This document shows positions 1 through 52,908 of a DNA stretch of 52,908 bases, piece by piece. A model generated the notes under the pieces. The model was not told the origin of the DNA and searched no databases. It saw only the letters and a program-made list of their open reading frames with translations. The DNA is from Elusimicrobiota bacterium (GTDB lineage Bacteria; Elusimicrobiota; Elusimicrobia; UBA1565; UBA9628), in assembly GCA_016207665.1 (NCBI GenBank), contig JACQPG010000005.1:1-52908 (forward strand), read 5' to 3'. Within the stretch, counting starts at the first letter, position 1, and each line of letters starts with the position of its first letter. The position numbers and the translations under genes were made by a program.

Positions 1-1
1 A

Positions 2-100
2 CTCCTGGATCGTCTCAGCTTGATCGACTTGCTGCGCCTTCCGGAGAAAAAATTGCCAGCGCTACGGAATGCGGAGCCTCAGCTATGTCTGGCGCTCTGA
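2..100 (+). CDS. possible C-terminal end of an upstream gene (partial)
   Basis: An open frame enters the window at its left edge and stops at a TGA ending at 100, giving about 32 residues (LLDRLSLIDLLRLPEKKLP near the start). It is leucine-rich and could be the tail of a protein encoded upstream. The other two forward frames give a different short reading or an early stop, so the choice is only a preference. No family can be assigned. A -10-like element for the next gene begins 25 nt after the stop. Confidence 0.3.
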   Translation, partial: LLDRLSLIDLLRLPEKKLPALRNAEPQLCLAL

Positions 101-125
101 TTTTCCCCGGACACCAGTGCCATGA

Positions 126-131
126 TATAAT
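126..131 (+). promoter_or_regulatory. -10 element (TATAAT) directly before the GTG start at 138
   Basis: A perfect TATAAT preceded by TGA (an extended -10, TGATATAAT at 123-131) ends 6 nt before the GTG start. Transcription would begin at or next to the start codon, so the message would be leaderless. No convincing -35 is seen, and an extended -10 often does not need one. Confidence 0.55.
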
Positions 132-137
132 AACGCC

Positions 138-1115
138 GTGTCCGGCGCTAATGATACCCGGGACCGGGCTGAGGCCCGAGCGCCGCTCAGACTCCCGTTG
201 GCTGGCGGCGGCACCGATCTTCCTTCCTATTATCAGCGTTACGGGGGCTACATCCTGGCCGTGGCCATCGATTGCCAGGTCCGCGTAAGGCTGCGGCGCT
301 CGAAGCGGACTCCGCCAGATCCCTTTCTGGCCGCGGCGGCGCCGCCCGGGCTTGACATAGAGGCCCGCTCCCCTTTGCCGCCGGGCTCAGGCCTGGGCTC
401 TTCCGGCGCATGTTTAGTAGCGGTTCGCGCCGCCTGCCGCGCCCTGGAAGGTCTCTCTCCATCGCCCGCGATTTTGGCCGAGGAGGCCTGGAGAACCGAG
501 GCGATCACCCTCGGCCGACCGGTCGGCAAGCAGGACCATTATGTATCCGCCTTCGGGGGGCTTCTCCGCCTGGATATAGAGCCCGATGGATCGGTGCGGA
601 CCCGCCGACTTCCGCTGAGCGACGGTTGGGAAGAGGAGTTCCTGGCCCACGTGAGGCTTTTCGATACCGGCATCAGGCGCTCGAGCGCGCCCTTGCTGGA
701 GGAGCAGCGCCTGCGGGTTCTTGAGCAGGACGCTCGGGTCCTCGATAGCTTGCATCGATCCCGGCAACTAGGCTTTGAGATCGAAGAGTCGCTCCGGCGC
801 CGCGACTGGAAAGGTTTCGGCTTGCTGCTGGCTCGGCATTGGGAACTCAAGCGAGCTCGGTCCAAGTCCGTCAGCTCAAGCCATATCGATCGTTGTTACG
901 ATTTGGCCAGAGAGGTCGGCTGTTGGGGAGGGAAGATCCCCGGAGCGGGAGGCGGAGGCTACCTGATGCTCTGCTCGCCTCCCGAAAAATATGGCGCCAT
1001 CCGTCGCGCGCTCGCTCAAGAGGGACTTCGGGAGCAGCCCTTCGCCTTGGATGGCGCCGGAGCCGTCGTTGAGAATACGCCTATTTCAGATAGCCTAGCT
1101 CACGCAGAGCCTTGA
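138..1115 (+). CDS. GHMP-family sugar kinase, D-glycero-D-manno-heptose 7-phosphate kinase-like
   Basis: Likely phosphorylates the anomeric position of a heptose 7-phosphate (or related sugar) in nucleotide-heptose synthesis, in the cytosol. The 325-residue protein shows the family order: an N-terminal substrate motif APLRLPLAGGGTDLPSYY, the GHMP ATP loop LPPGSGLGSSGA around residue 80, a GKQDHYVSAFGG segment around 130, and a C-terminal glycine-rich motif GKIPGAGGGGYLM. The start is GTG, chosen because it leaves a normal N terminus and lies 6 nt after a perfect -10. A GmhA-like isomerase and an epimerase lie 4 kb downstream, supporting a heptose-type pathway, although no matching phosphatase or nucleotidyltransferase is in the window. 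Its 3' end overlaps the convergent sulfatase gene by 35 bp. The substrate is inferred. Confidence 0.85.
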   Translation: MSGANDTRDRAEARAPLRLPLAGGGTDLPSYYQRYGGYILAVAIDCQVRVRLRRSKRTPPDPFLAAAAPPGLDIEARSPLPPGSGLGSSGACLVAVRAACRALEGLSPSPAILAEEAWRTEAITLGRPVGKQDHYVSAFGGLLRLDIEPDGSVRTRRLPLSDGWEEEFLAHVRLFDTGIRRSSAPLLEEQRLRVLEQDARVLDSLHRSRQLGFEIEESLRRRDWKGFGLLLARHWELKRARSKSVSSSHIDRCYDLAREVGCWGGKIPGAGGGGYLMLCSPPEKYGAIRRALAQEGLREQPFALDGAGAVVENTPISDSLAHAEP

Positions 1116-2478
1116 TCTCTTCTTGGCCCAAATCCGCGCGGGAAACAGGCTTTTGCCCTCGATTTCTCCCTAGCCTCGTTTCTCGTTCGAACAGCAATTG
1201 TTCGAGCCGCCCAGGGTGCCGGGCCGCCAGGTCGCGCCGCTCCCCGGGATCGGCGCTCAGATCGTAAAGGCGCTTTTTCCCGGTCGCGGGATCGAGGATG
1301 AGCTTCCAGGCCCCGCTGCGCACGGAGGCCTCGAGCACGCGGCGAGAACGGGTGTCGGTGCGCGAGCTTAACGCGGCCCGGGCGGGGATTGGCTGATCTC
1401 CTTTGAGCGCGCCGGCCAGGCTCCGGCCCTGGAATCCCGCAGGAGGCTCCAATCCGGCCAGCTCCAGGAGGGTCGGCGCGACGTCGATCTCCTCCACTGG
1501 CTCGGCGATCCGGCGCGCCGCGATGCCCGGGCCCTTCATGATCCAGGGGATTCTCACAAGCTCCTCATGCAGGGAAAGGCCATGATAGAAGCGCCCTCTT
1601 TCCCCCAGTTCCTCGCCGTGATCGGAGATCAAAGCCAGAACCGTGTTCTCCCATGATCCGGACTCCTTGAGCTGATCCAGGAAGGCTCCCAACAACTCGT
1701 CGGCGTAGGCCACCGAGCCGTCATAGTGGGCCCGAAGATGATCCAGATCCCGTTCGCTGGCGCGGACCTGTTCGACGAGACGGACATAGGCCTCCGGCGC
1801 CGCGGCGAGCCCCTGGCCACGCTCCAAGCGGTTGAGAGCCCTCAGGAAATAGTCGTCGAGCCAGAGTTGATCCAGGACTCCCTCATACCCCGGATCGAAT
1901 CGGCGAACAAAAGTATGCGGCGGATGGAAAGGCGAGTGCACATCATTGGTATGCAAGAGCAGGAAGGCTCGGCCCTGACCTTGACTCTCCAACCACGCGC
2001 GCGCCGAGTGGAGCGAGCGTGACCAGGAAGCGATGGGATCGACCATGTAGTTCTTGAACCCTCGGCCGAGACCAAATCGGGGCGACAAGAATCCCGGGCT
2101 GACGAAAGCCGCGGTCTCGAAGCCCGCCTCTGAAAACGACTCGGCGAGCGTCCTATCGGCCGGGGGCAAGCCCACGGCCGAGTGCGAGGATGAGAACGAG
2201 ACCCCATGCCGCTCGGGATAGAGAGAGGTCATGAGCGAGGCGACGCTCGGAAGCGTCCATGGGGCCTGGGCCACCGCCGCCTCGAAAACGGCCGACTCGC
2301 CGGCCAGGCGATCGATATGCGGACTGGTGGGCTTGGAATAGCCGTAACAACCCAAACGATCCGCCCTCAGCGAGTCGATGAGCACGAGAATCACGCGCCT
2401 GGCCGCGGGCCGCTGCGCCTTAACCGGCGCGGCGGCCAGGCACAGAACGGCCCAGAAGAGCGCTATCCGCCGCGTCAT
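1081..2478 (-). CDS. secreted sulfatase-family hydrolase (Thr-type active site)
   Basis: A 465-residue member of the alkaline phosphatase/sulfatase superfamily with an N-terminal signal peptide (about 20 residues, ending near APVKAQ). The metal-site motif LVLIDSLRADRLGCYGY follows directly. The nucleophile region reads APWTLPSVASLMTSLYPERH, with Thr where classical sulfatases carry the formylglycine Cys. The second metal motif is SDHGEELGE near residue 300, followed by HGLSLHEE. Thr-type members are often phosphodiesterases or phosphotransferases, so the family name should not be read as proof of sulfatase activity. The ATG is at the divergent promoter it shares with the next gene; upstream in-frame codons were rejected because they would bury the signal peptide. 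It ends in a 35-bp convergent overlap with the kinase gene. Confidence 0.85.
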   Translation of the reverse strand: MTRRIALFWAVLCLAAAPVKAQRPAARRVILVLIDSLRADRLGCYGYSKPTSPHIDRLAGESAVFEAAVAQAPWTLPSVASLMTSLYPERHGVSFSSSHSAVGLPPADRTLAESFSEAGFETAAFVSPGFLSPRFGLGRGFKNYMVDPIASWSRSLHSARAWLESQGQGRAFLLLHTNDVHSPFHPPHTFVRRFDPGYEGVLDQLWLDDYFLRALNRLERGQGLAAAPEAYVRLVEQVRASERDLDHLRAHYDGSVAYADELLGAFLDQLKESGSWENTVLALISDHGEELGERGRFYHGLSLHEELVRIPWIMKGPGIAARRIAEPVEEIDVAPTLLELAGLEPPAGFQGRSLAGALKGDQPIPARAALSSRTDTRSRRVLEASVRSGAWKLILDPATGKKRLYDLSADPGERRDLAARHPGRLEQLLFERETRLGRNRGQKPVSRADLGQEEIKALRELGYLK

Positions 2479-2485
2479 AGGCGCT

Positions 2486-2495
2486 ATGATACAAT
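2486..2495. promoter_or_regulatory. overlapping divergent -10 elements between two sulfatase-family genes
   Basis: Only 24 bp separate the two divergent ATGs. On the minus strand TATCAT (2491-2486) ends 7 nt before the ATG at 2478. On the plus strand TACAAT (2490-2495) ends 7 nt before the ATG at 2503. The two hexamers overlap by two bases. Both spacings fit leaderless transcripts, and the overlap means the two polymerases could not both bind at once. Confidence 0.5.
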
Positions 2496-2502
2496 ACCGA
2501 CC

Positions 2503-3903
2503 ATGCATTTCTGGGCGTTATCAACGGCATTCTTGCTTTTGGCTGAGGCCCAGGCCCGCGCTCCGCTCAACGTGGTTCTTATCGACATCTGCTCCGCCCG
2601 GGCGGACCATTTCGGCTCTTACGGTTATTCCAGGCCCACCACCCCGGGACTCGACAAGCTCGCCCGGGAATCCGCCGTCTTCGATAACGCCATGGCGCAG
2701 GCCTCCTGGTGCCTGCCCAATTACGCCACCCTTTTCACCGGCCATGTGCCGGAGGTCCATGGGCAGTACATGAATATCCCCCATCGCCCCCTTCCCGAGT
2801 TCGAGACCACCTTGGCGCAACGGCTCAAAGAGGCGGGCTATCGCACCGGGGCCTTCACGGGAGGCATTTATTTCCTGCCGGCCTGGGAGCTCTCCCGCGG
2901 TTTCGACACATTCGTCAACAGCTTTTCGACCTCGTCGGCCTTGCCGGGTTCTTTCGCCGGCCTGGCTCCCAAGGCCTTGGACTGGATCAAGGCCGGGGCC
3001 TCCTCGCCTTTTTTCCTCTACGCCGCGGTCGATGATCTCCACGCGCCCTATCAGGCGGAGGACAGCGAGCGCTTCGATCCCGGCTATGAGGGCGTGGTCC
3101 ATGACACGGCGACATTGAGCGTGCGTTTCTTCCGGGCCTATAACGGGGAGCCGTTGGAAGCCACCGATCCGATCCGGCTCAAGCTCGACGCCTTCCGCCA
3201 AGACCCGCGCCATCTGCTTCACCTCACGGCTCATTATGACGCGGCGCTCTCCGGTGTCGATCGCAAGGTCTCCGCCTTCCTCGATCGGCTCAAGGGCCTG
3301 GGACTATGGGACAAGACCCTGGTCATCGTCACCGCGGATCACGGGGAGCTCTTGGGAGAAAAGGCGCTGCTGGGCCATACCGAAGGGCTTTATGAGCCGG
3401 TATTGAGAGTCCCCCTCCTCATCCATCATCCGGCGCTCACGCGCTCGAAACCCAGCCGCCCGCGGCAAGTCGTGCAACGGAGCGATCTCTTCCCGACAAT
3501 TTTGGAATCGGCGGGCATCGATCCGGCTAGCGTTCAGGCCCAAGGCCGCAGCTTGTTGCCCTTGTTGCGCGATCCCAAAGGCGCGTGGCGGCCCTATGCC
3601 TACGCCAGCTCGAAACGCAACATGTCCACCCTGGCCGACAGCGAGATCGATGAACGGGTTCTTCGGGAAGGGCGGTGGAAGCTTCATTGGTATTCCTACA
3701 AAGAGGGGTTTGAGCTTTACGATCTGGAGTCCGATCCGCAAGAGCGCAACGATCTGAGCGCCGCCCGTCCCGAGATCGTCAAGAGGCTCGCCTTCCAGCT
3801 TCTCAAGCATGTCGAGGCCCTTCGTCCCCGTGCGCCGGGCCCGCCTTCGAGCCTCTTGAATCCCGCAGGGAAGGGCCTTGAATCGCGTGATGATCCGCAT
3901 TAG
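2503..3903 (+). CDS. secreted sulfatase-family hydrolase (Cys in nucleophile position)
   Basis: A 466-residue sulfatase-superfamily protein with a short signal peptide (MHFWALSTAFLLLAEAQA). Motifs in order: NVVLIDICSARADHFGSYGY (metal site), ASWCLPNYATLFTGHVPEVH (nucleophile region, near residue 67), TADHGELLGEKALLGHTEG (second metal site), and a C-terminal YDLESDPQERNDLS segment typical of the family. The Cys-Leu-Pro order resembles the sulfatase CxPxR box, but the Arg is replaced by Tyr, so formylglycine formation is uncertain. A longer in-frame extension upstream was rejected because it runs through the divergent neighbour and lacks a signal sequence. It overlaps the next gene's start by 14 nt and is probably co-transcribed with it. 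Confidence 0.85.
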   Translation: MHFWALSTAFLLLAEAQARAPLNVVLIDICSARADHFGSYGYSRPTTPGLDKLARESAVFDNAMAQASWCLPNYATLFTGHVPEVHGQYMNIPHRPLPEFETTLAQRLKEAGYRTGAFTGGIYFLPAWELSRGFDTFVNSFSTSSALPGSFAGLAPKALDWIKAGASSPFFLYAAVDDLHAPYQAEDSERFDPGYEGVVHDTATLSVRFFRAYNGEPLEATDPIRLKLDAFRQDPRHLLHLTAHYDAALSGVDRKVSAFLDRLKGLGLWDKTLVIVTADHGELLGEKALLGHTEGLYEPVLRVPLLIHHPALTRSKPSRPRQVVQRSDLFPTILESAGIDPASVQAQGRSLLPLLRDPKGAWRPYAYASSKRNMSTLADSEIDERVLREGRWKLHWYSYKEGFELYDLESDPQERNDLSAARPEIVKRLAFQLLKHVEALRPRAPGPPSSLLNPAGKGLESRDDPH

Positions 3904-5056
3904 CGCATTCCTATTGGTCGCCGGCCTCGCCTTGCCGGTGACCTGCCATGGCGAGGAATCTTCCTCCTCGCCTCTTCTCGTCATAGGCATCGACGGCGGC
4001 TCATGGCGGGCCATAGAGCCGCTCATCGACTCCGGACGCTTGCCCCACTTGGCGCGCATCAAGACGGAGGGCGCATGGGGAGAGATGCGGGCCGTTCCTC
4101 CCCTGATCTCCCCGGCTTTATGGACCGAGGCCGCGACGGGCCGGCCAAGGTCCGAGCATGGGCTCATCGATTTCGAGATATCCGGGAGCCGCGTCGCTAG
4201 TTCCGCCCGTCGCGTCAAGGCCATCTGGAACATATTGTCGGAGGAGGGCCGCAAGGTCTTGATCGTCGGACTACTGGGAACTTGGCCCGCGGAGAAAGTT
4301 AAAGGCGTGATCATCTCAGATCAGGCCTTGAACAAGGCCATCGATCGGCGGGCTCATCCCCCGGAGGCGCTTTCTGGTTTTGGCCCATTCCCCGCCTGGA
4401 ATTTCACGCATCCCCAGCAAGCCTGGCGGCTGCGCAGACTCCTTCCCGGTGGCAGCCCCCGCGAAGGCGATCGGCAATTAGCGTGGATGTTCCTCCGCGA
4501 CGAGAGCCTATTGCGCGCCGCGGAGCATCACTTGCGACGCCTACGGCCCTCGCTGTTCTGGTTTCATCTGTGGGGGGTCGATTATGCTAGCCATTTTCAT
4601 TGGAACGATCCCGAGTTTCTGGCCCGCTATTACGAGTTCGCCGACGAGGCCGTCGGCCGCCTCTCGCGGGCCGCCGATTCTGGCGCGACCGTGATCGTCT
4701 TATCCGACCACGGTTTCGAGGGCTATGTCCCGCAGGACGGAGATCCCAACCCTCGGGCTACGGGCCGGCATTCGACGGACGGAATACTGCTCGCTCGCGG
4801 TCCCGGCATCCGACCATGCTCCGGGGTGAAGGCGTCGCTCTTCGATATGGTCCCCACGCTCCTGTATCTGCAGGGCCTTCCCGTATCCCAAGAGATGCCG
4901 GGACGAGTGCTCTACGAGATGCTCGCCGGGGATCCGCCCAAGGCCGAGATCATCGCCAGCTATGAGTCCAATCGACGGCCGCCCGAGACGGTCCCTTCAG
5001 CGGCCCTCGGCGAAGAGGAGCGCCGGCTGTTGCGGGCGCTGGGGTATCTCAAGTGA
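3890..5056 (+). CDS. secreted type I phosphodiesterase / nucleotide pyrophosphatase-like protein
   Basis: A 388-residue alkaline-phosphatase-superfamily protein of the phosphodiesterase/AP3770-like branch, predicted to act in the periplasm or at the surface. A signal peptide (MIRISAFLLVAGLALPVTCHG) is followed by the metal motif LLVIGIDGGSWRAIEPLI, the nucleophile region PLISPALWTEAATGRPRSEH, and the second metal site VLSDHGFEGY. Further hallmarks are WGVDYASHFHW and a GRHSTDGILLARGPGI segment. ATG at 3890 is preferred; TTG 3878 and GTG 3887 are in frame upstream and also possible. It overlaps the upstream gene by 14 nt and the next gene by 4 nt, so it belongs to a 2503-6653 operon with sugar genes. 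The natural substrate is unknown. Confidence 0.8.
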   Translation: MIRISAFLLVAGLALPVTCHGEESSSSPLLVIGIDGGSWRAIEPLIDSGRLPHLARIKTEGAWGEMRAVPPLISPALWTEAATGRPRSEHGLIDFEISGSRVASSARRVKAIWNILSEEGRKVLIVGLLGTWPAEKVKGVIISDQALNKAIDRRAHPPEALSGFGPFPAWNFTHPQQAWRLRRLLPGGSPREGDRQLAWMFLRDESLLRAAEHHLRRLRPSLFWFHLWGVDYASHFHWNDPEFLARYYEFADEAVGRLSRAADSGATVIVLSDHGFEGYVPQDGDPNPRATGRHSTDGILLARGPGIRPCSGVKASLFDMVPTLLYLQGLPVSQEMPGRVLYEMLAGDPPKAEIIASYESNRRPPETVPSAALGEEERRLLRALGYLK

Positions 5057-5658
5057 GCCGGGATCACATCGAGTCTTTCCTCGAGGAATCCAAGGCCGTC
5101 TTGGAGCGGCTCGACCGCGAAGGGATCTCGCGGCTCATCGCCCAGCTCGTCAAGACCCGCGAGCAAGGGGGACGGGTCTTTCTCCTGGGCCTGGGCGGAA
5201 GCGCGAGCATGGCTTCGCATGCGGCCAACGACTTGCGGAAGATTTGCCGTATCGAGGCCTATGCGGCCTGCGACAATGTTTCGGAGCTGACGGCCCGAGC
5301 CAACGACGAGGGCTGGGAGACCGTCTTCGACGGCTGGCTCGAGGCCAGCCGCCTAGGCTCCCGCGACCTTCTATGGATATTCTCCGTCGGCGGGGGCGAC
5401 GCCGAGCGCGGGGTGAGCCGTCCCCTGTTGCCCGCCATCGAAAGGGCGCGGCGAGTCGGAGCCGGTATCGCCGGAGTTTTCGGGCGCGACGGCGGCCAGG
5501 CCGCGGCCGCGGCCGACGCCTGCCTCATCGTTCCCACGGTCAATCCGAGGCGTGTCACGGCTCATACCGAGGGTTTCCAGGCGCTGATCTGGCATCTCGT
5601 GATCAGCGCCCCCGCATTGCAAAAGGATCCCATGAAGTGGGAGGCCTTGGGCTCATGA
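5053..5658 (+). CDS. SIS-domain sugar-phosphate isomerase, GmhA-like
   Basis: A 201-residue single SIS-domain protein resembling sedoheptulose 7-phosphate isomerase (GmhA), the first step of ADP/GDP-heptose formation. Visible features are an N-terminal helix ([15 protein letters not shown]), the nucleotide-fold-like [20 protein letters not shown] near residue 45, a phosphate-binding loop WIFSVGGGD near 110, and a C-terminal helix with [13 protein letters not shown]. The GTG start overlaps the preceding stop (GTGA), and the stop overlaps the next ATG (ATGA), indicating translational coupling on both sides. With the heptose-kinase-like gene at 138 it suggests a nucleotide-heptose branch. The exact sugar is inferred. 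Confidence 0.8.
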
Positions 5659-6653
5659 CGCCGCGGCCCAGGACTCTGGTGACCGGGGCGGCGGGCTTCC
5701 TGGGCAGCCATCTCTGCGAAGCCTTGCTTTCGGCCGGACACGAGGTCGTGGGCTATGACAATCTCTCCACGGGCCGCCTCGCCAACATCGGCGCCCCTCT
5801 GCGCGCCCCCCTTTTCCGGTTTGTCGAGGCAGACGTGCTGGACAGCCCCAGGATGGTCGAGGCCCTCGCTGATTGCGACCTGGTCTTCCACTTGGCGGCC
5901 CATGCCGACGTGCGCCGCAATCCCGAGCACCCGGCCTTGGTGTTCGAGCAGAACGCCCACGCCACGCTGGCGCTGCTCGAGTCCATGAGGAAGTCCGGCA
6001 TCCGCCGCATCGCCTTCGCCTCGACCGGCTCTGTCTATGGAGAGAACCCGATTATACCTACGCCGGAAAACGTTCCCTTCCCGATCCAAACCTCGATCTA
6101 TGCGGCCGCCAAGCTGGCCTCCGAGGGCCTGCTCAGCGCCTACGCGGAGGCCTTCGGTTTTCAGGTATTCATCGTTCGCTTGGTATCCTTGCTCGGCCCG
6201 CGTTATAGCCACGGCCATGTGGCGGACTTTCTGGCTCAACTCTCGCTCCACCCGGATCATCTGGAGATTCTCGGCGACGGACGGCAGCGCAAGGCTTATC
6301 TCGACGCGCGGGACGCGGCGCAAGCCCTTCTTTTGGCCGCCCAGCGCTGCCGGCAACGCGTCAACGTTCTTAACGCCGGCTCTCGCTGCCTGACCGTGGA
6401 GCGCTCGGCCCGGCTCATCGCAGCTCGATTGGGGGCCGAGCCGAGATTGCGCTATAAAGGAGGCCGGCGGGGCTGGCCGGGCGACGTGCCGGACATCCGA
6501 CTCGATTGCCGCCGCCTTCGCAAGCTCGGCTGGAAGCCCCGGCACAGCGTGATCAGCTCGTTGGAGCAGACCGTCGACTATCTGCTCGAGGAGAAGAACT
6601 CCCGCACCGCCGAGATCACCCGGGCGGCTTGCGAATCGGTCAACGCGGGATAG
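5655..6653 (+). CDS. NAD-dependent epimerase/dehydratase (UDP-glucose 4-epimerase-like)
   Basis: A 332-residue extended short-chain dehydrogenase that would epimerise or dehydrate a nucleotide sugar. The NAD-binding GxxGxxG motif is in [20 protein letters not shown] at the N terminus. [17 protein letters not shown] and the catalytic YxxxK ([14 protein letters not shown], near residue 150) follow, preceded by an active-site Ser segment [10 protein letters not shown]. The ATG lies in an ATGA overlap with the isomerase gene; longer in-frame readings upstream lie inside that gene. The last 76 bp overlap the convergent aminotransferase gene, an unusually long 3' overlap. Substrate specificity cannot be read from the sequence. 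Confidence 0.85.
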
Positions 6654-7714
6654 ATCGGAAGGCTCAACACCCGTTTCCAGGCCCTCTCGCACACCGGCAT
6701 GGGCCTGAGGGCGCCCGAGCGATAGGGCTCGTAATAGTGAGCCGGCAGATAATGGACCCCCGCCTCGATGCCGCGGCTTGCCAGGTGATCGAGAAGCGGC
6801 TCCCGGAAATCGGTTTGCACGACGAAACGCTGCCAGGCGCAGCGCGTATCCGCGCGCGCCTGGGGCAAGGAGAGCCCGGGAATTCCCTCGAGACCCTCGC
6901 GATACGCGGCCGCGATCTCCTCCCGGCGCCGGTTCATCGAATCCAAGCGTTCGAGCTGGGCCAGTCCCAGGGCGGCGTTGATATCGCTCATCAAATACTT
7001 GAAGCCGGGGCGCTCCACATTGTAGTACCAAGACCTGCCCCGAAGGGCCTCATGCCCCGGACCCGCCGTCTCCTTGGAAATGCCGAACCAGCGCAATTCC
7101 CTCAGCCGCTGCCAGAGCTCCCGGCTCCTGGTCACGACCATGCCCCCCTCGCCGCAGGTCATGTTCTTGGCGGGATCGAAACTGAAGCAAGCCATGACGC
7201 CGAATGTCCCGGCCTGACGGCCCTTGCGCTCGGCACCGCAAGCCTGCGCCGCATCCTCCACCAAAGGGATGCCGCCAGCCCCGCGGCAGACCTCGAGCAA
7301 GGCCTCCATGTCGGCGGGATGTCCCCCTTGATGGGCCACGAGCGCCGCCTTAACGCGGGGCCCGAGCGCTACCCTAAGGGACTCGGGGTCGATATTGAGA
7401 GTGTCCGGTTCGACGTCGCAAAAGATCGGGCTTCCGCCCGCCAAAACGATGCTTTGGGGCACCGCCACGAAGGCCAAGGAGCTGGTCGCCACCTCTCCGC
7501 CCTCGATATCCAGGGCGGCCAAGGCGAGGTGGAGAGCCGCCGTGCCGGAACTCACCGCGACGGCATACGGCAACCCGAGCCGGTCGGCGAAGCGCCTCTC
7601 GAACTCCTCCACCTTCGGCCCCATCCCGGGCCAGCCGCCCGAGAGCACCCGCTCCACGGCGCCTCGTTCCGCCTCCTCGAAGACCGGCCGGTAAAATGGG
7701 ATGAGTTCGATCAT
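6578..7714 (-). CDS. DegT/DnrJ/EryC1/StrS-family sugar aminotransferase
   Basis: A 378-residue PLP-dependent enzyme that would transfer an amino group to a keto-nucleotide sugar. Family features: IPFYRPVFEEAERGAVERVL at the N terminus, WPGMGPKVEEFERRFA, the cofactor-region AVSSGTAALHLAL near residue 55, VEDAAQACGAERKGR near 155, and the PLP lysine in CFSFDPAKNMTCGEGGM near 180. The substrate-side segment HYLPAHYYEPYR lies near the C terminus. The gene is transcribed against the epimerase and shares 76 bp with it. A weak -10-like TAGATT lies 9 nt before the ATG. Amino-sugar formation would fit the surrounding surface-sugar genes. Confidence 0.88.
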   Translation of the reverse strand: MIELIPFYRPVFEEAERGAVERVLSGGWPGMGPKVEEFERRFADRLGLPYAVAVSSGTAALHLALAALDIEGGEVATSSLAFVAVPQSIVLAGGSPIFCDVEPDTLNIDPESLRVALGPRVKAALVAHQGGHPADMEALLEVCRGAGGIPLVEDAAQACGAERKGRQAGTFGVMACFSFDPAKNMTCGEGGMVVTRSRELWQRLRELRWFGISKETAGPGHEALRGRSWYYNVERPGFKYLMSDINAALGLAQLERLDSMNRRREEIAAAYREGLEGIPGLSLPQARADTRCAWQRFVVQTDFREPLLDHLASRGIEAGVHYLPAHYYEPYRSGALRPMPVCERAWKRVLSLPIYPALTDSQAARVISAVREFFSSSR

Positions 7715-7774
7715 GCGCCAAGCAATCTATCATTTGCTAAAGTGCTTTGAAATGAGCGGACGAGACGTCACGCG

Positions 7775-8461
7775 ATGAGGATACCCGAGCGGATTCCCGA
7801 GGGGGCCGGATATCAATCCGAGGCCATGCTCTCGTTCTTCAGGCGCTCCCTTAAGATCGACGATCCCGCGCAATCCCGCATGCTCGAGCGCATGAACGAG
7901 GAAGGCCTGCCGGCCATCAACATCGGAGCCATCGAGGGCCGGATACTCGAGCTGCTCGCGCGCTCCTGCGGCGCCTCCAAGGCCGTGGAGATCGGGACCC
8001 TGGGAGGTTATTCCGCGCTATGGATCAGCCGGGGTTTGGCCGAGGCAGGCCGGCTGTGGAGCATCGAGCTTGACGCCGCGCGCGCCGCGGCCGCCGCCAA
8101 GGCCCTCGCGGAGGCCGGCTGCTCCGGCAAGGTAAGCGTGCTCGCCGGCAACGCCCTGGACCATCTGCCGCGCCTGGAGGCTGAGGGGCCCTTTGATTTC
8201 TGCTTCATCGACGCGGACAAGTCCCATTATCCCGACTTCCTGCGCTGGGCGACGCGCAATCTCAGGACGGGCGGCATCGTGGCCGCGGATAACGTCTTTC
8301 TATTCGGCAAGGCTCATTTGCCCCCATCCGAGACCGGAGAGTACGAGGAGATCGTGGCCCCCATGCGAGAGTTTCTCGCGATATTGTCGGATAGGGCGCT
8401 TTTCCAGGCCTGCGCCCTGATCCCCACTCCCGAAGGCTTGGCCTTAGGCGTCAAACGCTGA
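7775..8461 (+). CDS. SAM-dependent O-methyltransferase (caffeoyl-CoA OMT-like family)
   Basis: A 228-residue class I methyltransferase. The SAM-binding motif I is AVEIGTLGGYSALWISRGL near residue 70, the acidic motif is WSIELDAARA, and the metal-binding/catalytic motif FDFCFIDADKSHYPDFLRWA lies near residue 145 with GGIVAADNVF after it. Length and motif order match bacterial O-methyltransferases acting on small catechol-like or sugar substrates. The 60-bp gap from the divergent aminotransferase gives it its own promoter region, but no clear hexamers are seen. It ends in an 11-bp convergent overlap with the third sulfatase-like gene. Confidence 0.85.
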   Translation: MRIPERIPEGAGYQSEAMLSFFRRSLKIDDPAQSRMLERMNEEGLPAINIGAIEGRILELLARSCGASKAVEIGTLGGYSALWISRGLAEAGRLWSIELDAARAAAAAKALAEAGCSGKVSVLAGNALDHLPRLEAEGPFDFCFIDADKSHYPDFLRWATRNLRTGGIVAADNVFLFGKAHLPPSETGEYEEIVAPMREFLAILSDRALFQACALIPTPEGLALGVKR

Positions 8462-9773
8462 GGCGCGGGCCGGCCGCCGGGTCGGCGGCCTCGGCGTCGG
8501 CGAGCAGCCGAGCCAGTTTCCGGCGCGCCGGCCGCGCCGCGTCGGCGTCTGCCACGGGGCGGTCCCAGCCGCCAGAGACCTCGCAGAGTCTCTCCTCGCC
8601 CTTGAAATAGTCGCGCGTCAGCTTGAAACGGCCATCACAAAGGCCGCGCTGGAATAGGGCATCGGGCTCCAGGCCTAACTCGACTGGAGTCTTGCCGCTG
8701 CGGAGGCAACGCTGGATCAGCTCGCCGTCCAGACGGACTCCACGCGGACTGGCCCAGAGCTCGGCGTAGACCGCATTGCGGGATGAGGCCGACAACAGGT
8801 CCATCCCGCCCCAGGGCGTCGATGATCCGCCCCTGGGCTCGAGTCCAGCCAAGGCCAAGGCCGTCGCGAAGACGTCCGTGATCGAGGCGAGCCTCCCATC
8901 CTCTCCCGATTCCAGCGCCCCCGGGGCCCACAGGATCAGGGGCACTCTCAGCGATTCCTCGGCCAACCAGCAGCCCGGACCATCATGGACAGGCGCTCCG
9001 GGCAAGATCGGCTCGCCGTGATCTCCCACGAGTATCAAGGCGGCCTGCTCCAAGGCGCCCAGCGATCTCAACTGCTCGAGCAAAGGCCCGAGAAAATCCC
9101 GGTCCCACGCCGCGAGAGCCGACACGTATCTCGACATCTGCTCCGTTGGATCGTCCCGCTCAAAGACTTCCCGATGACGATAGAGATAGTTGGAGCGGTC
9201 CACGCCGGATCCTCGCTGAAGTCCGGCCGCCAGCTCCTTGACGGTGCCGTCCTGAAGATAATCATGCAGGTTCTCATTGTGTATGTAGGCGAAGAGTCGC
9301 CCTTGAAGGCCGGCTCCAAGAGCATGCCCGAGCTCCTCGAGATGCCTATCGGCCCGGGAAGGAGACAGATCCACATATCTTGCAAAGCCCCGTGAAAGGC
9401 CGGCGAAGCTGTCGCGGAAATACCATGGAGCCGCGGAGGCGAGCAGGGTCGAGAAACCCCTCGCCGCGAAGATCTCGGCGAGAGTGGGCACCCCGGGATC
9501 GAGTCTCTCGGAGAATTGCGCCCTTATCCCGTGTTCCCAAGGAGGGCGGCCGGTCATGATCGAGGCATGGGCCAGGGACCGGTAGCAGCCGGTGGAACGG
9601 GCCCCGACGAAAAGCCTGCCCTGACGCGCCAAGCGGTCGGCGAAAGGCGTCGATATCTCCGAGGAGAAATCCCGGCCGCCTCGGCGGAGCCTGGATTTGC
9701 CGGGGAAGGCCCCTAAGGCGTCCGAGCGCCAAGCGCCGCAGGACAGGATCAGGACATGCCGAAATCGCTTCAC
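8451..9773 (-). CDS. sulfatase-superfamily protein lacking the first metal-binding Asp
   Basis: A 440-residue sulfatase-fold protein with no obvious signal peptide. Aligned by eye to its neighbours, the first metal motif IDSLRAD is replaced here by SCGAWRSD, so the usual first Asp is Gly. The nucleophile region reads STGCYRSLAHASIMTGRPPW, with Cys in the nucleophile position but the CxPxR order lost. The second metal motif LVGDHGEPI is intact. It may therefore be a pseudo-enzyme or use an altered metal site. It is the last gene of a minus-strand unit (cupin, aldolase, this gene) and its ATG overlaps the aldolase stop by 4 nt. Activity is not predictable. Confidence 0.75.
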   Translation of the reverse strand: MKRFRHVLILSCGAWRSDALGAFPGKSRLRRGGRDFSSEISTPFADRLARQGRLFVGARSTGCYRSLAHASIMTGRPPWEHGIRAQFSERLDPGVPTLAEIFAARGFSTLLASAAPWYFRDSFAGLSRGFARYVDLSPSRADRHLEELGHALGAGLQGRLFAYIHNENLHDYLQDGTVKELAAGLQRGSGVDRSNYLYRHREVFERDDPTEQMSRYVSALAAWDRDFLGPLLEQLRSLGALEQAALILVGDHGEPILPGAPVHDGPGCWLAEESLRVPLILWAPGALESGEDGRLASITDVFATALALAGLEPRGGSSTPWGGMDLLSASSRNAVYAELWASPRGVRLDGELIQRCLRSGKTPVELGLEPDALFQRGLCDGRFKLTRDYFKGEERLCEVSGGWDRPVADADAARPARRKLARLLADAEAADPAAGPRLSV

Positions 9774-10777
9774 GAGACGAGGCGCTTGTCGCGCAGCGAA
9801 CGGGCGAGATTTTCGACATCCTCGTCGCTGGTCGCGGCCCGCCCAGCCTTGCCTATCTCAAGGAGAAGATCGAAAAGTTCCACGCCGTTTCTCGCGGAGT
9901 GTTCCTTGGCCGACGGCAGCGGCTGGGGCGTAAGCCCGGCTGCTCCAAGCACGACGTCGATTCCGCCGGGAGGCTTGAGCCAAGGACGGACCAAGTCCTC
10001 GCCGGCCCGCACCAGGTCTAGGGGCCGCAGCGTCGATGAAACCAGGCCCATCCTCTTAAGAAGAAAGGCCAGGACCTCCGTCTTGGCGTTGCCGCCCGCG
10101 CGACCCACCCCGCACAAAGTCCCATCGATCCAACGGGCTCCTGCCTCGAGGGCGGCCAGGCTATTGGCCGCGGCCAGGCCCAGATTATCATGTCCATGGA
10201 AACCCACCGGAAGGCCCGCCGCCCGGCCCACTTCGCGCACGCATCGCCGCACCTCTTGAGGCAACAGTGTCCCCGCGGAATCCACCACGCAGATCGCGTC
10301 GGCGCCGAAGCCGGCGGCCTCTCGGGCGAGTTCTCCCAGCCTCTGCGCAGGGAGACGATGCGACTTCATGAGATTGACGAAGGTAAAGAGTCCGAGGCCC
10401 TTGGAGCAGGCGACCAACTCGCGCGCCTCGGCCAATTCCTCCAATTCCACGCACACGCGCAAGAACGCCCCTCCTTGCTCGGCGCAATTCGCTATAGCCT
10501 TCGGGTCGGCAGTGCCGGCCAGGGCGATGGCCCCGAATCTCGCGCGGCTCAAACGGGCTCGAGCGGCCTCGAAGTATTCGCCGTCGGTCGCCGCGGCTTT
10601 CCACAATCTTTCCCCCGCGCCCACTCCAGCCGCGTGGCCGAGCTCGATCCACTCTATCCCGGCGCTCTCCAAAGCCGCCGCTATGGACGCGGCCTGATCC
10701 GCGCCCAGCTGGGAAGACACGGCCATGGCGCCGTCGCGCAGGGTGGTGTCGAGAAGAATATCCAGAGAACTAGTCAC
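9770..10777 (-). CDS. HMGL-type TIM-barrel aldolase (4-hydroxy-2-oxovalerate aldolase-like)
   Basis: A 335-residue pyruvate-carboxylase/HMG-CoA-lyase-type barrel that would make or break a carbon-carbon bond next to a keto acid. Hallmarks: LLDTTLRDGAMAV at the N terminus (metal Asp and Arg), the metal-binding HGHDNLGLAAANSLAALEAG near residue 195, and the glycine loop LCGVGRAGGNAKTEVL near 220. Relatives occur both in aromatic degradation and in polysaccharide clusters. Here the neighbours favour the latter, but this is inference. It overlaps the cupin gene upstream by 8 nt and the sulfatase-like gene downstream by 4 nt. Confidence 0.82.
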   Translation of the reverse strand: MTSSLDILLDTTLRDGAMAVSSQLGADQAASIAAALESAGIEWIELGHAAGVGAGERLWKAAATDGEYFEAARARLSRARFGAIALAGTADPKAIANCAEQGGAFLRVCVELEELAEARELVACSKGLGLFTFVNLMKSHRLPAQRLGELAREAAGFGADAICVVDSAGTLLPQEVRRCVREVGRAAGLPVGFHGHDNLGLAAANSLAALEAGARWIDGTLCGVGRAGGNAKTEVLAFLLKRMGLVSSTLRPLDLVRAGEDLVRPWLKPPGGIDVVLGAAGLTPQPLPSAKEHSARNGVELFDLLLEIGKAGRAATSDEDVENLARSLRDKRLVS

Positions 10778-11504
10778 CGGACGAGGGGAGCTCGAATTGC
10801 AGCACGAGAGCCTCTCCCTCCTGGCTTTGCAGGCGATATCCCGGACCCGTTCCCAACCTGACGAGATGATTGGGTCCGGCCTGGATCTTCCGCCGTCCCG
10901 CCTGGTAGAGCACCTTGCCCGAGATCACCAGGCTCAATATCTCCTTGCCCCGCTCCACGCGGAAGGAGTATCCCGTTTGAAAGCGCACCAGGCCGGCGCT
11001 GATGCGAGAGCCCTTCATGATCGGGGTCCATTTCGCTTCCCCCGGCCTGTCCTGTGGAGGCAGGGAGAGGACATTGGCTCTCTTGATCGATCCGCCGCCG
11101 CCCTTGCCTCCGCCCGCGCCCATGTCCCAGATCATGAGGAACTCGACGCGATCCGATTCTTCCTCTCCGGCGGCCGCGAAATCGGGAGGCTTGGCGCCGG
11201 CGGGGATCAAGGTCAGATTCCCCTTGGAAAGGGACTCTCCCGTCTTCGATAGTTTCACCCGACCCTTGAGGAGGTAGGAGAATCGGTCGTTGGGCCTGGC
11301 CGACCCGTGATGCTCGCCGGCTCTAGGCACGAACAAGAATACCTTGAAACCCGAAGATTGCATGCCGGGCACCGGCATGATGATATCCACCGGCTCTCTC
11401 CGAGCGGGCGTTGACCGGGATAAGGCGTCTAAATCTACTGAGCTCATTCTCGCCGCCGAAGAAGGCGTGGCAAGGAGGAGCAAGAGCTCCAGCGCTTTAA
11501 TCAT
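10770..11504 (-). CDS. secreted double-cupin protein
   Basis: A 244-residue protein with a short hydrophobic N terminus (MIKALELLLLLATPSSA), probably a signal peptide. Two cupin-like beta-barrel halves are visible. In the first, HHGSARPNDRFSYLLKGRVK and then GNLTLIPAGAKPP; in the second, FRVERGKEILSLVISGKV and then AGPNHLVRLG. Metal-ligand histidines are sparse, so it may bind a ligand rather than catalyse. A glycine-rich linker (MGAGGGKGGGGS) separates the halves. It is the first gene of a three-gene minus-strand unit with its own promoter. Function unknown. Confidence 0.7.
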   Translation of the reverse strand: MIKALELLLLLATPSSAARMSSVDLDALSRSTPARREPVDIIMPVPGMQSSGFKVFLFVPRAGEHHGSARPNDRFSYLLKGRVKLSKTGESLSKGNLTLIPAGAKPPDFAAAGEEESDRVEFLMIWDMGAGGGKGGGGSIKRANVLSLPPQDRPGEAKWTPIMKGSRISAGLVRFQTGYSFRVERGKEILSLVISGKVLYQAGRRKIQAGPNHLVRLGTGPGYRLQSQEGEALVLQFELPSSGD

Positions 11505-11510
11505 GGAGCG

Positions 11511-11540
11511 ATACTACCAGAACAAGGCAGCGGCGATCAA
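11511..11540 (-). promoter_or_regulatory. promoter of the cupin-aldolase-sulfatase unit
   Basis: On the minus strand TTGATC (11540-11535) is followed after 18 bp by TAGTAT (11516-11511), which ends 6 nt before the ATG at 11504. The spacing predicts a leaderless or nearly leaderless transcript. Confidence 0.5.
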
Positions 11541-11544
11541 ATCG

Positions 11545-12312
11545 CTATAACATCCCGTGTGGGCGATCCCCGTTTTTCTGGTCCTGGCCGCCCGCGCCCA
11601 ACAAGCGCGACACCACGGCGGATGAGAGTCCGATCTCCTTGGCCCTGCCTTTCTCCAGCCATAGGGCTCGATCGCAATGCCGCCCGACCCAATCCAGATC
11701 ATGGCTGACCACGACCACCGTCTTTCCCTCGCGCTTGAGCCTTTCGAACGCGGAAAGGCATTTGGCGCGGAAAGAGAGATCGCCCACCGCTAGAAGCTCG
11801 TCGACGAGAAGCAGGTCCAGGCGGCAGTGCAGGGCCACGGCCAGCGGAAGACGGGCGACCGTTCCCGTGGAGAGCTGCCACAACGGTCTTGCGGTCAGCG
11901 TCCCGAACTCGGCGAATTCCAATATCTCCGGAAGGCTTCGCGATAGCTCGGCCCGGCTCATGCCCAACAGGGCCGCGCAAAACCGGATATTATCCATCAC
12001 GCTCAATTCGGAATGCAGCCCCGCCCCCAGATGGAAGAAAAGCCTGGGCTCGGCCCCCAGACGCACTTGGCCCTCGGAGGGCCGCAGCAGGCCCGAAAGC
12101 AGCCTCAAAAGCGTCGTCTTGCCGGCGCCGTTGGGGCCGATCACTCCGAAGAACTCGCCGCGGCGCAGCTTCAGATCGATGCCTCTTAGGGCCCAAAGCC
12201 TCTCTTCTTCAAGCGAGGAGCCGAGCATGATCCGTCCGAGCCAGCGCGTCAAGCGCGCTCGCGGATGGTCCGAAGCCGGAAAGGCGCGGCCTAGACCAAG
12301 GGCTTCAACCAT
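11545..12312 (-). CDS. ABC transporter ATP-binding protein of polysaccharide-export type
   Basis: A 255-residue ATPase of the KpsT/Wzt/TagH class, expected to power export of a glycan across the inner membrane with the permease at 16523-17305. Walker A is GVIGPNGAGKTTLLRLLSG. The signature region is QLSTGTVARLPLAVAL (LSTG in place of the common LSGG, as often in this class). Walker B is LDLLLVDELLAVGD, and the switch histidine is in VVVSHDLDW. ATG 12312 starts the protein directly at the first strand; an in-frame GTG at 12324 would give a 4-nt overlap with the upstream stop and is an alternative. Last gene of the long minus-strand block. Unusually, it is separated from its likely permease by the 4.2-kb fusion gene. 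Confidence 0.85.
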   Translation of the reverse strand: MVEALGLGRAFPASDHPRARLTRWLGRIMLGSSLEEERLWALRGIDLKLRRGEFFGVIGPNGAGKTTLLRLLSGLLRPSEGQVRLGAEPRLFFHLGAGLHSELSVMDNIRFCAALLGMSRAELSRSLPEILEFAEFGTLTARPLWQLSTGTVARLPLAVALHCRLDLLLVDELLAVGDLSFRAKCLSAFERLKREGKTVVVVSHDLDWVGRHCDRALWLEKGRAKEIGLSSAVVSRLLGAGGQDQKNGDRPHGML

Positions 12313-12320
12313 GATCTCGC

Positions 12321-15300
12321 TCACGAGACCATAGCCCTTGCGCCCTCGAGCCGATCCATATCCGCCAAGACCCGGCGCAGTCCCTGCTCGATGAATTGAT
12401 AATGCTCGATCGACGCCACCGAGCCTCTCTCGAGTTCGGACCCCAGGCCGGCCAGCTTCCGAGGAGAGAGGCCCGTCGGGCCGAAGCTCCCATCGCAAAG
12501 CTCGGTCAAGCGGCCCAGGTCTCGAGTGGACGCAGCCACCCCCTTCTCGAAATAGAGCCGAAGAGCCAGCCAGCGGCAGTAAAGAGCCTCCAGGCCTGTC
12601 AGATGCCCCCGCAATGACCAGGGTCCCCAAGCCAGCCTCCAGGAAAGCGCGAAATTGCATAGCGCCTCCCGGCAAGACTGAGACAAATGAGTCCTCCCCA
12701 GGCTCTCATCGACGCCCTCCCAATCTCCGAGGAACACGGTGTAGACGTCCTTGAGCGGAGCCTCGGCTCCCGATCGGGTCCAGTTGGTCTCAGCCGCGGA
12801 CTCGCGGGGCCTGTCCAAAAAGCGGAAAGGGTCCTCCAGATGCGGCGCATTCAAGGCCAGTCGAGCCAGGCCCGGAGAGAGCATCACGGGCACGGTCCAA
12901 AGAAACGGCTTATCCTGGAAAGCGCGGCGCAGCGCGGCGGCGGCTCTCATCGCGCCATGCAGCCCGGCTCCAGGCTCGAGAACGGCCATGGAACGACCAA
13001 GAGAATCATGCCGATACGCCTTGAGCTCTCCGGAGCTCTCGCGCCTTAGGCAACCGAACCAGCTTTCATCGAGGCCGAGCGGAGCGGGGGCGGAGACGGC
13101 TCGAGCCCGGCAGGTCTCTGCCTCGGCCAGCGGCTCTCCCGGAATCGGGGGCTTGAATCGCCTGTCCATCTCCTCCAAGGCCAAGGCTGCGGATCGGGCG
13201 GGCTCGGCCGCCAGCAGGGAGTTCGCTTCCTCGAGCCAAAGGGGCCCGCGGCCACGGGCAAGGCCTTCGCGGCCGATCAACTCCCGCTCCGGCCCCTCGG
13301 CCGCCAGGCAAAGTCTCGCCAGATCCACGAGCGCCTTTTCCGCGTTCAGCCTTTCCGCGAGCTCCTTTCGCTCAAGGAAAACGTAACGTGTCAACGCCGA
13401 ATAGGCGTGCAGGCATTGGCCAAAGAGACCCAGGACCCGCCGTTGTGAGCATCGCTCGACCACGCCTCCCTCCAGCTCGGTCCGCCTCCAATCGCCATGG
13501 CGCAAATAGACCCGCAGCTCCTCGGGACGCGCCATCAAGACCTCGCCCAAAACGGGAAACACCGCCTTCCATCTCCGATAGCCCCGCCAGAAATCCATCA
13601 CCTCGGAGGCGCCGGCTCGATCGGGCAGCGGACAAAACCAGTCGATATCCGACAATCCGGGTCGAACACGGCCCAAGGCCATGCCCCTTCTCAGTCGAAG
13701 CTCGAAGCCCCGACTCCCGGCCCATGCTCGGACGGCGAAGCCGGCCAGAACATAGAGGCCTGCTCCCAATCGAGCGGCGATTCCATCGGACGCGCGCTTC
13801 AACATCCACTCCCGCAGCCATCGCCGCGCCAGATCCACGGGCGTCTCGACGACGGCTTGACCGCCCGAGACCGCCCGAATGGAACCGGAGGGGGCCAACA
13901 GGCAACGAGCCCTGTTTTGGGCCAGGATCGCCGCCCTGCGCCAGCCCGAGATGCGCGTTCCCAACACCGCCAATCGGCCCGAGCCATAAGCCCCGATCCC
14001 CACCTCCCCCCCGGAGATGCGCTCGCCCAAAAGCAGTAGGCTGCCGCTTTGGGCGTTCACGGCGCTCTGGCCATGAGCCTTCCAACTCCCGAAAAAGAGG
14101 GCGGCCGGGCCCACGCTGACCCAGGAGAAGCCTTCGCCATTGCCCGATAGCCGATGCGCCACGGAAAGCAACCGGCTTCGATCCTGCGCGTAAATGCCGA
14201 GCATCCGGTTGGCCTCGAATCGGCAAGACAACAGGCGCGCCCTCGATCGGTCGCGCAACCAGAGTCCATAGCGGCCGGCTCCGGTCCAGCGGACTCCCCA
14301 AGCCGCCAGGCGGCCCTCCCGCTCCGCCCGCAAGCCTATTTCGCCGCCTCGAATCAGGCAGCCCGCCAGGAGCAGCGACGCGCGGCCCCCGAGTTCTACC
14401 GCGGTGTCCGAGCATGAGAGCAGGCAGCGTCTCATGAGCGCCCTCGATCGCTCGCTCAGACCCGCTCCGGATCGGGTATTCCAGGCGCAATTCCTCATCG
14501 TCAAGAACGCCGAGCCTTGCGCCACGATCGCCCGCTCAAGCCGTGCCCCCCGGCAGGAGACCTGACCGACGCGCGCCGAATCGTGAGCGGATATCCCGCA
14601 CTCTCCATCCCGGAATCGGCATGCCTTCAGATGCAGCCGGGCCCGCCCGGCCGCCCTGACAGCCTGCCTGTTGCCGGCGAATCGGCAATCCCTCGCCGAC
14701 ACGACGGCCTTGCCGGAGCAATCGATTCCCAAAGGGTTGTCCTGGAGCGCGCCGGACTCGGCGATGACCCTGCCTCTCGTGACGCGGCAAGCCACCTCGC
14801 CGCTGGAGGCGATCAAGAATCGCCGCAGTCTCACCGCTCCTCCGGAAACCGACAGCCCCGTCTCGTTGCCCTCCGATCTCAGCTCGCTCGCCTCTAACCG
14901 GGAGTCGCCACTGACCCTCAGTCCAGTCCGGGAGCCGCTCACCTTCACTTCCGCGACCCGAGCGCGGGCTTGTTGCGACAGGACGATCGCGGTCTCGCCT
15001 ACCGCGACCAGGCCTTGGATAAGCGCCTGTCCGCGGCCCTTGAGCGCCAGGGATTCACCGTTCGACAGGAGCTCCAAGCCTTGGGCTTTCAGCTCCCAGG
15101 AGCCCGCGCAAAGCAGGCCATGCCGGGCTCCGCCCAACCGCGAGCTACTGAGCTCCAGGAGGCCGCCCTGAAGCGACAGACCGGTCTGCCGACAGTCGAC
15201 GCAGAGCAGGCCGCGAGCCCTCAGGCGCCCTCGCCCGGCCACCTGCGCGCCGTGAGCGCATGAAGAAGCGCTCACATCCCACAACCGAGCCGAGCTCCGG

Positions 15301-16526
15301 CCCCACACGGCCAAGCCAGAATCATCGCAGTCCGACAGCCGGCTGCGCTTGACCCGTAGGCACGCCCGCCCTCGCGCCACCAGGCCTATCTCCGATAGGC
15401 GGATCGACGCTCCGCTGACCGCCACGGCCGCGGCTTGCTCGCAGACCACGGCTCGCCGCCTGCAGCCGACCGCCTGCAGGCCCTCGATGCGGCCTCGGCT
15501 GCCACCCGAAAAGAGAAGGCCTGACTCGCAAGCCTCGAGTCGCGTGTCTCTCAAGCTCGCCTTCGAGCGGTCGAAGAAGCTCATCGCCACCTCCTGACCC
15601 TTGAGGCTCAGGGATCGCGCGCTCACTCGGCCGCAACCGGAGGCCACGATACCGCCGAAAAGGGGGTGGTCGAATCCCTCCGCCCCCGCCTCGATGTCCA
15701 GCCTGCCTCTCACGATGAGATGCGCCCGGCCCGGTGGATTGGCCCGCAACCAGCGGCCCTGGCTCCAGCGCCAAACGACTGGGCTCTTGACGGGATCAGG
15801 AGCGAAATTCAATCGGGCGGAACTCTTGATCCGCAGTGCGCGGCCGGCGGGCACGATCACGTCGCCGAGCACCCGGACCTCCCCCTCCCACGCCGTGTCC
15901 GCGGCCAACTCGCCCAAAGCCGCGACGGAGGCCGTCCGCGGGCCGGCGCCCTCCTCGGGGCAGCCGGGAAACAGGGCCAGGAGAAGATCGGCCCCTGCCT
16001 CGATCCAGCGCTCGGGCGCATAGGTCCAATGATCTTGGCTGCGTCCGGCCCAAAGCGTCCATCGTTTCGTCTCGCTCCTGCGGCAAATGGGCGCGCGGCA
16101 ATAGGCCCAGACGGCCAGCCAGAGCGTCCTCTCGAGAGCGGCCAATCCGCGAAAAGCCGAGCGCAGCACCGGCAGAGCGATCCAGGCCAGGGCGCCGACC
16201 GCCATGCTGGCGGCCCACCCGGGCGGACGATCCAAGGCGATGCGCCGCGAGCCTCGGCGCACGGCGATCACCCGCGACATGGGCGTGCCGGGTTCCACGA
16301 CCGGATCGAGATGCCTGTTCCCGTCGCCTCCGGTCCAACGGCGTCCCGCCCGACGCCATAACACCCGATGAGCGACCAACGTGGGGCGGCCGGCCGCGTC
16401 TCGTCCCACATAAACCGCCACGTCTCCCCAATCAGGCGAGCCGGGACCGATCTCGATCTCATCCCCATTCCGGATCAGCGGAGCCATGGACGAGCCGAGC
16501 ACGACGCGGCGGAAGGGATCGCTCAT
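12321..16526 (-). CDS. fusion protein: S26-like peptidase, beta-helix, nucleotidyltransferase-like domain
   Basis: A single 1401-residue reading frame with three recognisable parts. Residues 1-95 resemble SipW/archaeal-type signal peptidases (Ser-His dyad): SSMAPLIRNGDEIEI with Ser13, VAHRVLW with His53, then GGDGNRHLD. Hydrophobic stretches follow near residues 105-150. Residues about 205-890 are many short degenerate repeats rich in G, S, C and R, of the form 'ARLHLKACRFRDGECGISAHD', typical of a right-handed parallel beta-helix (pectate-lyase or C5-epimerase fold). From about 900 there is a nucleotidyltransferase-like segment ending GLSDIDWFCPLPD (DxD near 960), followed by a helical tail resembling uncharacterised nucleotidyltransferases found near peptide-maturation genes. 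It overlaps the permease stop by 4 nt. A role in leader cleavage and glycan modification is inference; the fusion itself is what the sequence shows. Confidence 0.8.
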   Translation of the reverse strand: MSDPFRRVVLGSSMAPLIRNGDEIEIGPGSPDWGDVAVYVGRDAAGRPTLVAHRVLWRRAGRRWTGGDGNRHLDPVVEPGTPMSRVIAVRRGSRRIALDRPPGWAASMAVGALAWIALPVLRSAFRGLAALERTLWLAVWAYCRAPICRRSETKRWTLWAGRSQDHWTYAPERWIEAGADLLLALFPGCPEEGAGPRTASVAALGELAADTAWEGEVRVLGDVIVPAGRALRIKSSARLNFAPDPVKSPVVWRWSQGRWLRANPPGRAHLIVRGRLDIEAGAEGFDHPLFGGIVASGCGRVSARSLSLKGQEVAMSFFDRSKASLRDTRLEACESGLLFSGGSRGRIEGLQAVGCRRRAVVCEQAAAVAVSGASIRLSEIGLVARGRACLRVKRSRLSDCDDSGLAVWGRSSARLWDVSASSCAHGAQVAGRGRLRARGLLCVDCRQTGLSLQGGLLELSSSRLGGARHGLLCAGSWELKAQGLELLSNGESLALKGRGQALIQGLVAVGETAIVLSQQARARVAEVKVSGSRTGLRVSGDSRLEASELRSEGNETGLSVSGGAVRLRRFLIASSGEVACRVTRGRVIAESGALQDNPLGIDCSGKAVVSARDCRFAGNRQAVRAAGRARLHLKACRFRDGECGISAHDSARVGQVSCRGARLERAIVAQGSAFLTMRNCAWNTRSGAGLSERSRALMRRCLLSCSDTAVELGGRASLLLAGCLIRGGEIGLRAEREGRLAAWGVRWTGAGRYGLWLRDRSRARLLSCRFEANRMLGIYAQDRSRLLSVAHRLSGNGEGFSWVSVGPAALFFGSWKAHGQSAVNAQSGSLLLLGERISGGEVGIGAYGSGRLAVLGTRISGWRRAAILAQNRARCLLAPSGSIRAVSGGQAVVETPVDLARRWLREWMLKRASDGIAARLGAGLYVLAGFAVRAWAGSRGFELRLRRGMALGRVRPGLSDIDWFCPLPDRAGASEVMDFWRGYRRWKAVFPVLGEVLMARPEELRVYLRHGDWRRTELEGGVVERCSQRRVLGLFGQCLHAYSALTRYVFLERKELAERLNAEKALVDLARLCLAAEGPERELIGREGLARGRGPLWLEEANSLLAAEPARSAALALEEMDRRFKPPIPGEPLAEAETCRARAVSAPAPLGLDESWFGCLRRESSGELKAYRHDSLGRSMAVLEPGAGLHGAMRAAAALRRAFQDKPFLWTVPVMLSPGLARLALNAPHLEDPFRFLDRPRESAAETNWTRSGAEAPLKDVYTVFLGDWEGVDESLGRTHLSQSCREALCNFALSWRLAWGPWSLRGHLTGLEALYCRWLALRLYFEKGVAASTRDLGRLTELCDGSFGPTGLSPRKLAGLGSELERGSVASIEHYQFIEQGLRRVLADMDRLEGARAMVS

Positions 16527-17305
16527 CGCAATCGTTCACCGATCGCCGGGCTGCGCCTCGCGAATAGCCAGCCGCCGGCCAGAGCCAGGACGGTCGCCCA
16601 CAACGCCAATGAGGCCAGCGAAGCCCACGGAGGCCTGCCTTCCAAGAGGCAGGCTCGAAAGGCCGCAAGGAACTGGGCCAAGGGGTTGAGCCAGAGCCAA
16701 TCCCTGATGCCAGGGGGAAGGGCGTCCGTCGCGTAAAAGACCGGGGTCGCGAAGAAGCCGACGTGGGTTCCCAGGGACCACAACCGCTCCGTATCGATGA
16801 ACTCCAAACCGAGCAAGGCCAGGGCAAAGCCCAGGCCCAGAGCCCATAAGAAGAGAAGGGCCGACAAGGCCGGAACCAGCGCCCATGTCCACGTCACCGG
16901 AGTCCCCACGAGAACCAAGAGCAAGGCGAGCACGCCCATCTCCAGCGCGTACGAAAGACCTACCACCAAGACAGATGATATGACGATCAAGCCGCGGGGA
17001 AAGGAAAAGTTCTTGATCAACGGCGCCTTGCGGCGCAAACTGGTCAGGGCATTGGAAGTCGCCGAGACGAAGAAATTCCACTGCAGCAGTCCAACAAGCA
17101 GGAAGCTTCCGTAGCCGGGCACATCCCGTCCGATCCAACCGCCGAAAATCAGATAGAGCGACGCGAACATGGCCGCTGGATAAAGAAGGGTCCAACAAAA
17201 GCCGAAGACACTGCCCTGATCCCGCAGTTTGAATTCGCAACGGGTCAGCTCCCAAAGAACGTGCCAACAACGGTACAGAGACTCAGCGCGAGGCATAGAC
17301 CTCAT
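16523..17305 (-). CDS. ABC-2 type permease, polysaccharide exporter
   Basis: A 260-residue integral membrane protein with about six hydrophobic segments, in the KpsM/Wzm/TagG family that exports lipid-linked glycans with a Wzt-like ATPase. The N terminus LTRCEFKLRDQGSVFGFCWT and the NALTSLRRKAPLIKNFSFPR loop are family hallmarks, as is FYATDALPPGIRDWLWLNP near the C terminus. ATG 17305 is used; ATG 17296 is also possible. It overlaps the glycosyltransferase end by 23 nt and the fusion-gene start by 4 nt. Its ATPase partner is most likely the product of 11545-12312. Confidence 0.88.
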   Translation of the reverse strand: MRSMPRAESLYRCWHVLWELTRCEFKLRDQGSVFGFCWTLLYPAAMFASLYLIFGGWIGRDVPGYGSFLLVGLLQWNFFVSATSNALTSLRRKAPLIKNFSFPRGLIVISSVLVVGLSYALEMGVLALLLVLVGTPVTWTWALVPALSALLFLWALGLGFALALLGLEFIDTERLWSLGTHVGFFATPVFYATDALPPGIRDWLWLNPLAQFLAAFRACLLEGRPPWASLASLALWATVLALAGGWLFARRSPAIGERLR

Positions 17306-18386
17306 GATAGCCGGAGGCGGTAAAGCGCCAATCGAAGTTCCCGGCCGTGCGCAGCGCGTTTTGCCCGAGTTGCCGGCGAAGCTCGTCGTCGCGCAGCAGA
17401 CGGTCGAGGACCTCGACTAGCGAGCCCAGGTCCTTGGGCTGCGCCAAAAGGCCGTTATAGCCGTGCCGCACGATTTCGCTCAGACCCCCGCAGCGTGATG
17501 CCACCACGGGCTTGCCGCAGGCCATCGCTTCGAGGGCGGATAGTCCCAAGGCCTCCTGGCGCGAGGGCAGGGCGAGAAACAGGCAATCGGCCAGGAGCCG
17601 ATCCAATTCGGCGCGCGGCAAGACTCCCTCGTAGCTGACCCAGGGTTCGAGGCGCAGCAGACTGATCAGACCCTGTATATGGCCCGGGTTGAAATCCGGT
17701 CCGGTCAACAACAGCCTCACTCGATGTCCGCGATCCAAAAGCTCCCTCCATGCCATCACCAAGATGTCGACCCCCTTATAGGAAGCGAGCCTGCCGGTGA
17801 AAAGGACATAAGGAAAATGCGGAGGACCCGCTTCGCGCGGACGATAATGAGCGCTGTCAACGCCGTGATAAACCAGGGCCGGCTCGCCGGCCAATCCCCG
17901 GAACGTCTGCCGGACGCGATCGCCGACGTAACGGGAGTTCACGGTCACCCCATGGCTTAGACAAAGCGCGACGCCAAGCAGCACGCGGCCCGGCCAGCCC
18001 AAAGGCGGCGCGCTGGGGTTATCGAAATCGTTGAAGCTGAGCACCATGCGCCGGCCTGAAAGCCGGCACCAAAGGGCCATCCAAAGCACGGGCCAACGGA
18101 ATTCGCCCGAAAAATGTACGTGGACTATCTCGCAGCCCTCGGCCCTTGCGGCGCGAGCGAAGCCGAGGAACTGGAAAGAGGCGTTCGACAACCCCCAATA
18201 GCGCCGCGGCACCCGCCGCCAGGTCGCCGTCCCGCTTTGCTCCCGCAGGGGAAGGCCGGAATGGGCGCGGCCGATCACGGCGACCACCTCATGCCCCAAG
18301 CGGGCCAGTTCCCGCGAGAGATTTCCGAAAGTATTGAGCCAAGCGGGATTATCGCCGTAGCCGAAGGAGACCAGAGCGATCCTCAT
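17283..18386 (-). CDS. GT4-family glycosyltransferase
   Basis: A 367-residue GT-B fold glycosyltransferase. The N-terminal MRIALVSFGYGDNPAWLNTF with the glycine loop, the acceptor-side VHVHFSGEFRWPV, the linker VYHGVDSAHYRP, the donor-side LFTGRLASYKGVDILVMAW and the EX7E-type segment PSRQEALGLSALEAMACGKP near residue 280 are all present. It probably adds a hexose from a nucleotide sugar at the cytosolic face. The ATG at 18386 lies 14 nt after the stop of the small peptide gene. A longer in-frame reading upstream was rejected because it would cover the peptide gene and lacks family sequence. Confidence 0.88.
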   Translation of the reverse strand: MRIALVSFGYGDNPAWLNTFGNLSRELARLGHEVVAVIGRAHSGLPLREQSGTATWRRVPRRYWGLSNASFQFLGFARAARAEGCEIVHVHFSGEFRWPVLWMALWCRLSGRRMVLSFNDFDNPSAPPLGWPGRVLLGVALCLSHGVTVNSRYVGDRVRQTFRGLAGEPALVYHGVDSAHYRPREAGPPHFPYVLFTGRLASYKGVDILVMAWRELLDRGHRVRLLLTGPDFNPGHIQGLISLLRLEPWVSYEGVLPRAELDRLLADCLFLALPSRQEALGLSALEAMACGKPVVASRCGGLSEIVRHGYNGLLAQPKDLGSLVEVLDRLLRDDELRRQLGQNALRTAGNFDWRFTASGYHEVYASR

Positions 18387-18400
18387 CGGCCGCCGCCGAC

Positions 18401-18508
18401 TCAGTAAAGGAGCTGAAAGGCGCGTATCTCCGGTTCCAGGGATCCGTGCTGGGTCAGCTTCGGCTTGCGATAGGGCTTTTTCTTCTTTTTTTCCTTCTTG
18501 GCTCTCAT
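18401..18508 (-). CDS. 35-residue peptide with lasso-type leader motif, candidate modified-peptide precursor
   Basis: A short gene whose ATG (18508) overlaps the stop of the PqqD-like gene in an ATGA arrangement, with GAGG 4 nt before the start. The peptide begins MRAKKEKKKKKP (eight Lys in residues 4-11, apart from Glu6) and continues PYRKPKLTQHGSL. This fits the leader consensus Y-x2-P-x-L-x3-G recognised by the PqqD-like element of lasso-peptide systems exactly (Tyr13, Pro16, Leu18, Gly22). After Gly22 only 13 residues follow, ending EIRAFQLLY. This lacks the Thr at the usual cleavage position and is too short for a lasso ring and tail. It may be a carrier, signal or otherwise modified peptide. 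It lies between the chaperone-like gene and a glycosyltransferase. The coding call rests on coupling plus the motif. Confidence 0.78.
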   Translation of the reverse strand: MRAKKEKKKKKPYRKPKLTQHGSLEPEIRAFQLLY

Positions 18509-18792
18509 AGTTCCTCTGAGGCCAGCAGTTTCGAACGGGATAATTCCCGCACCAGCTCGGAGACATCCCTTTTTATCTTCTCGGCGGGAGCGTCATATTC
18601 CAGCGCCAAGTCCGCCGCGATCTCATGAGCGGCGCGCCCCTCGCACAAGAGCTCCCATATCCTGGTCCCGATGGGATCGAGCGAATAATAATGGCTCGAC
18701 TCGAGATCCAGCACTATGGCTTGGTCTTCCACCTTGCGCCAGGCGATGCTGGCCGGGACCTTCCAGGCCGGCGTGGCGTTATCGCTCACCAT
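18505..18792 (-). CDS. PqqD-family peptide chaperone (RiPP recognition element)
   Basis: A 95-residue stand-alone PqqD-like protein, a winged-helix fold that in RiPP systems holds the leader of a precursor peptide and presents it to modifying enzymes. Typical sequence: VPASIAWRKVEDQAIVLDLE, then HYYSLDPIGTRIWELLCEG, AAHEIAADLALEYDAP and DVSELVRELSRSKLL. It overlaps the kinase-like gene by 14 nt and the peptide gene by 4 nt. The peptide's Y-x2-P-x-L-x3-G motif is the type of sequence these proteins bind, so the pair is very likely functional together. Confidence 0.9.
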   Translation of the reverse strand: MVSDNATPAWKVPASIAWRKVEDQAIVLDLESSHYYSLDPIGTRIWELLCEGRAAHEIAADLALEYDAPAEKIKRDVSELVRELSRSKLLASEEL

Positions 18793-19840
18793 GAGATCGT
18801 TTGGATTCTACCATTGCGGGAAGAGCGCGGTCCAGGGTCTGGCCCATCGAACCCTCGACGAAGCGGAGCAAGACGCCGGCGCTTGCGCCCGGGTCGGGAC
18901 TTAAGTCGAATCGGAATATCTCCGCGCGGGCGATGATGCTCAAGGCTCTAAGCGCCCGAGAAAGGGCGATCGATGACAGGCGCGCCACCCGGCGGGGCCT
19001 GAAACCCAACATATATTCCCCCATCTGCGCCAGGCCTTGGCCCAGCACGAGATGACGGGCCAGGGCCGCCAAGGCTTCCGTCCGATCAGCCTTCTTGATC
19101 GAGGCGCCTCCCCGGCCCGGGCGGCCTATGAGCAACCATCGCAAGCTCGCGCTCCAGGCCATCGATCCCAGGAACGGCTCCAGATCGATCACGCGCTTGG
19201 CGGGAAAACCGGCGCGATGGAAAACCCGGACATGGCGGGGCTCTATATCGCTTAGATCGGCGTCGGACCTGAAGGCCCATCGCGTCGGAAAGGCCAATAT
19301 TCTTAGATCGCGATCGATGAGCGGACTCTCCTCGCTCAGCCAGCGGAGTCTCCCCGATCGCCACGTTTCCAGGGCCAAGCGGCTCTTGCCCCCGCCGCTG
19401 GGCAAGAGCAACAGACCACCCTCGCCCAAACGCTCGAAGCCAAAGGCATGGATCCTGTGCAACCCGGCCTCGTCCAAGGCCTCTCCCACGCGGGAGAGGA
19501 TACCGAGATAGGCCAACTCATGCAGCCTCCCCGGCTCCCCGGCGAAGAGTTCAAACCGTCGCTCCCGTTCCTCGAAGATGATTCCCGAGCCGTCGGCGGC
19601 GAGCATGATCCTTCGCTCAGGCCTCTCATGCACCTCCCAGCCCTTCCAACTCCAATCCGGCCGCCCTGCGGGACGCCGCCGCTGCGGAAAGGAAACCGGC
19701 TCCAAGACCCAGGAAAGAAGCCTCGCTCCCGCGCGTCCCGCCCGGAAGCCGCGAAAATCGCGTCCTAACTCCTCCACCACGGGGCCTGGACCCGCGATCT
19801 CGACCGTCGTCCCATAAAAATCGAGGGTCAGGCTCGGCAT
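18779..19840 (-). CDS. HPr-kinase-like protein linked to PqqD and peptide
   Basis: A 353-residue protein with a P-loop kinase core resembling the C-terminal domain of HPr serine kinase: LLLLPSGGGKSRLALETW near residue 135 (Walker A), LRWLSEESPLIDRDLRILAF (acidic motif), then AFPTRWAF and HRAGFPAKRVIDLEPF. Related kinases occur beside PqqD-like proteins in exopolysaccharide and lasso-peptide gene clusters, and one phosphorylates a lasso precursor. Here the target could be the 35-residue peptide (Ser23, Thr19 or Tyr) or a sugar; this is inference. It overlaps the GT2 gene by 13 nt and the PqqD-like gene by 14 nt. Confidence 0.82.
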   Translation of the reverse strand: MPSLTLDFYGTTVEIAGPGPVVEELGRDFRGFRAGRAGARLLSWVLEPVSFPQRRRPAGRPDWSWKGWEVHERPERRIMLAADGSGIIFEERERRFELFAGEPGRLHELAYLGILSRVGEALDEAGLHRIHAFGFERLGEGGLLLLPSGGGKSRLALETWRSGRLRWLSEESPLIDRDLRILAFPTRWAFRSDADLSDIEPRHVRVFHRAGFPAKRVIDLEPFLGSMAWSASLRWLLIGRPGRGGASIKKADRTEALAALARHLVLGQGLAQMGEYMLGFRPRRVARLSSIALSRALRALSIIARAEIFRFDLSPDPGASAGVLLRFVEGSMGQTLDRALPAMVESKRSHGER

Positions 19841-20817
19841 TCCCGGCTCCGGATCAAGCCCCAGAATATTCCCGCGACATAGGCGCAGTGAGCCGTGGGA
19901 AACAGCAAGGCGGTCCAGCAGGCCACTCTGGGGCTACGCGCGCCCAAGCCGGCCCGTCCCGCCTCGGCCAGGCAGGCGATTAAGTACAGGAGCGACGGGC
20001 ACAGCCAGAGCCCGGAGCCGGCCAGGCCGGCAATCAGGGAGGCCAGAAGGGCTAGAGGCGCCAAGATCATGGGCGGGAAAGAACCCGGCTCCCATCGCGT
20101 GATCTGGCCGCGGCCCACGCCATAACCGAATAGCTGTACAAACCACGCGCTCAATCGTGACCGGCGCTCGTGATAGACGAAAAGCTCTGGGCAGTAGAGG
20201 GTCTTTCCGCCGTTGCGCTCCAAGCGATGGAGAAGCAGGGTTTCTTCGGCTGTGCGGGAAGCAGGAAAGCGCAAGCGCTCCACCTCGAAAACATCGCGAC
20301 GGAGCATCAGGTTGCTGGAGGTGAAGCACCAGCCCGGAAGGGAACGGTCGCCGCCAGTCCGACGATACCTGATCGAGGCCGGCCCGCTGCCCAACAACGA
20401 GCTCAAGAAGGCGTCGGCGGCTCGTTGGAACGGGGTCGAGTCCGGCGGAGCCAGATTCGGTCCTCCCAACGCCAAGACCCTGGCCCGGGACAGCTTCTCC
20501 CAGACCCTCTCCAAGAAGCGATCATCCGGAAAAAAGGCGTCATCGTCGATGAAGTAGAACCAGTCTCCGGAGGCCCGCGCCGCCAATAGATTCCTGGCCG
20601 GACCGGGAGCGCGGCGCTCCATGCTCACCCACCCCACCCAGGGAAATCGGACCGCGAGTTCCAGAAAGGTTCCGTCTTCAAGAGCATCCTCTCCGTTGAG
20701 GCCCACCAAGACCTCGATCCGCTCCCGGCCCCGGCAGCGCTCGAGGCTCTCGAGGCAACGGCGCAGCTCGGCCGGACGCCGGCGGGAAAGGATGATCAAG
20801 GTCAAGGAGGCGGGCAT
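19828..20817 (-). CDS. GT2-family glycosyltransferase with C-terminal membrane segments
   Basis: A 329-residue GT-A fold glycosyltransferase. MPASLTLIILSRRRPAELRR starts the domain; VLVGLNGEDA, RRAPGPARNLLAARASGDW and the DxD-type metal motif FYFIDDDAFFP follow near residue 95. TAEETLLLHRLERNG carries the late acidic motif. Two or three hydrophobic segments near residues 235-320 suggest membrane anchoring. ATG 20817 lies just 2 bases after the radical SAM stop; a longer in-frame reading upstream runs inside that gene and was rejected. It is part of the same coupled series. Confidence 0.87.
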   Translation of the reverse strand: MPASLTLIILSRRRPAELRRCLESLERCRGRERIEVLVGLNGEDALEDGTFLELAVRFPWVGWVSMERRAPGPARNLLAARASGDWFYFIDDDAFFPDDRFLERVWEKLSRARVLALGGPNLAPPDSTPFQRAADAFLSSLLGSGPASIRYRRTGGDRSLPGWCFTSSNLMLRRDVFEVERLRFPASRTAEETLLLHRLERNGGKTLYCPELFVYHERRSRLSAWFVQLFGYGVGRGQITRWEPGSFPPMILAPLALLASLIAGLAGSGLWLCPSLLYLIACLAEAGRAGLGARSPRVACWTALLFPTAHCAYVAGIFWGLIRSRECRA

Positions 20818-20819
20818 GA

Positions 20820-21962
20820 TCAGGCGATGAGCTGGTCGAGCACCGGAGTCGCCATGCAGCGCAACCAGCAATGACATCGCCCGGAGTCGACGAATTCCCT
20901 CACCGCCCTCGCCTTGTCCGAGCTCCAAACGGCGTCCAGGGGCTGGTTTCGAACATTGCCCGCGCTCATATCGCGATTGACGGGGCAAAAGAACAACTCT
21001 CCCTCCGGATCGAGCATCACGTGGCGCCGGCCGGCGCCGCAACGGCGAAAAAAGGAGAAACGCTCCGGCTGGGCGCCGTACTGGGAGAGATAATCCCAGT
21101 AGAGAAGCTCGGACCAAAGCCACCCCCATCGCTCCCGCTCCGGCGAGCGCCAGCGGCGAAGAGCCTCGTGCTTGCGGCACAAATGTCTCAAGACCTCGGC
21201 GATCCCCGCCATCGCGGCGGCCCGGCTGCCATCGTCCCATCGCACCGGCTCCGCTCCGTCGCGCTCGATGACCCATTGGGCGCCCAGGCTGCAGCCCAAT
21301 TCCTCCTCCACGAAGCGATAGGCCCTGAAGACTTCCCGGGCGTTGCGCGGCGTGATGGTGAAGGTGAAGCCGAATGGGATGTCCGGAAACTCCCCGCGCA
21401 GCGCCTTGACGGTACTGATCAAGCCGGCGAAGGCTCCGCGCTGCCCCCGCACCTCGTCATGGGTCGTCTCGATGCCGTCCAACGAGGAGCCCAAGCGAAG
21501 AGCCTTGAGACCCCGCCCGCGGAGCTCCGAGAGCTTGAGTCTCAGATGGCCCGTATTCCAGAAGTTAGTGAGGACGATGATGCTCGCCTCGGGGAATCGG
21601 GCTCCGAGGAAGGCGAGGATGCCGACTATATCGTGGCGCAGCCATGGCTCGCCGCCCGTCACGACGATCTGGCCTATCCCGCGCAGCAGCGCCGAGCCCT
21701 CCACGGCCTCGCGGATATCCTCGAAACTCATTTCCCTGCCGACGGACCGAGGGTCCGAATGCTCGAGCCGCCAGTGCTCGCACATGACGCATTTGAGATT
21801 GCAACGATGAGTCAGTTCCAGGTGCAGCTCGGTGGGAGCCGGAGGCTCGGTGGGCGGAGGCGCGTTCTGGAGTCGCCGCCGCAACTGAAAGCGCAGATAT
21901 TCCCACTCGAGCTCGTCTCGAGCCCGCTCCAGGGACAGCCCCGATGGCGCTGGCACGATCAA
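20820..21962 (-). CDS. radical SAM protein with SPASM/Twitch-like C terminus
   Basis: A 380-residue radical SAM enzyme. The 4Fe-4S cluster motif CxxxCxxC is in LTHRCNLKCVMCEHW near residue 55, followed by IVVTGGEPWLRHDI (the GGE motif) near 98. The C terminus has additional cysteines, FFRRCGAGRRHVMLDPEG, FFCPVN and GRCHCWLRC, that fit a SPASM-type auxiliary cluster, as in enzymes that modify ribosomal peptides. The start is taken as TTG 21962, which overlaps the livF stop (TTGA); GTG 21956 is an alternative. In context, the peptide gene 3 kb downstream is a candidate substrate. Other roles, such as modifying a sugar or lipid, cannot be excluded. Confidence 0.85.
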   Translation of the reverse strand: MIVPAPSGLSLERARDELEWEYLRFQLRRRLQNAPPPTEPPAPTELHLELTHRCNLKCVMCEHWRLEHSDPRSVGREMSFEDIREAVEGSALLRGIGQIVVTGGEPWLRHDIVGILAFLGARFPEASIIVLTNFWNTGHLRLKLSELRGRGLKALRLGSSLDGIETTHDEVRGQRGAFAGLISTVKALRGEFPDIPFGFTFTITPRNAREVFRAYRFVEEELGCSLGAQWVIERDGAEPVRWDDGSRAAAMAGIAEVLRHLCRKHEALRRWRSPERERWGWLWSELLYWDYLSQYGAQPERFSFFRRCGAGRRHVMLDPEGELFFCPVNRDMSAGNVRNQPLDAVWSSDKARAVREFVDSGRCHCWLRCMATPVLDQLIA

Positions 21963-22678
21963 AGCCCGAGATAAGCCTTTTGCACAGAGGAGTCGGCCAT
22001 AAGATCGCAGGCCGCCCCGCAGCCGCAGATCAGGCCGGTCTCAAGCACATAGGCCCTCGCCGCCAGGGATAGCGCCCTTCTGGCGTTCTGCTCGACCAGG
22101 AACACGGTCACGCCCTCTCGATTGATGCGCTCGATGATCTCGAACACGCGATCGACCACGATGGGAGCCAGGCCCATGGACGGCTCATCGAGCATGAGCA
22201 GCCTTGGCGCCGCCATCATGGCCCGCCCGATGGCCAGCATCTGTTGCTCCCCGCCCGAAAGAGTGCCTCCGAGCTGCGCCCGTCTCTTGCCCAGCACGGG
22301 GAAAAGCTCGAATACATGGGCCATCTCCCGGGAAAGATCGGCTCCGCGCCGCCAATAGGCTCCCATCTCGAGGTTCTCGACCACGCTCAAGCGCGGGAAT
22401 ATCCGCCTCCCCTCGGGCACGAGGGCGATCCCTTGCCTGACGATCTCGAACGACGCTCGCCCGACCATGGAACGACCCTCGAACAGGACCTGGCCTCGCT
22501 CGGGCTTGAGTTGCCCCGCCACGGTCTTGAGCAACGTAGTCTTGCCCGCGCCGTTATTGCCGATCAAGGCCACGATCTCCCCCCGCCCGATCTCGAGGCT
22601 GACGCCCTTGAGCGCCCTGATCTTGCGGCCGTAGACGCAATGAAGGTCCCTGATCTCCAACACGGGGCCGGCGCTCAT
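21959..22678 (-). CDS. livF: branched-chain amino-acid ABC transporter ATP-binding protein LivF
   Basis: A 239-residue ATPase of the LivF type, one of two ATPases of the branched-chain amino-acid importer. Walker A is ALIGNNGAGKTTLLKTVAG, the signature GGTLSGGEQQMLAIGRAMM, Walker B LLMLDEPSMGLAPIVV, and the LivF-typical VPEGRRIFPRLSVVENLEMG is present. The ATG overlaps the livG stop (ATGA), and its stop overlaps the likely start of the radical SAM gene. Confidence 0.95.
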   Translation of the reverse strand: MSAGPVLEIRDLHCVYGRKIRALKGVSLEIGRGEIVALIGNNGAGKTTLLKTVAGQLKPERGQVLFEGRSMVGRASFEIVRQGIALVPEGRRIFPRLSVVENLEMGAYWRRGADLSREMAHVFELFPVLGKRRAQLGGTLSGGEQQMLAIGRAMMAAPRLLMLDEPSMGLAPIVVDRVFEIIERINREGVTVFLVEQNARRALSLAARAYVLETGLICGCGAACDLMADSSVQKAYLGL

Positions 22679-23472
22679 GCTCCCTTGCCCAGATAGGCCT
22701 CGATGACCTTAGGATCGCTCACGACCTCATGGGGCTTGCCCTCGGCGATCTTGAGCCCATAATCGAGCACCGCCACCCGATCCGAGATATCCATGACCAC
22801 CCGCATTTGGTGCTCGATGAGCATCACCGCGATGCCTCTTTCCCGCACCCTCATGACCAGCTCCACCAGGTCCCGGCTTTCCGTCGGATTCATGCCGGCG
22901 GTCGGCTCGTCGAGGATGAGCAGCTCCGGCTCCGTCGCCAGGGCTCGCGCGATCTCCAGACGCCGCTGCAGGCCGTAGGGCAGATTCTTGGCCAGCTCAT
23001 TGCCGCAGGAAAGCATCCCGACGAAGCCGAGCGCGTCCTTGGCCGCGGCTTCGATCGCCCTTTCCTCGGTCTTGAAGGAAGGCCAGCGCAGCAGAGGGCC
23101 CAGCAGGCGCTGGCTGGAACGGCAATGCCGGCCTACCATCACGTTCTCGAGGGCCGTCATATTGGAGAACAAGCGGATATTCTGGAAAGTCCTCGCGATC
23201 CCCAAGGCCGTGATCCGATGCGAGGGCAGGCCGCGGATCGGCTGGCCCTTGAACTGGATCTCTCCGCGCGTGCCCGGGTAGACCCCGGTCAAGACGTTGA
23301 AAAGCGTGGTCTTCCCGGCTCCATTCGGTCCGATCACGCTGACTATTTCCCGACGATCGATGGACAATGCCACCTGGTCGATCGCCTTCAGCCCTCCGAA
23401 ATGTTGGGCCAGGCCCGTGATGCATAACAGCGGGCTAGTCCGCCGTTCCGTAGACTCGCGGAATTCAGGCAT
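22675..23472 (-). CDS. livG: branched-chain amino-acid ABC transporter ATP-binding protein LivG
   Basis: A 265-residue LivG-type ATPase. Walker A is SVIGPNGAGKTTLFNVLTGV, the LivG hallmark GIARTFQNIRLFSNMTALEN follows, then the signature region NLPYGLQRRLEIARAL, Walker B LLILDEPTAGMNPTES and switch histidine LIEHQM. The start overlaps the livM end by 8 nt. It works with LivF on the LivHM membrane pair. Confidence 0.95.
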   Translation of the reverse strand: MPEFRESTERRTSPLLCITGLAQHFGGLKAIDQVALSIDRREIVSVIGPNGAGKTTLFNVLTGVYPGTRGEIQFKGQPIRGLPSHRITALGIARTFQNIRLFSNMTALENVMVGRHCRSSQRLLGPLLRWPSFKTEERAIEAAAKDALGFVGMLSCGNELAKNLPYGLQRRLEIARALATEPELLILDEPTAGMNPTESRDLVELVMRVRERGIAVMLIEHQMRVVMDISDRVAVLDYGLKIAEGKPHEVVSDPKVIEAYLGKGA

Positions 23473-24412
23473 CGGAGAGCTCGGCCTCGCGCCGCTTCGA
23501 GGGCCACAGGCCCTGCGGCCGGAAAAGCGTCACCAGGACCAGGATCAAACCGAAGAAGAGATAGCGATAATTGATCCACTGGGGAGAAAGGACCGCTTGC
23601 ATCAGCACGGGACAACCGCTCAAGATCAGGGCGCCCAGCAGCACCCCGCCGACCGAGCCCATGCCGCCCAGCACGACGATGGAAACCACCAGGATCGATT
23701 CCCAGAATACGAAGGATTCCGGGGTGACGAATTGTTCCCAGTAGGCGAAAAGCGCTCCGGCCAGGCCCGCGAAGACGGCGCTCAAGACGAAAGCCAGGAG
23801 CTTGAGCGGGCCGACCGCGATGCCCGAGAGGGCCGCGGCGGTCTCGTCCTCGCGTATAGCCACCCAGGCGCGCCCGATCCTTGAGTGCTCCATGCGGCGC
23901 GAGGCCGCGACCGAGAGAAGGATCACGGCCATGATGAGATAATAGAAATAGACGTTCTCCGTCATGACGAGGCCGAAAAGACGCAATGGAGGAACCTGCA
24001 GACCCTTTGGGCCGTTGGTGATCGTATCGAGATTGTTGATCGCCAGGCGAGTGATCTCGCCGAAACCCATGGTGACCACGGCGAGGTAATCGCCCCTCAA
24101 CCGCAGTATGGTCACGCCCAGCAGCGATCTGATCAAGACCGCAGCAGCGACCGCCAAGGGAATGGCCAGCCAAGGAGATAAGCCGCCGCGGGCGCAGAGA
24201 GCGGCGGTATAGGCGCCGACGCCGTAAAAGGCGACGTAGCCCAGGTCGAAAAGGCCGACGTATCCGAGGGTGAAATTGAGCCCGATGCCCAATATCATGT
24301 AGAGGCCCACGATGCCTCCCGCCCGCACCAAATGCTCCAGCTCGCCGCCCCGCACCAGCCATGGCAAGAGGGCCGCGCTGACGATGAGCGCGGCTCCCGC
24401 CCAGCGACGCAT
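23465..24412 (-). CDS. livM: branched-chain amino-acid ABC transporter permease LivM
   Basis: A 315-residue permease with about eight to ten hydrophobic segments. The family sequence ILGIGLNFTLGYVGLFDLGY near residue 40 and LRGDYLAVVTMGFGEITRL near 105 are typical of LivM, as is the late GGMGSVGGVLLGALIL. ATG 24412 is used; a GTG at 24424 would overlap the livH stop by 4 nt and is equally possible. It pairs with LivH. Confidence 0.93.
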   Translation of the reverse strand: MRRWAGAALIVSAALLPWLVRGGELEHLVRAGGIVGLYMILGIGLNFTLGYVGLFDLGYVAFYGVGAYTAALCARGGLSPWLAIPLAVAAAVLIRSLLGVTILRLRGDYLAVVTMGFGEITRLAINNLDTITNGPKGLQVPPLRLFGLVMTENVYFYYLIMAVILLSVAASRRMEHSRIGRAWVAIREDETAAALSGIAVGPLKLLAFVLSAVFAGLAGALFAYWEQFVTPESFVFWESILVVSIVVLGGMGSVGGVLLGALILSGCPVLMQAVLSPQWINYRYLFFGLILVLVTLFRPQGLWPSKRREAELSDA

Positions 24413-24420
24413 CGGAAAGC

Positions 24421-25317
24421 TCACACCTTTTCGGCGATCCTCTCGCCCAGCAGTCCGGAAGGCCGGACCAGCAGGACCAGGATCAAGATGCCGAACGCTA
24501 TCACGTCCCGCCATTGAGCTCCATTGGGTATATAGCCGGCCGACATCACCTCGAGGCCGCCGAGTATGAAACCTCCCAGAACCGCGCCGCGGATATTGCC
24601 GATGCCGCCCAGAACGGCCGCGGTGAAGGCCTTGGCTCCGGGCATGAATCCGAGATTGTATTTGATCGATCCGTAGTACATCCCGTAGAGAACGCCCGCC
24701 GCGCCTCCCAGGGCGCCCCCGATAAGGAATGTCAGGGCGATGACCCGGTTGGCGTCGATGCCCATCAGGCCGGCCGTCTCGATGTCATCGGAGCAAGCGC
24801 GCATCGCCTTGCCCACCTTGGTATGTTCGATGAAGAAATGCAGGCCCAGCATCAGGGCGAGCGCTGCGGCCAAGATCACGGCCTGCAGCGAACTCACCGT
24901 CGCTCCGAACAGCTCGATGTGGGAAAGGGCCACGACCTCGGGAAAACGCATGGATTGGGTGCTGACCCACAGAAACACCGTGTTCTGAAGCACGATGGAG
25001 ACTCCGATCGCGGAGATGAGAGGGGCCAATCTGGAGAGATGCCTCAGAGGCCGATAGGCGAATCTCTCAATGATCGCATTGAGCATGCCGGCGCCGGCCA
25101 TGGCGGCCAGGAAGAGGACGAGCAATGCCGCGAGTCCCGAGGCGCCGCCTCCCATCATCCAAGCCAGTCCCAAGGCGACGAAAGAGCCCAGCATGAGAAC
25201 CTCGGAATGGGCGAAATTGATCATGGTGAGTATTCCATAGACAAGGGTATAGCCCAGCGCGATCAACGCGTAAATGGCTCCGAGCGTCAGCGCGTTGACG
25301 ATCTGCTGGGCAAGCAC
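24421..25317 (-). CDS. livH: branched-chain amino-acid ABC transporter permease LivH
   Basis: A 298-residue permease with many membrane segments. Characteristic pieces are ALGYTLVYGILTMINFAHSE near the N terminus, MRACSDDIETAGLMGIDANR in the cytoplasmic coupling loop and AVLGGIGNIRGAVLGGFILG near the C terminus. The start is GTG (25317), 9 bp after the binding-protein gene. Confidence 0.94.
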   Translation of the reverse strand: MLAQQIVNALTLGAIYALIALGYTLVYGILTMINFAHSEVLMLGSFVALGLAWMMGGGASGLAALLVLFLAAMAGAGMLNAIIERFAYRPLRHLSRLAPLISAIGVSIVLQNTVFLWVSTQSMRFPEVVALSHIELFGATVSSLQAVILAAALALMLGLHFFIEHTKVGKAMRACSDDIETAGLMGIDANRVIALTFLIGGALGGAAGVLYGMYYGSIKYNLGFMPGAKAFTAAVLGGIGNIRGAVLGGFILGGLEVMSAGYIPNGAQWRDVIAFGILILVLLVRPSGLLGERIAEKV

Positions 25318-25326
25318 TGGGGGCGC

Positions 25327-26481
25327 CTAATTGACGGCCGGGAAGCTTCGATCCTTGGCGCGGGCCTGAGTCATAGTGATCACCTTGTTGAGGGTGTCCC
25401 CTTTCTCGTCGAATTGAGTGGTGCCCACCAGACCTTGGTAGCGGGTCTCCTTGAGCGCCTCGATCATCTTCTTGCGATCGGGGCCGGCCCGTTCCATGGC
25501 CTGGAAGATGATCTGGGCGGCCTCGTAACCGAAATGGTCGAAGGGCTTGATCTCTTGCCCAGGGCCGGTCCAGCGTCTGCCGTAATTGGCCACGAACTCG
25601 CGCGCGCTCTTGAGCAGCTCCACCGGCACGCCGACGATGGTGAGATAGGCGCCATCCGCCGCTTCTCCGGCGACGTCGAAGAGCCCCGTGGTCTTGGCTC
25701 CATCACCGGAGAAAAAGGCTGTCTTCATCCCCAGCTCGCGCATCTGCTTGACGATCAAGCCCGCTTCGGTGTAAAGGCCTCCGAAGTAAAGACCCTCAGG
25801 CTTATTGTCCTTGATGCGCGTCAGCAACGCCTTGAAATCGCGGTCGCCCACGGAGATGCCGTCCTCGCTGACGATCTGCCCCCCCAATTGCGAAAAGCGC
25901 CTGCGAAACTGCTCCGCCAGGCCTTGCCCATACGGAGTCTTATCGTGCATGATCGAAACCCGTTTCTTGCCCAGCTTGTTGTAGACGAACTCCGCCGCGT
26001 AAGAGCCTTGGACATCATCGGTCGGCACCACCCTGAAGACCACCCGCGGCCCGCTCCATTCCTCTTTAAGCTGCTGGGCGGTCACCTCGGGATTGGTGGC
26101 CGCCGGAGTGATCATCGGCACGCCGCCTCGCGAATAAACCTTGGCCGCTGGGATGGCGCAGCCGGAATTGTAATGTCCGACCACGGCCACCACTCGACTA
26201 TCCGAAATGATCAAATTGGCGACATTGACGGCTTCCTTGGGATCGGCGCGATCATCATAAGGTACGGCCTCGACTCTATAAGGAAAACGCTTCGAGGCGT
26301 TGGCCTCTTCAACGGCCAGCTCCACGGCGCGCCGCAAGCCCTGCCCCTCAGTGCCCATATCTCCTGTCAGAGGAACCGCGACGGCGATGCGAGCCACCTT
26401 CTCTCGCGGACCGCAACCCGCGGCCGAAAACGCCGCCAGGAACCCCAGGATCACGCCGATCGGCACCCTTCTCTGGCTCAT
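25327..26481 (-). CDS. livJ: periplasmic amino-acid-binding lipoprotein, LivJ/LivK-like
   Basis: A 384-residue type I periplasmic-binding protein that would capture branched-chain amino acids or a related small molecule and deliver it to LivHM. The N terminus ILGFLAAFSAAGCGPREK is a lipoprotein signal with Cys as the anchor. AVPLTGDMGTEGQGLRRAVE, AVVGHYNSGCAIPAAKVYS and GVPMITPAATNPEVT follow the family closely. The operon order binding protein, LivH, LivM, LivG, LivF is classical. It is preceded by a strong Shine-Dalgarno (GAGGGGG, 26493-26487) and a good promoter. The ligand is not certain, because the family also includes urea and aliphatic amide binders. Confidence 0.92.
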   Translation of the reverse strand: MSQRRVPIGVILGFLAAFSAAGCGPREKVARIAVAVPLTGDMGTEGQGLRRAVELAVEEANASKRFPYRVEAVPYDDRADPKEAVNVANLIISDSRVVAVVGHYNSGCAIPAAKVYSRGGVPMITPAATNPEVTAQQLKEEWSGPRVVFRVVPTDDVQGSYAAEFVYNKLGKKRVSIMHDKTPYGQGLAEQFRRRFSQLGGQIVSEDGISVGDRDFKALLTRIKDNKPEGLYFGGLYTEAGLIVKQMRELGMKTAFFSGDGAKTTGLFDVAGEAADGAYLTIVGVPVELLKSAREFVANYGRRWTGPGQEIKPFDHFGYEAAQIIFQAMERAGPDRKKMIEALKETRYQGLVGTTQFDEKGDTLNKVITMTQARAKDRSFPAVN

Positions 26482-26506
26482 AAAAACCCCCTCTTAAACC
26501 AGCGAA

Positions 26507-26535
26507 AATATATCCAATATGAAACTGATTTGCAA
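26507..26535 (-). promoter_or_regulatory. sigma-70-like promoter of the liv operon
   Basis: On the minus strand TTGCAA (26535-26530) and TATATT (26512-26507) are separated by 17 bp. The transcript would have a leader of about 20 nt with the Shine-Dalgarno GAGGGGG. This may drive the whole minus-strand series down to 11545, since later genes are coupled without obvious promoters. Confidence 0.6.
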
Positions 26536-26547
26536 ACAGCCCGCCCC

Positions 26548-26576
26548 TGGACGCTGCTGGGAAACCCTGTTATACT
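26548..26576 (+). promoter_or_regulatory. promoter of the secreted protein gene at 26595
   Basis: TGGACG (26548-26553) and TATACT (26571-26576) are 17 bp apart; each matches four or five of six consensus bases. It is divergent from the liv promoter, with 12 bp between the two -35 elements. Confidence 0.45.
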
Positions 26577-26594
26577 GCCGAGTAGGATAGGCCC

Positions 26595-27224
26595 ATGAAA
26601 AAGAGCGCTGAAAAGCTTTTGATGGGACTTTGGGGACCGTGTCTCTTGGCGGCTCTGCCCTCGCATTTAGGCTCGGAAAACGTCAATCTCTCCACCTATT
26701 ATCCGGCGCCCTCCGGAGTCTACACGCAGATGATCACCACGGACCGGACCATCTTGGCGCGAGACGCAGCCGTCTCCTCGCGCGTGGGCGTGGGAACCTC
26801 CACGCCCCAGGTCAAGTTCCATGTGGCCGGAGACGCCGCGTTCACCGGAGGCAGCGTGGGCATCGGCATGACCAACCCAAACGCCAACCTGGCGGTGGCC
26901 GGCGGAGCGATCATCGCCGGGAACACCCCTCATAGCGGCCCCAATCCTGGCGACGACGCGAATGCCAACGAAATCACGCTTGCCGCCTCGGGAACGCCGC
27001 TGAATCCCTTGCGCGTATTCTTCGGTTCCTCCGGGTCGTATATGATCAATTCCCAGGGTCAGATGCGCGTAAACTCGCTCAGCATCGCCTTCGGGACCGG
27101 AGGGAGCCAGATCGTCTGCGGCTGCGGCGATAGGACTTTGCGCGTCGGCCAAAACTGCACCAGCGCCTGCGCAGGAGTGGGCGGCACCGGCCTCGGAGAC
27201 ATAGGCCTCCGACTGCGAAACTAA
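26595..27224 (+). CDS. secreted protein with YYPAPSGVYTQM motif, fiber-like
   Basis: A 209-residue exported protein with a hydrophobic N terminus (LLMGLWGPCLLAALPSH) followed at once by NVNLSTYYPAPSGVYTQM. The middle carries glycine-rich repeats with GVGTSTPQVKFHVAG and GIGMTNPNANLAVAG, a repeated 'xIGTxxPxxxLxVxG' unit seen in tail-fiber and adhesin-like surface proteins. The C terminus has cysteines (VCGCGDRTLRVGQNCTSACA). Proteins starting with this YYPxPxGxY motif seem common in Elusimicrobiota/Omnitrophota genomes; that is recollection, not a search. Function unknown; surface display is likely. Confidence 0.7.
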   Translation: MKKSAEKLLMGLWGPCLLAALPSHLGSENVNLSTYYPAPSGVYTQMITTDRTILARDAAVSSRVGVGTSTPQVKFHVAGDAAFTGGSVGIGMTNPNANLAVAGGAIIAGNTPHSGPNPGDDANANEITLAASGTPLNPLRVFFGSSGSYMINSQGQMRVNSLSIAFGTGGSQIVCGCGDRTLRVGQNCTSACAGVGGTGLGDIGLRLRN

Positions 27225-27226
27225 GC

Positions 27227-28876
27227 ATGGAGTCGCGCCTCGCGCGCTCCTGGCTGGCCCCCATCAGCGTCGGCCTGGCCGCGACCACGATCTACCTCAA
27301 TACGCTATCCAATGCATTCACCTGGGACGATCACCTCCTGATAGGCGCCAACCCGCTTTTCGATGAGCAGGGAAAGTCGTTCTCCTCATGGCTCATGCAT
27401 GGGTCGGCACTCGCCAGCGCGCGGCCGATATTGATGGCCACCCTGGCCTGGGACGGATGGCTCTGGTCGACGCGTCCCTTCGGCTTCCATCTCACCAATC
27501 TCGCCTTGCATGGGCTCAACTCCATCCTGGTCTACGGCCTGACCGCCAGCCTTTGGCGTCGCCGATGGTTGGCCTGGCTCTCGGCTTTGATTTTCGCCCT
27601 GCATCCGATCCATACCGAGGCGGTCAACGGGATCGGGTTTCGCGGCGACCTGCTCGCCTCGCTCTTCGCCTTATCGAGCCTATGGGCCTATGCCCTATTC
27701 CGCCGCGCGCAAAGCCCCCGGCGTTTCATGGCTCTAGGCCTCGCTCTTCTCTGTTTCGCCGTCTCGCTCTGGGCCAAGGAATCAGCGATCGTGGTTCCAG
27801 CCCTGGCCGCGCTGCTCGATGCCACCGGAACATTCAGCTCATCCATCCCATCGAGGCATTGGCGCCGTTGGCTCTTTCTCTTGGCCGCGTTATTAACCGG
27901 CGGCTATCTCCTGCTCCGCCCCGCGACCTCGGGTTATCGCGCCCTCCGGCCTGAGCTGCCGGGGGCAGCAGTGCAGACCTCCGCGAGCAGTTGGGCTTTC
28001 GAGCCCTCCCCCCCCCAGTGGGACCTCATTTATCGAGATCCATCGGTCAATCTTTTCACCATGTCTTCGGTGCTCGCTGAATACGTCAGGCTCATGGTCC
28101 TGCCCTACCCCCTCCGGGTGGAACGGGCCCCTCGCGTGATCCTCTCCGCTACGGATCGGAGCTTCCTGTGGGCCTCGCTCATGCTCCTGTCGACCGCGGG
28201 CCTGGCGTCGCTGGCCTGGTCGCTCGGGCACCAGCCCCTATGCATGGGCATCATCTGGTTCGCGATCGGCCTCTTGCCGGTCTCGAATCTGATCCCCATC
28301 TTCAATCCCATGGCTGAGCGCTATCTGTACCTGCCCTCGGTCGGGGCTTGTTGGGCCCTGGCCTATGGTCTTTCGGGGCTGGGCCGCAATGCCAAAAGCT
28401 CGGTCCTTCTCGTGCTGCTGCTTTCCTCGTACTCGGCGCTCACCTGGCGGCGCAACGCCGACTGGCGCGATGACGAGCGATTGTTCGCTCGCGAGGTCTC
28501 CGGACCGGATCAGAACGCGCGAGTCCATTTCAATCTTGGGGTGCGACGGCATCGGCAAGGACGCTGGCTCGAGGCCTTGGAAAGCTATCAGAACGCGATC
28601 CAGCTCCACCCCGGATACGTCGAAGCCCTCACCAATATGGCGGTTGTCTATGAGGACCTGGGACAGGAGGATCGATCCCTGGCTTTGCTGAAACAGGCCG
28701 TATCGCTTCAGCCCCGCAGCCCCCTTCCGCAAGAACTCCTGGCCCAAAATCTCGAAAGACGGGGTCAGACCGCCGCCGCGCTCCGATCTTACGAGCGGGC
28801 CGCAATCGACTTCCCCTGGTATTGGCCCGTTCGATCGAGGTTAGGGGAGCTCCGCGCGACGGCTTCCCTGCCCTAA
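27227..28876 (+). CDS. TMTC-like membrane glycosyltransferase with C-terminal TPRs
   Basis: A 549-residue protein with about nine or ten hydrophobic segments in residues 10-410 and tetratricopeptide repeats near residues 430-540 (HFNLGVRRHRQGRWLEALES, ALTNMAVVYEDLGQEDRSLA). The first loop contains NAFTWDDHLLI, the acidic pair found in TMTC-type O-mannosyltransferases (GT-C fold), and later LHPIHTEAVNGIGFRGDLLA and ERYLYLPSVG are family-typical. It would glycosylate exported proteins from a lipid-linked sugar. It starts 2 bp after the secreted protein gene, so that protein is a natural first candidate target. This link is inference. Confidence 0.75.
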   Translation: MESRLARSWLAPISVGLAATTIYLNTLSNAFTWDDHLLIGANPLFDEQGKSFSSWLMHGSALASARPILMATLAWDGWLWSTRPFGFHLTNLALHGLNSILVYGLTASLWRRRWLAWLSALIFALHPIHTEAVNGIGFRGDLLASLFALSSLWAYALFRRAQSPRRFMALGLALLCFAVSLWAKESAIVVPALAALLDATGTFSSSIPSRHWRRWLFLLAALLTGGYLLLRPATSGYRALRPELPGAAVQTSASSWAFEPSPPQWDLIYRDPSVNLFTMSSVLAEYVRLMVLPYPLRVERAPRVILSATDRSFLWASLMLLSTAGLASLAWSLGHQPLCMGIIWFAIGLLPVSNLIPIFNPMAERYLYLPSVGACWALAYGLSGLGRNAKSSVLLVLLLSSYSALTWRRNADWRDDERLFAREVSGPDQNARVHFNLGVRRHRQGRWLEALESYQNAIQLHPGYVEALTNMAVVYEDLGQEDRSLALLKQAVSLQPRSPLPQELLAQNLERRGQTAAALRSYERAAIDFPWYWPVRSRLGELRATASLP

Positions 28877-28884
28877 ACTAGCGA

Positions 28885-28914
28885 TTGAAGGGCCCTGCTC
28901 CATTGGTGTATAAT
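28885..28914 (+). promoter_or_regulatory. promoter of the hopanoid operon
   Basis: TTGAAG (28885-28890) and a perfect TATAAT (28909-28914) with an 18-bp spacer. The -10 ends 10 nt before the ATG at 28925, predicting a very short leader of about 4 nt and no room for a Shine-Dalgarno. Confidence 0.6.
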
Positions 28915-28924
28915 ACGTTTTCTT

Positions 28925-30982
28925 ATGATAAAAGACCTGGTGTCCGGCTGGCTATCGCCAGACCGAATCTACCAGAAGCCCGAGGGCTGGGCCGCCAATC
29001 TCCGTCCCCCTCTGACCCAGGGTTCCAGGCCCGGCCGGGAAGTCTCGAATGATCTAAGGAATAGCATCCGCAGGGCCCAGGAGGCCCTGCTTCGGATGCA
29101 GAACCATGATGACGGCTATTGGTGCGGCCCCCTGAAAGCGGATACCACGCTCGAATCGGACACCATCATGCTGCTCAATTTCCTGGGGAGGGGCAGCTCG
29201 GTCAAGGTAAGGAGGCTGGCCAATCATATACTTAACGAGCAATTGCCTGACGGGGGCTGGCCGATATTCAAGAACGGCCCCGCCGACATCTCGGCCACGG
29301 TCAAGGCCTATTGGGCTCTTAAATTCGCCGGCCATTCACCGCAGGAGCCTCGCATGACCGCGGCCCGGCGCCGCATCAAGGAGTTGGGCGGCATCCACAA
29401 GGTCAACACCTACACCAAGTTTTACATGGCTCTGTTCGGCCAATATGACTGGCGGGGCGTTCCGACCATTCCCCCGGAGCTCATGCTTTTCCCGAGCTGG
29501 TTTTACTTCAATATTTACGAGATGTCGTGCTGGACTCGTTCGATCTGCGTTCCTCTGTCCATCGTCTGGGCCTATCAGCCTCATATCCCATGCCCGCCCC
29601 AGGCCGCTCTCGACGAGCTTTTCCCGGACAGCCGGCGCTACGTCCCTCTTTCCGAGGCGGTGGGCCCGCACGGCTTTTTCTCCTGGACGAAATTCTTCCT
29701 AGTCTGGGACGGCTGGCTCAAGGCCATCGAGGGCAAAGGCGGCCATTGGATCCGGGTTTGGTCCCTCCGGCTGGCGGAGGACTGGGTGCTGCAGCGCCTG
29801 GAGGAATCGGATGGCCTGGGAGCCATCTACCCCGGCGTCATCAACACCATCATGGCGATGAAATGCCTGGGCTATCCGGACACCGACCCTCGCTTGGTCG
29901 AGCAACTCGAGCATCTCGAGAGGCTCGAGCTCCCCGAAGGGGAGCGGCTTGAGTATCAGCCATGCCGCTCCCCGGTTTGGGACACGGCCATATCGGTGAT
30001 CGCGCTTGCTGAATCGGGCCTGGAACGAGATCACCCGGCCCTGGTCCGGGCCGCCGAATGGCTGATCTCCAAGGAATGCAAGCGGGCGGGCGACTGGAAG
30101 ATCAGCACGCCCTCCGGCCCGGTGGGGGGCTGGCATTTCCAGTTTCAAAACGCCTTTTATCCGGACATCGACGACGCGGCCATGGTGATGCTCGCCCTGC
30201 GTCACGTATCCCTCAAGGAACCCTTGGGACACTCGCGGGAGAAGGCATGCCTCCGAGGGCTCAACTGGCTGCTCTCCATGCAGTCCGAAACCGGCGGCTG
30301 GGCCGCCTTCGATCGCGATAACACCAAGGCGATCCTGACCAAGATTCCCTTCGCGGATCACAACGCGATGATCGATCCTCCCTACGCCGACGTCACGGCG
30401 AGGGTTCTCGAGTTCCTGGGCTATATCGGCTATGACCGGCGCTACGCCTGCGTGGACCGATCCGTGCGTTTCTTACGCAGCGAGCAGGAGTCGGATGGCT
30501 CCTGGTTCGGACGCTGGGGCGTCAATTACATCTACGGCACTTGGCAGGCGCTTCGCGGACTGGCGGCCATCGATGAGGACATGAATCAAGCCTACATCCA
30601 AAAGGCAGTCTCCTGGCTCAAGAGCGTTCAACTCGAGGACGGGGGATGGGGCGAGACCTGCATCACCTATAGCGATCCCTCCCAAAAGGGGCGCGGCCCC
30701 TCCACCCCCTCCCAGACGGCCTGGGCCCTGATGGGCCTGATGGCTGCCGGCTTCTTCGACGAATCCGTCGAGCGCGGCATTGACTATCTGATGAGCACCC
30801 AAAAGCAGGACGGCACCTGTGACGAGACTGAATATACGGGCACGGGCTTCCCCAAGGTGTTCTACCTCGAATACACGATGTACCGCCAATACTTCCCGCT
30901 GCACGCCTTGGGCATCTACCGCTCCAAGAAATCCGAGAGCATCGTGGGCGCGGATGCCTTGGACACCGTCTCAAAAGGATAA
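28925..30982 (+). CDS. shc: squalene-hopene cyclase
   Basis: A 685-residue terpene cyclase that folds squalene into hopene/hopanol at the membrane. QW-type repeats are frequent: [35 protein letters not shown] and [15 protein letters not shown]. The catalytic acid motif normally reading DxDDTA is here [12 protein letters not shown] (near residue 415), with Thr replaced by Ala but the Asp residues kept. The C-terminal [20 protein letters not shown] segment is family-typical. It leads an operon with hpnH, hpnA and hpnG, which makes hopanoids the product. No squalene-forming hpnCDE genes lie in the window. The start may be leaderless. Confidence 0.95.
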
Positions 30983-30990
30983 CAAGATAC

Positions 30991-32103
30991 ATGCCTTCAC
31001 CAATGAGCCTTCAGTTGTCTGTTTTGAAGTACATCGTCGCGCAGAAGATCAAGGGAGTCGAGCGCTATCCTCTGGTGATGATGCTCGAGCCGTTGTTCGC
31101 CTGCAATCTGGAATGCGCCGGCTGCGGGAAGATACAATATCCGGTCGAGGTCTTGCGCAAGCGCATGAGCCCGGAGGAGTGCTGGAACTCGGCCGAGGAA
31201 TGCGGCGCGCCCGTGGTTTCGATCGCCGGAGGCGAGCCTCTCATCCACCCCCAGATCGACACGATCGTCGAGGGCCTTATCGAACGAGGCAAGTTCCTCT
31301 ACCTTTGCTCCAACGCCATACTGCTTGAGAAGAACATCCAGCGCTTCCAGCCCAGCTCTCATTTGATCTTCTCCATCCATCTTGACGGGGTGGAGTCGAC
31401 CCACGACCGCATGGTCTGCCGCGACGGCATCTACAAGACCGCCCTATCCGCGATCAAGCTCGCCAAGGAGCGGGGCTTCCAGGTAATGACCAACAGCACC
31501 ATCTTCCAGGGCGAGGATTCCGACGAGTTCCGCCGCTTTTTCGACGAATGCATGGAGCTCGGGGTCGACGGCATGATGATCTCCCCAGGTTACGCCTACG
31601 AGAAGGCGCCGGCCCAGGAGATATTCCTGAAGAACGAGCAGACCAAGGCCTGGTTCCGGGAGACGCTCAAGGATTGGCGCACCCAAGGCTGGGACTTCAA
31701 TCACAGCCCCCTCTATCTGGACTTTCTCGAGGGCAAGCGGGACTACGATTGCACCCCCTGGGGCAACCCGCTGCGCAACGTCTTCGGCTGGCAAAGGCCG
31801 TGCTATCTCATGGCCGAGGGCGGCTACGCCAAGACCTATCAGGAGCTTCTTGAAAGCACCGATTGGTCGCGTTATGGCCGCGCCTCCGGCAATCCTCGCT
31901 GCGCCAATTGCATGACTCACGTCGGTTTCGAGCCCAGCGCGGTGAAGGACGGCTTCTCCAGCGTCTCCAGGTTCTTCGAGCTGGTTCGCGACTACGCCAC
32001 GATCAAGGGGCCGCGCAAGGCCCATCGCGCCTATCCTCGAGCGGGCAAATCTTATGAGGAGATCCTTCAGACGGCGGGAGACCGTCCCCTGACCCCTTCT
32101 TGA
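30991..32103 (+). CDS. hpnH: adenosyl-hopene transferase HpnH (radical SAM)
   Basis: A 370-residue radical SAM enzyme that attaches the 5'-deoxyadenosyl group to hopene (diploptene), the first step of side-chain extension. The cluster motif is in [17 protein letters not shown] (CxxxCxxC) near residue 33, followed by [33 protein letters not shown] and the C-terminal [19 protein letters not shown] with [15 protein letters not shown] match the family closely. It follows shc by 8 bp and overlaps the hpnA start (TGATG). Confidence 0.95.
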
Positions 32104-33143
32104 TGGATTCTGTATTCGTCACCGGCGCCACCGGTTTCGTGGGCGCCAACCTCACGCGCCTGCTTCTCGATAAGGGCTATCGGGTGAGGGTCTTGCTCCG
32201 GCCCGGTTCGAACCGGGCCAATCTCGATGGGCTCGACGTCGAGCCCATCCAGGGTAGCCTCGAGGATCCCAAGGCCTTGTCCGAAGGAAGCCGCGGCTGC
32301 CGCTACGTATTCCACGTCGCGGCCGATTACCGGATCTGGGTCCGGGATCCGGCGGCGATGTACGAGGCCAATATTTCCGGCACGGAACGCATGATACAGG
32401 CCGCGGGCAAGGCCGGCGCCGAACGCATCGTCTACTGTTCGAGCGTTTCGGCCATACGCCCGCCCTCCGACCACACCCCGGCCGATGAGGACTCGCGCTA
32501 TGGCGGCGTGGACGAGGTCGTGAGCGTCTACAAGAAGTCGAAATATCTCGCCGAGCTCAAGGCGATGGAGCTGGTCTCCAAGGGACTTCCCGTCGTGATC
32601 GTCAATCCGGCCGCGCCTATCGGACCTTATGACATCAAGCCCACCCCCACGGGACGCATCGTGGTTGACTTCCTCAATCGCCGGCTCCCATCCTACATCG
32701 ATACGGGGCTCAACGTGGTCCACTCCGGCGATGTCGCGCAGGGGCATCTCCTGGCCGCGCAGCTCGGCCGCGTGGGGGAGCGCTATATCCTCGGCGGCGA
32801 AAATCTGAGCTTCAAGGGCCTGCTCGAGCTGCTTTCGGAGCTCACGGGCCTGGCCGCGCCCCGGTTCAAGACTCCTTACGCGATCGCCTACGCCTTCGCG
32901 GCCCTGGACTGCGCCAGGGCGCGTCTGCTGGGAGGAGAGCCCGTCGCTCCCCTCGATGCCGTGAGGATGGCCAAGCATTACATGTGGTACGACTCGTCGA
33001 AGGCTTGCAGGGAACTCGGCTATCGCCCTCGACCGGCGAAGCAGGCCTTGGCCGATGCGGTCAGATGGTTCGAGGAAAACGGATATACGGCAAGCCGGAG
33101 CGAAGCGCGTCAGAATAGGGAACATGCGAACTCTCGTGCCTGA
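32103..33143 (+). CDS. hpnA: hopanoid-associated sugar epimerase HpnA
   Basis: A 346-residue NAD-dependent epimerase/dehydratase of the extended SDR family. The N terminus DSVFVTGATGFVGANLTRLL holds the NAD loop; YVFHVAADYRIWVRDPAAMY, YCSSVSAIRP and the YxxxK-type YKKSKYLAELKAME follow. Its place in a hopanoid operon and its ADYRIWV motif fit HpnA. The precise reaction of HpnA is not firmly established. ATG 32103 overlaps the hpnH stop; its 3' end overlaps hpnG by 20 nt. Confidence 0.9.
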   Translation: MDSVFVTGATGFVGANLTRLLLDKGYRVRVLLRPGSNRANLDGLDVEPIQGSLEDPKALSEGSRGCRYVFHVAADYRIWVRDPAAMYEANISGTERMIQAAGKAGAERIVYCSSVSAIRPPSDHTPADEDSRYGGVDEVVSVYKKSKYLAELKAMELVSKGLPVVIVNPAAPIGPYDIKPTPTGRIVVDFLNRRLPSYIDTGLNVVHSGDVAQGHLLAAQLGRVGERYILGGENLSFKGLLELLSELTGLAAPRFKTPYAIAYAFAALDCARARLLGGEPVAPLDAVRMAKHYMWYDSSKACRELGYRPRPAKQALADAVRWFEENGYTASRSEARQNREHANSRA

Positions 33144-33855
33144 GAACGATCGACCGGCCCGGGCGCGGCTGGGACCGGTGCTGCTATGCGCCGCTACGGG
33201 CTGGGAAGCGGCGCCCGTGGCCAGGCGCTTGAACCTCCGGCAGAGCCGGGCGGACCGCTTCACGGGCAAGGTCTCGGGAAAGGAGATCGCCCTTCTCAAG
33301 ATGGGGATGGGAGGCGAGAAGGCCGCGGCAAGCCTCCGGAGTTTCGGAGCTCAATCCGGGCAGGCCATGCCGGATCTGGTCTGTTCGATCGGTTATTGCG
33401 GCGCGCTTCAGCCGGGCATCCGCCCGGGGGAGCTTGTGGCCGACGTCCAGGGAGCGGAGCTTGACTGCGTTCAGGCGATCCGGGAGGCTGCCGCGACCAT
33501 GGGGCTGCCCGTCCATTTCGGGCGAATACTTTCCTCCGCCCTCGTGCTAGGTCCCGAAGAAAAGGCTCGCTGGGGCAGCGCGCGAAGGGCCGTGGCCGTG
33601 GACATGGAGAGCTCCTCGATCAGGGCTTGGGCGGAAGAGCTCCAACGACCCTTCCTGGCGTTGCGCGTGGTCTTCGACGAACTCCATGACGCCCTTCCGG
33701 CCCGGATGCCTCGCGACGAGTCGCTGGCCGAAGCGGCTCGCTACGCCTTTGGGAATATCCTTCTCTGGCCCCAGCTCGCCCGCTTGGCTCTACGGCAGGG
33801 AAGATGCGCCAAGCGCCTGGCGGCTTTTTTGGAGCGGCTTTTGGAGAGACTATGA
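33124..33855 (+). CDS. hpnG: adenosylhopane nucleoside phosphorylase HpnG
   Basis: A 243-residue nucleoside-phosphorylase-like protein, expected to release adenine from adenosylhopane to give ribosylhopane-type products. GPVLLCAATGWEAAPVARRL, LLKMGMGGEKAAASLRSFG, VCSIGYCGALQPGIRPGELV and VAVDMESSSIRAWAEELQRP show the phosphate and base pockets. ATG 33124 is preceded by AGGGA; a longer in-frame reading upstream was rejected because it would overlap hpnA by almost 90 nt. The stop overlaps the next ATG (ATGA). Confidence 0.9.
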   Translation: MRTLVPENDRPARARLGPVLLCAATGWEAAPVARRLNLRQSRADRFTGKVSGKEIALLKMGMGGEKAAASLRSFGAQSGQAMPDLVCSIGYCGALQPGIRPGELVADVQGAELDCVQAIREAAATMGLPVHFGRILSSALVLGPEEKARWGSARRAVAVDMESSSIRAWAEELQRPFLALRVVFDELHDALPARMPRDESLAEAARYAFGNILLWPQLARLALRQGRCAKRLAAFLERLLERL

Positions 33856-34763
33856 AGGGATCCTTGGAAAAGTACCTGGCCGGCAATTCCTCCCGAGTGG
33901 ACCGCCTGCTCGAGCTATTGATGCGCCGTCGTCCTGAGCAACCCGAGACCATCCGCAAGGCCATGAGCTATTCGCTTTTCGCCGGGGGCAAGAGGCTGCG
34001 GCCTACGCTCGTCATCGCAGCGGCGCAGTGTTGCGGAGGCCGGGCCGACCAAGTGCTCAAGACGGCCGCGGCCCTGGAGATGATCCACACCTATTCCTTG
34101 ATCCACGATGATCTGCCGGCCATGGACGACGACGATCTGCGCCGAGGCAAGCCCACCAACCATAAAGTCTTCGGCGAAGCCGTCGCCATACTCGCGGGAG
34201 ACGGACTGCTTACCTACGCCTTCGAGCTGGTGGCGGAAAACGCCCTGGAGCGGCGGCTTTCCGCGCGAAACACCGCCGAGCTTATCCGCGTCGTGGCCAG
34301 AGGCGCCGGCACGCAAGGAATGGTCGGAGGCCAGGTCGCAGACCTGGAGGCCGAGGCTTGGCGAGACAAGAATCATGGCTTCGATCCGGCCCGCGCCCTC
34401 GAATACATCCATCTCCACAAGACGGCCGCCCTCATCGCGGCGAGCTTGGAGGCCGGCGCCATTCTCGCGGGCGGCAGCGCCGCCGAGCGTCGGGCTTTGC
34501 GGGACTACGGCGACAATATCGGCCTGGCCTTCCAGATCGCCGACGACGTGCTGGACGTGGTAGGGGACAAGAAGAAATTGGGCAAGAGAGGCTCGGATAG
34601 CGCCAACGACAAGCTCACCTACGTCAGCTTATACGGCGTGGACAAGGCCCGGGCAAAAGCCCGGGAGCTCGTGACGCTGGCCAAGAAGTCTTTGCGGCGA
34701 CTCGACCGTTTCCATGCGCCGTTGCTGGCCCTGGCAGATTTTATCGTAAATCGGGAAAAATAG
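33852..34763 (+). CDS. ispA: short-chain polyprenyl diphosphate synthase (farnesyl/geranylgeranyl type)
   Basis: A 303-residue isoprenyl diphosphate synthase that condenses IPP with allylic diphosphates. The first Asp-rich motif is LIHDDLPAMDDDDLRRGKPT, the second is AFQIADDVLDVVGDKKKLGK, and SLFAGGKRLRPTLVIAA holds the lysine/arginine pair. The two-residue insertion in the first DDxxD (DDLPAMDDDD) is typical of the bacterial FPP/GGPP synthase group. It would supply farnesyl diphosphate for squalene. It is coupled to hpnG by a 4-nt overlap. Confidence 0.92.
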   Translation: MKGSLEKYLAGNSSRVDRLLELLMRRRPEQPETIRKAMSYSLFAGGKRLRPTLVIAAAQCCGGRADQVLKTAAALEMIHTYSLIHDDLPAMDDDDLRRGKPTNHKVFGEAVAILAGDGLLTYAFELVAENALERRLSARNTAELIRVVARGAGTQGMVGGQVADLEAEAWRDKNHGFDPARALEYIHLHKTAALIAASLEAGAILAGGSAAERRALRDYGDNIGLAFQIADDVLDVVGDKKKLGKRGSDSANDKLTYVSLYGVDKARAKARELVTLAKKSLRRLDRFHAPLLALADFIVNREK

Positions 34764-34774
34764 GGGTAAGAGAG

Positions 34775-36730
34775 ATGATAGAGCCAATTGAGTTGAAGCA
34801 TCTGCCGCAGATCGATGATCCGGCCGATCTGAGGAAGCTCCCTCCGAGCGCCTTACCGCGAGTCTGCGCGGAGATGCGTCAATTCCTCATCGACACCATC
34901 TCCAAGATCGGCGGGCACTTCGGCTCGAGCCTCGGCTCGACCGAGATCACGGTCGCTTTGCATTATGTCTTCGACACTCCCCGCGACAGGCTTGTCTGGG
35001 ACACGGGACACCAAACCTATGGCCATAAGATCCTGACCGGCCGGAGGGATTCCCTCAAGCAGATCCGCCAGCTTGGCGGCATTTCAGGCTTCATCAAGAG
35101 AAGCGAGTCTCCCCATGATACTTTCGGGGCGGGGCACGCCTCGACCGCCATCTCGGCGGCTCTAGGCATGGCCCTCGGCCGCGATCTTAAGGGCGAGAAA
35201 TTCAAGGTCGTCGCCGTCGTCTCGGACGGCTGCATGACCGGAGGCGAGTCTTACGAGGGTCTACAGAACGCCGGCATGCTCCAGAGCGATCTGCTCGTGA
35301 TACTCAATGACAACCAGATGTTCATCTCCAACCGCGTCGGAGCCTTGGGCACCTTCCTGACCAAGCTTCTGACCGTGGGCGCCGTGCGCAACGCCGAGAA
35401 ATCCGTCAAGGACTTCCTGGCCCGCTTCAAGTTCTGGGGAGCGAGCATACTCCGGGTCGCGAAGAGAGCCCGGGTCCTGCTCTTTCCCGGCATGCTCTTC
35501 GAAGAGATGGGATTCACCTATTTCGGCCCGGTCGACGGCCACGACGTCCAAAGACTGGTCCAAGTGCTGCAGCATATCAAGGAGCTCAAGGGGCCGGTGC
35601 TGCTGCATTGCGTGACCAAGAAAGGCAAGGGATATCCCCCCGCCGAGGCCGACGCCTATACCTGGCATGGGCCTGGCAAGTTCGAGCCCTCTACCGGCAA
35701 GTTCCTCAAGGCGCCAACGGCCAAGGCGCCGCCTCCCAGCTATACCTCGGTATTTTCCAAGGCGCTGCTGCGGGAGGCCGAGAACGATCCCCGCGTGGTC
35801 GGCATCACGGCCGCCATGCCCGAGGGAACGGGCCTCGACGCCCTCAGGGACCGATTCCCCCGGCGTTATTTCGACGTAGGCCTGGCCGAGCCTCATGCCG
35901 TGACATTCTCCGGGGGCTTGGCCTGCGAGGGCTATCGACCGGTGGTCACCATCTATTCGACATTCCTCCAGCGGGCCTACGATCAGATCGAGCACGACAT
36001 CTGCCTTCAGAACCTGCCCGTGGTCTTTTGCTTGGATCGAGCGGGACTCGTAGGCGAGGACGGCCCGACGCATCACGGAGCCTTCGATTACAGTTATCTG
36101 AGGATGATACCGAACATGACGGTCATGGCGCCGGCCGACGAGAACGAGCTGCAACACATGCTTCGAACCGCCATCGCCCTCGGCGCGCCCGTATCGCTGC
36201 GCTATCCACGCGGAGCGGCCGTGGGAGTATCCATGGATCCGGAGCCCAAGCTCTTGCCTATCGGCAAGGGCGTGCGCTTGAAGGAGGGCGGCGACGTCAC
36301 TCTGATCGCCATCGGCAATCGAGTGCATCCCGCCCTCGAGGCCTCGCAATCCCTCGCCGATCGGGGAATCTCGGCCGGGGTCCTCAATATGCGCTTCGTC
36401 AAGCCTCTGGACGTAGAGCTTCTCAAACAGGCCGCTGCGCAAACTCCTTATCTGGTCACCATCGAGGACAACGCGCTGCAGGGCGGCTTCGGCAGCGCGG
36501 TGCTCGAGAGCCTCAATCAAGCGACGGAATCCCTGGGTCCGGCCAGGACCGACGCGGTCCGCGTCCTGCGCCTCGGCCTACCGGACAAGTTCGTCGAGCA
36601 TGGCGCCCCCCACCTGCTTTACGATTCGGTCGGCCTTTCCGCCTCCAAGATCGCAGACAGGGTCGCCCATTGGCTTGCCCAGGCGCGCCCCACGGTCGGA
36701 ACCAGAGGAACCGAGGCCGCGTTGAGCTAG
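34775..36730 (+). CDS. dxs: 1-deoxy-D-xylulose-5-phosphate synthase
   Basis: A 651-residue ThDP enzyme that joins pyruvate and glyceraldehyde 3-phosphate, the entry step of the MEP pathway. GAGHASTAISAALG, the ThDP/Mg motif VSDGCMTGGESYEGLQNAG with VILNDNQMFIS, GMLFEEMGFTYFGPVDGHD and DRAGLVGEDGPTHHGAFD follow the family order. Two small deviations are seen: SDG instead of GDG in the ThDP motif (metal Asp kept) and GLAEPHAVTF instead of GLAEQHAVTF (catalytic Glu kept). Length is normal. It lies between ispA and ispH, so this operon carries both ends of isoprenoid supply. Confidence 0.95.
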   Translation: MIEPIELKHLPQIDDPADLRKLPPSALPRVCAEMRQFLIDTISKIGGHFGSSLGSTEITVALHYVFDTPRDRLVWDTGHQTYGHKILTGRRDSLKQIRQLGGISGFIKRSESPHDTFGAGHASTAISAALGMALGRDLKGEKFKVVAVVSDGCMTGGESYEGLQNAGMLQSDLLVILNDNQMFISNRVGALGTFLTKLLTVGAVRNAEKSVKDFLARFKFWGASILRVAKRARVLLFPGMLFEEMGFTYFGPVDGHDVQRLVQVLQHIKELKGPVLLHCVTKKGKGYPPAEADAYTWHGPGKFEPSTGKFLKAPTAKAPPPSYTSVFSKALLREAENDPRVVGITAAMPEGTGLDALRDRFPRRYFDVGLAEPHAVTFSGGLACEGYRPVVTIYSTFLQRAYDQIEHDICLQNLPVVFCLDRAGLVGEDGPTHHGAFDYSYLRMIPNMTVMAPADENELQHMLRTAIALGAPVSLRYPRGAAVGVSMDPEPKLLPIGKGVRLKEGGDVTLIAIGNRVHPALEASQSLADRGISAGVLNMRFVKPLDVELLKQAAAQTPYLVTIEDNALQGGFGSAVLESLNQATESLGPARTDAVRVLRLGLPDKFVEHGAPHLLYDSVGLSASKIADRVAHWLAQARPTVGTRGTEAALS

Positions 36731-36738
36731 GAGATCCC

Positions 36739-37725
36739 ATGCCTACAGACACTAACGCCCGTATCAAGATCGAAAAGCTCGTGCTCGCCAAGCTCCGCGG
36801 TTTTTGCGCCGGAGTCGTGCGCGCCATCGACGTCGTCGAGAAGGCCCTCGAGGTCTGCGGCAAGCCGGTCTATGTCCGGCACGAGATCATACACAACCGC
36901 TACGTCGTCGACGGCTTGCGGGCCAAGGGAGCCGTCTTCGTCGAGGATTTGGGCGACGTCCCTTCCGGCTCTTGGCTGATCTTTTCGGCTCATGGAGTCG
37001 GCCCCGACGTGGTCCAGGAGGCTAGGGACCGCGATCTCAACATCATCGACGCGACTTGTCCGCTGGTCACCAAGGTGCACCTCGAGGCCATCGCCTTGGC
37101 GAAGCGGGGTTACACGATCATCTTGATCGGCCACGCTGACCATGTCGAGACCATCGGCACCATGGGCGAGGCTCCGGAGAGCATCAAGGTCGTCGGGACG
37201 GTCGAGGACGCCGAAAGGGTCGAGGTTCCCTATCCTGATCGCATCGCCTACCTGACACAGACAACCCTGAGCCTCGACGACACCCGGGAGATCGTCGCGG
37301 TGCTTAAGCGCCGTTTCCCGAATCTCAACCCTCCCAAGAAGGACGACATCTGCTACGCCACCCAAAACCGCCAGAATGCGGTCAAGGCCATGGTCCCTTA
37401 CGTCGATCTTCTCCTGGTTCTCGGGGCCCCGAACAGCTCGAACTCGCTGAGGCTTTGCGAGGTCGCGAAATCCAAAGGCCTTCGCTCTTATCTCATCGAG
37501 CGCGCTTCGGACATCAAGGACGATTGGATGGACGGGGTCAAGACGCTCGGCCTGACCGCCGGGGCTTCCGCGCCCGAAATTCTGGTCCAAGAGGTGGTAA
37601 AATATTGCCAGGAGAGATTCCAGGTGGCAGCCGTCGAGGAGCTCGAAACGGTCGAGGAAGACGTTCATTTCTCCCTGCCTTATGAGCTCGAGCAGTTGCT
37701 CAAGAGGCCCGGCCCCGAGCCATGA
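36739..37725 (+). CDS. ispH: 4-hydroxy-3-methylbut-2-enyl diphosphate reductase
   Basis: A 328-residue iron-sulfur enzyme, the last step of the MEP pathway giving IPP and DMAPP. The three cluster cysteines are visible in RGFCAGVVRAID, NIIDATCPLVTKVH and DDICYATQNRQNAV. LIFSAHGVGPDV, GHADHVETIGTMGEAP and AGASAPEILVQEVVKY are family hallmarks. ATG 36739 begins 8 bp after dxs. The 3' end overlaps a small zinc-ribbon gene by 4 nt. Confidence 0.95.
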   Translation: MPTDTNARIKIEKLVLAKLRGFCAGVVRAIDVVEKALEVCGKPVYVRHEIIHNRYVVDGLRAKGAVFVEDLGDVPSGSWLIFSAHGVGPDVVQEARDRDLNIIDATCPLVTKVHLEAIALAKRGYTIILIGHADHVETIGTMGEAPESIKVVGTVEDAERVEVPYPDRIAYLTQTTLSLDDTREIVAVLKRRFPNLNPPKKDDICYATQNRQNAVKAMVPYVDLLLVLGAPNSSNSLRLCEVAKSKGLRSYLIERASDIKDDWMDGVKTLGLTAGASAPEILVQEVVKYCQERFQVAAVEELETVEEDVHFSLPYELEQLLKRPGPEP

Positions 37726-37916
37726 GAGTGGGCCAATGGCTTCAGCCTCGCTACCCGGGTTCGGACGTATTTGAGAAGGATTTCTCCCAGGTCGATTTTT
37801 CAGGTCTCGACATCTATTGCCCCGGCTGCAAGCAGCCCTTGCGCCTTTCTCGCCGCTCTCCGAACGGGAAGCTGGCCGGCTGGTGCAAGAGATGCAATCG
37901 CGGAGTCTGCGCGTAA
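37722..37916 (+). CDS. small zinc-ribbon-like protein
   Basis: A 64-residue protein with two CxxC pairs, IYCPGCKQPLRL and GWCKRCNRGVCA, likely binding one zinc. The ATG overlaps the ispH stop (ATGA), so it is translationally coupled and probably real despite its size. It has no recognisable family. Two unrelated small Cys-rich proteins in a row at the end of this operon is unusual. Confidence 0.65.
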   Translation: MRVGQWLQPRYPGSDVFEKDFSQVDFSGLDIYCPGCKQPLRLSRRSPNGKLAGWCKRCNRGVCA

Positions 37917-37947
37917 GCGTGTCCGGATGCGGTCCGGAGGGAAGAAC

Positions 37948-38244
37948 ATGACGACAACTCAAGAGGAAATCGAAGCCGAGGAAATTGATATCCCCGAAAC
38001 CGAGCAGCCCCAGGGTCGGGAAGAGACCGACCTGCGCAAGCTGACCCAGCGCCAGCCTCCTTCCCGGGGACTCTGCCGCCGCTGCGGCCTGAACAAACCG
38101 ATCAACCGCCTGATGCTTTGCTATCCCTGCTGGGTCAAGATAGTCCTAGAGAAGTCAGGCTGGCGCCAGGGCGAGCCCCATCCAGACGGCTGCCAGTGCC
38201 AGGGAGCGGTGCCGGGCCATCAGAGCCTATCCATGGGCAATTAG
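37948..38244 (+). CDS. small Cys-rich protein with acidic N terminus
   Basis: A 98-residue protein with an acidic N-terminal stretch (EEIEAEEIDIPETEQPQ) and a zinc-finger-like block GLCRRCGLNKPINRLMLCYP plus HPDGCQCQG. GGAGG lies 7 nt before the ATG. A longer in-frame reading upstream overlaps the previous small gene and was rejected. Probably the last gene of the hopanoid/isoprenoid operon; it ends 8 bp before the convergent oligoribonuclease gene. Function unknown. Confidence 0.65.
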   Translation: MTTTQEEIEAEEIDIPETEQPQGREETDLRKLTQRQPPSRGLCRRCGLNKPINRLMLCYPCWVKIVLEKSGWRQGEPHPDGCQCQGAVPGHQSLSMGN

Positions 38245-38252
38245 CCCGCCGA

Positions 38253-38807
38253 CTACTTGAAGACGGCCTTTCGGTAGTGAATCAGCTCCGCGATCGACTC
38301 GCGCACGTCCTCAAGCGCTTGGTGCTGTTTACTCTTTGAGTAGACGTATTTTGCGCAGGGATACCATCTCATCACCAGCTCCTTGACCGTGCTCACGTCT
38401 ATGGAGCGGTAATGGAAATAATCGTGCAGGGTGGGCATATACCTCACCATGAAGCGACGGTCCTGTCCGATGGTGTTGCCGCAGAGAGGGACCTTCTTGG
38501 AAGGGCAATAGCGGGAGACGAACTCCAACGTCTTGGCCTCGGCCTCGGCCATGGTGGTCGTGGATTTGCGCACGCGCTCGGTTAGGCCTGATTTGCCGTG
38601 CTGCTCGACGCACCAAGGGTCCATGGCGGCCAGGATCTCCGCCGCTTGGTGTATGGCGATGGTGGGGCCCTCCGCCACGATACGGAGTTCGCTATCCGTG
38701 ATGACGGTGGCGATCTCGAGGATGGTGTCCCGCTCCGGGTCCAGGCCGGTCATCTCCAAATCCAGCCATACCAGATTTCTCTCATCTTGGACGGCTCCAT
38801 CGGCCAT
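38253..38807 (-). CDS. orn: oligoribonuclease
   Basis: A 184-residue 3'-5' exoribonuclease of the DEDDh family that degrades di- to pentanucleotides, including pGpG from c-di-GMP. The first acidic motif is LVWLDLEMTGLDPERDTILE, followed by CGNTIGQDRRFMVRYMP and the C-terminal HQALEDVRESIAELIHYR with the catalytic His and Asp. ATG 38807 is chosen over a TTG at 38828 since the family starts near there. A -10-like TATTAT lies 11 nt upstream. Confidence 0.93.
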   Translation of the reverse strand: MADGAVQDERNLVWLDLEMTGLDPERDTILEIATVITDSELRIVAEGPTIAIHQAAEILAAMDPWCVEQHGKSGLTERVRKSTTTMAEAEAKTLEFVSRYCPSKKVPLCGNTIGQDRRFMVRYMPTLHDYFHYRSIDVSTVKELVMRWYPCAKYVYSKSKQHQALEDVRESIAELIHYRKAVFK

Positions 38808-38818
38808 ATTGTGTCGGG

Positions 38819-38824
38819 ATAATA
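38819..38824 (-). promoter_or_regulatory. -10-like element before orn
   Basis: TATTAT on the minus strand (38824-38819) ends 11 nt before the ATG at 38807, giving a predicted leader of only about 4-5 nt. No good -35 was identified. The rest of the 119-bp gap to 38927 shows only a Shine-Dalgarno (AGGAG) for the divergent gene. Confidence 0.35.
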
Positions 38825-38926
38825 GCAAAATTACATGGGCCTCGAGACCGTCTGGGCTTGCCTTCCCTTGAGAGTTCTGTTAGACTTCACAGGAAACGGA
38901 CAGAATCGCAAACATAGGAGACCTGC

Positions 38927-39490
38927 ATGAAAAGACACCACTTTATGGCGGCGGTCGCGGCTTTATTCCTGGCGGCTTGCGGCAAGAACACCGTGCAAGC
39001 GCCCATCGCGGAGAAGGCTCCGGATTGGGTCAACAAGGGGAATGGCGCTTTCAAGGAAAGCGGCCAAGCGGTGATCTATGGAGTCGGGATATCGCAAGGC
39101 ATACGCAATCGCGCTTTGGCGGTGACTTCGGCCGATGAACGGGCCCGAGCCGAGATCGCCAAGATCATGAACACCTATGTCTCTGTGCTGACCAAGGATT
39201 ATATGGCCTCCACCACCGCGGGAGACATGAGCAAGTCAAGCGAGGAGCAGCACGTCAGCCAGACGCTCAAAAACTTCGCCAAATTCACGCTCAACGGCGC
39301 CATGATCGTCGATCACTGGAAGGATCCCTCGGATGGGACCATGTTCGCCCTGGCCAAGCTCGACATAGCCTCTATCCGAAAGACTCTCGAGGAGTCCAAG
39401 GAGCTTGACGCCAAGATGCGGGACTTCGTCCGGGCGAACGCCGAAAAGGCGTTCGATGAGTTGGCCGCGGAAGAGGCCAAGCAAAGGTAA
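38927..39490 (+). CDS. LPP20-like lipoprotein
   Basis: A 187-residue lipoprotein: MKRHHFMAAVAALFLAACGK gives a lipobox LAAC. The body KAPDWVNKGNGAFKESGQAV, YGVGISQGIRNRALAVTSAD and DERARAEIAKIMNTYVSVLT fits the LPP20-like family, outer-membrane lipoproteins of unknown function. Related sequence recurs in the gene at 41460. AGGAG is 7 nt upstream of the ATG. It leads a four-gene unit with LpoB-like and repeat-containing lipoproteins, 5 bp before the next gene. Confidence 0.75.
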   Translation: MKRHHFMAAVAALFLAACGKNTVQAPIAEKAPDWVNKGNGAFKESGQAVIYGVGISQGIRNRALAVTSADERARAEIAKIMNTYVSVLTKDYMASTTAGDMSKSSEEQHVSQTLKNFAKFTLNGAMIVDHWKDPSDGTMFALAKLDIASIRKTLEESKELDAKMRDFVRANAEKAFDELAAEEAKQR

Positions 39491-39495
39491 TCGCC

Positions 39496-40098
39496 ATGCT
39501 TAGTCCTTTTCGCTTGATTCCGTTGGCGGTATTCGCCCTGGCCTTGGCGGCGAGCGGCTGTGGCACGAAGGTCCGCCGCCTTGAGGTCGAGGATGTCAAG
39601 GACCTCAGCGGCAAGTGGAACGACACGGACTCCAGGCTGGTCGCCGAGGAGATGATACGTGACTGCCTCTCTCGGCCCTGGCTAGCCCAGGCCGGCCGCT
39701 CCGGAAAGGCGCCATCGGTGATCGTGGGCACGGTGCGCAACCAGAGCCACGAGCACATCAACACGGACACCTTCGTGGAGGATCTGCAGCGGGAGCTGAT
39801 CAATTCCGGGAAAGTCCAATTCGTAGCCAGCAAGGCCGAGCGAGGAGACGTGAGGGACGAGCGCCTCGATCAAGACGCCAACGCCTCCGAGGAGACGCGC
39901 AAGGTCCATGGTCAGGAAACCGGCGCGGATTACATGCTCTCGGGCGCGATCAACACCATTCAGGACCGCGAGGGCGGGCAGACCGTCATGCTCTACCAGA
40001 CCAATCTCAAGCTTCTGGACCTCAAGACGAACCAGATCGCCTGGAACGGCCAGAAAAAGATCAAGAAATTCGTAAAACGCTCCCGCGTCGGCTGGTAA
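39496..40098 (+). CDS. LpoB-like lipoprotein (penicillin-binding protein activator)
   Basis: A 200-residue lipoprotein (ALALAASGCGTK) with sequence typical of LpoB/CsgG-like folds: DLSGKWNDTDSRLVAEEMIR, PSVIVGTVRNQSHEHINTDT, FVEDLQRELINSGKVQFV and ADYMLSGAINTIQDREGGQ. LpoB activates a peptidoglycan synthase in enterobacteria; in other bacteria the role is less clear. It lies between two lipoproteins of the same unit. Confidence 0.8.
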   Translation: MLSPFRLIPLAVFALALAASGCGTKVRRLEVEDVKDLSGKWNDTDSRLVAEEMIRDCLSRPWLAQAGRSGKAPSVIVGTVRNQSHEHINTDTFVEDLQRELINSGKVQFVASKAERGDVRDERLDQDANASEETRKVHGQETGADYMLSGAINTIQDREGGQTVMLYQTNLKLLDLKTNQIAWNGQKKIKKFVKRSRVGW

Positions 40099-40107
40099 GC
40101 GGCCGCC

Positions 40108-41463
40108 ATGGGGCAGCGCCCGCGCCGGCTGCCATTGGCGTCCCTGGCCCTCGGCCTGCTGCTGACGGCCTGCGCCTCGGGCCCTTCCTCTCAGAGCATC
40201 CGGAGGGTACAGCGCTATATATTGACCGAGGATTACGCCGGAGCGGAGAGTTATCTGGAGAGATCCAAGGAATCCGAGTATGGGCGCAAGAATATGGTGC
40301 TCTATCACCTGGATCGAGGACTCGTGCTCCATCATGCCGGCAAGTACCTCGAAAGCGAGGCAAGCTTCGACGTGGCCGAATCTCGCATCGAGGAGCTTTA
40401 TACCAAGAGCCTCTCTCAGGCGGCCGGGATGCTCCTGCTTAACGACAACACCGTCGATTATGCGGGAGAACCCTTCGAGCGGGCATTGACCAATGTATTC
40501 CGAGCCCTCAACTATCTTCTCCTGGGCAAGCCGGACGAGGCCTTGGTGGAATCCCGCAAGGTCGAGGCCTTCCTCGATGAGCTGAGCGAGCGCCTGGAGA
40601 GGAAGAATACGTACAAGGACGACGCATTCGCCCGCTATTTGGACGCCCTGCTTTACGCCGATCAAGGCAAATGGGATGACTCGCGTATCTCCCTGACGGC
40701 GGCGCGCAAGGTTTATTCATGGTACTCCACGGCCTACAACACGCCGGCCCCTCCTTTCGAGCTGCCGGCCTTGCGCCCTTCCGAGGGAGAGCTTGTCTTT
40801 ATCCACTACAACGGCGTGGCGCCCCGCAAGATCTCCAAGACATTCCAAGTGGCTTGGAGCAAGGCCTCGGCCATCGCCAGGGCCGATCAGGAAGAGGGCC
40901 GCGACGCTCGCTTCCGCAATGCCTTGACGGCGGGATTCATCGGAAGCGCCGTCACCGTGTCCTATCCCGAATACGTACAAGACCCCTTTAAGGTGGCCTC
41001 CTCCGAGGTCCGGGTCGGCACGGCCGCCGCGGCCACCCTGCTGGTCGAGGACATCAGCGCCATCGCCATCAAGACCCTGCGCGATCGCATGGCCGTAATC
41101 AAGGCGCGGGCCATAGCCCGCGCCACGGTCAAGTACGTGATCGCGGAATCCATCGCCCGGGGCATGGGCGAGAGTTGCGACAAGAAGCACGGCAGGGGCA
41201 GCCTTAAGGCGCAGGCCTGCCGAGCGCTAAGCAGGGGCTTGGCCCATGGCTCGGCGGCCGCCACCGAGGCGGCCGACACCAGGGGATGGTCTTCGCTGCC
41301 CTCGCAGATCAGGCTGGCGCGGCTGCGTCTGCCCCCAGGCACCCATGAGGTGCAGGCCTTGTTCAAGGATGCTGGCGGCGAGGTTTTGGCCAGCAAGGCC
41401 TTCAAGGATATCAAGATACAAGGGTCCCGCAGGACCTATCTCGCATACAGGACCGCGCTATGA
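40108..41463 (+). CDS. TPR-like lipoprotein
   Basis: A 451-residue lipoprotein (LLLTACASGPSS) with helical repeats in the first half, such as HLDRGLVLHHAGKYLESEAS and ALNYLLLGKPDEALVESRKV. The second half resembles conserved lipoproteins found next to LpoB in many genomes: GELVFIHYNGVAPRKISKTF, then RIRxxxP-like segments and RLARLRLPPGTHEVQALF. Its stop overlaps the next ATG (ATGA). A role in envelope maintenance is a guess from context. Confidence 0.7.
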   Translation: MGQRPRRLPLASLALGLLLTACASGPSSQSIRRVQRYILTEDYAGAESYLERSKESEYGRKNMVLYHLDRGLVLHHAGKYLESEASFDVAESRIEELYTKSLSQAAGMLLLNDNTVDYAGEPFERALTNVFRALNYLLLGKPDEALVESRKVEAFLDELSERLERKNTYKDDAFARYLDALLYADQGKWDDSRISLTAARKVYSWYSTAYNTPAPPFELPALRPSEGELVFIHYNGVAPRKISKTFQVAWSKASAIARADQEEGRDARFRNALTAGFIGSAVTVSYPEYVQDPFKVASSEVRVGTAAAATLLVEDISAIAIKTLRDRMAVIKARAIARATVKYVIAESIARGMGESCDKKHGRGSLKAQACRALSRGLAHGSAAATEAADTRGWSSLPSQIRLARLRLPPGTHEVQALFKDAGGEVLASKAFKDIKIQGSRRTYLAYRTAL

Positions 41464-42467
41464 AAAAAACACTCTGGCTGACTTGCCTTCTGATGGCACC
41501 CCCGGCATGGGCCGATCCCAAAAATCCCAGGCCCGACTGGGTCGACTCGGCGAGCCTCGAGTACCCTCGCGAATCTTATTTGACGGGGGTGGGCATCGCC
41601 GATGACCGGCCTACGGCCCAGGATAGGGCCCGGGGAGAGATATCCAAGATATTCCTGACCCAAGTCTCGGTCGATACGGCCCTGACGGAGTCCGAGAACA
41701 ACTCATCCCAAGGCCGCAGCTTCACGCAGTCCGTCTCGCAGAGCGTGCAGACGACCTCGCGCAAGGCCCTCGAAGGAGTCGAGCTCGTCGCGCATTGGCA
41801 GGACGCGAAGACCCAGCAGCACTATGCCTTGGCCGCGCTGGATCGACGCAAGGCTGCGGCCGTGCTTAGGGATAAGATCGCGGATTTCGACCGCCAGGCG
41901 ACGCGCTGGAACGGGGAGCTCGACAAGTCCTCCGAGAAGCTGCAGAAGGTGCGCGCGGCGCTGAAACTGCTCGCTTTGCTCAAGGCGCGAGCCGATCTCA
42001 ACGGCGATCTAAGGGTGGTGGAGTCGGAAGGCAAGGGGCTGGCCTCTCCCATCGATGAGCCGGCAGCGCGCCCGAAAGCCGCCAAGGCTTTAGCCGCCCT
42101 CGAGATCGCCGTTGATCTGAGCGGCGCCAAATCGGAGGAGGTCGAGACAGGCCTGATCTCGGGCCTTTCCTCGCTGGGTCTTCAGGCCCGCAGCCCAGGC
42201 TCGGGCCGGGCCGATATCATCATCGAGGGCAAGCTCGAGACGCGGCCGGCCTCGAGCAACGACGCCCGCTGGCGTTGGGCCCGCAGCTCCGTCACCTTGA
42301 CGCTCAAGGAGGGGGCCAGCGGCAAGACCTTCCTTCGTTTCGACCAGAGCGACCGTCAAGCCTCGGCCGATTATGAGGAAGCCGCTCGCCGCACCCACAA
42401 GGCGCTGGGACGGAAGGTGGCCCAGCGCGTCGGTGAAGCCGTCACCCAATATTTCGAGAACCAGTAG
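41460..42467 (+). CDS. secreted LPP20-like protein (paralogue of 38927)
   Basis: A 335-residue exported protein with signal peptide MKKTLWLTCLLMAPPAWA. Residues 22-130 (PRPDWVDSASLEYPRESYLT, GVGIADDRPTAQDRARGEIS) resemble the LPP20-like protein at 38927, so the two are probable paralogues; unlike that one it has no lipobox Cys. A second C-terminal part, VTLTLKEGASGKTFLRFDQ, is not recognised. It closes the lipoprotein unit. Confidence 0.7.
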   Translation: MKKTLWLTCLLMAPPAWADPKNPRPDWVDSASLEYPRESYLTGVGIADDRPTAQDRARGEISKIFLTQVSVDTALTESENNSSQGRSFTQSVSQSVQTTSRKALEGVELVAHWQDAKTQQHYALAALDRRKAAAVLRDKIADFDRQATRWNGELDKSSEKLQKVRAALKLLALLKARADLNGDLRVVESEGKGLASPIDEPAARPKAAKALAALEIAVDLSGAKSEEVETGLISGLSSLGLQARSPGSGRADIIIEGKLETRPASSNDARWRWARSSVTLTLKEGASGKTFLRFDQSDRQASADYEEAARRTHKALGRKVAQRVGEAVTQYFENQ

Positions 42468-42478
42468 GCGGCAAGGCT

Positions 42479-44824
42479 TCAGCGCCGTTTGAAGATGTTC
42501 TCAAGGAGTTCCTTGCCCGTTTTCTCGATGAGCTGCTTGGCAGGGTCGGCCAGCAGCTTCCCCAACCGGGGCTTGGCGGAGGGCTCGCTGAAAGTCCCCC
42601 GGACGTCTATCTCCACTGGATTGAGCCCGGCCACCTGAGCGGTGACGGCGAGGTTAAGCCTCTCCGCGAGAAGGTCGATATCGCCCTTGGCGTAAAGATT
42701 CGCGGCCTCGCTCTCCAGCCGGCTTTCCTGGATGGTCATCATTCCCTGCTTGAAACTGTAATCGCCGGAAAGCTCGGTAAAGGCGATATTGTTGAGATCC
42801 GGTATGATCCTGAGCCCGCCCAGGCTGCCCACCTTTTGGAACACCATCAGCGGCATGACCAGCACCTTGATGATCTTCGAGCGCATGGTCATCTCGCTGA
42901 GGGCGGAGAAACGGCCTCCGCCGGTCTTCATCTTGGCCCAACCGGAAAGCTTGCGCAGATCGGAGGTGACGCCGCTCAAATCCCAACGCAGCTCCATATC
43001 CTTGGCTTGGGCATTGGGATGGACCACCTCCTTGACCGTGAATTTCCCCTTGGCCTCGAGCGTCGGCAGCGGCCTGGCCGGTCCAGGCGGCTCGACCGCC
43101 TTCCCCGCCTTGCCCCCGCCTTGCGCCAACTGCATCTTGCCCAGGTCGAGGCGGGATAATTCCCCTTGCAGCTCGATCTTAGGCGCCTGCGCGTATTGAC
43201 GCACGGTCAGATCCAGGTTCAGGACCCCCTCGCCCACCCGGCCCTTGAGATCAGGGATATCGATGCGCTGTGAATCGAAGATCGCTATCCCCGCAAAATC
43301 GGATAATTCCACGGCGCTCGCCTTGGCCCCCAAGCCTTTGAACTGGATCTTGCCGTGCAGGGTCGGCCGATCGGAATAACCTCGAGCGGCCACGGCAAAA
43401 AAGCCCCGTCCTTTGAGGCCCATGGACCGGGCGTCGGGCGAGAGCTGCGCGAGCTCCTCGAGATTGAACGAATCCGCCTTGACGCTCACGTTCAATTGCC
43501 GCCGAGCGGCTCGGAGTCCCGAGATCAACCCTTGCAGTTCCACGTCATTGCCGCCCTCGGTGCGCAATCGGAATCGTTCCACGTTGAGATCATCGCCCGA
43601 GATGCGGCCCTTGCCGTCCACCGCCGCTCCCGGCAGCTTGATTCCATCGGGAAAGGTCAAGCCGAGATCCTTGGCCGCGCCCGCGGGAATCTTGAGAGCC
43701 ACGCTCCAATCCAAGGCCGGGAAAGGAGCGGGTCCGCCCAAGCCGCGGATCTCCCCATCAATGTCGACATTGCCGTAAGGCGTGCTCTCAAGCCGGACCT
43801 TCCTCAGGGCCAAGCGAGCGCCCTTCCAATCGAGAGCGCCTTGGGCATTGAGCCGAGGCACCCCGATGCCCCCTTTGACGCCCAAGGACTTGAGAATATC
43901 CGTGGAGAAGCCACGGCTTCGCAGGGCGAACTTCAAGCTCGCGGCTCCCTGGGCGTCCCCGGTCCCGGAAAAGTCCCCTTCGAAAAGCTCCTGGCCCTGC
44001 GCCTTGACTTCGGCCTTGAGCTCGAATCGAGGGGCCGACAAAGAACGGATCTGCCCCGAGGCCTCCAGCCGGAGCTCCGCCTGTTGGAGCTCCAGGTCAT
44101 TGATGAAAACGGCCAGGCGATCCGGGTCCTGGCCCCCGAGATCGACCTTGCCGTCGAAGCGCAACCCTCCATTGAGCGGCCTGCCCTGGACCCGGCCCTT
44201 GGCCGAAAGCCTGAGCTGGGCCGCGAAGGGCTTCGAGAGACTGAAATCCCTCAAGGTGGCATCCATCCCGGACAAAGACAACTCGTCGCCGCTCCGCAGG
44301 TCCTTATAGAGCGCGCTGGACTTCGAAAGCTTGGCCTTGCGGATGTCGAGAGCCAAGGCGGCGCCCGCCCCGCCGGCGAGAGCCTTGCCCGAGCCGGTCT
44401 GCGGGTCCTGGCCCGCGTCCGAGGCCCCGAGACTGGAAAAGTTGAAACTACCGTCCTTGCGCTTGACCAGGGTCAGCTTGAGCCCCTCGATGGCCACGCT
44501 GTCGATCAAGAGCTGCTTGCGCAGCAACGCGAAGAGATCCGGCTTGAGAGTAAGCTCCTTGACGGCCGCGAAAGTGCCGGCCGAAAAGTCAGGAGATTCC
44601 GAGAGCTCCAGCTCGCGCAGGCCTATGCCCTTCCAGAGGCTCAGGGAGACTTCTCCCAGTCGGACCTGACGATGGAGCGTCTTTTGAGCCTGCTCCTGCG
44701 CCATGGCGCGCACGCGCTCGGCAGGCAGAAGCCGCGGAAGCAGCAGTATCGCCGCGCCGGCCAGTATGAGCAGGAGAACCGCCAAACCCGCCGACAGCTT
44801 CGCCAATAGCCCTAGAGTACGCAT
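42479..44824 (-). CDS. AsmA-family inner-membrane/periplasmic protein
   Basis: A 781-residue protein with one N-terminal membrane segment (LLAKLSAGLAVLLLILAGAA) and a long periplasmic body. The AsmA signature ALLRKQLLIDSVAIEGLKLT, the KDGSFNFSSLGAS segment and the C-terminal MTMRSKIIKVLVMPLMVFQ and GDIDLLAERLNLAVTAQV match the AsmA family, proposed to bridge envelope lipids. ATG 44824 is preferred because a TATAAT ends 7 nt upstream; ATG 44833 overlaps that hexamer. Confidence 0.85.
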   Translation of the reverse strand: MRTLGLLAKLSAGLAVLLLILAGAAILLLPRLLPAERVRAMAQEQAQKTLHRQVRLGEVSLSLWKGIGLRELELSESPDFSAGTFAAVKELTLKPDLFALLRKQLLIDSVAIEGLKLTLVKRKDGSFNFSSLGASDAGQDPQTGSGKALAGGAGAALALDIRKAKLSKSSALYKDLRSGDELSLSGMDATLRDFSLSKPFAAQLRLSAKGRVQGRPLNGGLRFDGKVDLGGQDPDRLAVFINDLELQQAELRLEASGQIRSLSAPRFELKAEVKAQGQELFEGDFSGTGDAQGAASLKFALRSRGFSTDILKSLGVKGGIGVPRLNAQGALDWKGARLALRKVRLESTPYGNVDIDGEIRGLGGPAPFPALDWSVALKIPAGAAKDLGLTFPDGIKLPGAAVDGKGRISGDDLNVERFRLRTEGGNDVELQGLISGLRAARRQLNVSVKADSFNLEELAQLSPDARSMGLKGRGFFAVAARGYSDRPTLHGKIQFKGLGAKASAVELSDFAGIAIFDSQRIDIPDLKGRVGEGVLNLDLTVRQYAQAPKIELQGELSRLDLGKMQLAQGGGKAGKAVEPPGPARPLPTLEAKGKFTVKEVVHPNAQAKDMELRWDLSGVTSDLRKLSGWAKMKTGGGRFSALSEMTMRSKIIKVLVMPLMVFQKVGSLGGLRIIPDLNNIAFTELSGDYSFKQGMMTIQESRLESEAANLYAKGDIDLLAERLNLAVTAQVAGLNPVEIDVRGTFSEPSAKPRLGKLLADPAKQLIEKTGKELLENIFKRR

Positions 44825-44831
44825 CCCGCTC

Positions 44832-44840
44832 ATTATATCA
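44832..44840 (-). promoter_or_regulatory. extended -10 of the AsmA-like gene
   Basis: TGATATAAT on the minus strand (44840-44832) is an extended -10. It ends 7 nt before the ATG at 44824 and predicts a leaderless transcript. The same nine bases occur before the gene at 138. Confidence 0.55.
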
Positions 44841-44858
44841 AAGGCGAAGGAGCCCGCC

Positions 44859-44887
44859 TTGACAAGCATCCGGCTCTCTGATAAATT
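44859..44887 (+). promoter_or_regulatory. promoter of the NlpC/P60 gene
   Basis: A perfect TTGACA (44859-44864), 17-bp spacer and TAAATT (44882-44887), ending 7 nt before the ATG at 44895. The +1 would fall on or next to the A of the start codon. It is the best-supported leaderless case in the window. Confidence 0.65.
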
Positions 44888-44894
44888 GCAGCGC

Positions 44895-46091
44895 ATGCCC
44901 GCCGCCGGAATCATGATCCTGCTCTTGGTCTCTTGGCCGGCCCTGGCCCAAGATCGCCAAAACTTAATGGAAAGGCTGTCCGCCTGGATATCCAGCGAGC
45001 AGGGATTGGAACCTTCTGATCGCGAGGCCCTGATCTCAGCGCTGCGCCAACGTTTCGCGGACTACGGGCTTCAGGTCGCGCGGCCCGGGCAAGACCAGGC
45101 CGCTCAGACCGCCGAAAGGATGATCGTGGAGGGACTGCTCGATCGCGCGCAACCCGAGCGCATAGCCGAGGTGGCCTTCGCCGCCTACCAGGCCGTGCGG
45201 CGGGGAGCGCCCGCTGACATGGTGGAGGGCATCGGGCTTTACGGTTATCGCAAGAAACTGCCCGCCGAAAAGATAACGCTATGGGCCAATGGATTCCGGC
45301 AGATGTCGGAAGGCGGCCTGCCGCCCGATATCGCGGCTGACGTCGTTTACAACGCCATGGAGGACTCTTGGGACGACGCTACGTTCAACCAGATCAAGTG
45401 GGGCTTGGTCGACGGCGTCAGATCGGGATTCTCGGCCCTGGATTTCGCGACCTACGTGTTGGGGACCCTCAAGGAGCGGAAGGAAACGCGAGCCGGGGTC
45501 TTGCTCGGAAGAGCCAAGGAACATTTCAGGGCTGCGGCCAAGGCCGGAACGAAGCCCCAGCTTCCCCGCTACGAAGGCAGCTTCTCCCGACAGCCGGCTC
45601 AACGGGCTCGAACGCCGTTCAAGGAGCAGCCGGCCGCGCGAAAGCCCGGGCACGAAGAGTCGGAGCCGAAGGCGGTCGAAAAGCGCGCTCCGGCGGCTCC
45701 TCCTCCGCTGGCCCGGATATGGCCCGGCCTGGATCGATCCTCCCGCTCCTATCTCGGCACCCCCTATGTCTGGGGAGGCGACTCCAAGCGCGGCATCGAC
45801 TGCTCGGGTCTTACCCGAAACACCTACGCCGAGAATGAGATATCGATACCGCGAGTCAGCGCGCGACAATGGAAAGCGGGCCAACCCGTCAAGGACCAGG
45901 CTTTGCGCGAGGGAGATCTCTTGTTCTTCGATACCAAGGGCAGCGGGGTCTCGCATGTGGGCATGGTCATGGATCGCAAGGGCCCCCAATTCATCCATGC
46001 CTCTTCGGTGCACGGGGTGATCATCGTGGATATGGGCCGAAACAAATACTTCCAGGCCCGCTATTTGGGAGCCCGCCGCATAGTCCCGTAG
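44895..46091 (+). CDS. secreted NlpC/P60-family peptidoglycan hydrolase
   Basis: A 398-residue exported protein (signal AGIMILLLVSWPALAQ) whose C-terminal domain (about residues 280-398) is an NlpC/P60 cysteine peptidase. The catalytic Cys lies in GTPYVWGGDSKRGIDCSGLT, the His in GSGVSHVGMVMD, and the third polar residue in FIHASSVHG. The N-terminal 260 residues are helical, with a basic, proline-rich linker (KPGHEESEPKAVEKRAPAAP) in between. It would cut peptide stems in peptidoglycan. It ends in a 31-bp convergent overlap with the MFS gene. ATG 44895 fits both signal peptide and promoter. Confidence 0.88.
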   Translation: MPAAGIMILLLVSWPALAQDRQNLMERLSAWISSEQGLEPSDREALISALRQRFADYGLQVARPGQDQAAQTAERMIVEGLLDRAQPERIAEVAFAAYQAVRRGAPADMVEGIGLYGYRKKLPAEKITLWANGFRQMSEGGLPPDIAADVVYNAMEDSWDDATFNQIKWGLVDGVRSGFSALDFATYVLGTLKERKETRAGVLLGRAKEHFRAAAKAGTKPQLPRYEGSFSRQPAQRARTPFKEQPAARKPGHEESEPKAVEKRAPAAPPPLARIWPGLDRSSRSYLGTPYVWGGDSKRGIDCSGLTRNTYAENEISIPRVSARQWKAGQPVKDQALREGDLLFFDTKGSGVSHVGMVMDRKGPQFIHASSVHGVIIVDMGRNKYFQARYLGARRIVP

Positions 46092-47302
46092 GCGGTCCAA
46101 GGCAGGACCCACCAGCAGCAGAGCGTCGAAAACGCTCCGATCAGCCCCAAGACCGCGATAGCGCCATAGGCGGGGCTGGGCAGGAAAAGCAAGCGCGCCG
46201 AAAGCCAATCGTAAAGCCATCCGCCCGCGGTGTTAGACGCCGAGGCGGCTAGAATGAAAACCGCCATGTATAAGCCGAAGGCGGTGGCCTCCGCGTATTT
46301 GGGACAGGACTGGGAAGCCAGGTCCATGAGCGCCAGGCGGAAAGCCACGCCGGCGAATCCCGCCAAGCCCGTGGCCAAAAGGGAGGAAACCGGGCCCAAA
46401 TGAACCAACGAAAGGAGCGCGACCGGCGCTCCAAGAAGCACGGAGAGCTTGACCGCGGTCTGTGTGTCGCATAACCGCCCGATAGCCCTTCCATAGAAGC
46501 CGGCTCCCATGACCCCGCAGATCCCAGCCGCCGTGCTGAGCAGGCCGATGAATGTCGGGCTAAGGTCCAGGACCTGGCTCTGATAGTAGAATTGCGCGGT
46601 GCCGGCGAAAGGAGAGAAGCTCCACAGAAAGATCAAAAGGCATAGAGCCCAGAATGTCCTTTCCCTGAACAAGCGGCCCAGGCCGCTGGCCCCTTGCGCG
46701 GCGGGCGCGACCATGGGCTGTTCGCCGATCCATCGGCTCGCCATCAGTATCGCGAGCGTCGGCAAGGCGGCGAGAGCGAATATCCAACGCACCGAGAACT
46801 GCGAGGCCAGCCAGCCCCCCCCCACGCCGGTCAGCACCAGGCTCGCGTAGAGGGCTCCGATTTGAATGGATTGATAGCGGCCGGTCAAGCGGCGCGCCTG
46901 TCCTTGCTCGACCATCACCCCGTCGCAAACCACGTCGCAAGCCACGATGCCGATGTTGGCCGCGATCAAGAGGCCGAGCAAGGGCCAATAAGCCCACTGG
47001 GGTTGAAGCGCCAGGATGAGCCAGCCCGCGGCCGCAAGGCCGGAGGCCGCTATGAGATAAGGCCTGCGCCGCAACCCCCCGACAGGCGCCAGATCGGTGG
47101 CCAGTCCGAAAAGCGGCTTGGCGAGAAAGGGCAGCGTCATCCAGCCCAGGAAGGCGGCGCTCTGCCCGGCCGAAAGCCCCAAGCCTTCCTTGAGGAGATG
47201 GGCTATCGGCTGATAGACCACGCCGATCATCCCTTGCGCGAAGTAATTGACCGCAAAAAAAAGATGTATGGGCTGGGCTCGCGCGAAAGAACCCTTGTTC
47301 AC
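46061..47302 (-). CDS. MFS transporter, folate-biopterin (BT1)-like
   Basis: A 413-residue membrane protein with about twelve hydrophobic segments. FFAVNYFAQGMIGVVYQPIA, FLGWMTLPFLAKPLFGLATD and CDVVCDGVMVEQGQ are typical of the BT1 family of folate/pteridine transporters (MFS). The GTG start overlaps the tatC stop (GTGA). A longer upstream reading lies inside tatC and was rejected. The substrate is a family-level guess. Confidence 0.75.
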   Translation of the reverse strand: MNKGSFARAQPIHLFFAVNYFAQGMIGVVYQPIAHLLKEGLGLSAGQSAAFLGWMTLPFLAKPLFGLATDLAPVGGLRRRPYLIAASGLAAAGWLILALQPQWAYWPLLGLLIAANIGIVACDVVCDGVMVEQGQARRLTGRYQSIQIGALYASLVLTGVGGGWLASQFSVRWIFALAALPTLAILMASRWIGEQPMVAPAAQGASGLGRLFRERTFWALCLLIFLWSFSPFAGTAQFYYQSQVLDLSPTFIGLLSTAAGICGVMGAGFYGRAIGRLCDTQTAVKLSVLLGAPVALLSLVHLGPVSSLLATGLAGFAGVAFRLALMDLASQSCPKYAEATAFGLYMAVFILAASASNTAGGWLYDWLSARLLFLPSPAYGAIAVLGLIGAFSTLCCWWVLPWTAYGTMRRAPK

Positions 47303-47973
47303 GCGTCGTTCATGAACAACAACGTCATCTCGAAGAGCGCGATCGAAGGCAGCGACAAGGCGACCTGGGAAAACACGTCTGGACCGGGGGTCAACAGGGC
47401 GGCCGCCGCGATCAGCCCCAGATAGATCGGCCGCCGCAATCCCGAGACTTTCCGCCGCGAAAGCGCTCCCGCCCGATTCAAGGCAAGCATCACCACCGGC
47501 AACTGGAACAACATCCCGAAAGCCAGCGAGAGCCCTATGAGGAAATCCAAATACGCCCCGACGCTGATCATGGGGCGGACGCCCTCGGGCCCGGCCGAGA
47601 TCAGGAATCCCATGGCCGCGGGAGCCACCAGGCCCAGGGCCAAAACGGTCCCAAGGATGAACAGAAGATAGGAAAAGGGAAGCAATTGGGCGAGGCTGCG
47701 CCGCCAGATAGGCTCTAGGGCGCGAGCGACGAAAAGCCACGCCTGATGGAGTATCAAGGGCAGCGCCAGGAGAAACCCCGCGTAAACCGCCACGCGCAGC
47801 CTGGTATAAAGAGCCTCGGTCGGCGCGACGAACACAAGACCGCCGGCCGGGACAGAGAGCCAGGACAGCAGCGACGCCGAAAAACCGAAGGCGAAGGCTG
47901 CCGCCGCGGCCAGGAGTATCAATGAGACTATCAACCGGCGCCTCAGCTCGGCCAGGTGCTCGACCAGAGGCAT
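47299..47973 (-). CDS. tatC: twin-arginine translocase subunit TatC
   Basis: A 224-residue integral membrane core of the Tat translocase, which recognises twin-arginine signals and exports folded proteins. MPLVEHLAELRRRLIVSLIL starts it as in the family; FVAPTEALYTRLRVAVYAGF, LPLILHQAWLFVARALEP and FGMLFQLPVVML are hallmarks. ATG 47973 is chosen because GGGAGGA (47987-47981) lies 7 nt upstream; an in-frame GTG at 48069 would overlap the previous gene. It is co-transcribed with tatA. Confidence 0.93.
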   Translation of the reverse strand: MPLVEHLAELRRRLIVSLILLAAAAAFAFGFSASLLSWLSVPAGGLVFVAPTEALYTRLRVAVYAGFLLALPLILHQAWLFVARALEPIWRRSLAQLLPFSYLLFILGTVLALGLVAPAAMGFLISAGPEGVRPMISVGAYLDFLIGLSLAFGMLFQLPVVMLALNRAGALSRRKVSGLRRPIYLGLIAAAALLTPGPDVFSQVALSLPSIALFEMTLLFMNDA

Positions 47974-47980
47974 GGGTGGA

Positions 47981-47987
47981 TCCTCCC
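47981..47987 (-). promoter_or_regulatory. Shine-Dalgarno that fixes the tatC start
   Basis: GGGAGGA on the minus strand, 7 nt before ATG 47973. It favours this start over the GTG 96 nt upstream. Confidence 0.6.
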
Positions 47988-48026
47988 GCTGGGCGTCCAA
48001 TTCACGCTCGAAACGGTCCAGCTTGA

Positions 48027-48479
48027 TCAGCTCCGAAGCCCGCAACTCTCCTCCTTGCCCGGATACCACGGCATGACCACGACCTTGATGCCCAACTCAC
48101 GGACAGCCGCCTCGGTCTCGGAATCCGGAAGCCTTTGATCATAGCCGAGCACCAGGATATCCGGCCTTTCTTGGCGCAGCGAGGCGGCGAAGCTGTTCGG
48201 GCGGCCGATCACTATCTTGTCCGCGATCCCCAACTGTTTCATCCAGCGCCGACGCAAGCGGGCGGGTACGGCATTGTGCTTGCGGTTGTGCGCGTCGTTG
48301 GAGAGAACCACGACCAGCTCGTCGCCCAAGGCCCGAGCCGCCCTGAGCATCTTGACATGAGCCTTATGGATGCGGTTGAAACATCCGGCCGTGAAAACTT
48401 TGACCGTCCCAGGTTCAGGACGGATCCGAGCCGTTTTTTTCCTTTTTGGTCTCGTCTTCGAAACCCTCACGCAGGCCAT
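48027..48479 (-). CDS. cytidylyltransferase-like nucleotidyltransferase (FAD synthase/TagD-like)
   Basis: A 150-residue single-domain protein of the HIGH-type nucleotidyltransferase superfamily: VKVFTAGCFNRIHKAHVKML, DELVVVLSNDAHNRKHNAV, RRRWMKQLGIADKIVIGRP and RPDILVLGYDQRLP. The usual GxFDxxHxGH box reads GCFNRIHKAH here, so Asp is Asn and the Gly before the second His is Ala. Relatives transfer CMP or AMP to alcohol phosphates or FMN. The start at 48479 gives a 65-nt overlap with tatA; GTG 48470 is an alternative. Its presence between tatA and tatC is unusual. Confidence 0.75.
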   Translation of the reverse strand: MACVRVSKTRPKRKKTARIRPEPGTVKVFTAGCFNRIHKAHVKMLRAARALGDELVVVLSNDAHNRKHNAVPARLRRRWMKQLGIADKIVIGRPNSFAASLRQERPDILVLGYDQRLPDSETEAAVRELGIKVVVMPWYPGKEESCGLRS

Positions 48480-48600
48480 GCTTGAACATGTTCACGGCCC
48501 GCCCACATTGGCGCGCGAATTCCGGGATCTTGCTCGGGCCGAATATGATCAAGCCCACCACGACGATGATGAGCAGTTCACCGTAGCCTAAATTGAACAT
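48415..48600 (-). CDS. tatA: twin-arginine translocase subunit TatA/E
   Basis: A 61-residue single-span protein, the pore-forming or stabilising subunit of the Tat system: MFNLGYGELLIIVVVGLIIF then the FGPSKIPEFARQCGRAVNMF hinge and amphipathic helix, and a short charged tail. Length is normal for TatA/E. A Shine-Dalgarno (GGAGGG) lies 7-8 nt upstream of the ATG. It leads the minus-strand unit tatA, nucleotidyltransferase, tatC, MFS. Confidence 0.9.
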   Translation of the reverse strand: MFNLGYGELLIIVVVGLIIFGPSKIPEFARQCGRAVNMFKHGLREGFEDETKKEKNGSDPS

Positions 48601-48633
48601 AAAATTACCCTCCGTCGTGATTCTATCATTTTA

Positions 48634-48639
48634 TACAAT
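48634..48639 (+). promoter_or_regulatory. -10-like element before the cytochrome c gene
   Basis: TACAAT (with TA before it, TATACAAT) ends 8 nt before the ATG at 48648. It again predicts a leaderless message. The 47-bp gap to the divergent tatA gene also carries tatA's Shine-Dalgarno. Confidence 0.45.
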
Positions 48640-48647
48640 CCCATTCT

Positions 48648-49355
48648 ATGAGTAGAGAGCCGAAGGGGATTCCCATTTCCCGCATAGGATCAGCTTGCCT
48701 CATTCTCCTGGCCCTTGCCGGCTGCGGGGAGCGCGAGAGGTCTTCTCCGCTATCGCCGGGACAAGCCTATTACCAGGCCCTCAATTGCCGGGCCTGCCAC
48801 CGCATAGGCCGCTCAGGCAACGCCAGCGGCCCCGATCTGACCTTCGTCGGTTTTCGCCACAAGCGGGAGTGGCTGGATCTATGGCTAAGCGATCCGAATT
48901 CCTGGAAAAAAGACGCTCTCATGCCTGACCCGGACCTTCCTGAGGCGACACGCACGGCCGTGGTGGATTATCTCGTTTCGCTCAAGGGCCAAGCCTTCGC
49001 CGGCAACAAGCCATGGGACGATGCTCGCCTTACTCCCGCTCAACGCGGTTCCGTTATCTTCTCCCGAGTCGGCTGCTCGGCCTGCCATGGACCCGGCGGG
49101 ACGGGCGGGCAGCCCAACAATAATGTGCCCGGAAACGCGATACCGGGCCTAGTCGGAGTCTCCGAACGCTACACCGCCGGAGAGCTCGCCCAGCTGATCA
49201 TCCGGGGCAAGAAGCCGGAGAAGGAGAAGGCCGCTGGAGGCGAGCCGCTTATCGAGATGCCGGCCTGGGGCCGGGTCCTCTCCGATGAGGAGATAGGCTG
49301 GGTGGTTGATTACTTGCTCACCCTGAAGGATCAGGACACCCCGACCGGGTGGTAG
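48648..49355 (+). CDS. diheme cytochrome c lipoprotein
   Basis: A 235-residue exported protein with lipobox CLILLALAGCGERE and two heme c attachment motifs, NCRACHRIG and GCSACHGPGG, with a distal Met ligand likely in LMPDPDLPEAT and IEMPAWGRVLSDEE. This two-domain layout resembles cytochrome c subunits that deliver electrons to heme-copper oxidases. The cytochrome c oxidase genes begin 2 kb downstream, in keeping with respiration. It is followed by a 160-bp stretch (49356-49515) in which I see no gene. Confidence 0.85.
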   Translation: MSREPKGIPISRIGSACLILLALAGCGERERSSPLSPGQAYYQALNCRACHRIGRSGNASGPDLTFVGFRHKREWLDLWLSDPNSWKKDALMPDPDLPEATRTAVVDYLVSLKGQAFAGNKPWDDARLTPAQRGSVIFSRVGCSACHGPGGTGGQPNNNVPGNAIPGLVGVSERYTAGELAQLIIRGKKPEKEKAAGGEPLIEMPAWGRVLSDEEIGWVVDYLLTLKDQDTPTGW

Positions 49356-49515
49356 CTCACCGCACCACGATCGGATAGGAAAGACTCTGGCGCCCGGCAT
49401 TCGAGCACCAACGCCAACAACGCGCTCCAAAAATGGGTCGATCGCATGACGCCTCCTTCCAGGCGATGCTAACAACTTTGACCGGGGAAGGTAATGGCGC
49501 GAATGTGACGGGATC

Positions 49516-50576
49516 TTATCCAAAAAGTTCCAATTGGGAACCCGAGGGCCAGCGGAATGATGCCGTCGAAAGGGGCGGCATCTGCCGCTTCAAGCCCGAG
49601 GCGCGGCAGCCCAGCTGGAAAAGCTCACCCAAGTGCCCGGCGAGCAGGCCATGGCCCTTCATGCGCGAACCGAACTCGGCATCATTGAGCCGCCCCTGCC
49701 GAATGGATTTGATCTGATTGAGCACCTTATCTTTGCGCAAGGGATGATGCCGCTCAAGCCAACGTTCGAAGATGGGCGCCACGGCCAAGGGCAGCCTCAC
49801 CGGAACATAGCCCGCCCACCGAGCGCCCGCCGCGGCGGCGGCCTTGATGATGGCTGGCATCTCGTGATCATTGAGCCCTGGGATCACCGGAGCGACACTG
49901 ACTCCGACCGGGATCCCGGCCTTGGCTAGGACTTCGATAGCCTTGAGCCCCGGTTGGGATGGGAAGCCCGCGGCTCGAGCACGCGGGCCAATTCACCATC
50001 CAGCGTCGTCATGGACAGCCAGGCGCCGCACGCGTGATGAGCGGCCAGATCGCCGAGCAGATCCGCGTCCCTCGTGATGAGGTGATTCTTCGTGATCAAC
50101 GTCACGGGGTTCCTGAACTCGCAGAGCACCTGGAGGCAGCGGCGGGTCAGCTCCAGCCTCCGTTCGATGGGCTGATAAGGGTCGGTCACTCCGCTCAAGG
50201 CCAACACCTGGGGGCTCCAGCCCCGGGAAGACAGCTCGCGGCGCAACAGCGTCGGGGCGTCAAGCTTGACCATGATGCGGCTCTCGAAATCCAGGCCCGC
50301 GGACCAACCCAGATACTCATGGGTCGGGCGCGCATAGCAGTACGCGCAGCCATGCTCGCAGCCTCGATAAGGATTGAGGCTGGCGGAGAACGGGATATCG
50401 GGACTATCATTGCGCGCGATCACGCTTCGGGAACGATCGACGAAGAACTGGGTCTTAGGCGCCGGATCCTGATCCGGGTTATCCTTATCCGGCTCGTAAG
50501 ATAGCCGCTCGAAGCGGTTGGCGGGGTTATGGCCCGATCCCCGGCCGCGCACCGATTGAGTTTCCCGCTCCCGCAT
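49516..50576 (-). pseudogene. PA0069/SplB-like radical SAM gene, interrupted by a frameshift
   Basis: Two adjacent minus-strand frames together make one full-length radical SAM protein of the PA0069 family (related to spore photoproduct lyase-like proteins). The N-terminal part (50576-49926) has NPYRGCEHGCAYCYARPTHE with CxxxCxxC and LSGVTDPYQPIERRLELTRR; after ARVLEPRASHPNR it shifts and stops. The C-terminal part reads on in another frame from LKAIEVLAKAGIPVG through PVIPGLNDHEMPAIIKAAAA to its stop at 49516. The break lies at about 49945-49953, in a run of four C on the plus strand, and needs one added base. Either a real mutation or a sequencing/assembly error. ATG 50576 fits a -10-like element 8 nt upstream. 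Confidence 0.8.
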
Positions 50577-50584
50577 GCCCATTG

Positions 50585-50590
50585 ATTTTA
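50585..50590 (-). promoter_or_regulatory. -10-like element before the radical SAM gene
   Basis: TAAAAT on the minus strand (50590-50585) ends 8 nt before ATG 50576. The ATG at 50582 is only 2 nt away and so is less likely. Confidence 0.4.
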
Positions 50591-50620
50591 CCAATTAGGG
50601 CCGGCTGGACAGGAATGAGC

Positions 50621-50626
50621 TACAAT
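50621..50626 (+). promoter_or_regulatory. -10-like element before the methyltransferase gene
   Basis: TACAAT ends 6 nt before ATG 50633. This and the divergent element at 50585-50590 sit within a 56-bp gap. No convincing -35 is seen. Confidence 0.45.
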
Positions 50627-50632
50627 AGGCCC

Positions 50633-51265
50633 ATGGGCGGCTCCAGCCACATTCCTCCCGCGCATTTCTCAAGCCTCACGCCCCTCTACGATCTTTTCTG
50701 CGCTCTCATAGGCCTGGGAAAGCCCTTCCGGCGCGAGATTCTCCGGCATCTGGCGGCCGAACCGGATGAGCGCGTGATTGACGCGGGCTGCGGCACGGGA
50801 GAGCTGCTGCGACTGCTCGAATCCTCTTCCGTTTCGATCAAGGCCGTTGGCGCCGACCCCGACGGAAAGGCGCTGGCCCTGGCGCGCCGGAAGCTGGAGA
50901 GCGTTGGGCGAGACGTCGAATGGGTCCAAGCTTCCATGTCCCGGCTGCCGTTTCCGGAAGCCTCCTTCGACGCGGCGGTCTCGACGCTGGCTTTCCACCA
51001 CATCCCCGCCGAAGACCGGCTCGCCTCCCTGCGGGAGGTTCTTCGCGTCCTCAAACCGGGAGGCCGATTCGTTCTCTGCGATCTCGTGCCGGACGCCCCC
51101 TCGGCGGCAGCCCGCCTGGCATTCCGTCTGCTGTCCCTTCTCGAGCCCCTGCAGGATAACGCGCGATTGGCGGGAATGCTTGCGGAAGCGGGTTTCTCCG
51201 AGGTGTCGCTCATCGGCCGTTATCGAGGCATCATCGGCTATTTCCAAGGCCGCAAGAGAAACTAG
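50633..51265 (+). CDS. class I SAM-dependent methyltransferase (UbiE/Methyltransf_11-like)
   Basis: A 210-residue methyltransferase. The family order is clear: LTPLYDLFCALIGLGKPFRR, motif I VIDAGCGTGELLRLLESSS near residue 50, VGADPDGKALALARRKL, FDAAVSTLAFHHIPAEDRLA near 120 and LRVLKPGGRFVLCDLVP. The substrate is unknown; quinone methylation is one possibility. ATG 50633 is chosen by the domain boundary and the -10 element. Confidence 0.85.
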   Translation: MGGSSHIPPAHFSSLTPLYDLFCALIGLGKPFRREILRHLAAEPDERVIDAGCGTGELLRLLESSSVSIKAVGADPDGKALALARRKLESVGRDVEWVQASMSRLPFPEASFDAAVSTLAFHHIPAEDRLASLREVLRVLKPGGRFVLCDLVPDAPSAAARLAFRLLSLLEPLQDNARLAGMLAEAGFSEVSLIGRYRGIIGYFQGRKRN

Positions 51266-51274
51266 GCGCCGATC

Positions 51275-51325
51275 TTGGCGGCTTTCGCCAATGTTCCTAA
51301 AAGGAACAAGCATGCCCTATGCATG
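51275..51325. terminator. three consecutive hairpins after the methyltransferase gene
   Basis: Three perfect inverted repeats lie end to end: TTGGCG/CGCCAA (51275-51291, 5-nt loop), TGTTCCT/AGGAACA (51292-51308, AAA loop) and CATGC/GCATG (51311-51325). There is no U-run after them, so an intrinsic terminator is not proven. The rest of the gap to 51415 shows nothing else clear. Confidence 0.4.
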
Positions 51326-51415
51326 GATATAGTCTAAAAGGAATGGCGTAATAGACGCAACAGGAAAGCCAACTTGCGCCGGATCGCGCCGATTTGTTAA
51401 TCTTTTTCAGCATCA

Positions 51416-52186
51416 ATGACAGGCAACTACGGCTGGGGCCTTCCCATCGCGGCGTCTTCCTACGCAAAGGACATCGACTTCGGCATCCGCATCATCCATT
51501 GGGCCATGATCGCCATATTCGTGCTCTGGGGCATTTTTTTTACCTATCTGTTGATTCGTTATCGCCGCAAGGACGGAGTGCCCGCCGAGCCCGAGGACGG
51601 GCATGAAGGCCTCAAGAGCCTGTTGCCCGATATCGTGGTCATGGTCTTCGAGATAGGCCTCATCGTCTTTTACGCCATTCCCGTCTGGAGCCGGATCAAG
51701 ACCCAATTCCCGATTGCCTCGAATTCGCAACAGATCGACATCATCGCGGAGCAATTCGCCTGGAACGTACACTATCCAGGGCCTGACGGCCGATTCGGTA
51801 AGCGCGACCCGGAGCTGATACACTTCACCAATCCCGTCGGCCTTGATCAAGCTGATCCTGCCGCGGCCGACGACATAGTGACGGCCAACGAGATCCGCAT
51901 GCCTCTGGGCAAGCCGACGCTCATCAGGCTCAGCTCCAAGGACGTGATACACAGCTTTTTCGTTCCCGAGTTCAGGATCAAGCAGGACGCCGTGCCCGGC
52001 ATGGTCATCCCTGTCTGGGTGGAACCCACGCGCGAGGGCACCTATGAGCTGGCCTGCGCGCAACTTTGCGGCTTCGCGCACAGCCTCATGCGGGCCGACG
52101 TGCACGTCCAAAATCAAGCGGATTTCGACGCCTGGTACAAGACCAAGATGCCGCTCAAGCAGGAAAAAGAGGCCGCCTCATGGTAA
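51416..52186 (+). CDS. coxB: cytochrome c oxidase subunit II
   Basis: A 256-residue subunit of an aa3-type or related heme-copper oxidase, with two N-terminal membrane segments (IIHWAMIAIFVLWGIFFTYL and DIVVMVFEIGLIVFYAIPVW) and a periplasmic cupredoxin domain. The CuA ligands are visible: His in KDVIHSFFVPEFR, and ELACAQLCGFAHSLM with the two Cys, His and Met. EQFAWNVHYPG is the conserved aromatic stretch. The stop overlaps the coxA start. Confidence 0.93.
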   Translation: MTGNYGWGLPIAASSYAKDIDFGIRIIHWAMIAIFVLWGIFFTYLLIRYRRKDGVPAEPEDGHEGLKSLLPDIVVMVFEIGLIVFYAIPVWSRIKTQFPIASNSQQIDIIAEQFAWNVHYPGPDGRFGKRDPELIHFTNPVGLDQADPAAADDIVTANEIRMPLGKPTLIRLSSKDVIHSFFVPEFRIKQDAVPGMVIPVWVEPTREGTYELACAQLCGFAHSLMRADVHVQNQADFDAWYKTKMPLKQEKEAASW

Positions 52187-52908
52187 GCGCAACGCATTCG
52201 ACCTCCGCGCACCAGACTCATCATCACCCGATCTTTTGGAACAGCTATGTGTTCTCGTTGGACCACAAGGTCATCGGCCTGCAGTATCTGATCACGTCCC
52301 TTGTCTTCCTGCTCATCGGATTCGGCCTCATGCTTCTGATGCGCTGGCAGTTGGCTTTCCCGGGCCAGCCCTTGCCGCTGATCGGGCATCTGCTCTCCCC
52401 GGCCCTCGCTCCTAACGGGGTGATGAGCGGAGAGTTCTACAACGCCCTCGGAGCCATGCATGGAACCATCATGGTCTTTCTGGGCATCGTGCCCCTAGCG
52501 GTAGGCGCCTTCGGCAATTACGTGCTTCCCCTGCAGATCGGAGCTCCGGACATGGCCTTCCCGAGGCTGAACATGATGTCCTATTGGCTTTATCTCCCGG
52601 GCGGACTGCTCATGCTGTTCTCTTTCTTGTTGCCCGGAGGCGCCGCCCAATCAGGCTGGACCTCGTATCCGCCGCTTTCCATCATCAACCCGGGCCAGAC
52701 CGTATGGCTGCTGGCCATGGTGATCATCATCACCTCCTCGCTGCTGGGGTCCATCAATTTTCTCGTGACCGCCCTCAATATGCGCGCCCCCGGCCTTTCG
52801 CTCGGACGCCTTCCGGTGTTCGTATGGGCCCAGATCGTGACCGCGGTGTTGCTTTTGCTGGCCTTCCCCCCTCTGGAGGCCGCTGCCGTGCTCCAGCTCA
52901 TGGACCGC
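52180..52908 (+). CDS. coxA: cytochrome c oxidase subunit I (partial, runs off the window)
   Basis: The first 243 codons of a heme-copper oxidase catalytic subunit, open to the last base. The ATG at 52180 overlaps coxB by 7 nt. The start MVSATHSTSAHQTHHH is His-rich, followed by LDHKVIGLQYLITSLVFLLI (first membrane segment), ALGAMHGTIMVFLGIVPLAV with the low-spin heme His, and FGNYVLPLQIGAPDMAFPRL, all hallmarks. The heme a3/CuB ligands lie beyond the window. Confidence 0.93.
   Translation, partial: MVSATHSTSAHQTHHHPIFWNSYVFSLDHKVIGLQYLITSLVFLLIGFGLMLLMRWQLAFPGQPLPLIGHLLSPALAPNGVMSGEFYNALGAMHGTIMVFLGIVPLAVGAFGNYVLPLQIGAPDMAFPRLNMMSYWLYLPGGLLMLFSFLLPGGAAQSGWTSYPPLSIINPGQTVWLLAMVIIITSSLLGSINFLVTALNMRAPGLSLGRLPVFVWAQIVTAVLLLLAFPPLEAAAVLQLMDR

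What the first reader, a model, noticed from the sequence alone, without database searches (positions are those of the whole stretch)
18401..18508. A 35-residue peptide with an exact lasso-type leader motif, coupled to a PqqD-like gene
Sequence: the ATG overlaps the PqqD-like stop by 4 nt, and the peptide carries PYRKPKLTQHGSL, an exact fit to Y-x2-P-x-L-x3-G. Knowledge: this motif is the recognition site of PqqD-like elements in lasso-peptide systems. Inference: it is the substrate of the surrounding enzymes. It is not a normal lasso precursor: there is no Thr before a cleavage site, only 13 residues follow the Gly, no B2 protease or C cyclase gene is nearby, and the front is a Lys run. It may be a carrier or a new class.
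Basis: partly seen in the sequence, partly recalled or inferred. Interest (0 to 1): 0.9.

Follow-up and report, generated by a model that had tools for sequence, protein, structure and literature searches.

The report
Lasso-type leader peptide without lasso machinery
A 35-residue gene in an uncultured Elusimicrobia bacterium belongs to a previously unnamed, class-wide family of tiny peptides that carry the recognition tag of lasso antibiotics and travel with a tag-binding protein, a kinase, a radical-SAM enzyme and sugar enzymes, but never with the lasso-forming enzymes, so it is probably the precursor of a new kind of modified peptide.

Summary
The ORF is real and coding. A profile built from 38 relatives, leaving the window out, finds it at E 1.9e-11, and the family is under purifying selection. 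The family occurs only in one class of Elusimicrobiota: 38 of 236 genomes, and none of the genomes from other classes. It shares a Lys-rich front and the block [YW]xxPx[LIV]xxHG, followed by a short tail of 8-19 residues. All 38 genomes carry the PqqD-like protein and 37 carry the HprK-like kinase, often on other contigs. The PqqD-like protein models as an RRE, 1.1 A from TbiB1 bound to a lasso leader. The kinase has the PEPCK/HprK fold. Lasso B2 is absent from every carrier genome, and no cyclase-type gene lies near.

Tail type follows enzyme type. One radical SAM/SPASM family is present in 12 of 13 genomes with Tyr-ending tails and in 0 of 22 with only the other two main tail types (p 1.6e-8). 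In those two types the tails vary less than the leader, as in cofactor precursors. Best reading: an RRE-dependent RiPP-like precursor whose tail is modified by radical SAM, with kinase, nucleotidyltransferase and glycosyltransferase tailoring. Chemistry and product are inferred, not shown. In the window's genome the kinase motif reads Glu-Glu, so that step may be lost there.

The parts
18401..18508 (-). Precursor-like peptide: Lys-rich front, RRE-recognition block YRKPKLTQHG, 13-residue tail SLEPEIRAFQLLY ('C-type' tail, ends in Tyr)
   Evidence: leave-one-out profile hit E 1.9e-11; 38 genomes of the class
18505..18792 (-). PqqD-like stand-alone RRE
   Evidence: PF05402 E 4.5e-18; best PDB relatives TbiB1/TfuB1 by sequence; AlphaFold pLDDT 87, TbiB1-leader complex 5v1v rmsd 1.1, TM 0.84
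18779..19840 (-). HprK/PEPCK-superfamily kinase-like protein; H131-(21)-K152 spacing as in lasso kinase BsfK, but Glu170-Glu171 where relatives have (D/E/N)-D
   Evidence: AlphaFold pLDDT 91.7, PEPCK fold E 1e-9; motif table; relatives in 45 genomes
19828..20820 (-). GT2 glycosyltransferase, best NCBIfam match MftF (E 7.6e-25, below cut-off)
20820..21962 (-). Radical SAM/SPASM protein of the family that co-varies with Tyr-ending tails
   Evidence: PF04055, PF13186; class distribution
17283..18386 (-). GT4 glycosyltransferase, the usual 3' neighbour of the peptide outside family f8
16523..17305 (-). ABC-2 exporter permease (polysaccharide-export type)
   Evidence: PF01061, galactan-export permease below cut-off
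12321..16526 (-). 1401-aa protein: N-terminal S26B-like Ser/His peptidase domain (about 16107-16526), right-handed beta-helix, C-terminal nucleotidyltransferase-like domain (about 12321-13736, GLSDID motif); the domains recur near RRE/peptide in the class
   Evidence: TIGR02228 E 2.8e-4 on the domain, below cut-off; PF13229; recurrence
11545..12330 (-). ABC exporter ATPase (start approximate; the ORF extends to 12675)

Best explanation
The ORF encodes the precursor of an RRE-dependent, RiPP-like system special to Elusimicrobia. The stand-alone RRE (PqqD-like) binds the YxxPxLxxHG leader (inferred from fold, motif and gene coupling). It presents the short C-terminal tail to modifying enzymes. 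A radical SAM/SPASM enzyme acts on Tyr-ending tails such as this one (inferred from covariation). The HprK/PEPCK-type kinase, the nucleotidyltransferase-like domain and the glycosyltransferases then phosphorylate and/or glycosylate it, as PsmK/PsmN do on the lasso peptide pseudomycoidin (analogy). The S26B-like peptidase domain is the candidate for leader removal, and the ABC-2 transporter for export (inferred). It is not a lasso peptide: both enzymes that make a lasso are missing from the locus. In two of the four main tail types the tails are near-invariant, which points to a conserved product (cofactor, glycan primer or surface peptide) rather than an antibiotic. In this particular genome the phosphorylation step may be lost or altered.
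For: (1) Conserved coding peptide: leave-one-out E 1.9e-11, pS well above pN. (2) Genome-level co-occurrence with the RRE (38/38) and kinase (37/38), Fisher 1e-32 and 3e-34 over the class, 4e-5 and 8e-6 within family f1, including genomes where they lie on different contigs. (3) RRE fold nearest to TbiB1 with lasso leader, rmsd 1.1. (4) Kinase fold and lasso-kinase motif in relatives: His in all 41 that have the column, Lys in 42/42, second Asp in 41/42. (5) Tail/radical-SAM covariation, 12/13 against 0/22, p 1.6e-8, with scattered co-occurrence in f8 (G125, G133, G147), f3 (G187) and f7 (G081). (6) The RREs of the three f8 C-tail genomes group together, apart from the A-tail RREs, and G133 carries both. 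(7) S26-like and nucleotidyltransferase-like domains recur at these loci. (8) Tandem peptide copies in G122 with near-identical leaders and different tails.
Against: No binding, modification or product is shown. The RRE or kinase often lies on a different contig from the peptide. No Ser/Thr is shared by all tails, so the phospho-acceptor is unclear; the window's tail has only the Ser next to the Gly, and its kinase has Glu-Glu. G193 has a Tyr-ending tail but no such radical SAM enzyme. Fisher tests ignore phylogeny and tail classes were defined after looking at the tails. The S26 and nucleotidyltransferase domains do not reach curated cut-offs. C-type tails, the window's own type, vary more than their leader.
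Confidence: 0.62

Rival explanations
1. Carrier or primer: the peptide is not released as a product but serves as a scaffold held by the RRE on which glycosyltransferases (or, in f8, a FabD-like acyltransferase) build a glycan or acyl chain that the ABC-2 transporter exports.
For: A GT4 gene directly follows the peptide in many non-f8 loci; a FabD-like acyltransferase (PF00698) directly follows it in f8; polysaccharide-type ABC exporter in the window operon; A and D tails near-invariant.
Against: Tail type co-varies with a radical SAM family, which speaks for chemistry on the tail; no hydroxyl or amine common to all tails as attachment site.
Confidence: 0.22
2. Adaptor or regulator: the peptide is a docking ligand that ties the RRE to a glycosyltransferase or kinase and is itself never modified.
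For: Very short tail; strong tail constraint in A and D types; unlinked positions in several genomes.
Against: Tandem copies with diverged tails (G122) and cognate RRE/radical SAM pairs look like substrate and enzyme pairs, not an adaptor.
Confidence: 0.1
3. Decayed lasso system: a former lasso precursor that lost its core, B2 and C.
For: Leader motif, RRE and kinase are of lasso type.
Against: Most tails are under strong purifying selection and the family is conserved across the class; the B2-bearing genomes of the class are four others without this peptide.
Confidence: 0.03
4. Chance ORF.
For: The motif alone is expected 0.23 times per window in small ORFs.
Against: Profile hit E 1.9e-11, synonymous bias, conserved position.
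Confidence: 0.01

Closest known systems
Lasso peptide clusters with split B1 plus kinase K and nucleotidyltransferase N (paeninodin, pseudomycoidin psm, Bradymonas bsf; PMC9266682, PMC10368454)
   Same: YxxPxL leader; stand-alone PqqD-type RRE; HprK-like precursor kinase with His-Lys-Asp-Asp; nucleotidyltransferase-like partner; ABC exporter
   Different: No B2 leader peptidase, no Asn-synthetase-like cyclase near, tail too short and without a lasso ring acceptor pattern; radical SAM and S26B-like domains present instead; class-specific tails
Mycofactocin (Haft 2011, PMC3023750)
   Same: Short peptide with conserved C-terminus ending in Tyr (B and C tails), RRE, radical SAM/SPASM enzyme, GT2 with best match to MftF
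   Different: No CGVY end; radical SAM and GT2 far below the mycofactocin curated cut-offs (53.9 against 265, 87.7 against 280 bits); kinase and S26/nucleotidyltransferase protein present; A and D tails do not end in Tyr
HPr-rel-A system (NCBIfam TIGR04352/TIGR04353)
   Same: HprK-related kinase plus PqqD-family protein
   Different: All matches far below cut-offs (RRE 18 against 35 bits; kinases of relatives 20-26 against 200); I found no peptide substrate described for it in the papers searched
SynChlorMet cassette (TIGR04248-04251)
   Same: PqqD-like protein, radical SAM enzymes; weak ScmC match of one kinase relative
   Different: All matches far below cut-offs
RRE hits of lasso type that lack lasso enzymes (RRE-Finder, PMC7470986)
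   Same: About half of the nearly 8,000 lasso-type discrete RREs retrieved there lack peptidase and cyclase, and about 300 sit with radical SAM enzymes; this system falls in that orphan pool
   Different: There described as possible false positives; here a defined precursor family, partner set and tail/enzyme covariation are given

Membership tests
Lasso peptide | YxxPxL leader motif | tested here: met
   YRKPKL in the window; [YW]xxPx[LIVM]xxHG in relatives
Lasso peptide | B1-type RRE | tested here: met
   Nearest solved relatives TbiB1/TfuB1; below NCBIfam lasso-PqqD cut-off, 50.6 against 70
Lasso peptide | B2 transglutaminase-like leader peptidase (PF13471) | tested here: not met
   Over cut-off in 4 of 235 genomes, none with the peptide; no match in the own genome
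Lasso peptide | Asn-synthetase-like cyclase C in the cluster (PF00733) | tested here: not met
   Present elsewhere in all 13 genomes tested but none within about 28 kb of the peptide, and none on the window contig
Lasso peptide | Thr (or Ile) at -2 of the leader, then a core with N-terminal Gly/Cys/Ala/Ser and Asp/Glu at 7-9 | tested here: not met
   Only 13 residues after the leader Gly, no Thr in the tail
RRE-dependent RiPP (general) | RRE next to a short conserved precursor | tested here: met
RRE-dependent RiPP (general) | Modifying enzyme matched to the precursor core | tested here: met
   Radical SAM/tail covariation 12/13 against 0/22; association only
RRE-dependent RiPP (general) | Modified, leader-free product | not testable with these tools
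   needs mass spectrometry
Mycofactocin | MftA C-terminus CGVY and MftC/MftF equivalogs | tested here: not met
   Tail ends QLLY; scores below cut-offs
HPr-rel-A system | HprK_rel_A and PqqD_rel_X equivalogs | tested here: not met
   Below cut-offs
Lasso-precursor kinase (PadeK/ThcoK/BsfK type) | His-Lys-Asp-Asp catalytic motif | tested here: inconclusive
   Held in most relatives; the window copy has His, Lys, Ser but Glu-Glu

The most novel reading that the evidence does not exclude
A new class of RiPP in Elusimicrobia: an RRE presents very short, mostly near-invariant cores to a radical SAM/SPASM enzyme and a phosphorylation/nucleotidylation/glycosylation module, giving a peptide-derived cofactor or glycan-linked surface peptide, with lasso-type recognition but no lasso chemistry.
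Probability: 0.35. Interest if true: 0.82.

Novelty: new variant of a known kind. Interest (0 to 1): 0.66.

Why it matters
Large pools of lasso-type RREs lack lasso enzymes and have been described as possible false positives (PMC7470986). This work gives one such pool a defined substrate family, a partner set and a testable pairing between tail type and radical SAM enzyme, in a largely uncultured class. It also suggests that the kinase and nucleotidyltransferase known as lasso tailoring enzymes can belong to a system without a lasso. Tails that are more constrained than the leader (A and D types) point to a conserved cellular role rather than warfare.

Tried and rejected
One genome-contig scan with the single kinase protein found nothing; an alignment of 19 was too diverse to search with; a tighter alignment worked. 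Kinase relatives in Deltaproteobacteria, Planctomycetota, Pseudomonadota and Solirubrobacteraceae have no such peptide or PqqD-like gene within the 8 kb flanks. A normal lasso reading was rejected. Seeking divergent peptides beside RREs of carrier-negative genomes gave nothing clear. Sequence comparison of the kinase with the PDB was too weak (HprK E 0.03), so the fold search was used. Nucleotidyltransferase and S26 domains reach no Pfam cut-off. A complex of peptide and RRE could not be modelled (single chains only). Literature searches found no description of this system in Elusimicrobia.

Full report
Observation. The minus-strand ORF 18401-18508 encodes MRAKKEKKKKKPYRKPKLTQHGSLEPEIRAFQLLY. 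Its ATG overlaps the stop of the PqqD-like gene by 4 nt and has AGAGGA just upstream. The motif alone is weak evidence (one small ORF with it in the window against 0.23 in shuffles), but a profile made from 38 relatives without the window picks this ORF at E 1.9e-11 and nothing else below E 2.

Family. Short ORFs with a Lys-rich front and the block [YW]xxPx[LIVM]xxHG lie at loci of the same class. Record titles of relatives name the group as Elusimicrobia. A profile search found the family in the class but in none of the genomes from other classes of the phylum. I count 38 carrier genomes of 236. Four main tail types follow the HG: A, K(I/L)S(E/D)VASAFKP (family f8); B, xL(S/A)(Q/K)TALA(R/H)SY; C, 13 residues ending in Tyr, such as PLDSDVAAFSALY, SLNSQIASFRTFY and the window's SLEPEIRAFQLLY; D, VLSIVEGD. 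A few others differ (G168, G170, G192). G122 carries two copies in tandem with near-identical leaders and different tails.

Coding constraint. In the two largest length groups pS is 0.63-0.68 and pN 0.24-0.27. Within types, tails vary less than the leader block in A (pN 0.010 against 0.121), B (0.125 against 0.262) and D (0.000 against 0.239), and more than it in C (0.341 against 0.181), with pS 0.47-0.66 for tails. Antibiotic-type RiPP cores usually vary more than leaders (general knowledge); near-fixed ends are what one sees in mycofactocin precursors (PMC3023750). This is an argument by analogy, and it does not hold for the C type.

Partners. Peptide-positive genomes have the RRE family in 38 of 38 and the kinase family in 37 of 38 (Fisher 1e-32 and 3e-34; within family f1 4e-5 and 8e-6), although in several genomes (for example G168, G170, G187, G193) peptide and kinase lie on different contigs. 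These tests treat genomes as independent, which overstates the significance. Outside f8 a GT4 gene usually follows the peptide directly. In f8 the order is radical SAM, RRE, peptide, FabD-like acyltransferase, kinase. A large protein with an S26B-like Ser/His domain, a beta-helix and a nucleotidyltransferase-like domain, or the two domains apart, recurs at these loci.

RRE and kinase. The PqqD-like protein has the RRE fold (pLDDT 87), and its nearest structures are TbiB1 with bound lasso leader (5v1v, rmsd 1.1, TM 0.84) and TfuB1 with leader. The kinase-like protein models at pLDDT 91.7 and matches PEPCK structures, the superfamily of HPr kinase. Relatives keep the His, Lys, Ser/Thr and Asp residues of lasso-precursor kinases, with the His-Lys spacing of 21 found in BsfK (PMC10368454). 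The window's copy is the only one of 42 in which the second Asp is not Asp: it reads Glu-Glu. Among the peptides listed beside these kinases, the window's tail is also the one with no Ser or Thr beyond the residue next to the Gly. BsfK phosphorylates Ser and Thr but not Tyr. I read this as a hint, from one genome, that phosphorylation is lost or altered here.

Tail and radical SAM. The window's radical SAM/SPASM protein defines a family (alignment A6). At E below 1e-100 it is found in 12 of 13 genomes with B or C tails and in none of 22 genomes with only A or D tails (p 1.6e-8), and also in the three genomes with other tails. The match is not just descent: among f8 genomes only G125, G133 and G147 have C tails and only they have this enzyme; in f3 only G187 does; f7 G081 has both. 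The exception is G193 (all 32 candidates scored). In a tree of 79 columns, with many unresolved forks, the RREs of the three f8 C-tail genomes form their own clade and G133 carries one RRE of each kind. The profile was built partly from Tyr-tail genomes and the tail types were drawn up by eye, so this should be repeated on new genomes.

Not a lasso. PF13471 (B2) passes its cut-off in four genomes of the class, none with the peptide, and has no match in the own genome. PF00733 genes exist elsewhere in all 13 genomes tested but none lies within about 28 kb of the peptide. The window's tail has no Thr and is too short for a lasso core and ring.

Mechanism, with status. Leader binding by the RRE: inferred, strong. 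Tail modification by radical SAM in B and C types: inferred from covariation. Phosphorylation and glycosylation by kinase, nucleotidyltransferase-like domain and glycosyltransferases: analogy with PsmK and PsmN (PMC9266682); no acceptor residue common to all tails is seen. Leader removal by the S26B-like domain and export by the ABC-2 transporter: guess from domain type and operon. A carrier or primer role remains a serious rival.

Novelty. No NCBIfam or Pfam model covers the peptide (best lasso_cyano at 18.6 of 33 bits), and no paper found describes it. It is an RRE-dependent system of a known general kind with a new precursor family and a new combination of partners, hence 'new variant of a known kind'.

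Noticed in passing
L170:853-996 (+) and L173:4526-4672 (-), genomes G114 and G115: Peptides MSVKKKKKYQKPVIKSEKIFETAALACGKCLSGPISQYACKTLSRLS and a sister, beside PqqD-like and radical SAM genes: the same KKKYQKP leader on a Cys-bearing core, suggesting one leader shared by several peptide classes in this group.
   Followed up: partly
L122:8764-10021 and the short ORF just upstream, genome G111: Divergent peptide ending KKWVKPELTDVSGRVMAQPYIRFT upstream of a divergent RRE and a radical SAM gene.
   Followed up: partly
L123, L124, L125, L126 (genomes G124, G155, G217, G116): Lasso B2 (PF13471) genes over cut-off; weak kinase-profile matches at three of these loci and an RRE at two, so genuine lasso-like clusters may exist in other genomes of the same class.
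   Followed up: partly
window 18779-19840: Kinase-like protein has SEESPL where relatives have S(D/E/N)DxPL.
   Followed up: yes
f8 loci such as L060, L067: FabD-like acyltransferase directly after the peptide with a GRSMG nucleophile elbow where ordinary FabD has GHSxG.
   Followed up: no
L132-L134, L136, L139, L142-L144: Relatives of the kinase in Deltaproteobacteria, Planctomycetota, Pseudomonadota and Solirubrobacteraceae without the peptide or RRE nearby; substrate unknown.
   Followed up: partly
window 28925-30982 and 21959-26481: Squalene-hopene-cyclase-like protein (read from the translation) and a run of genes resembling a branched-chain amino-acid ABC importer next to the operon.
   Followed up: no
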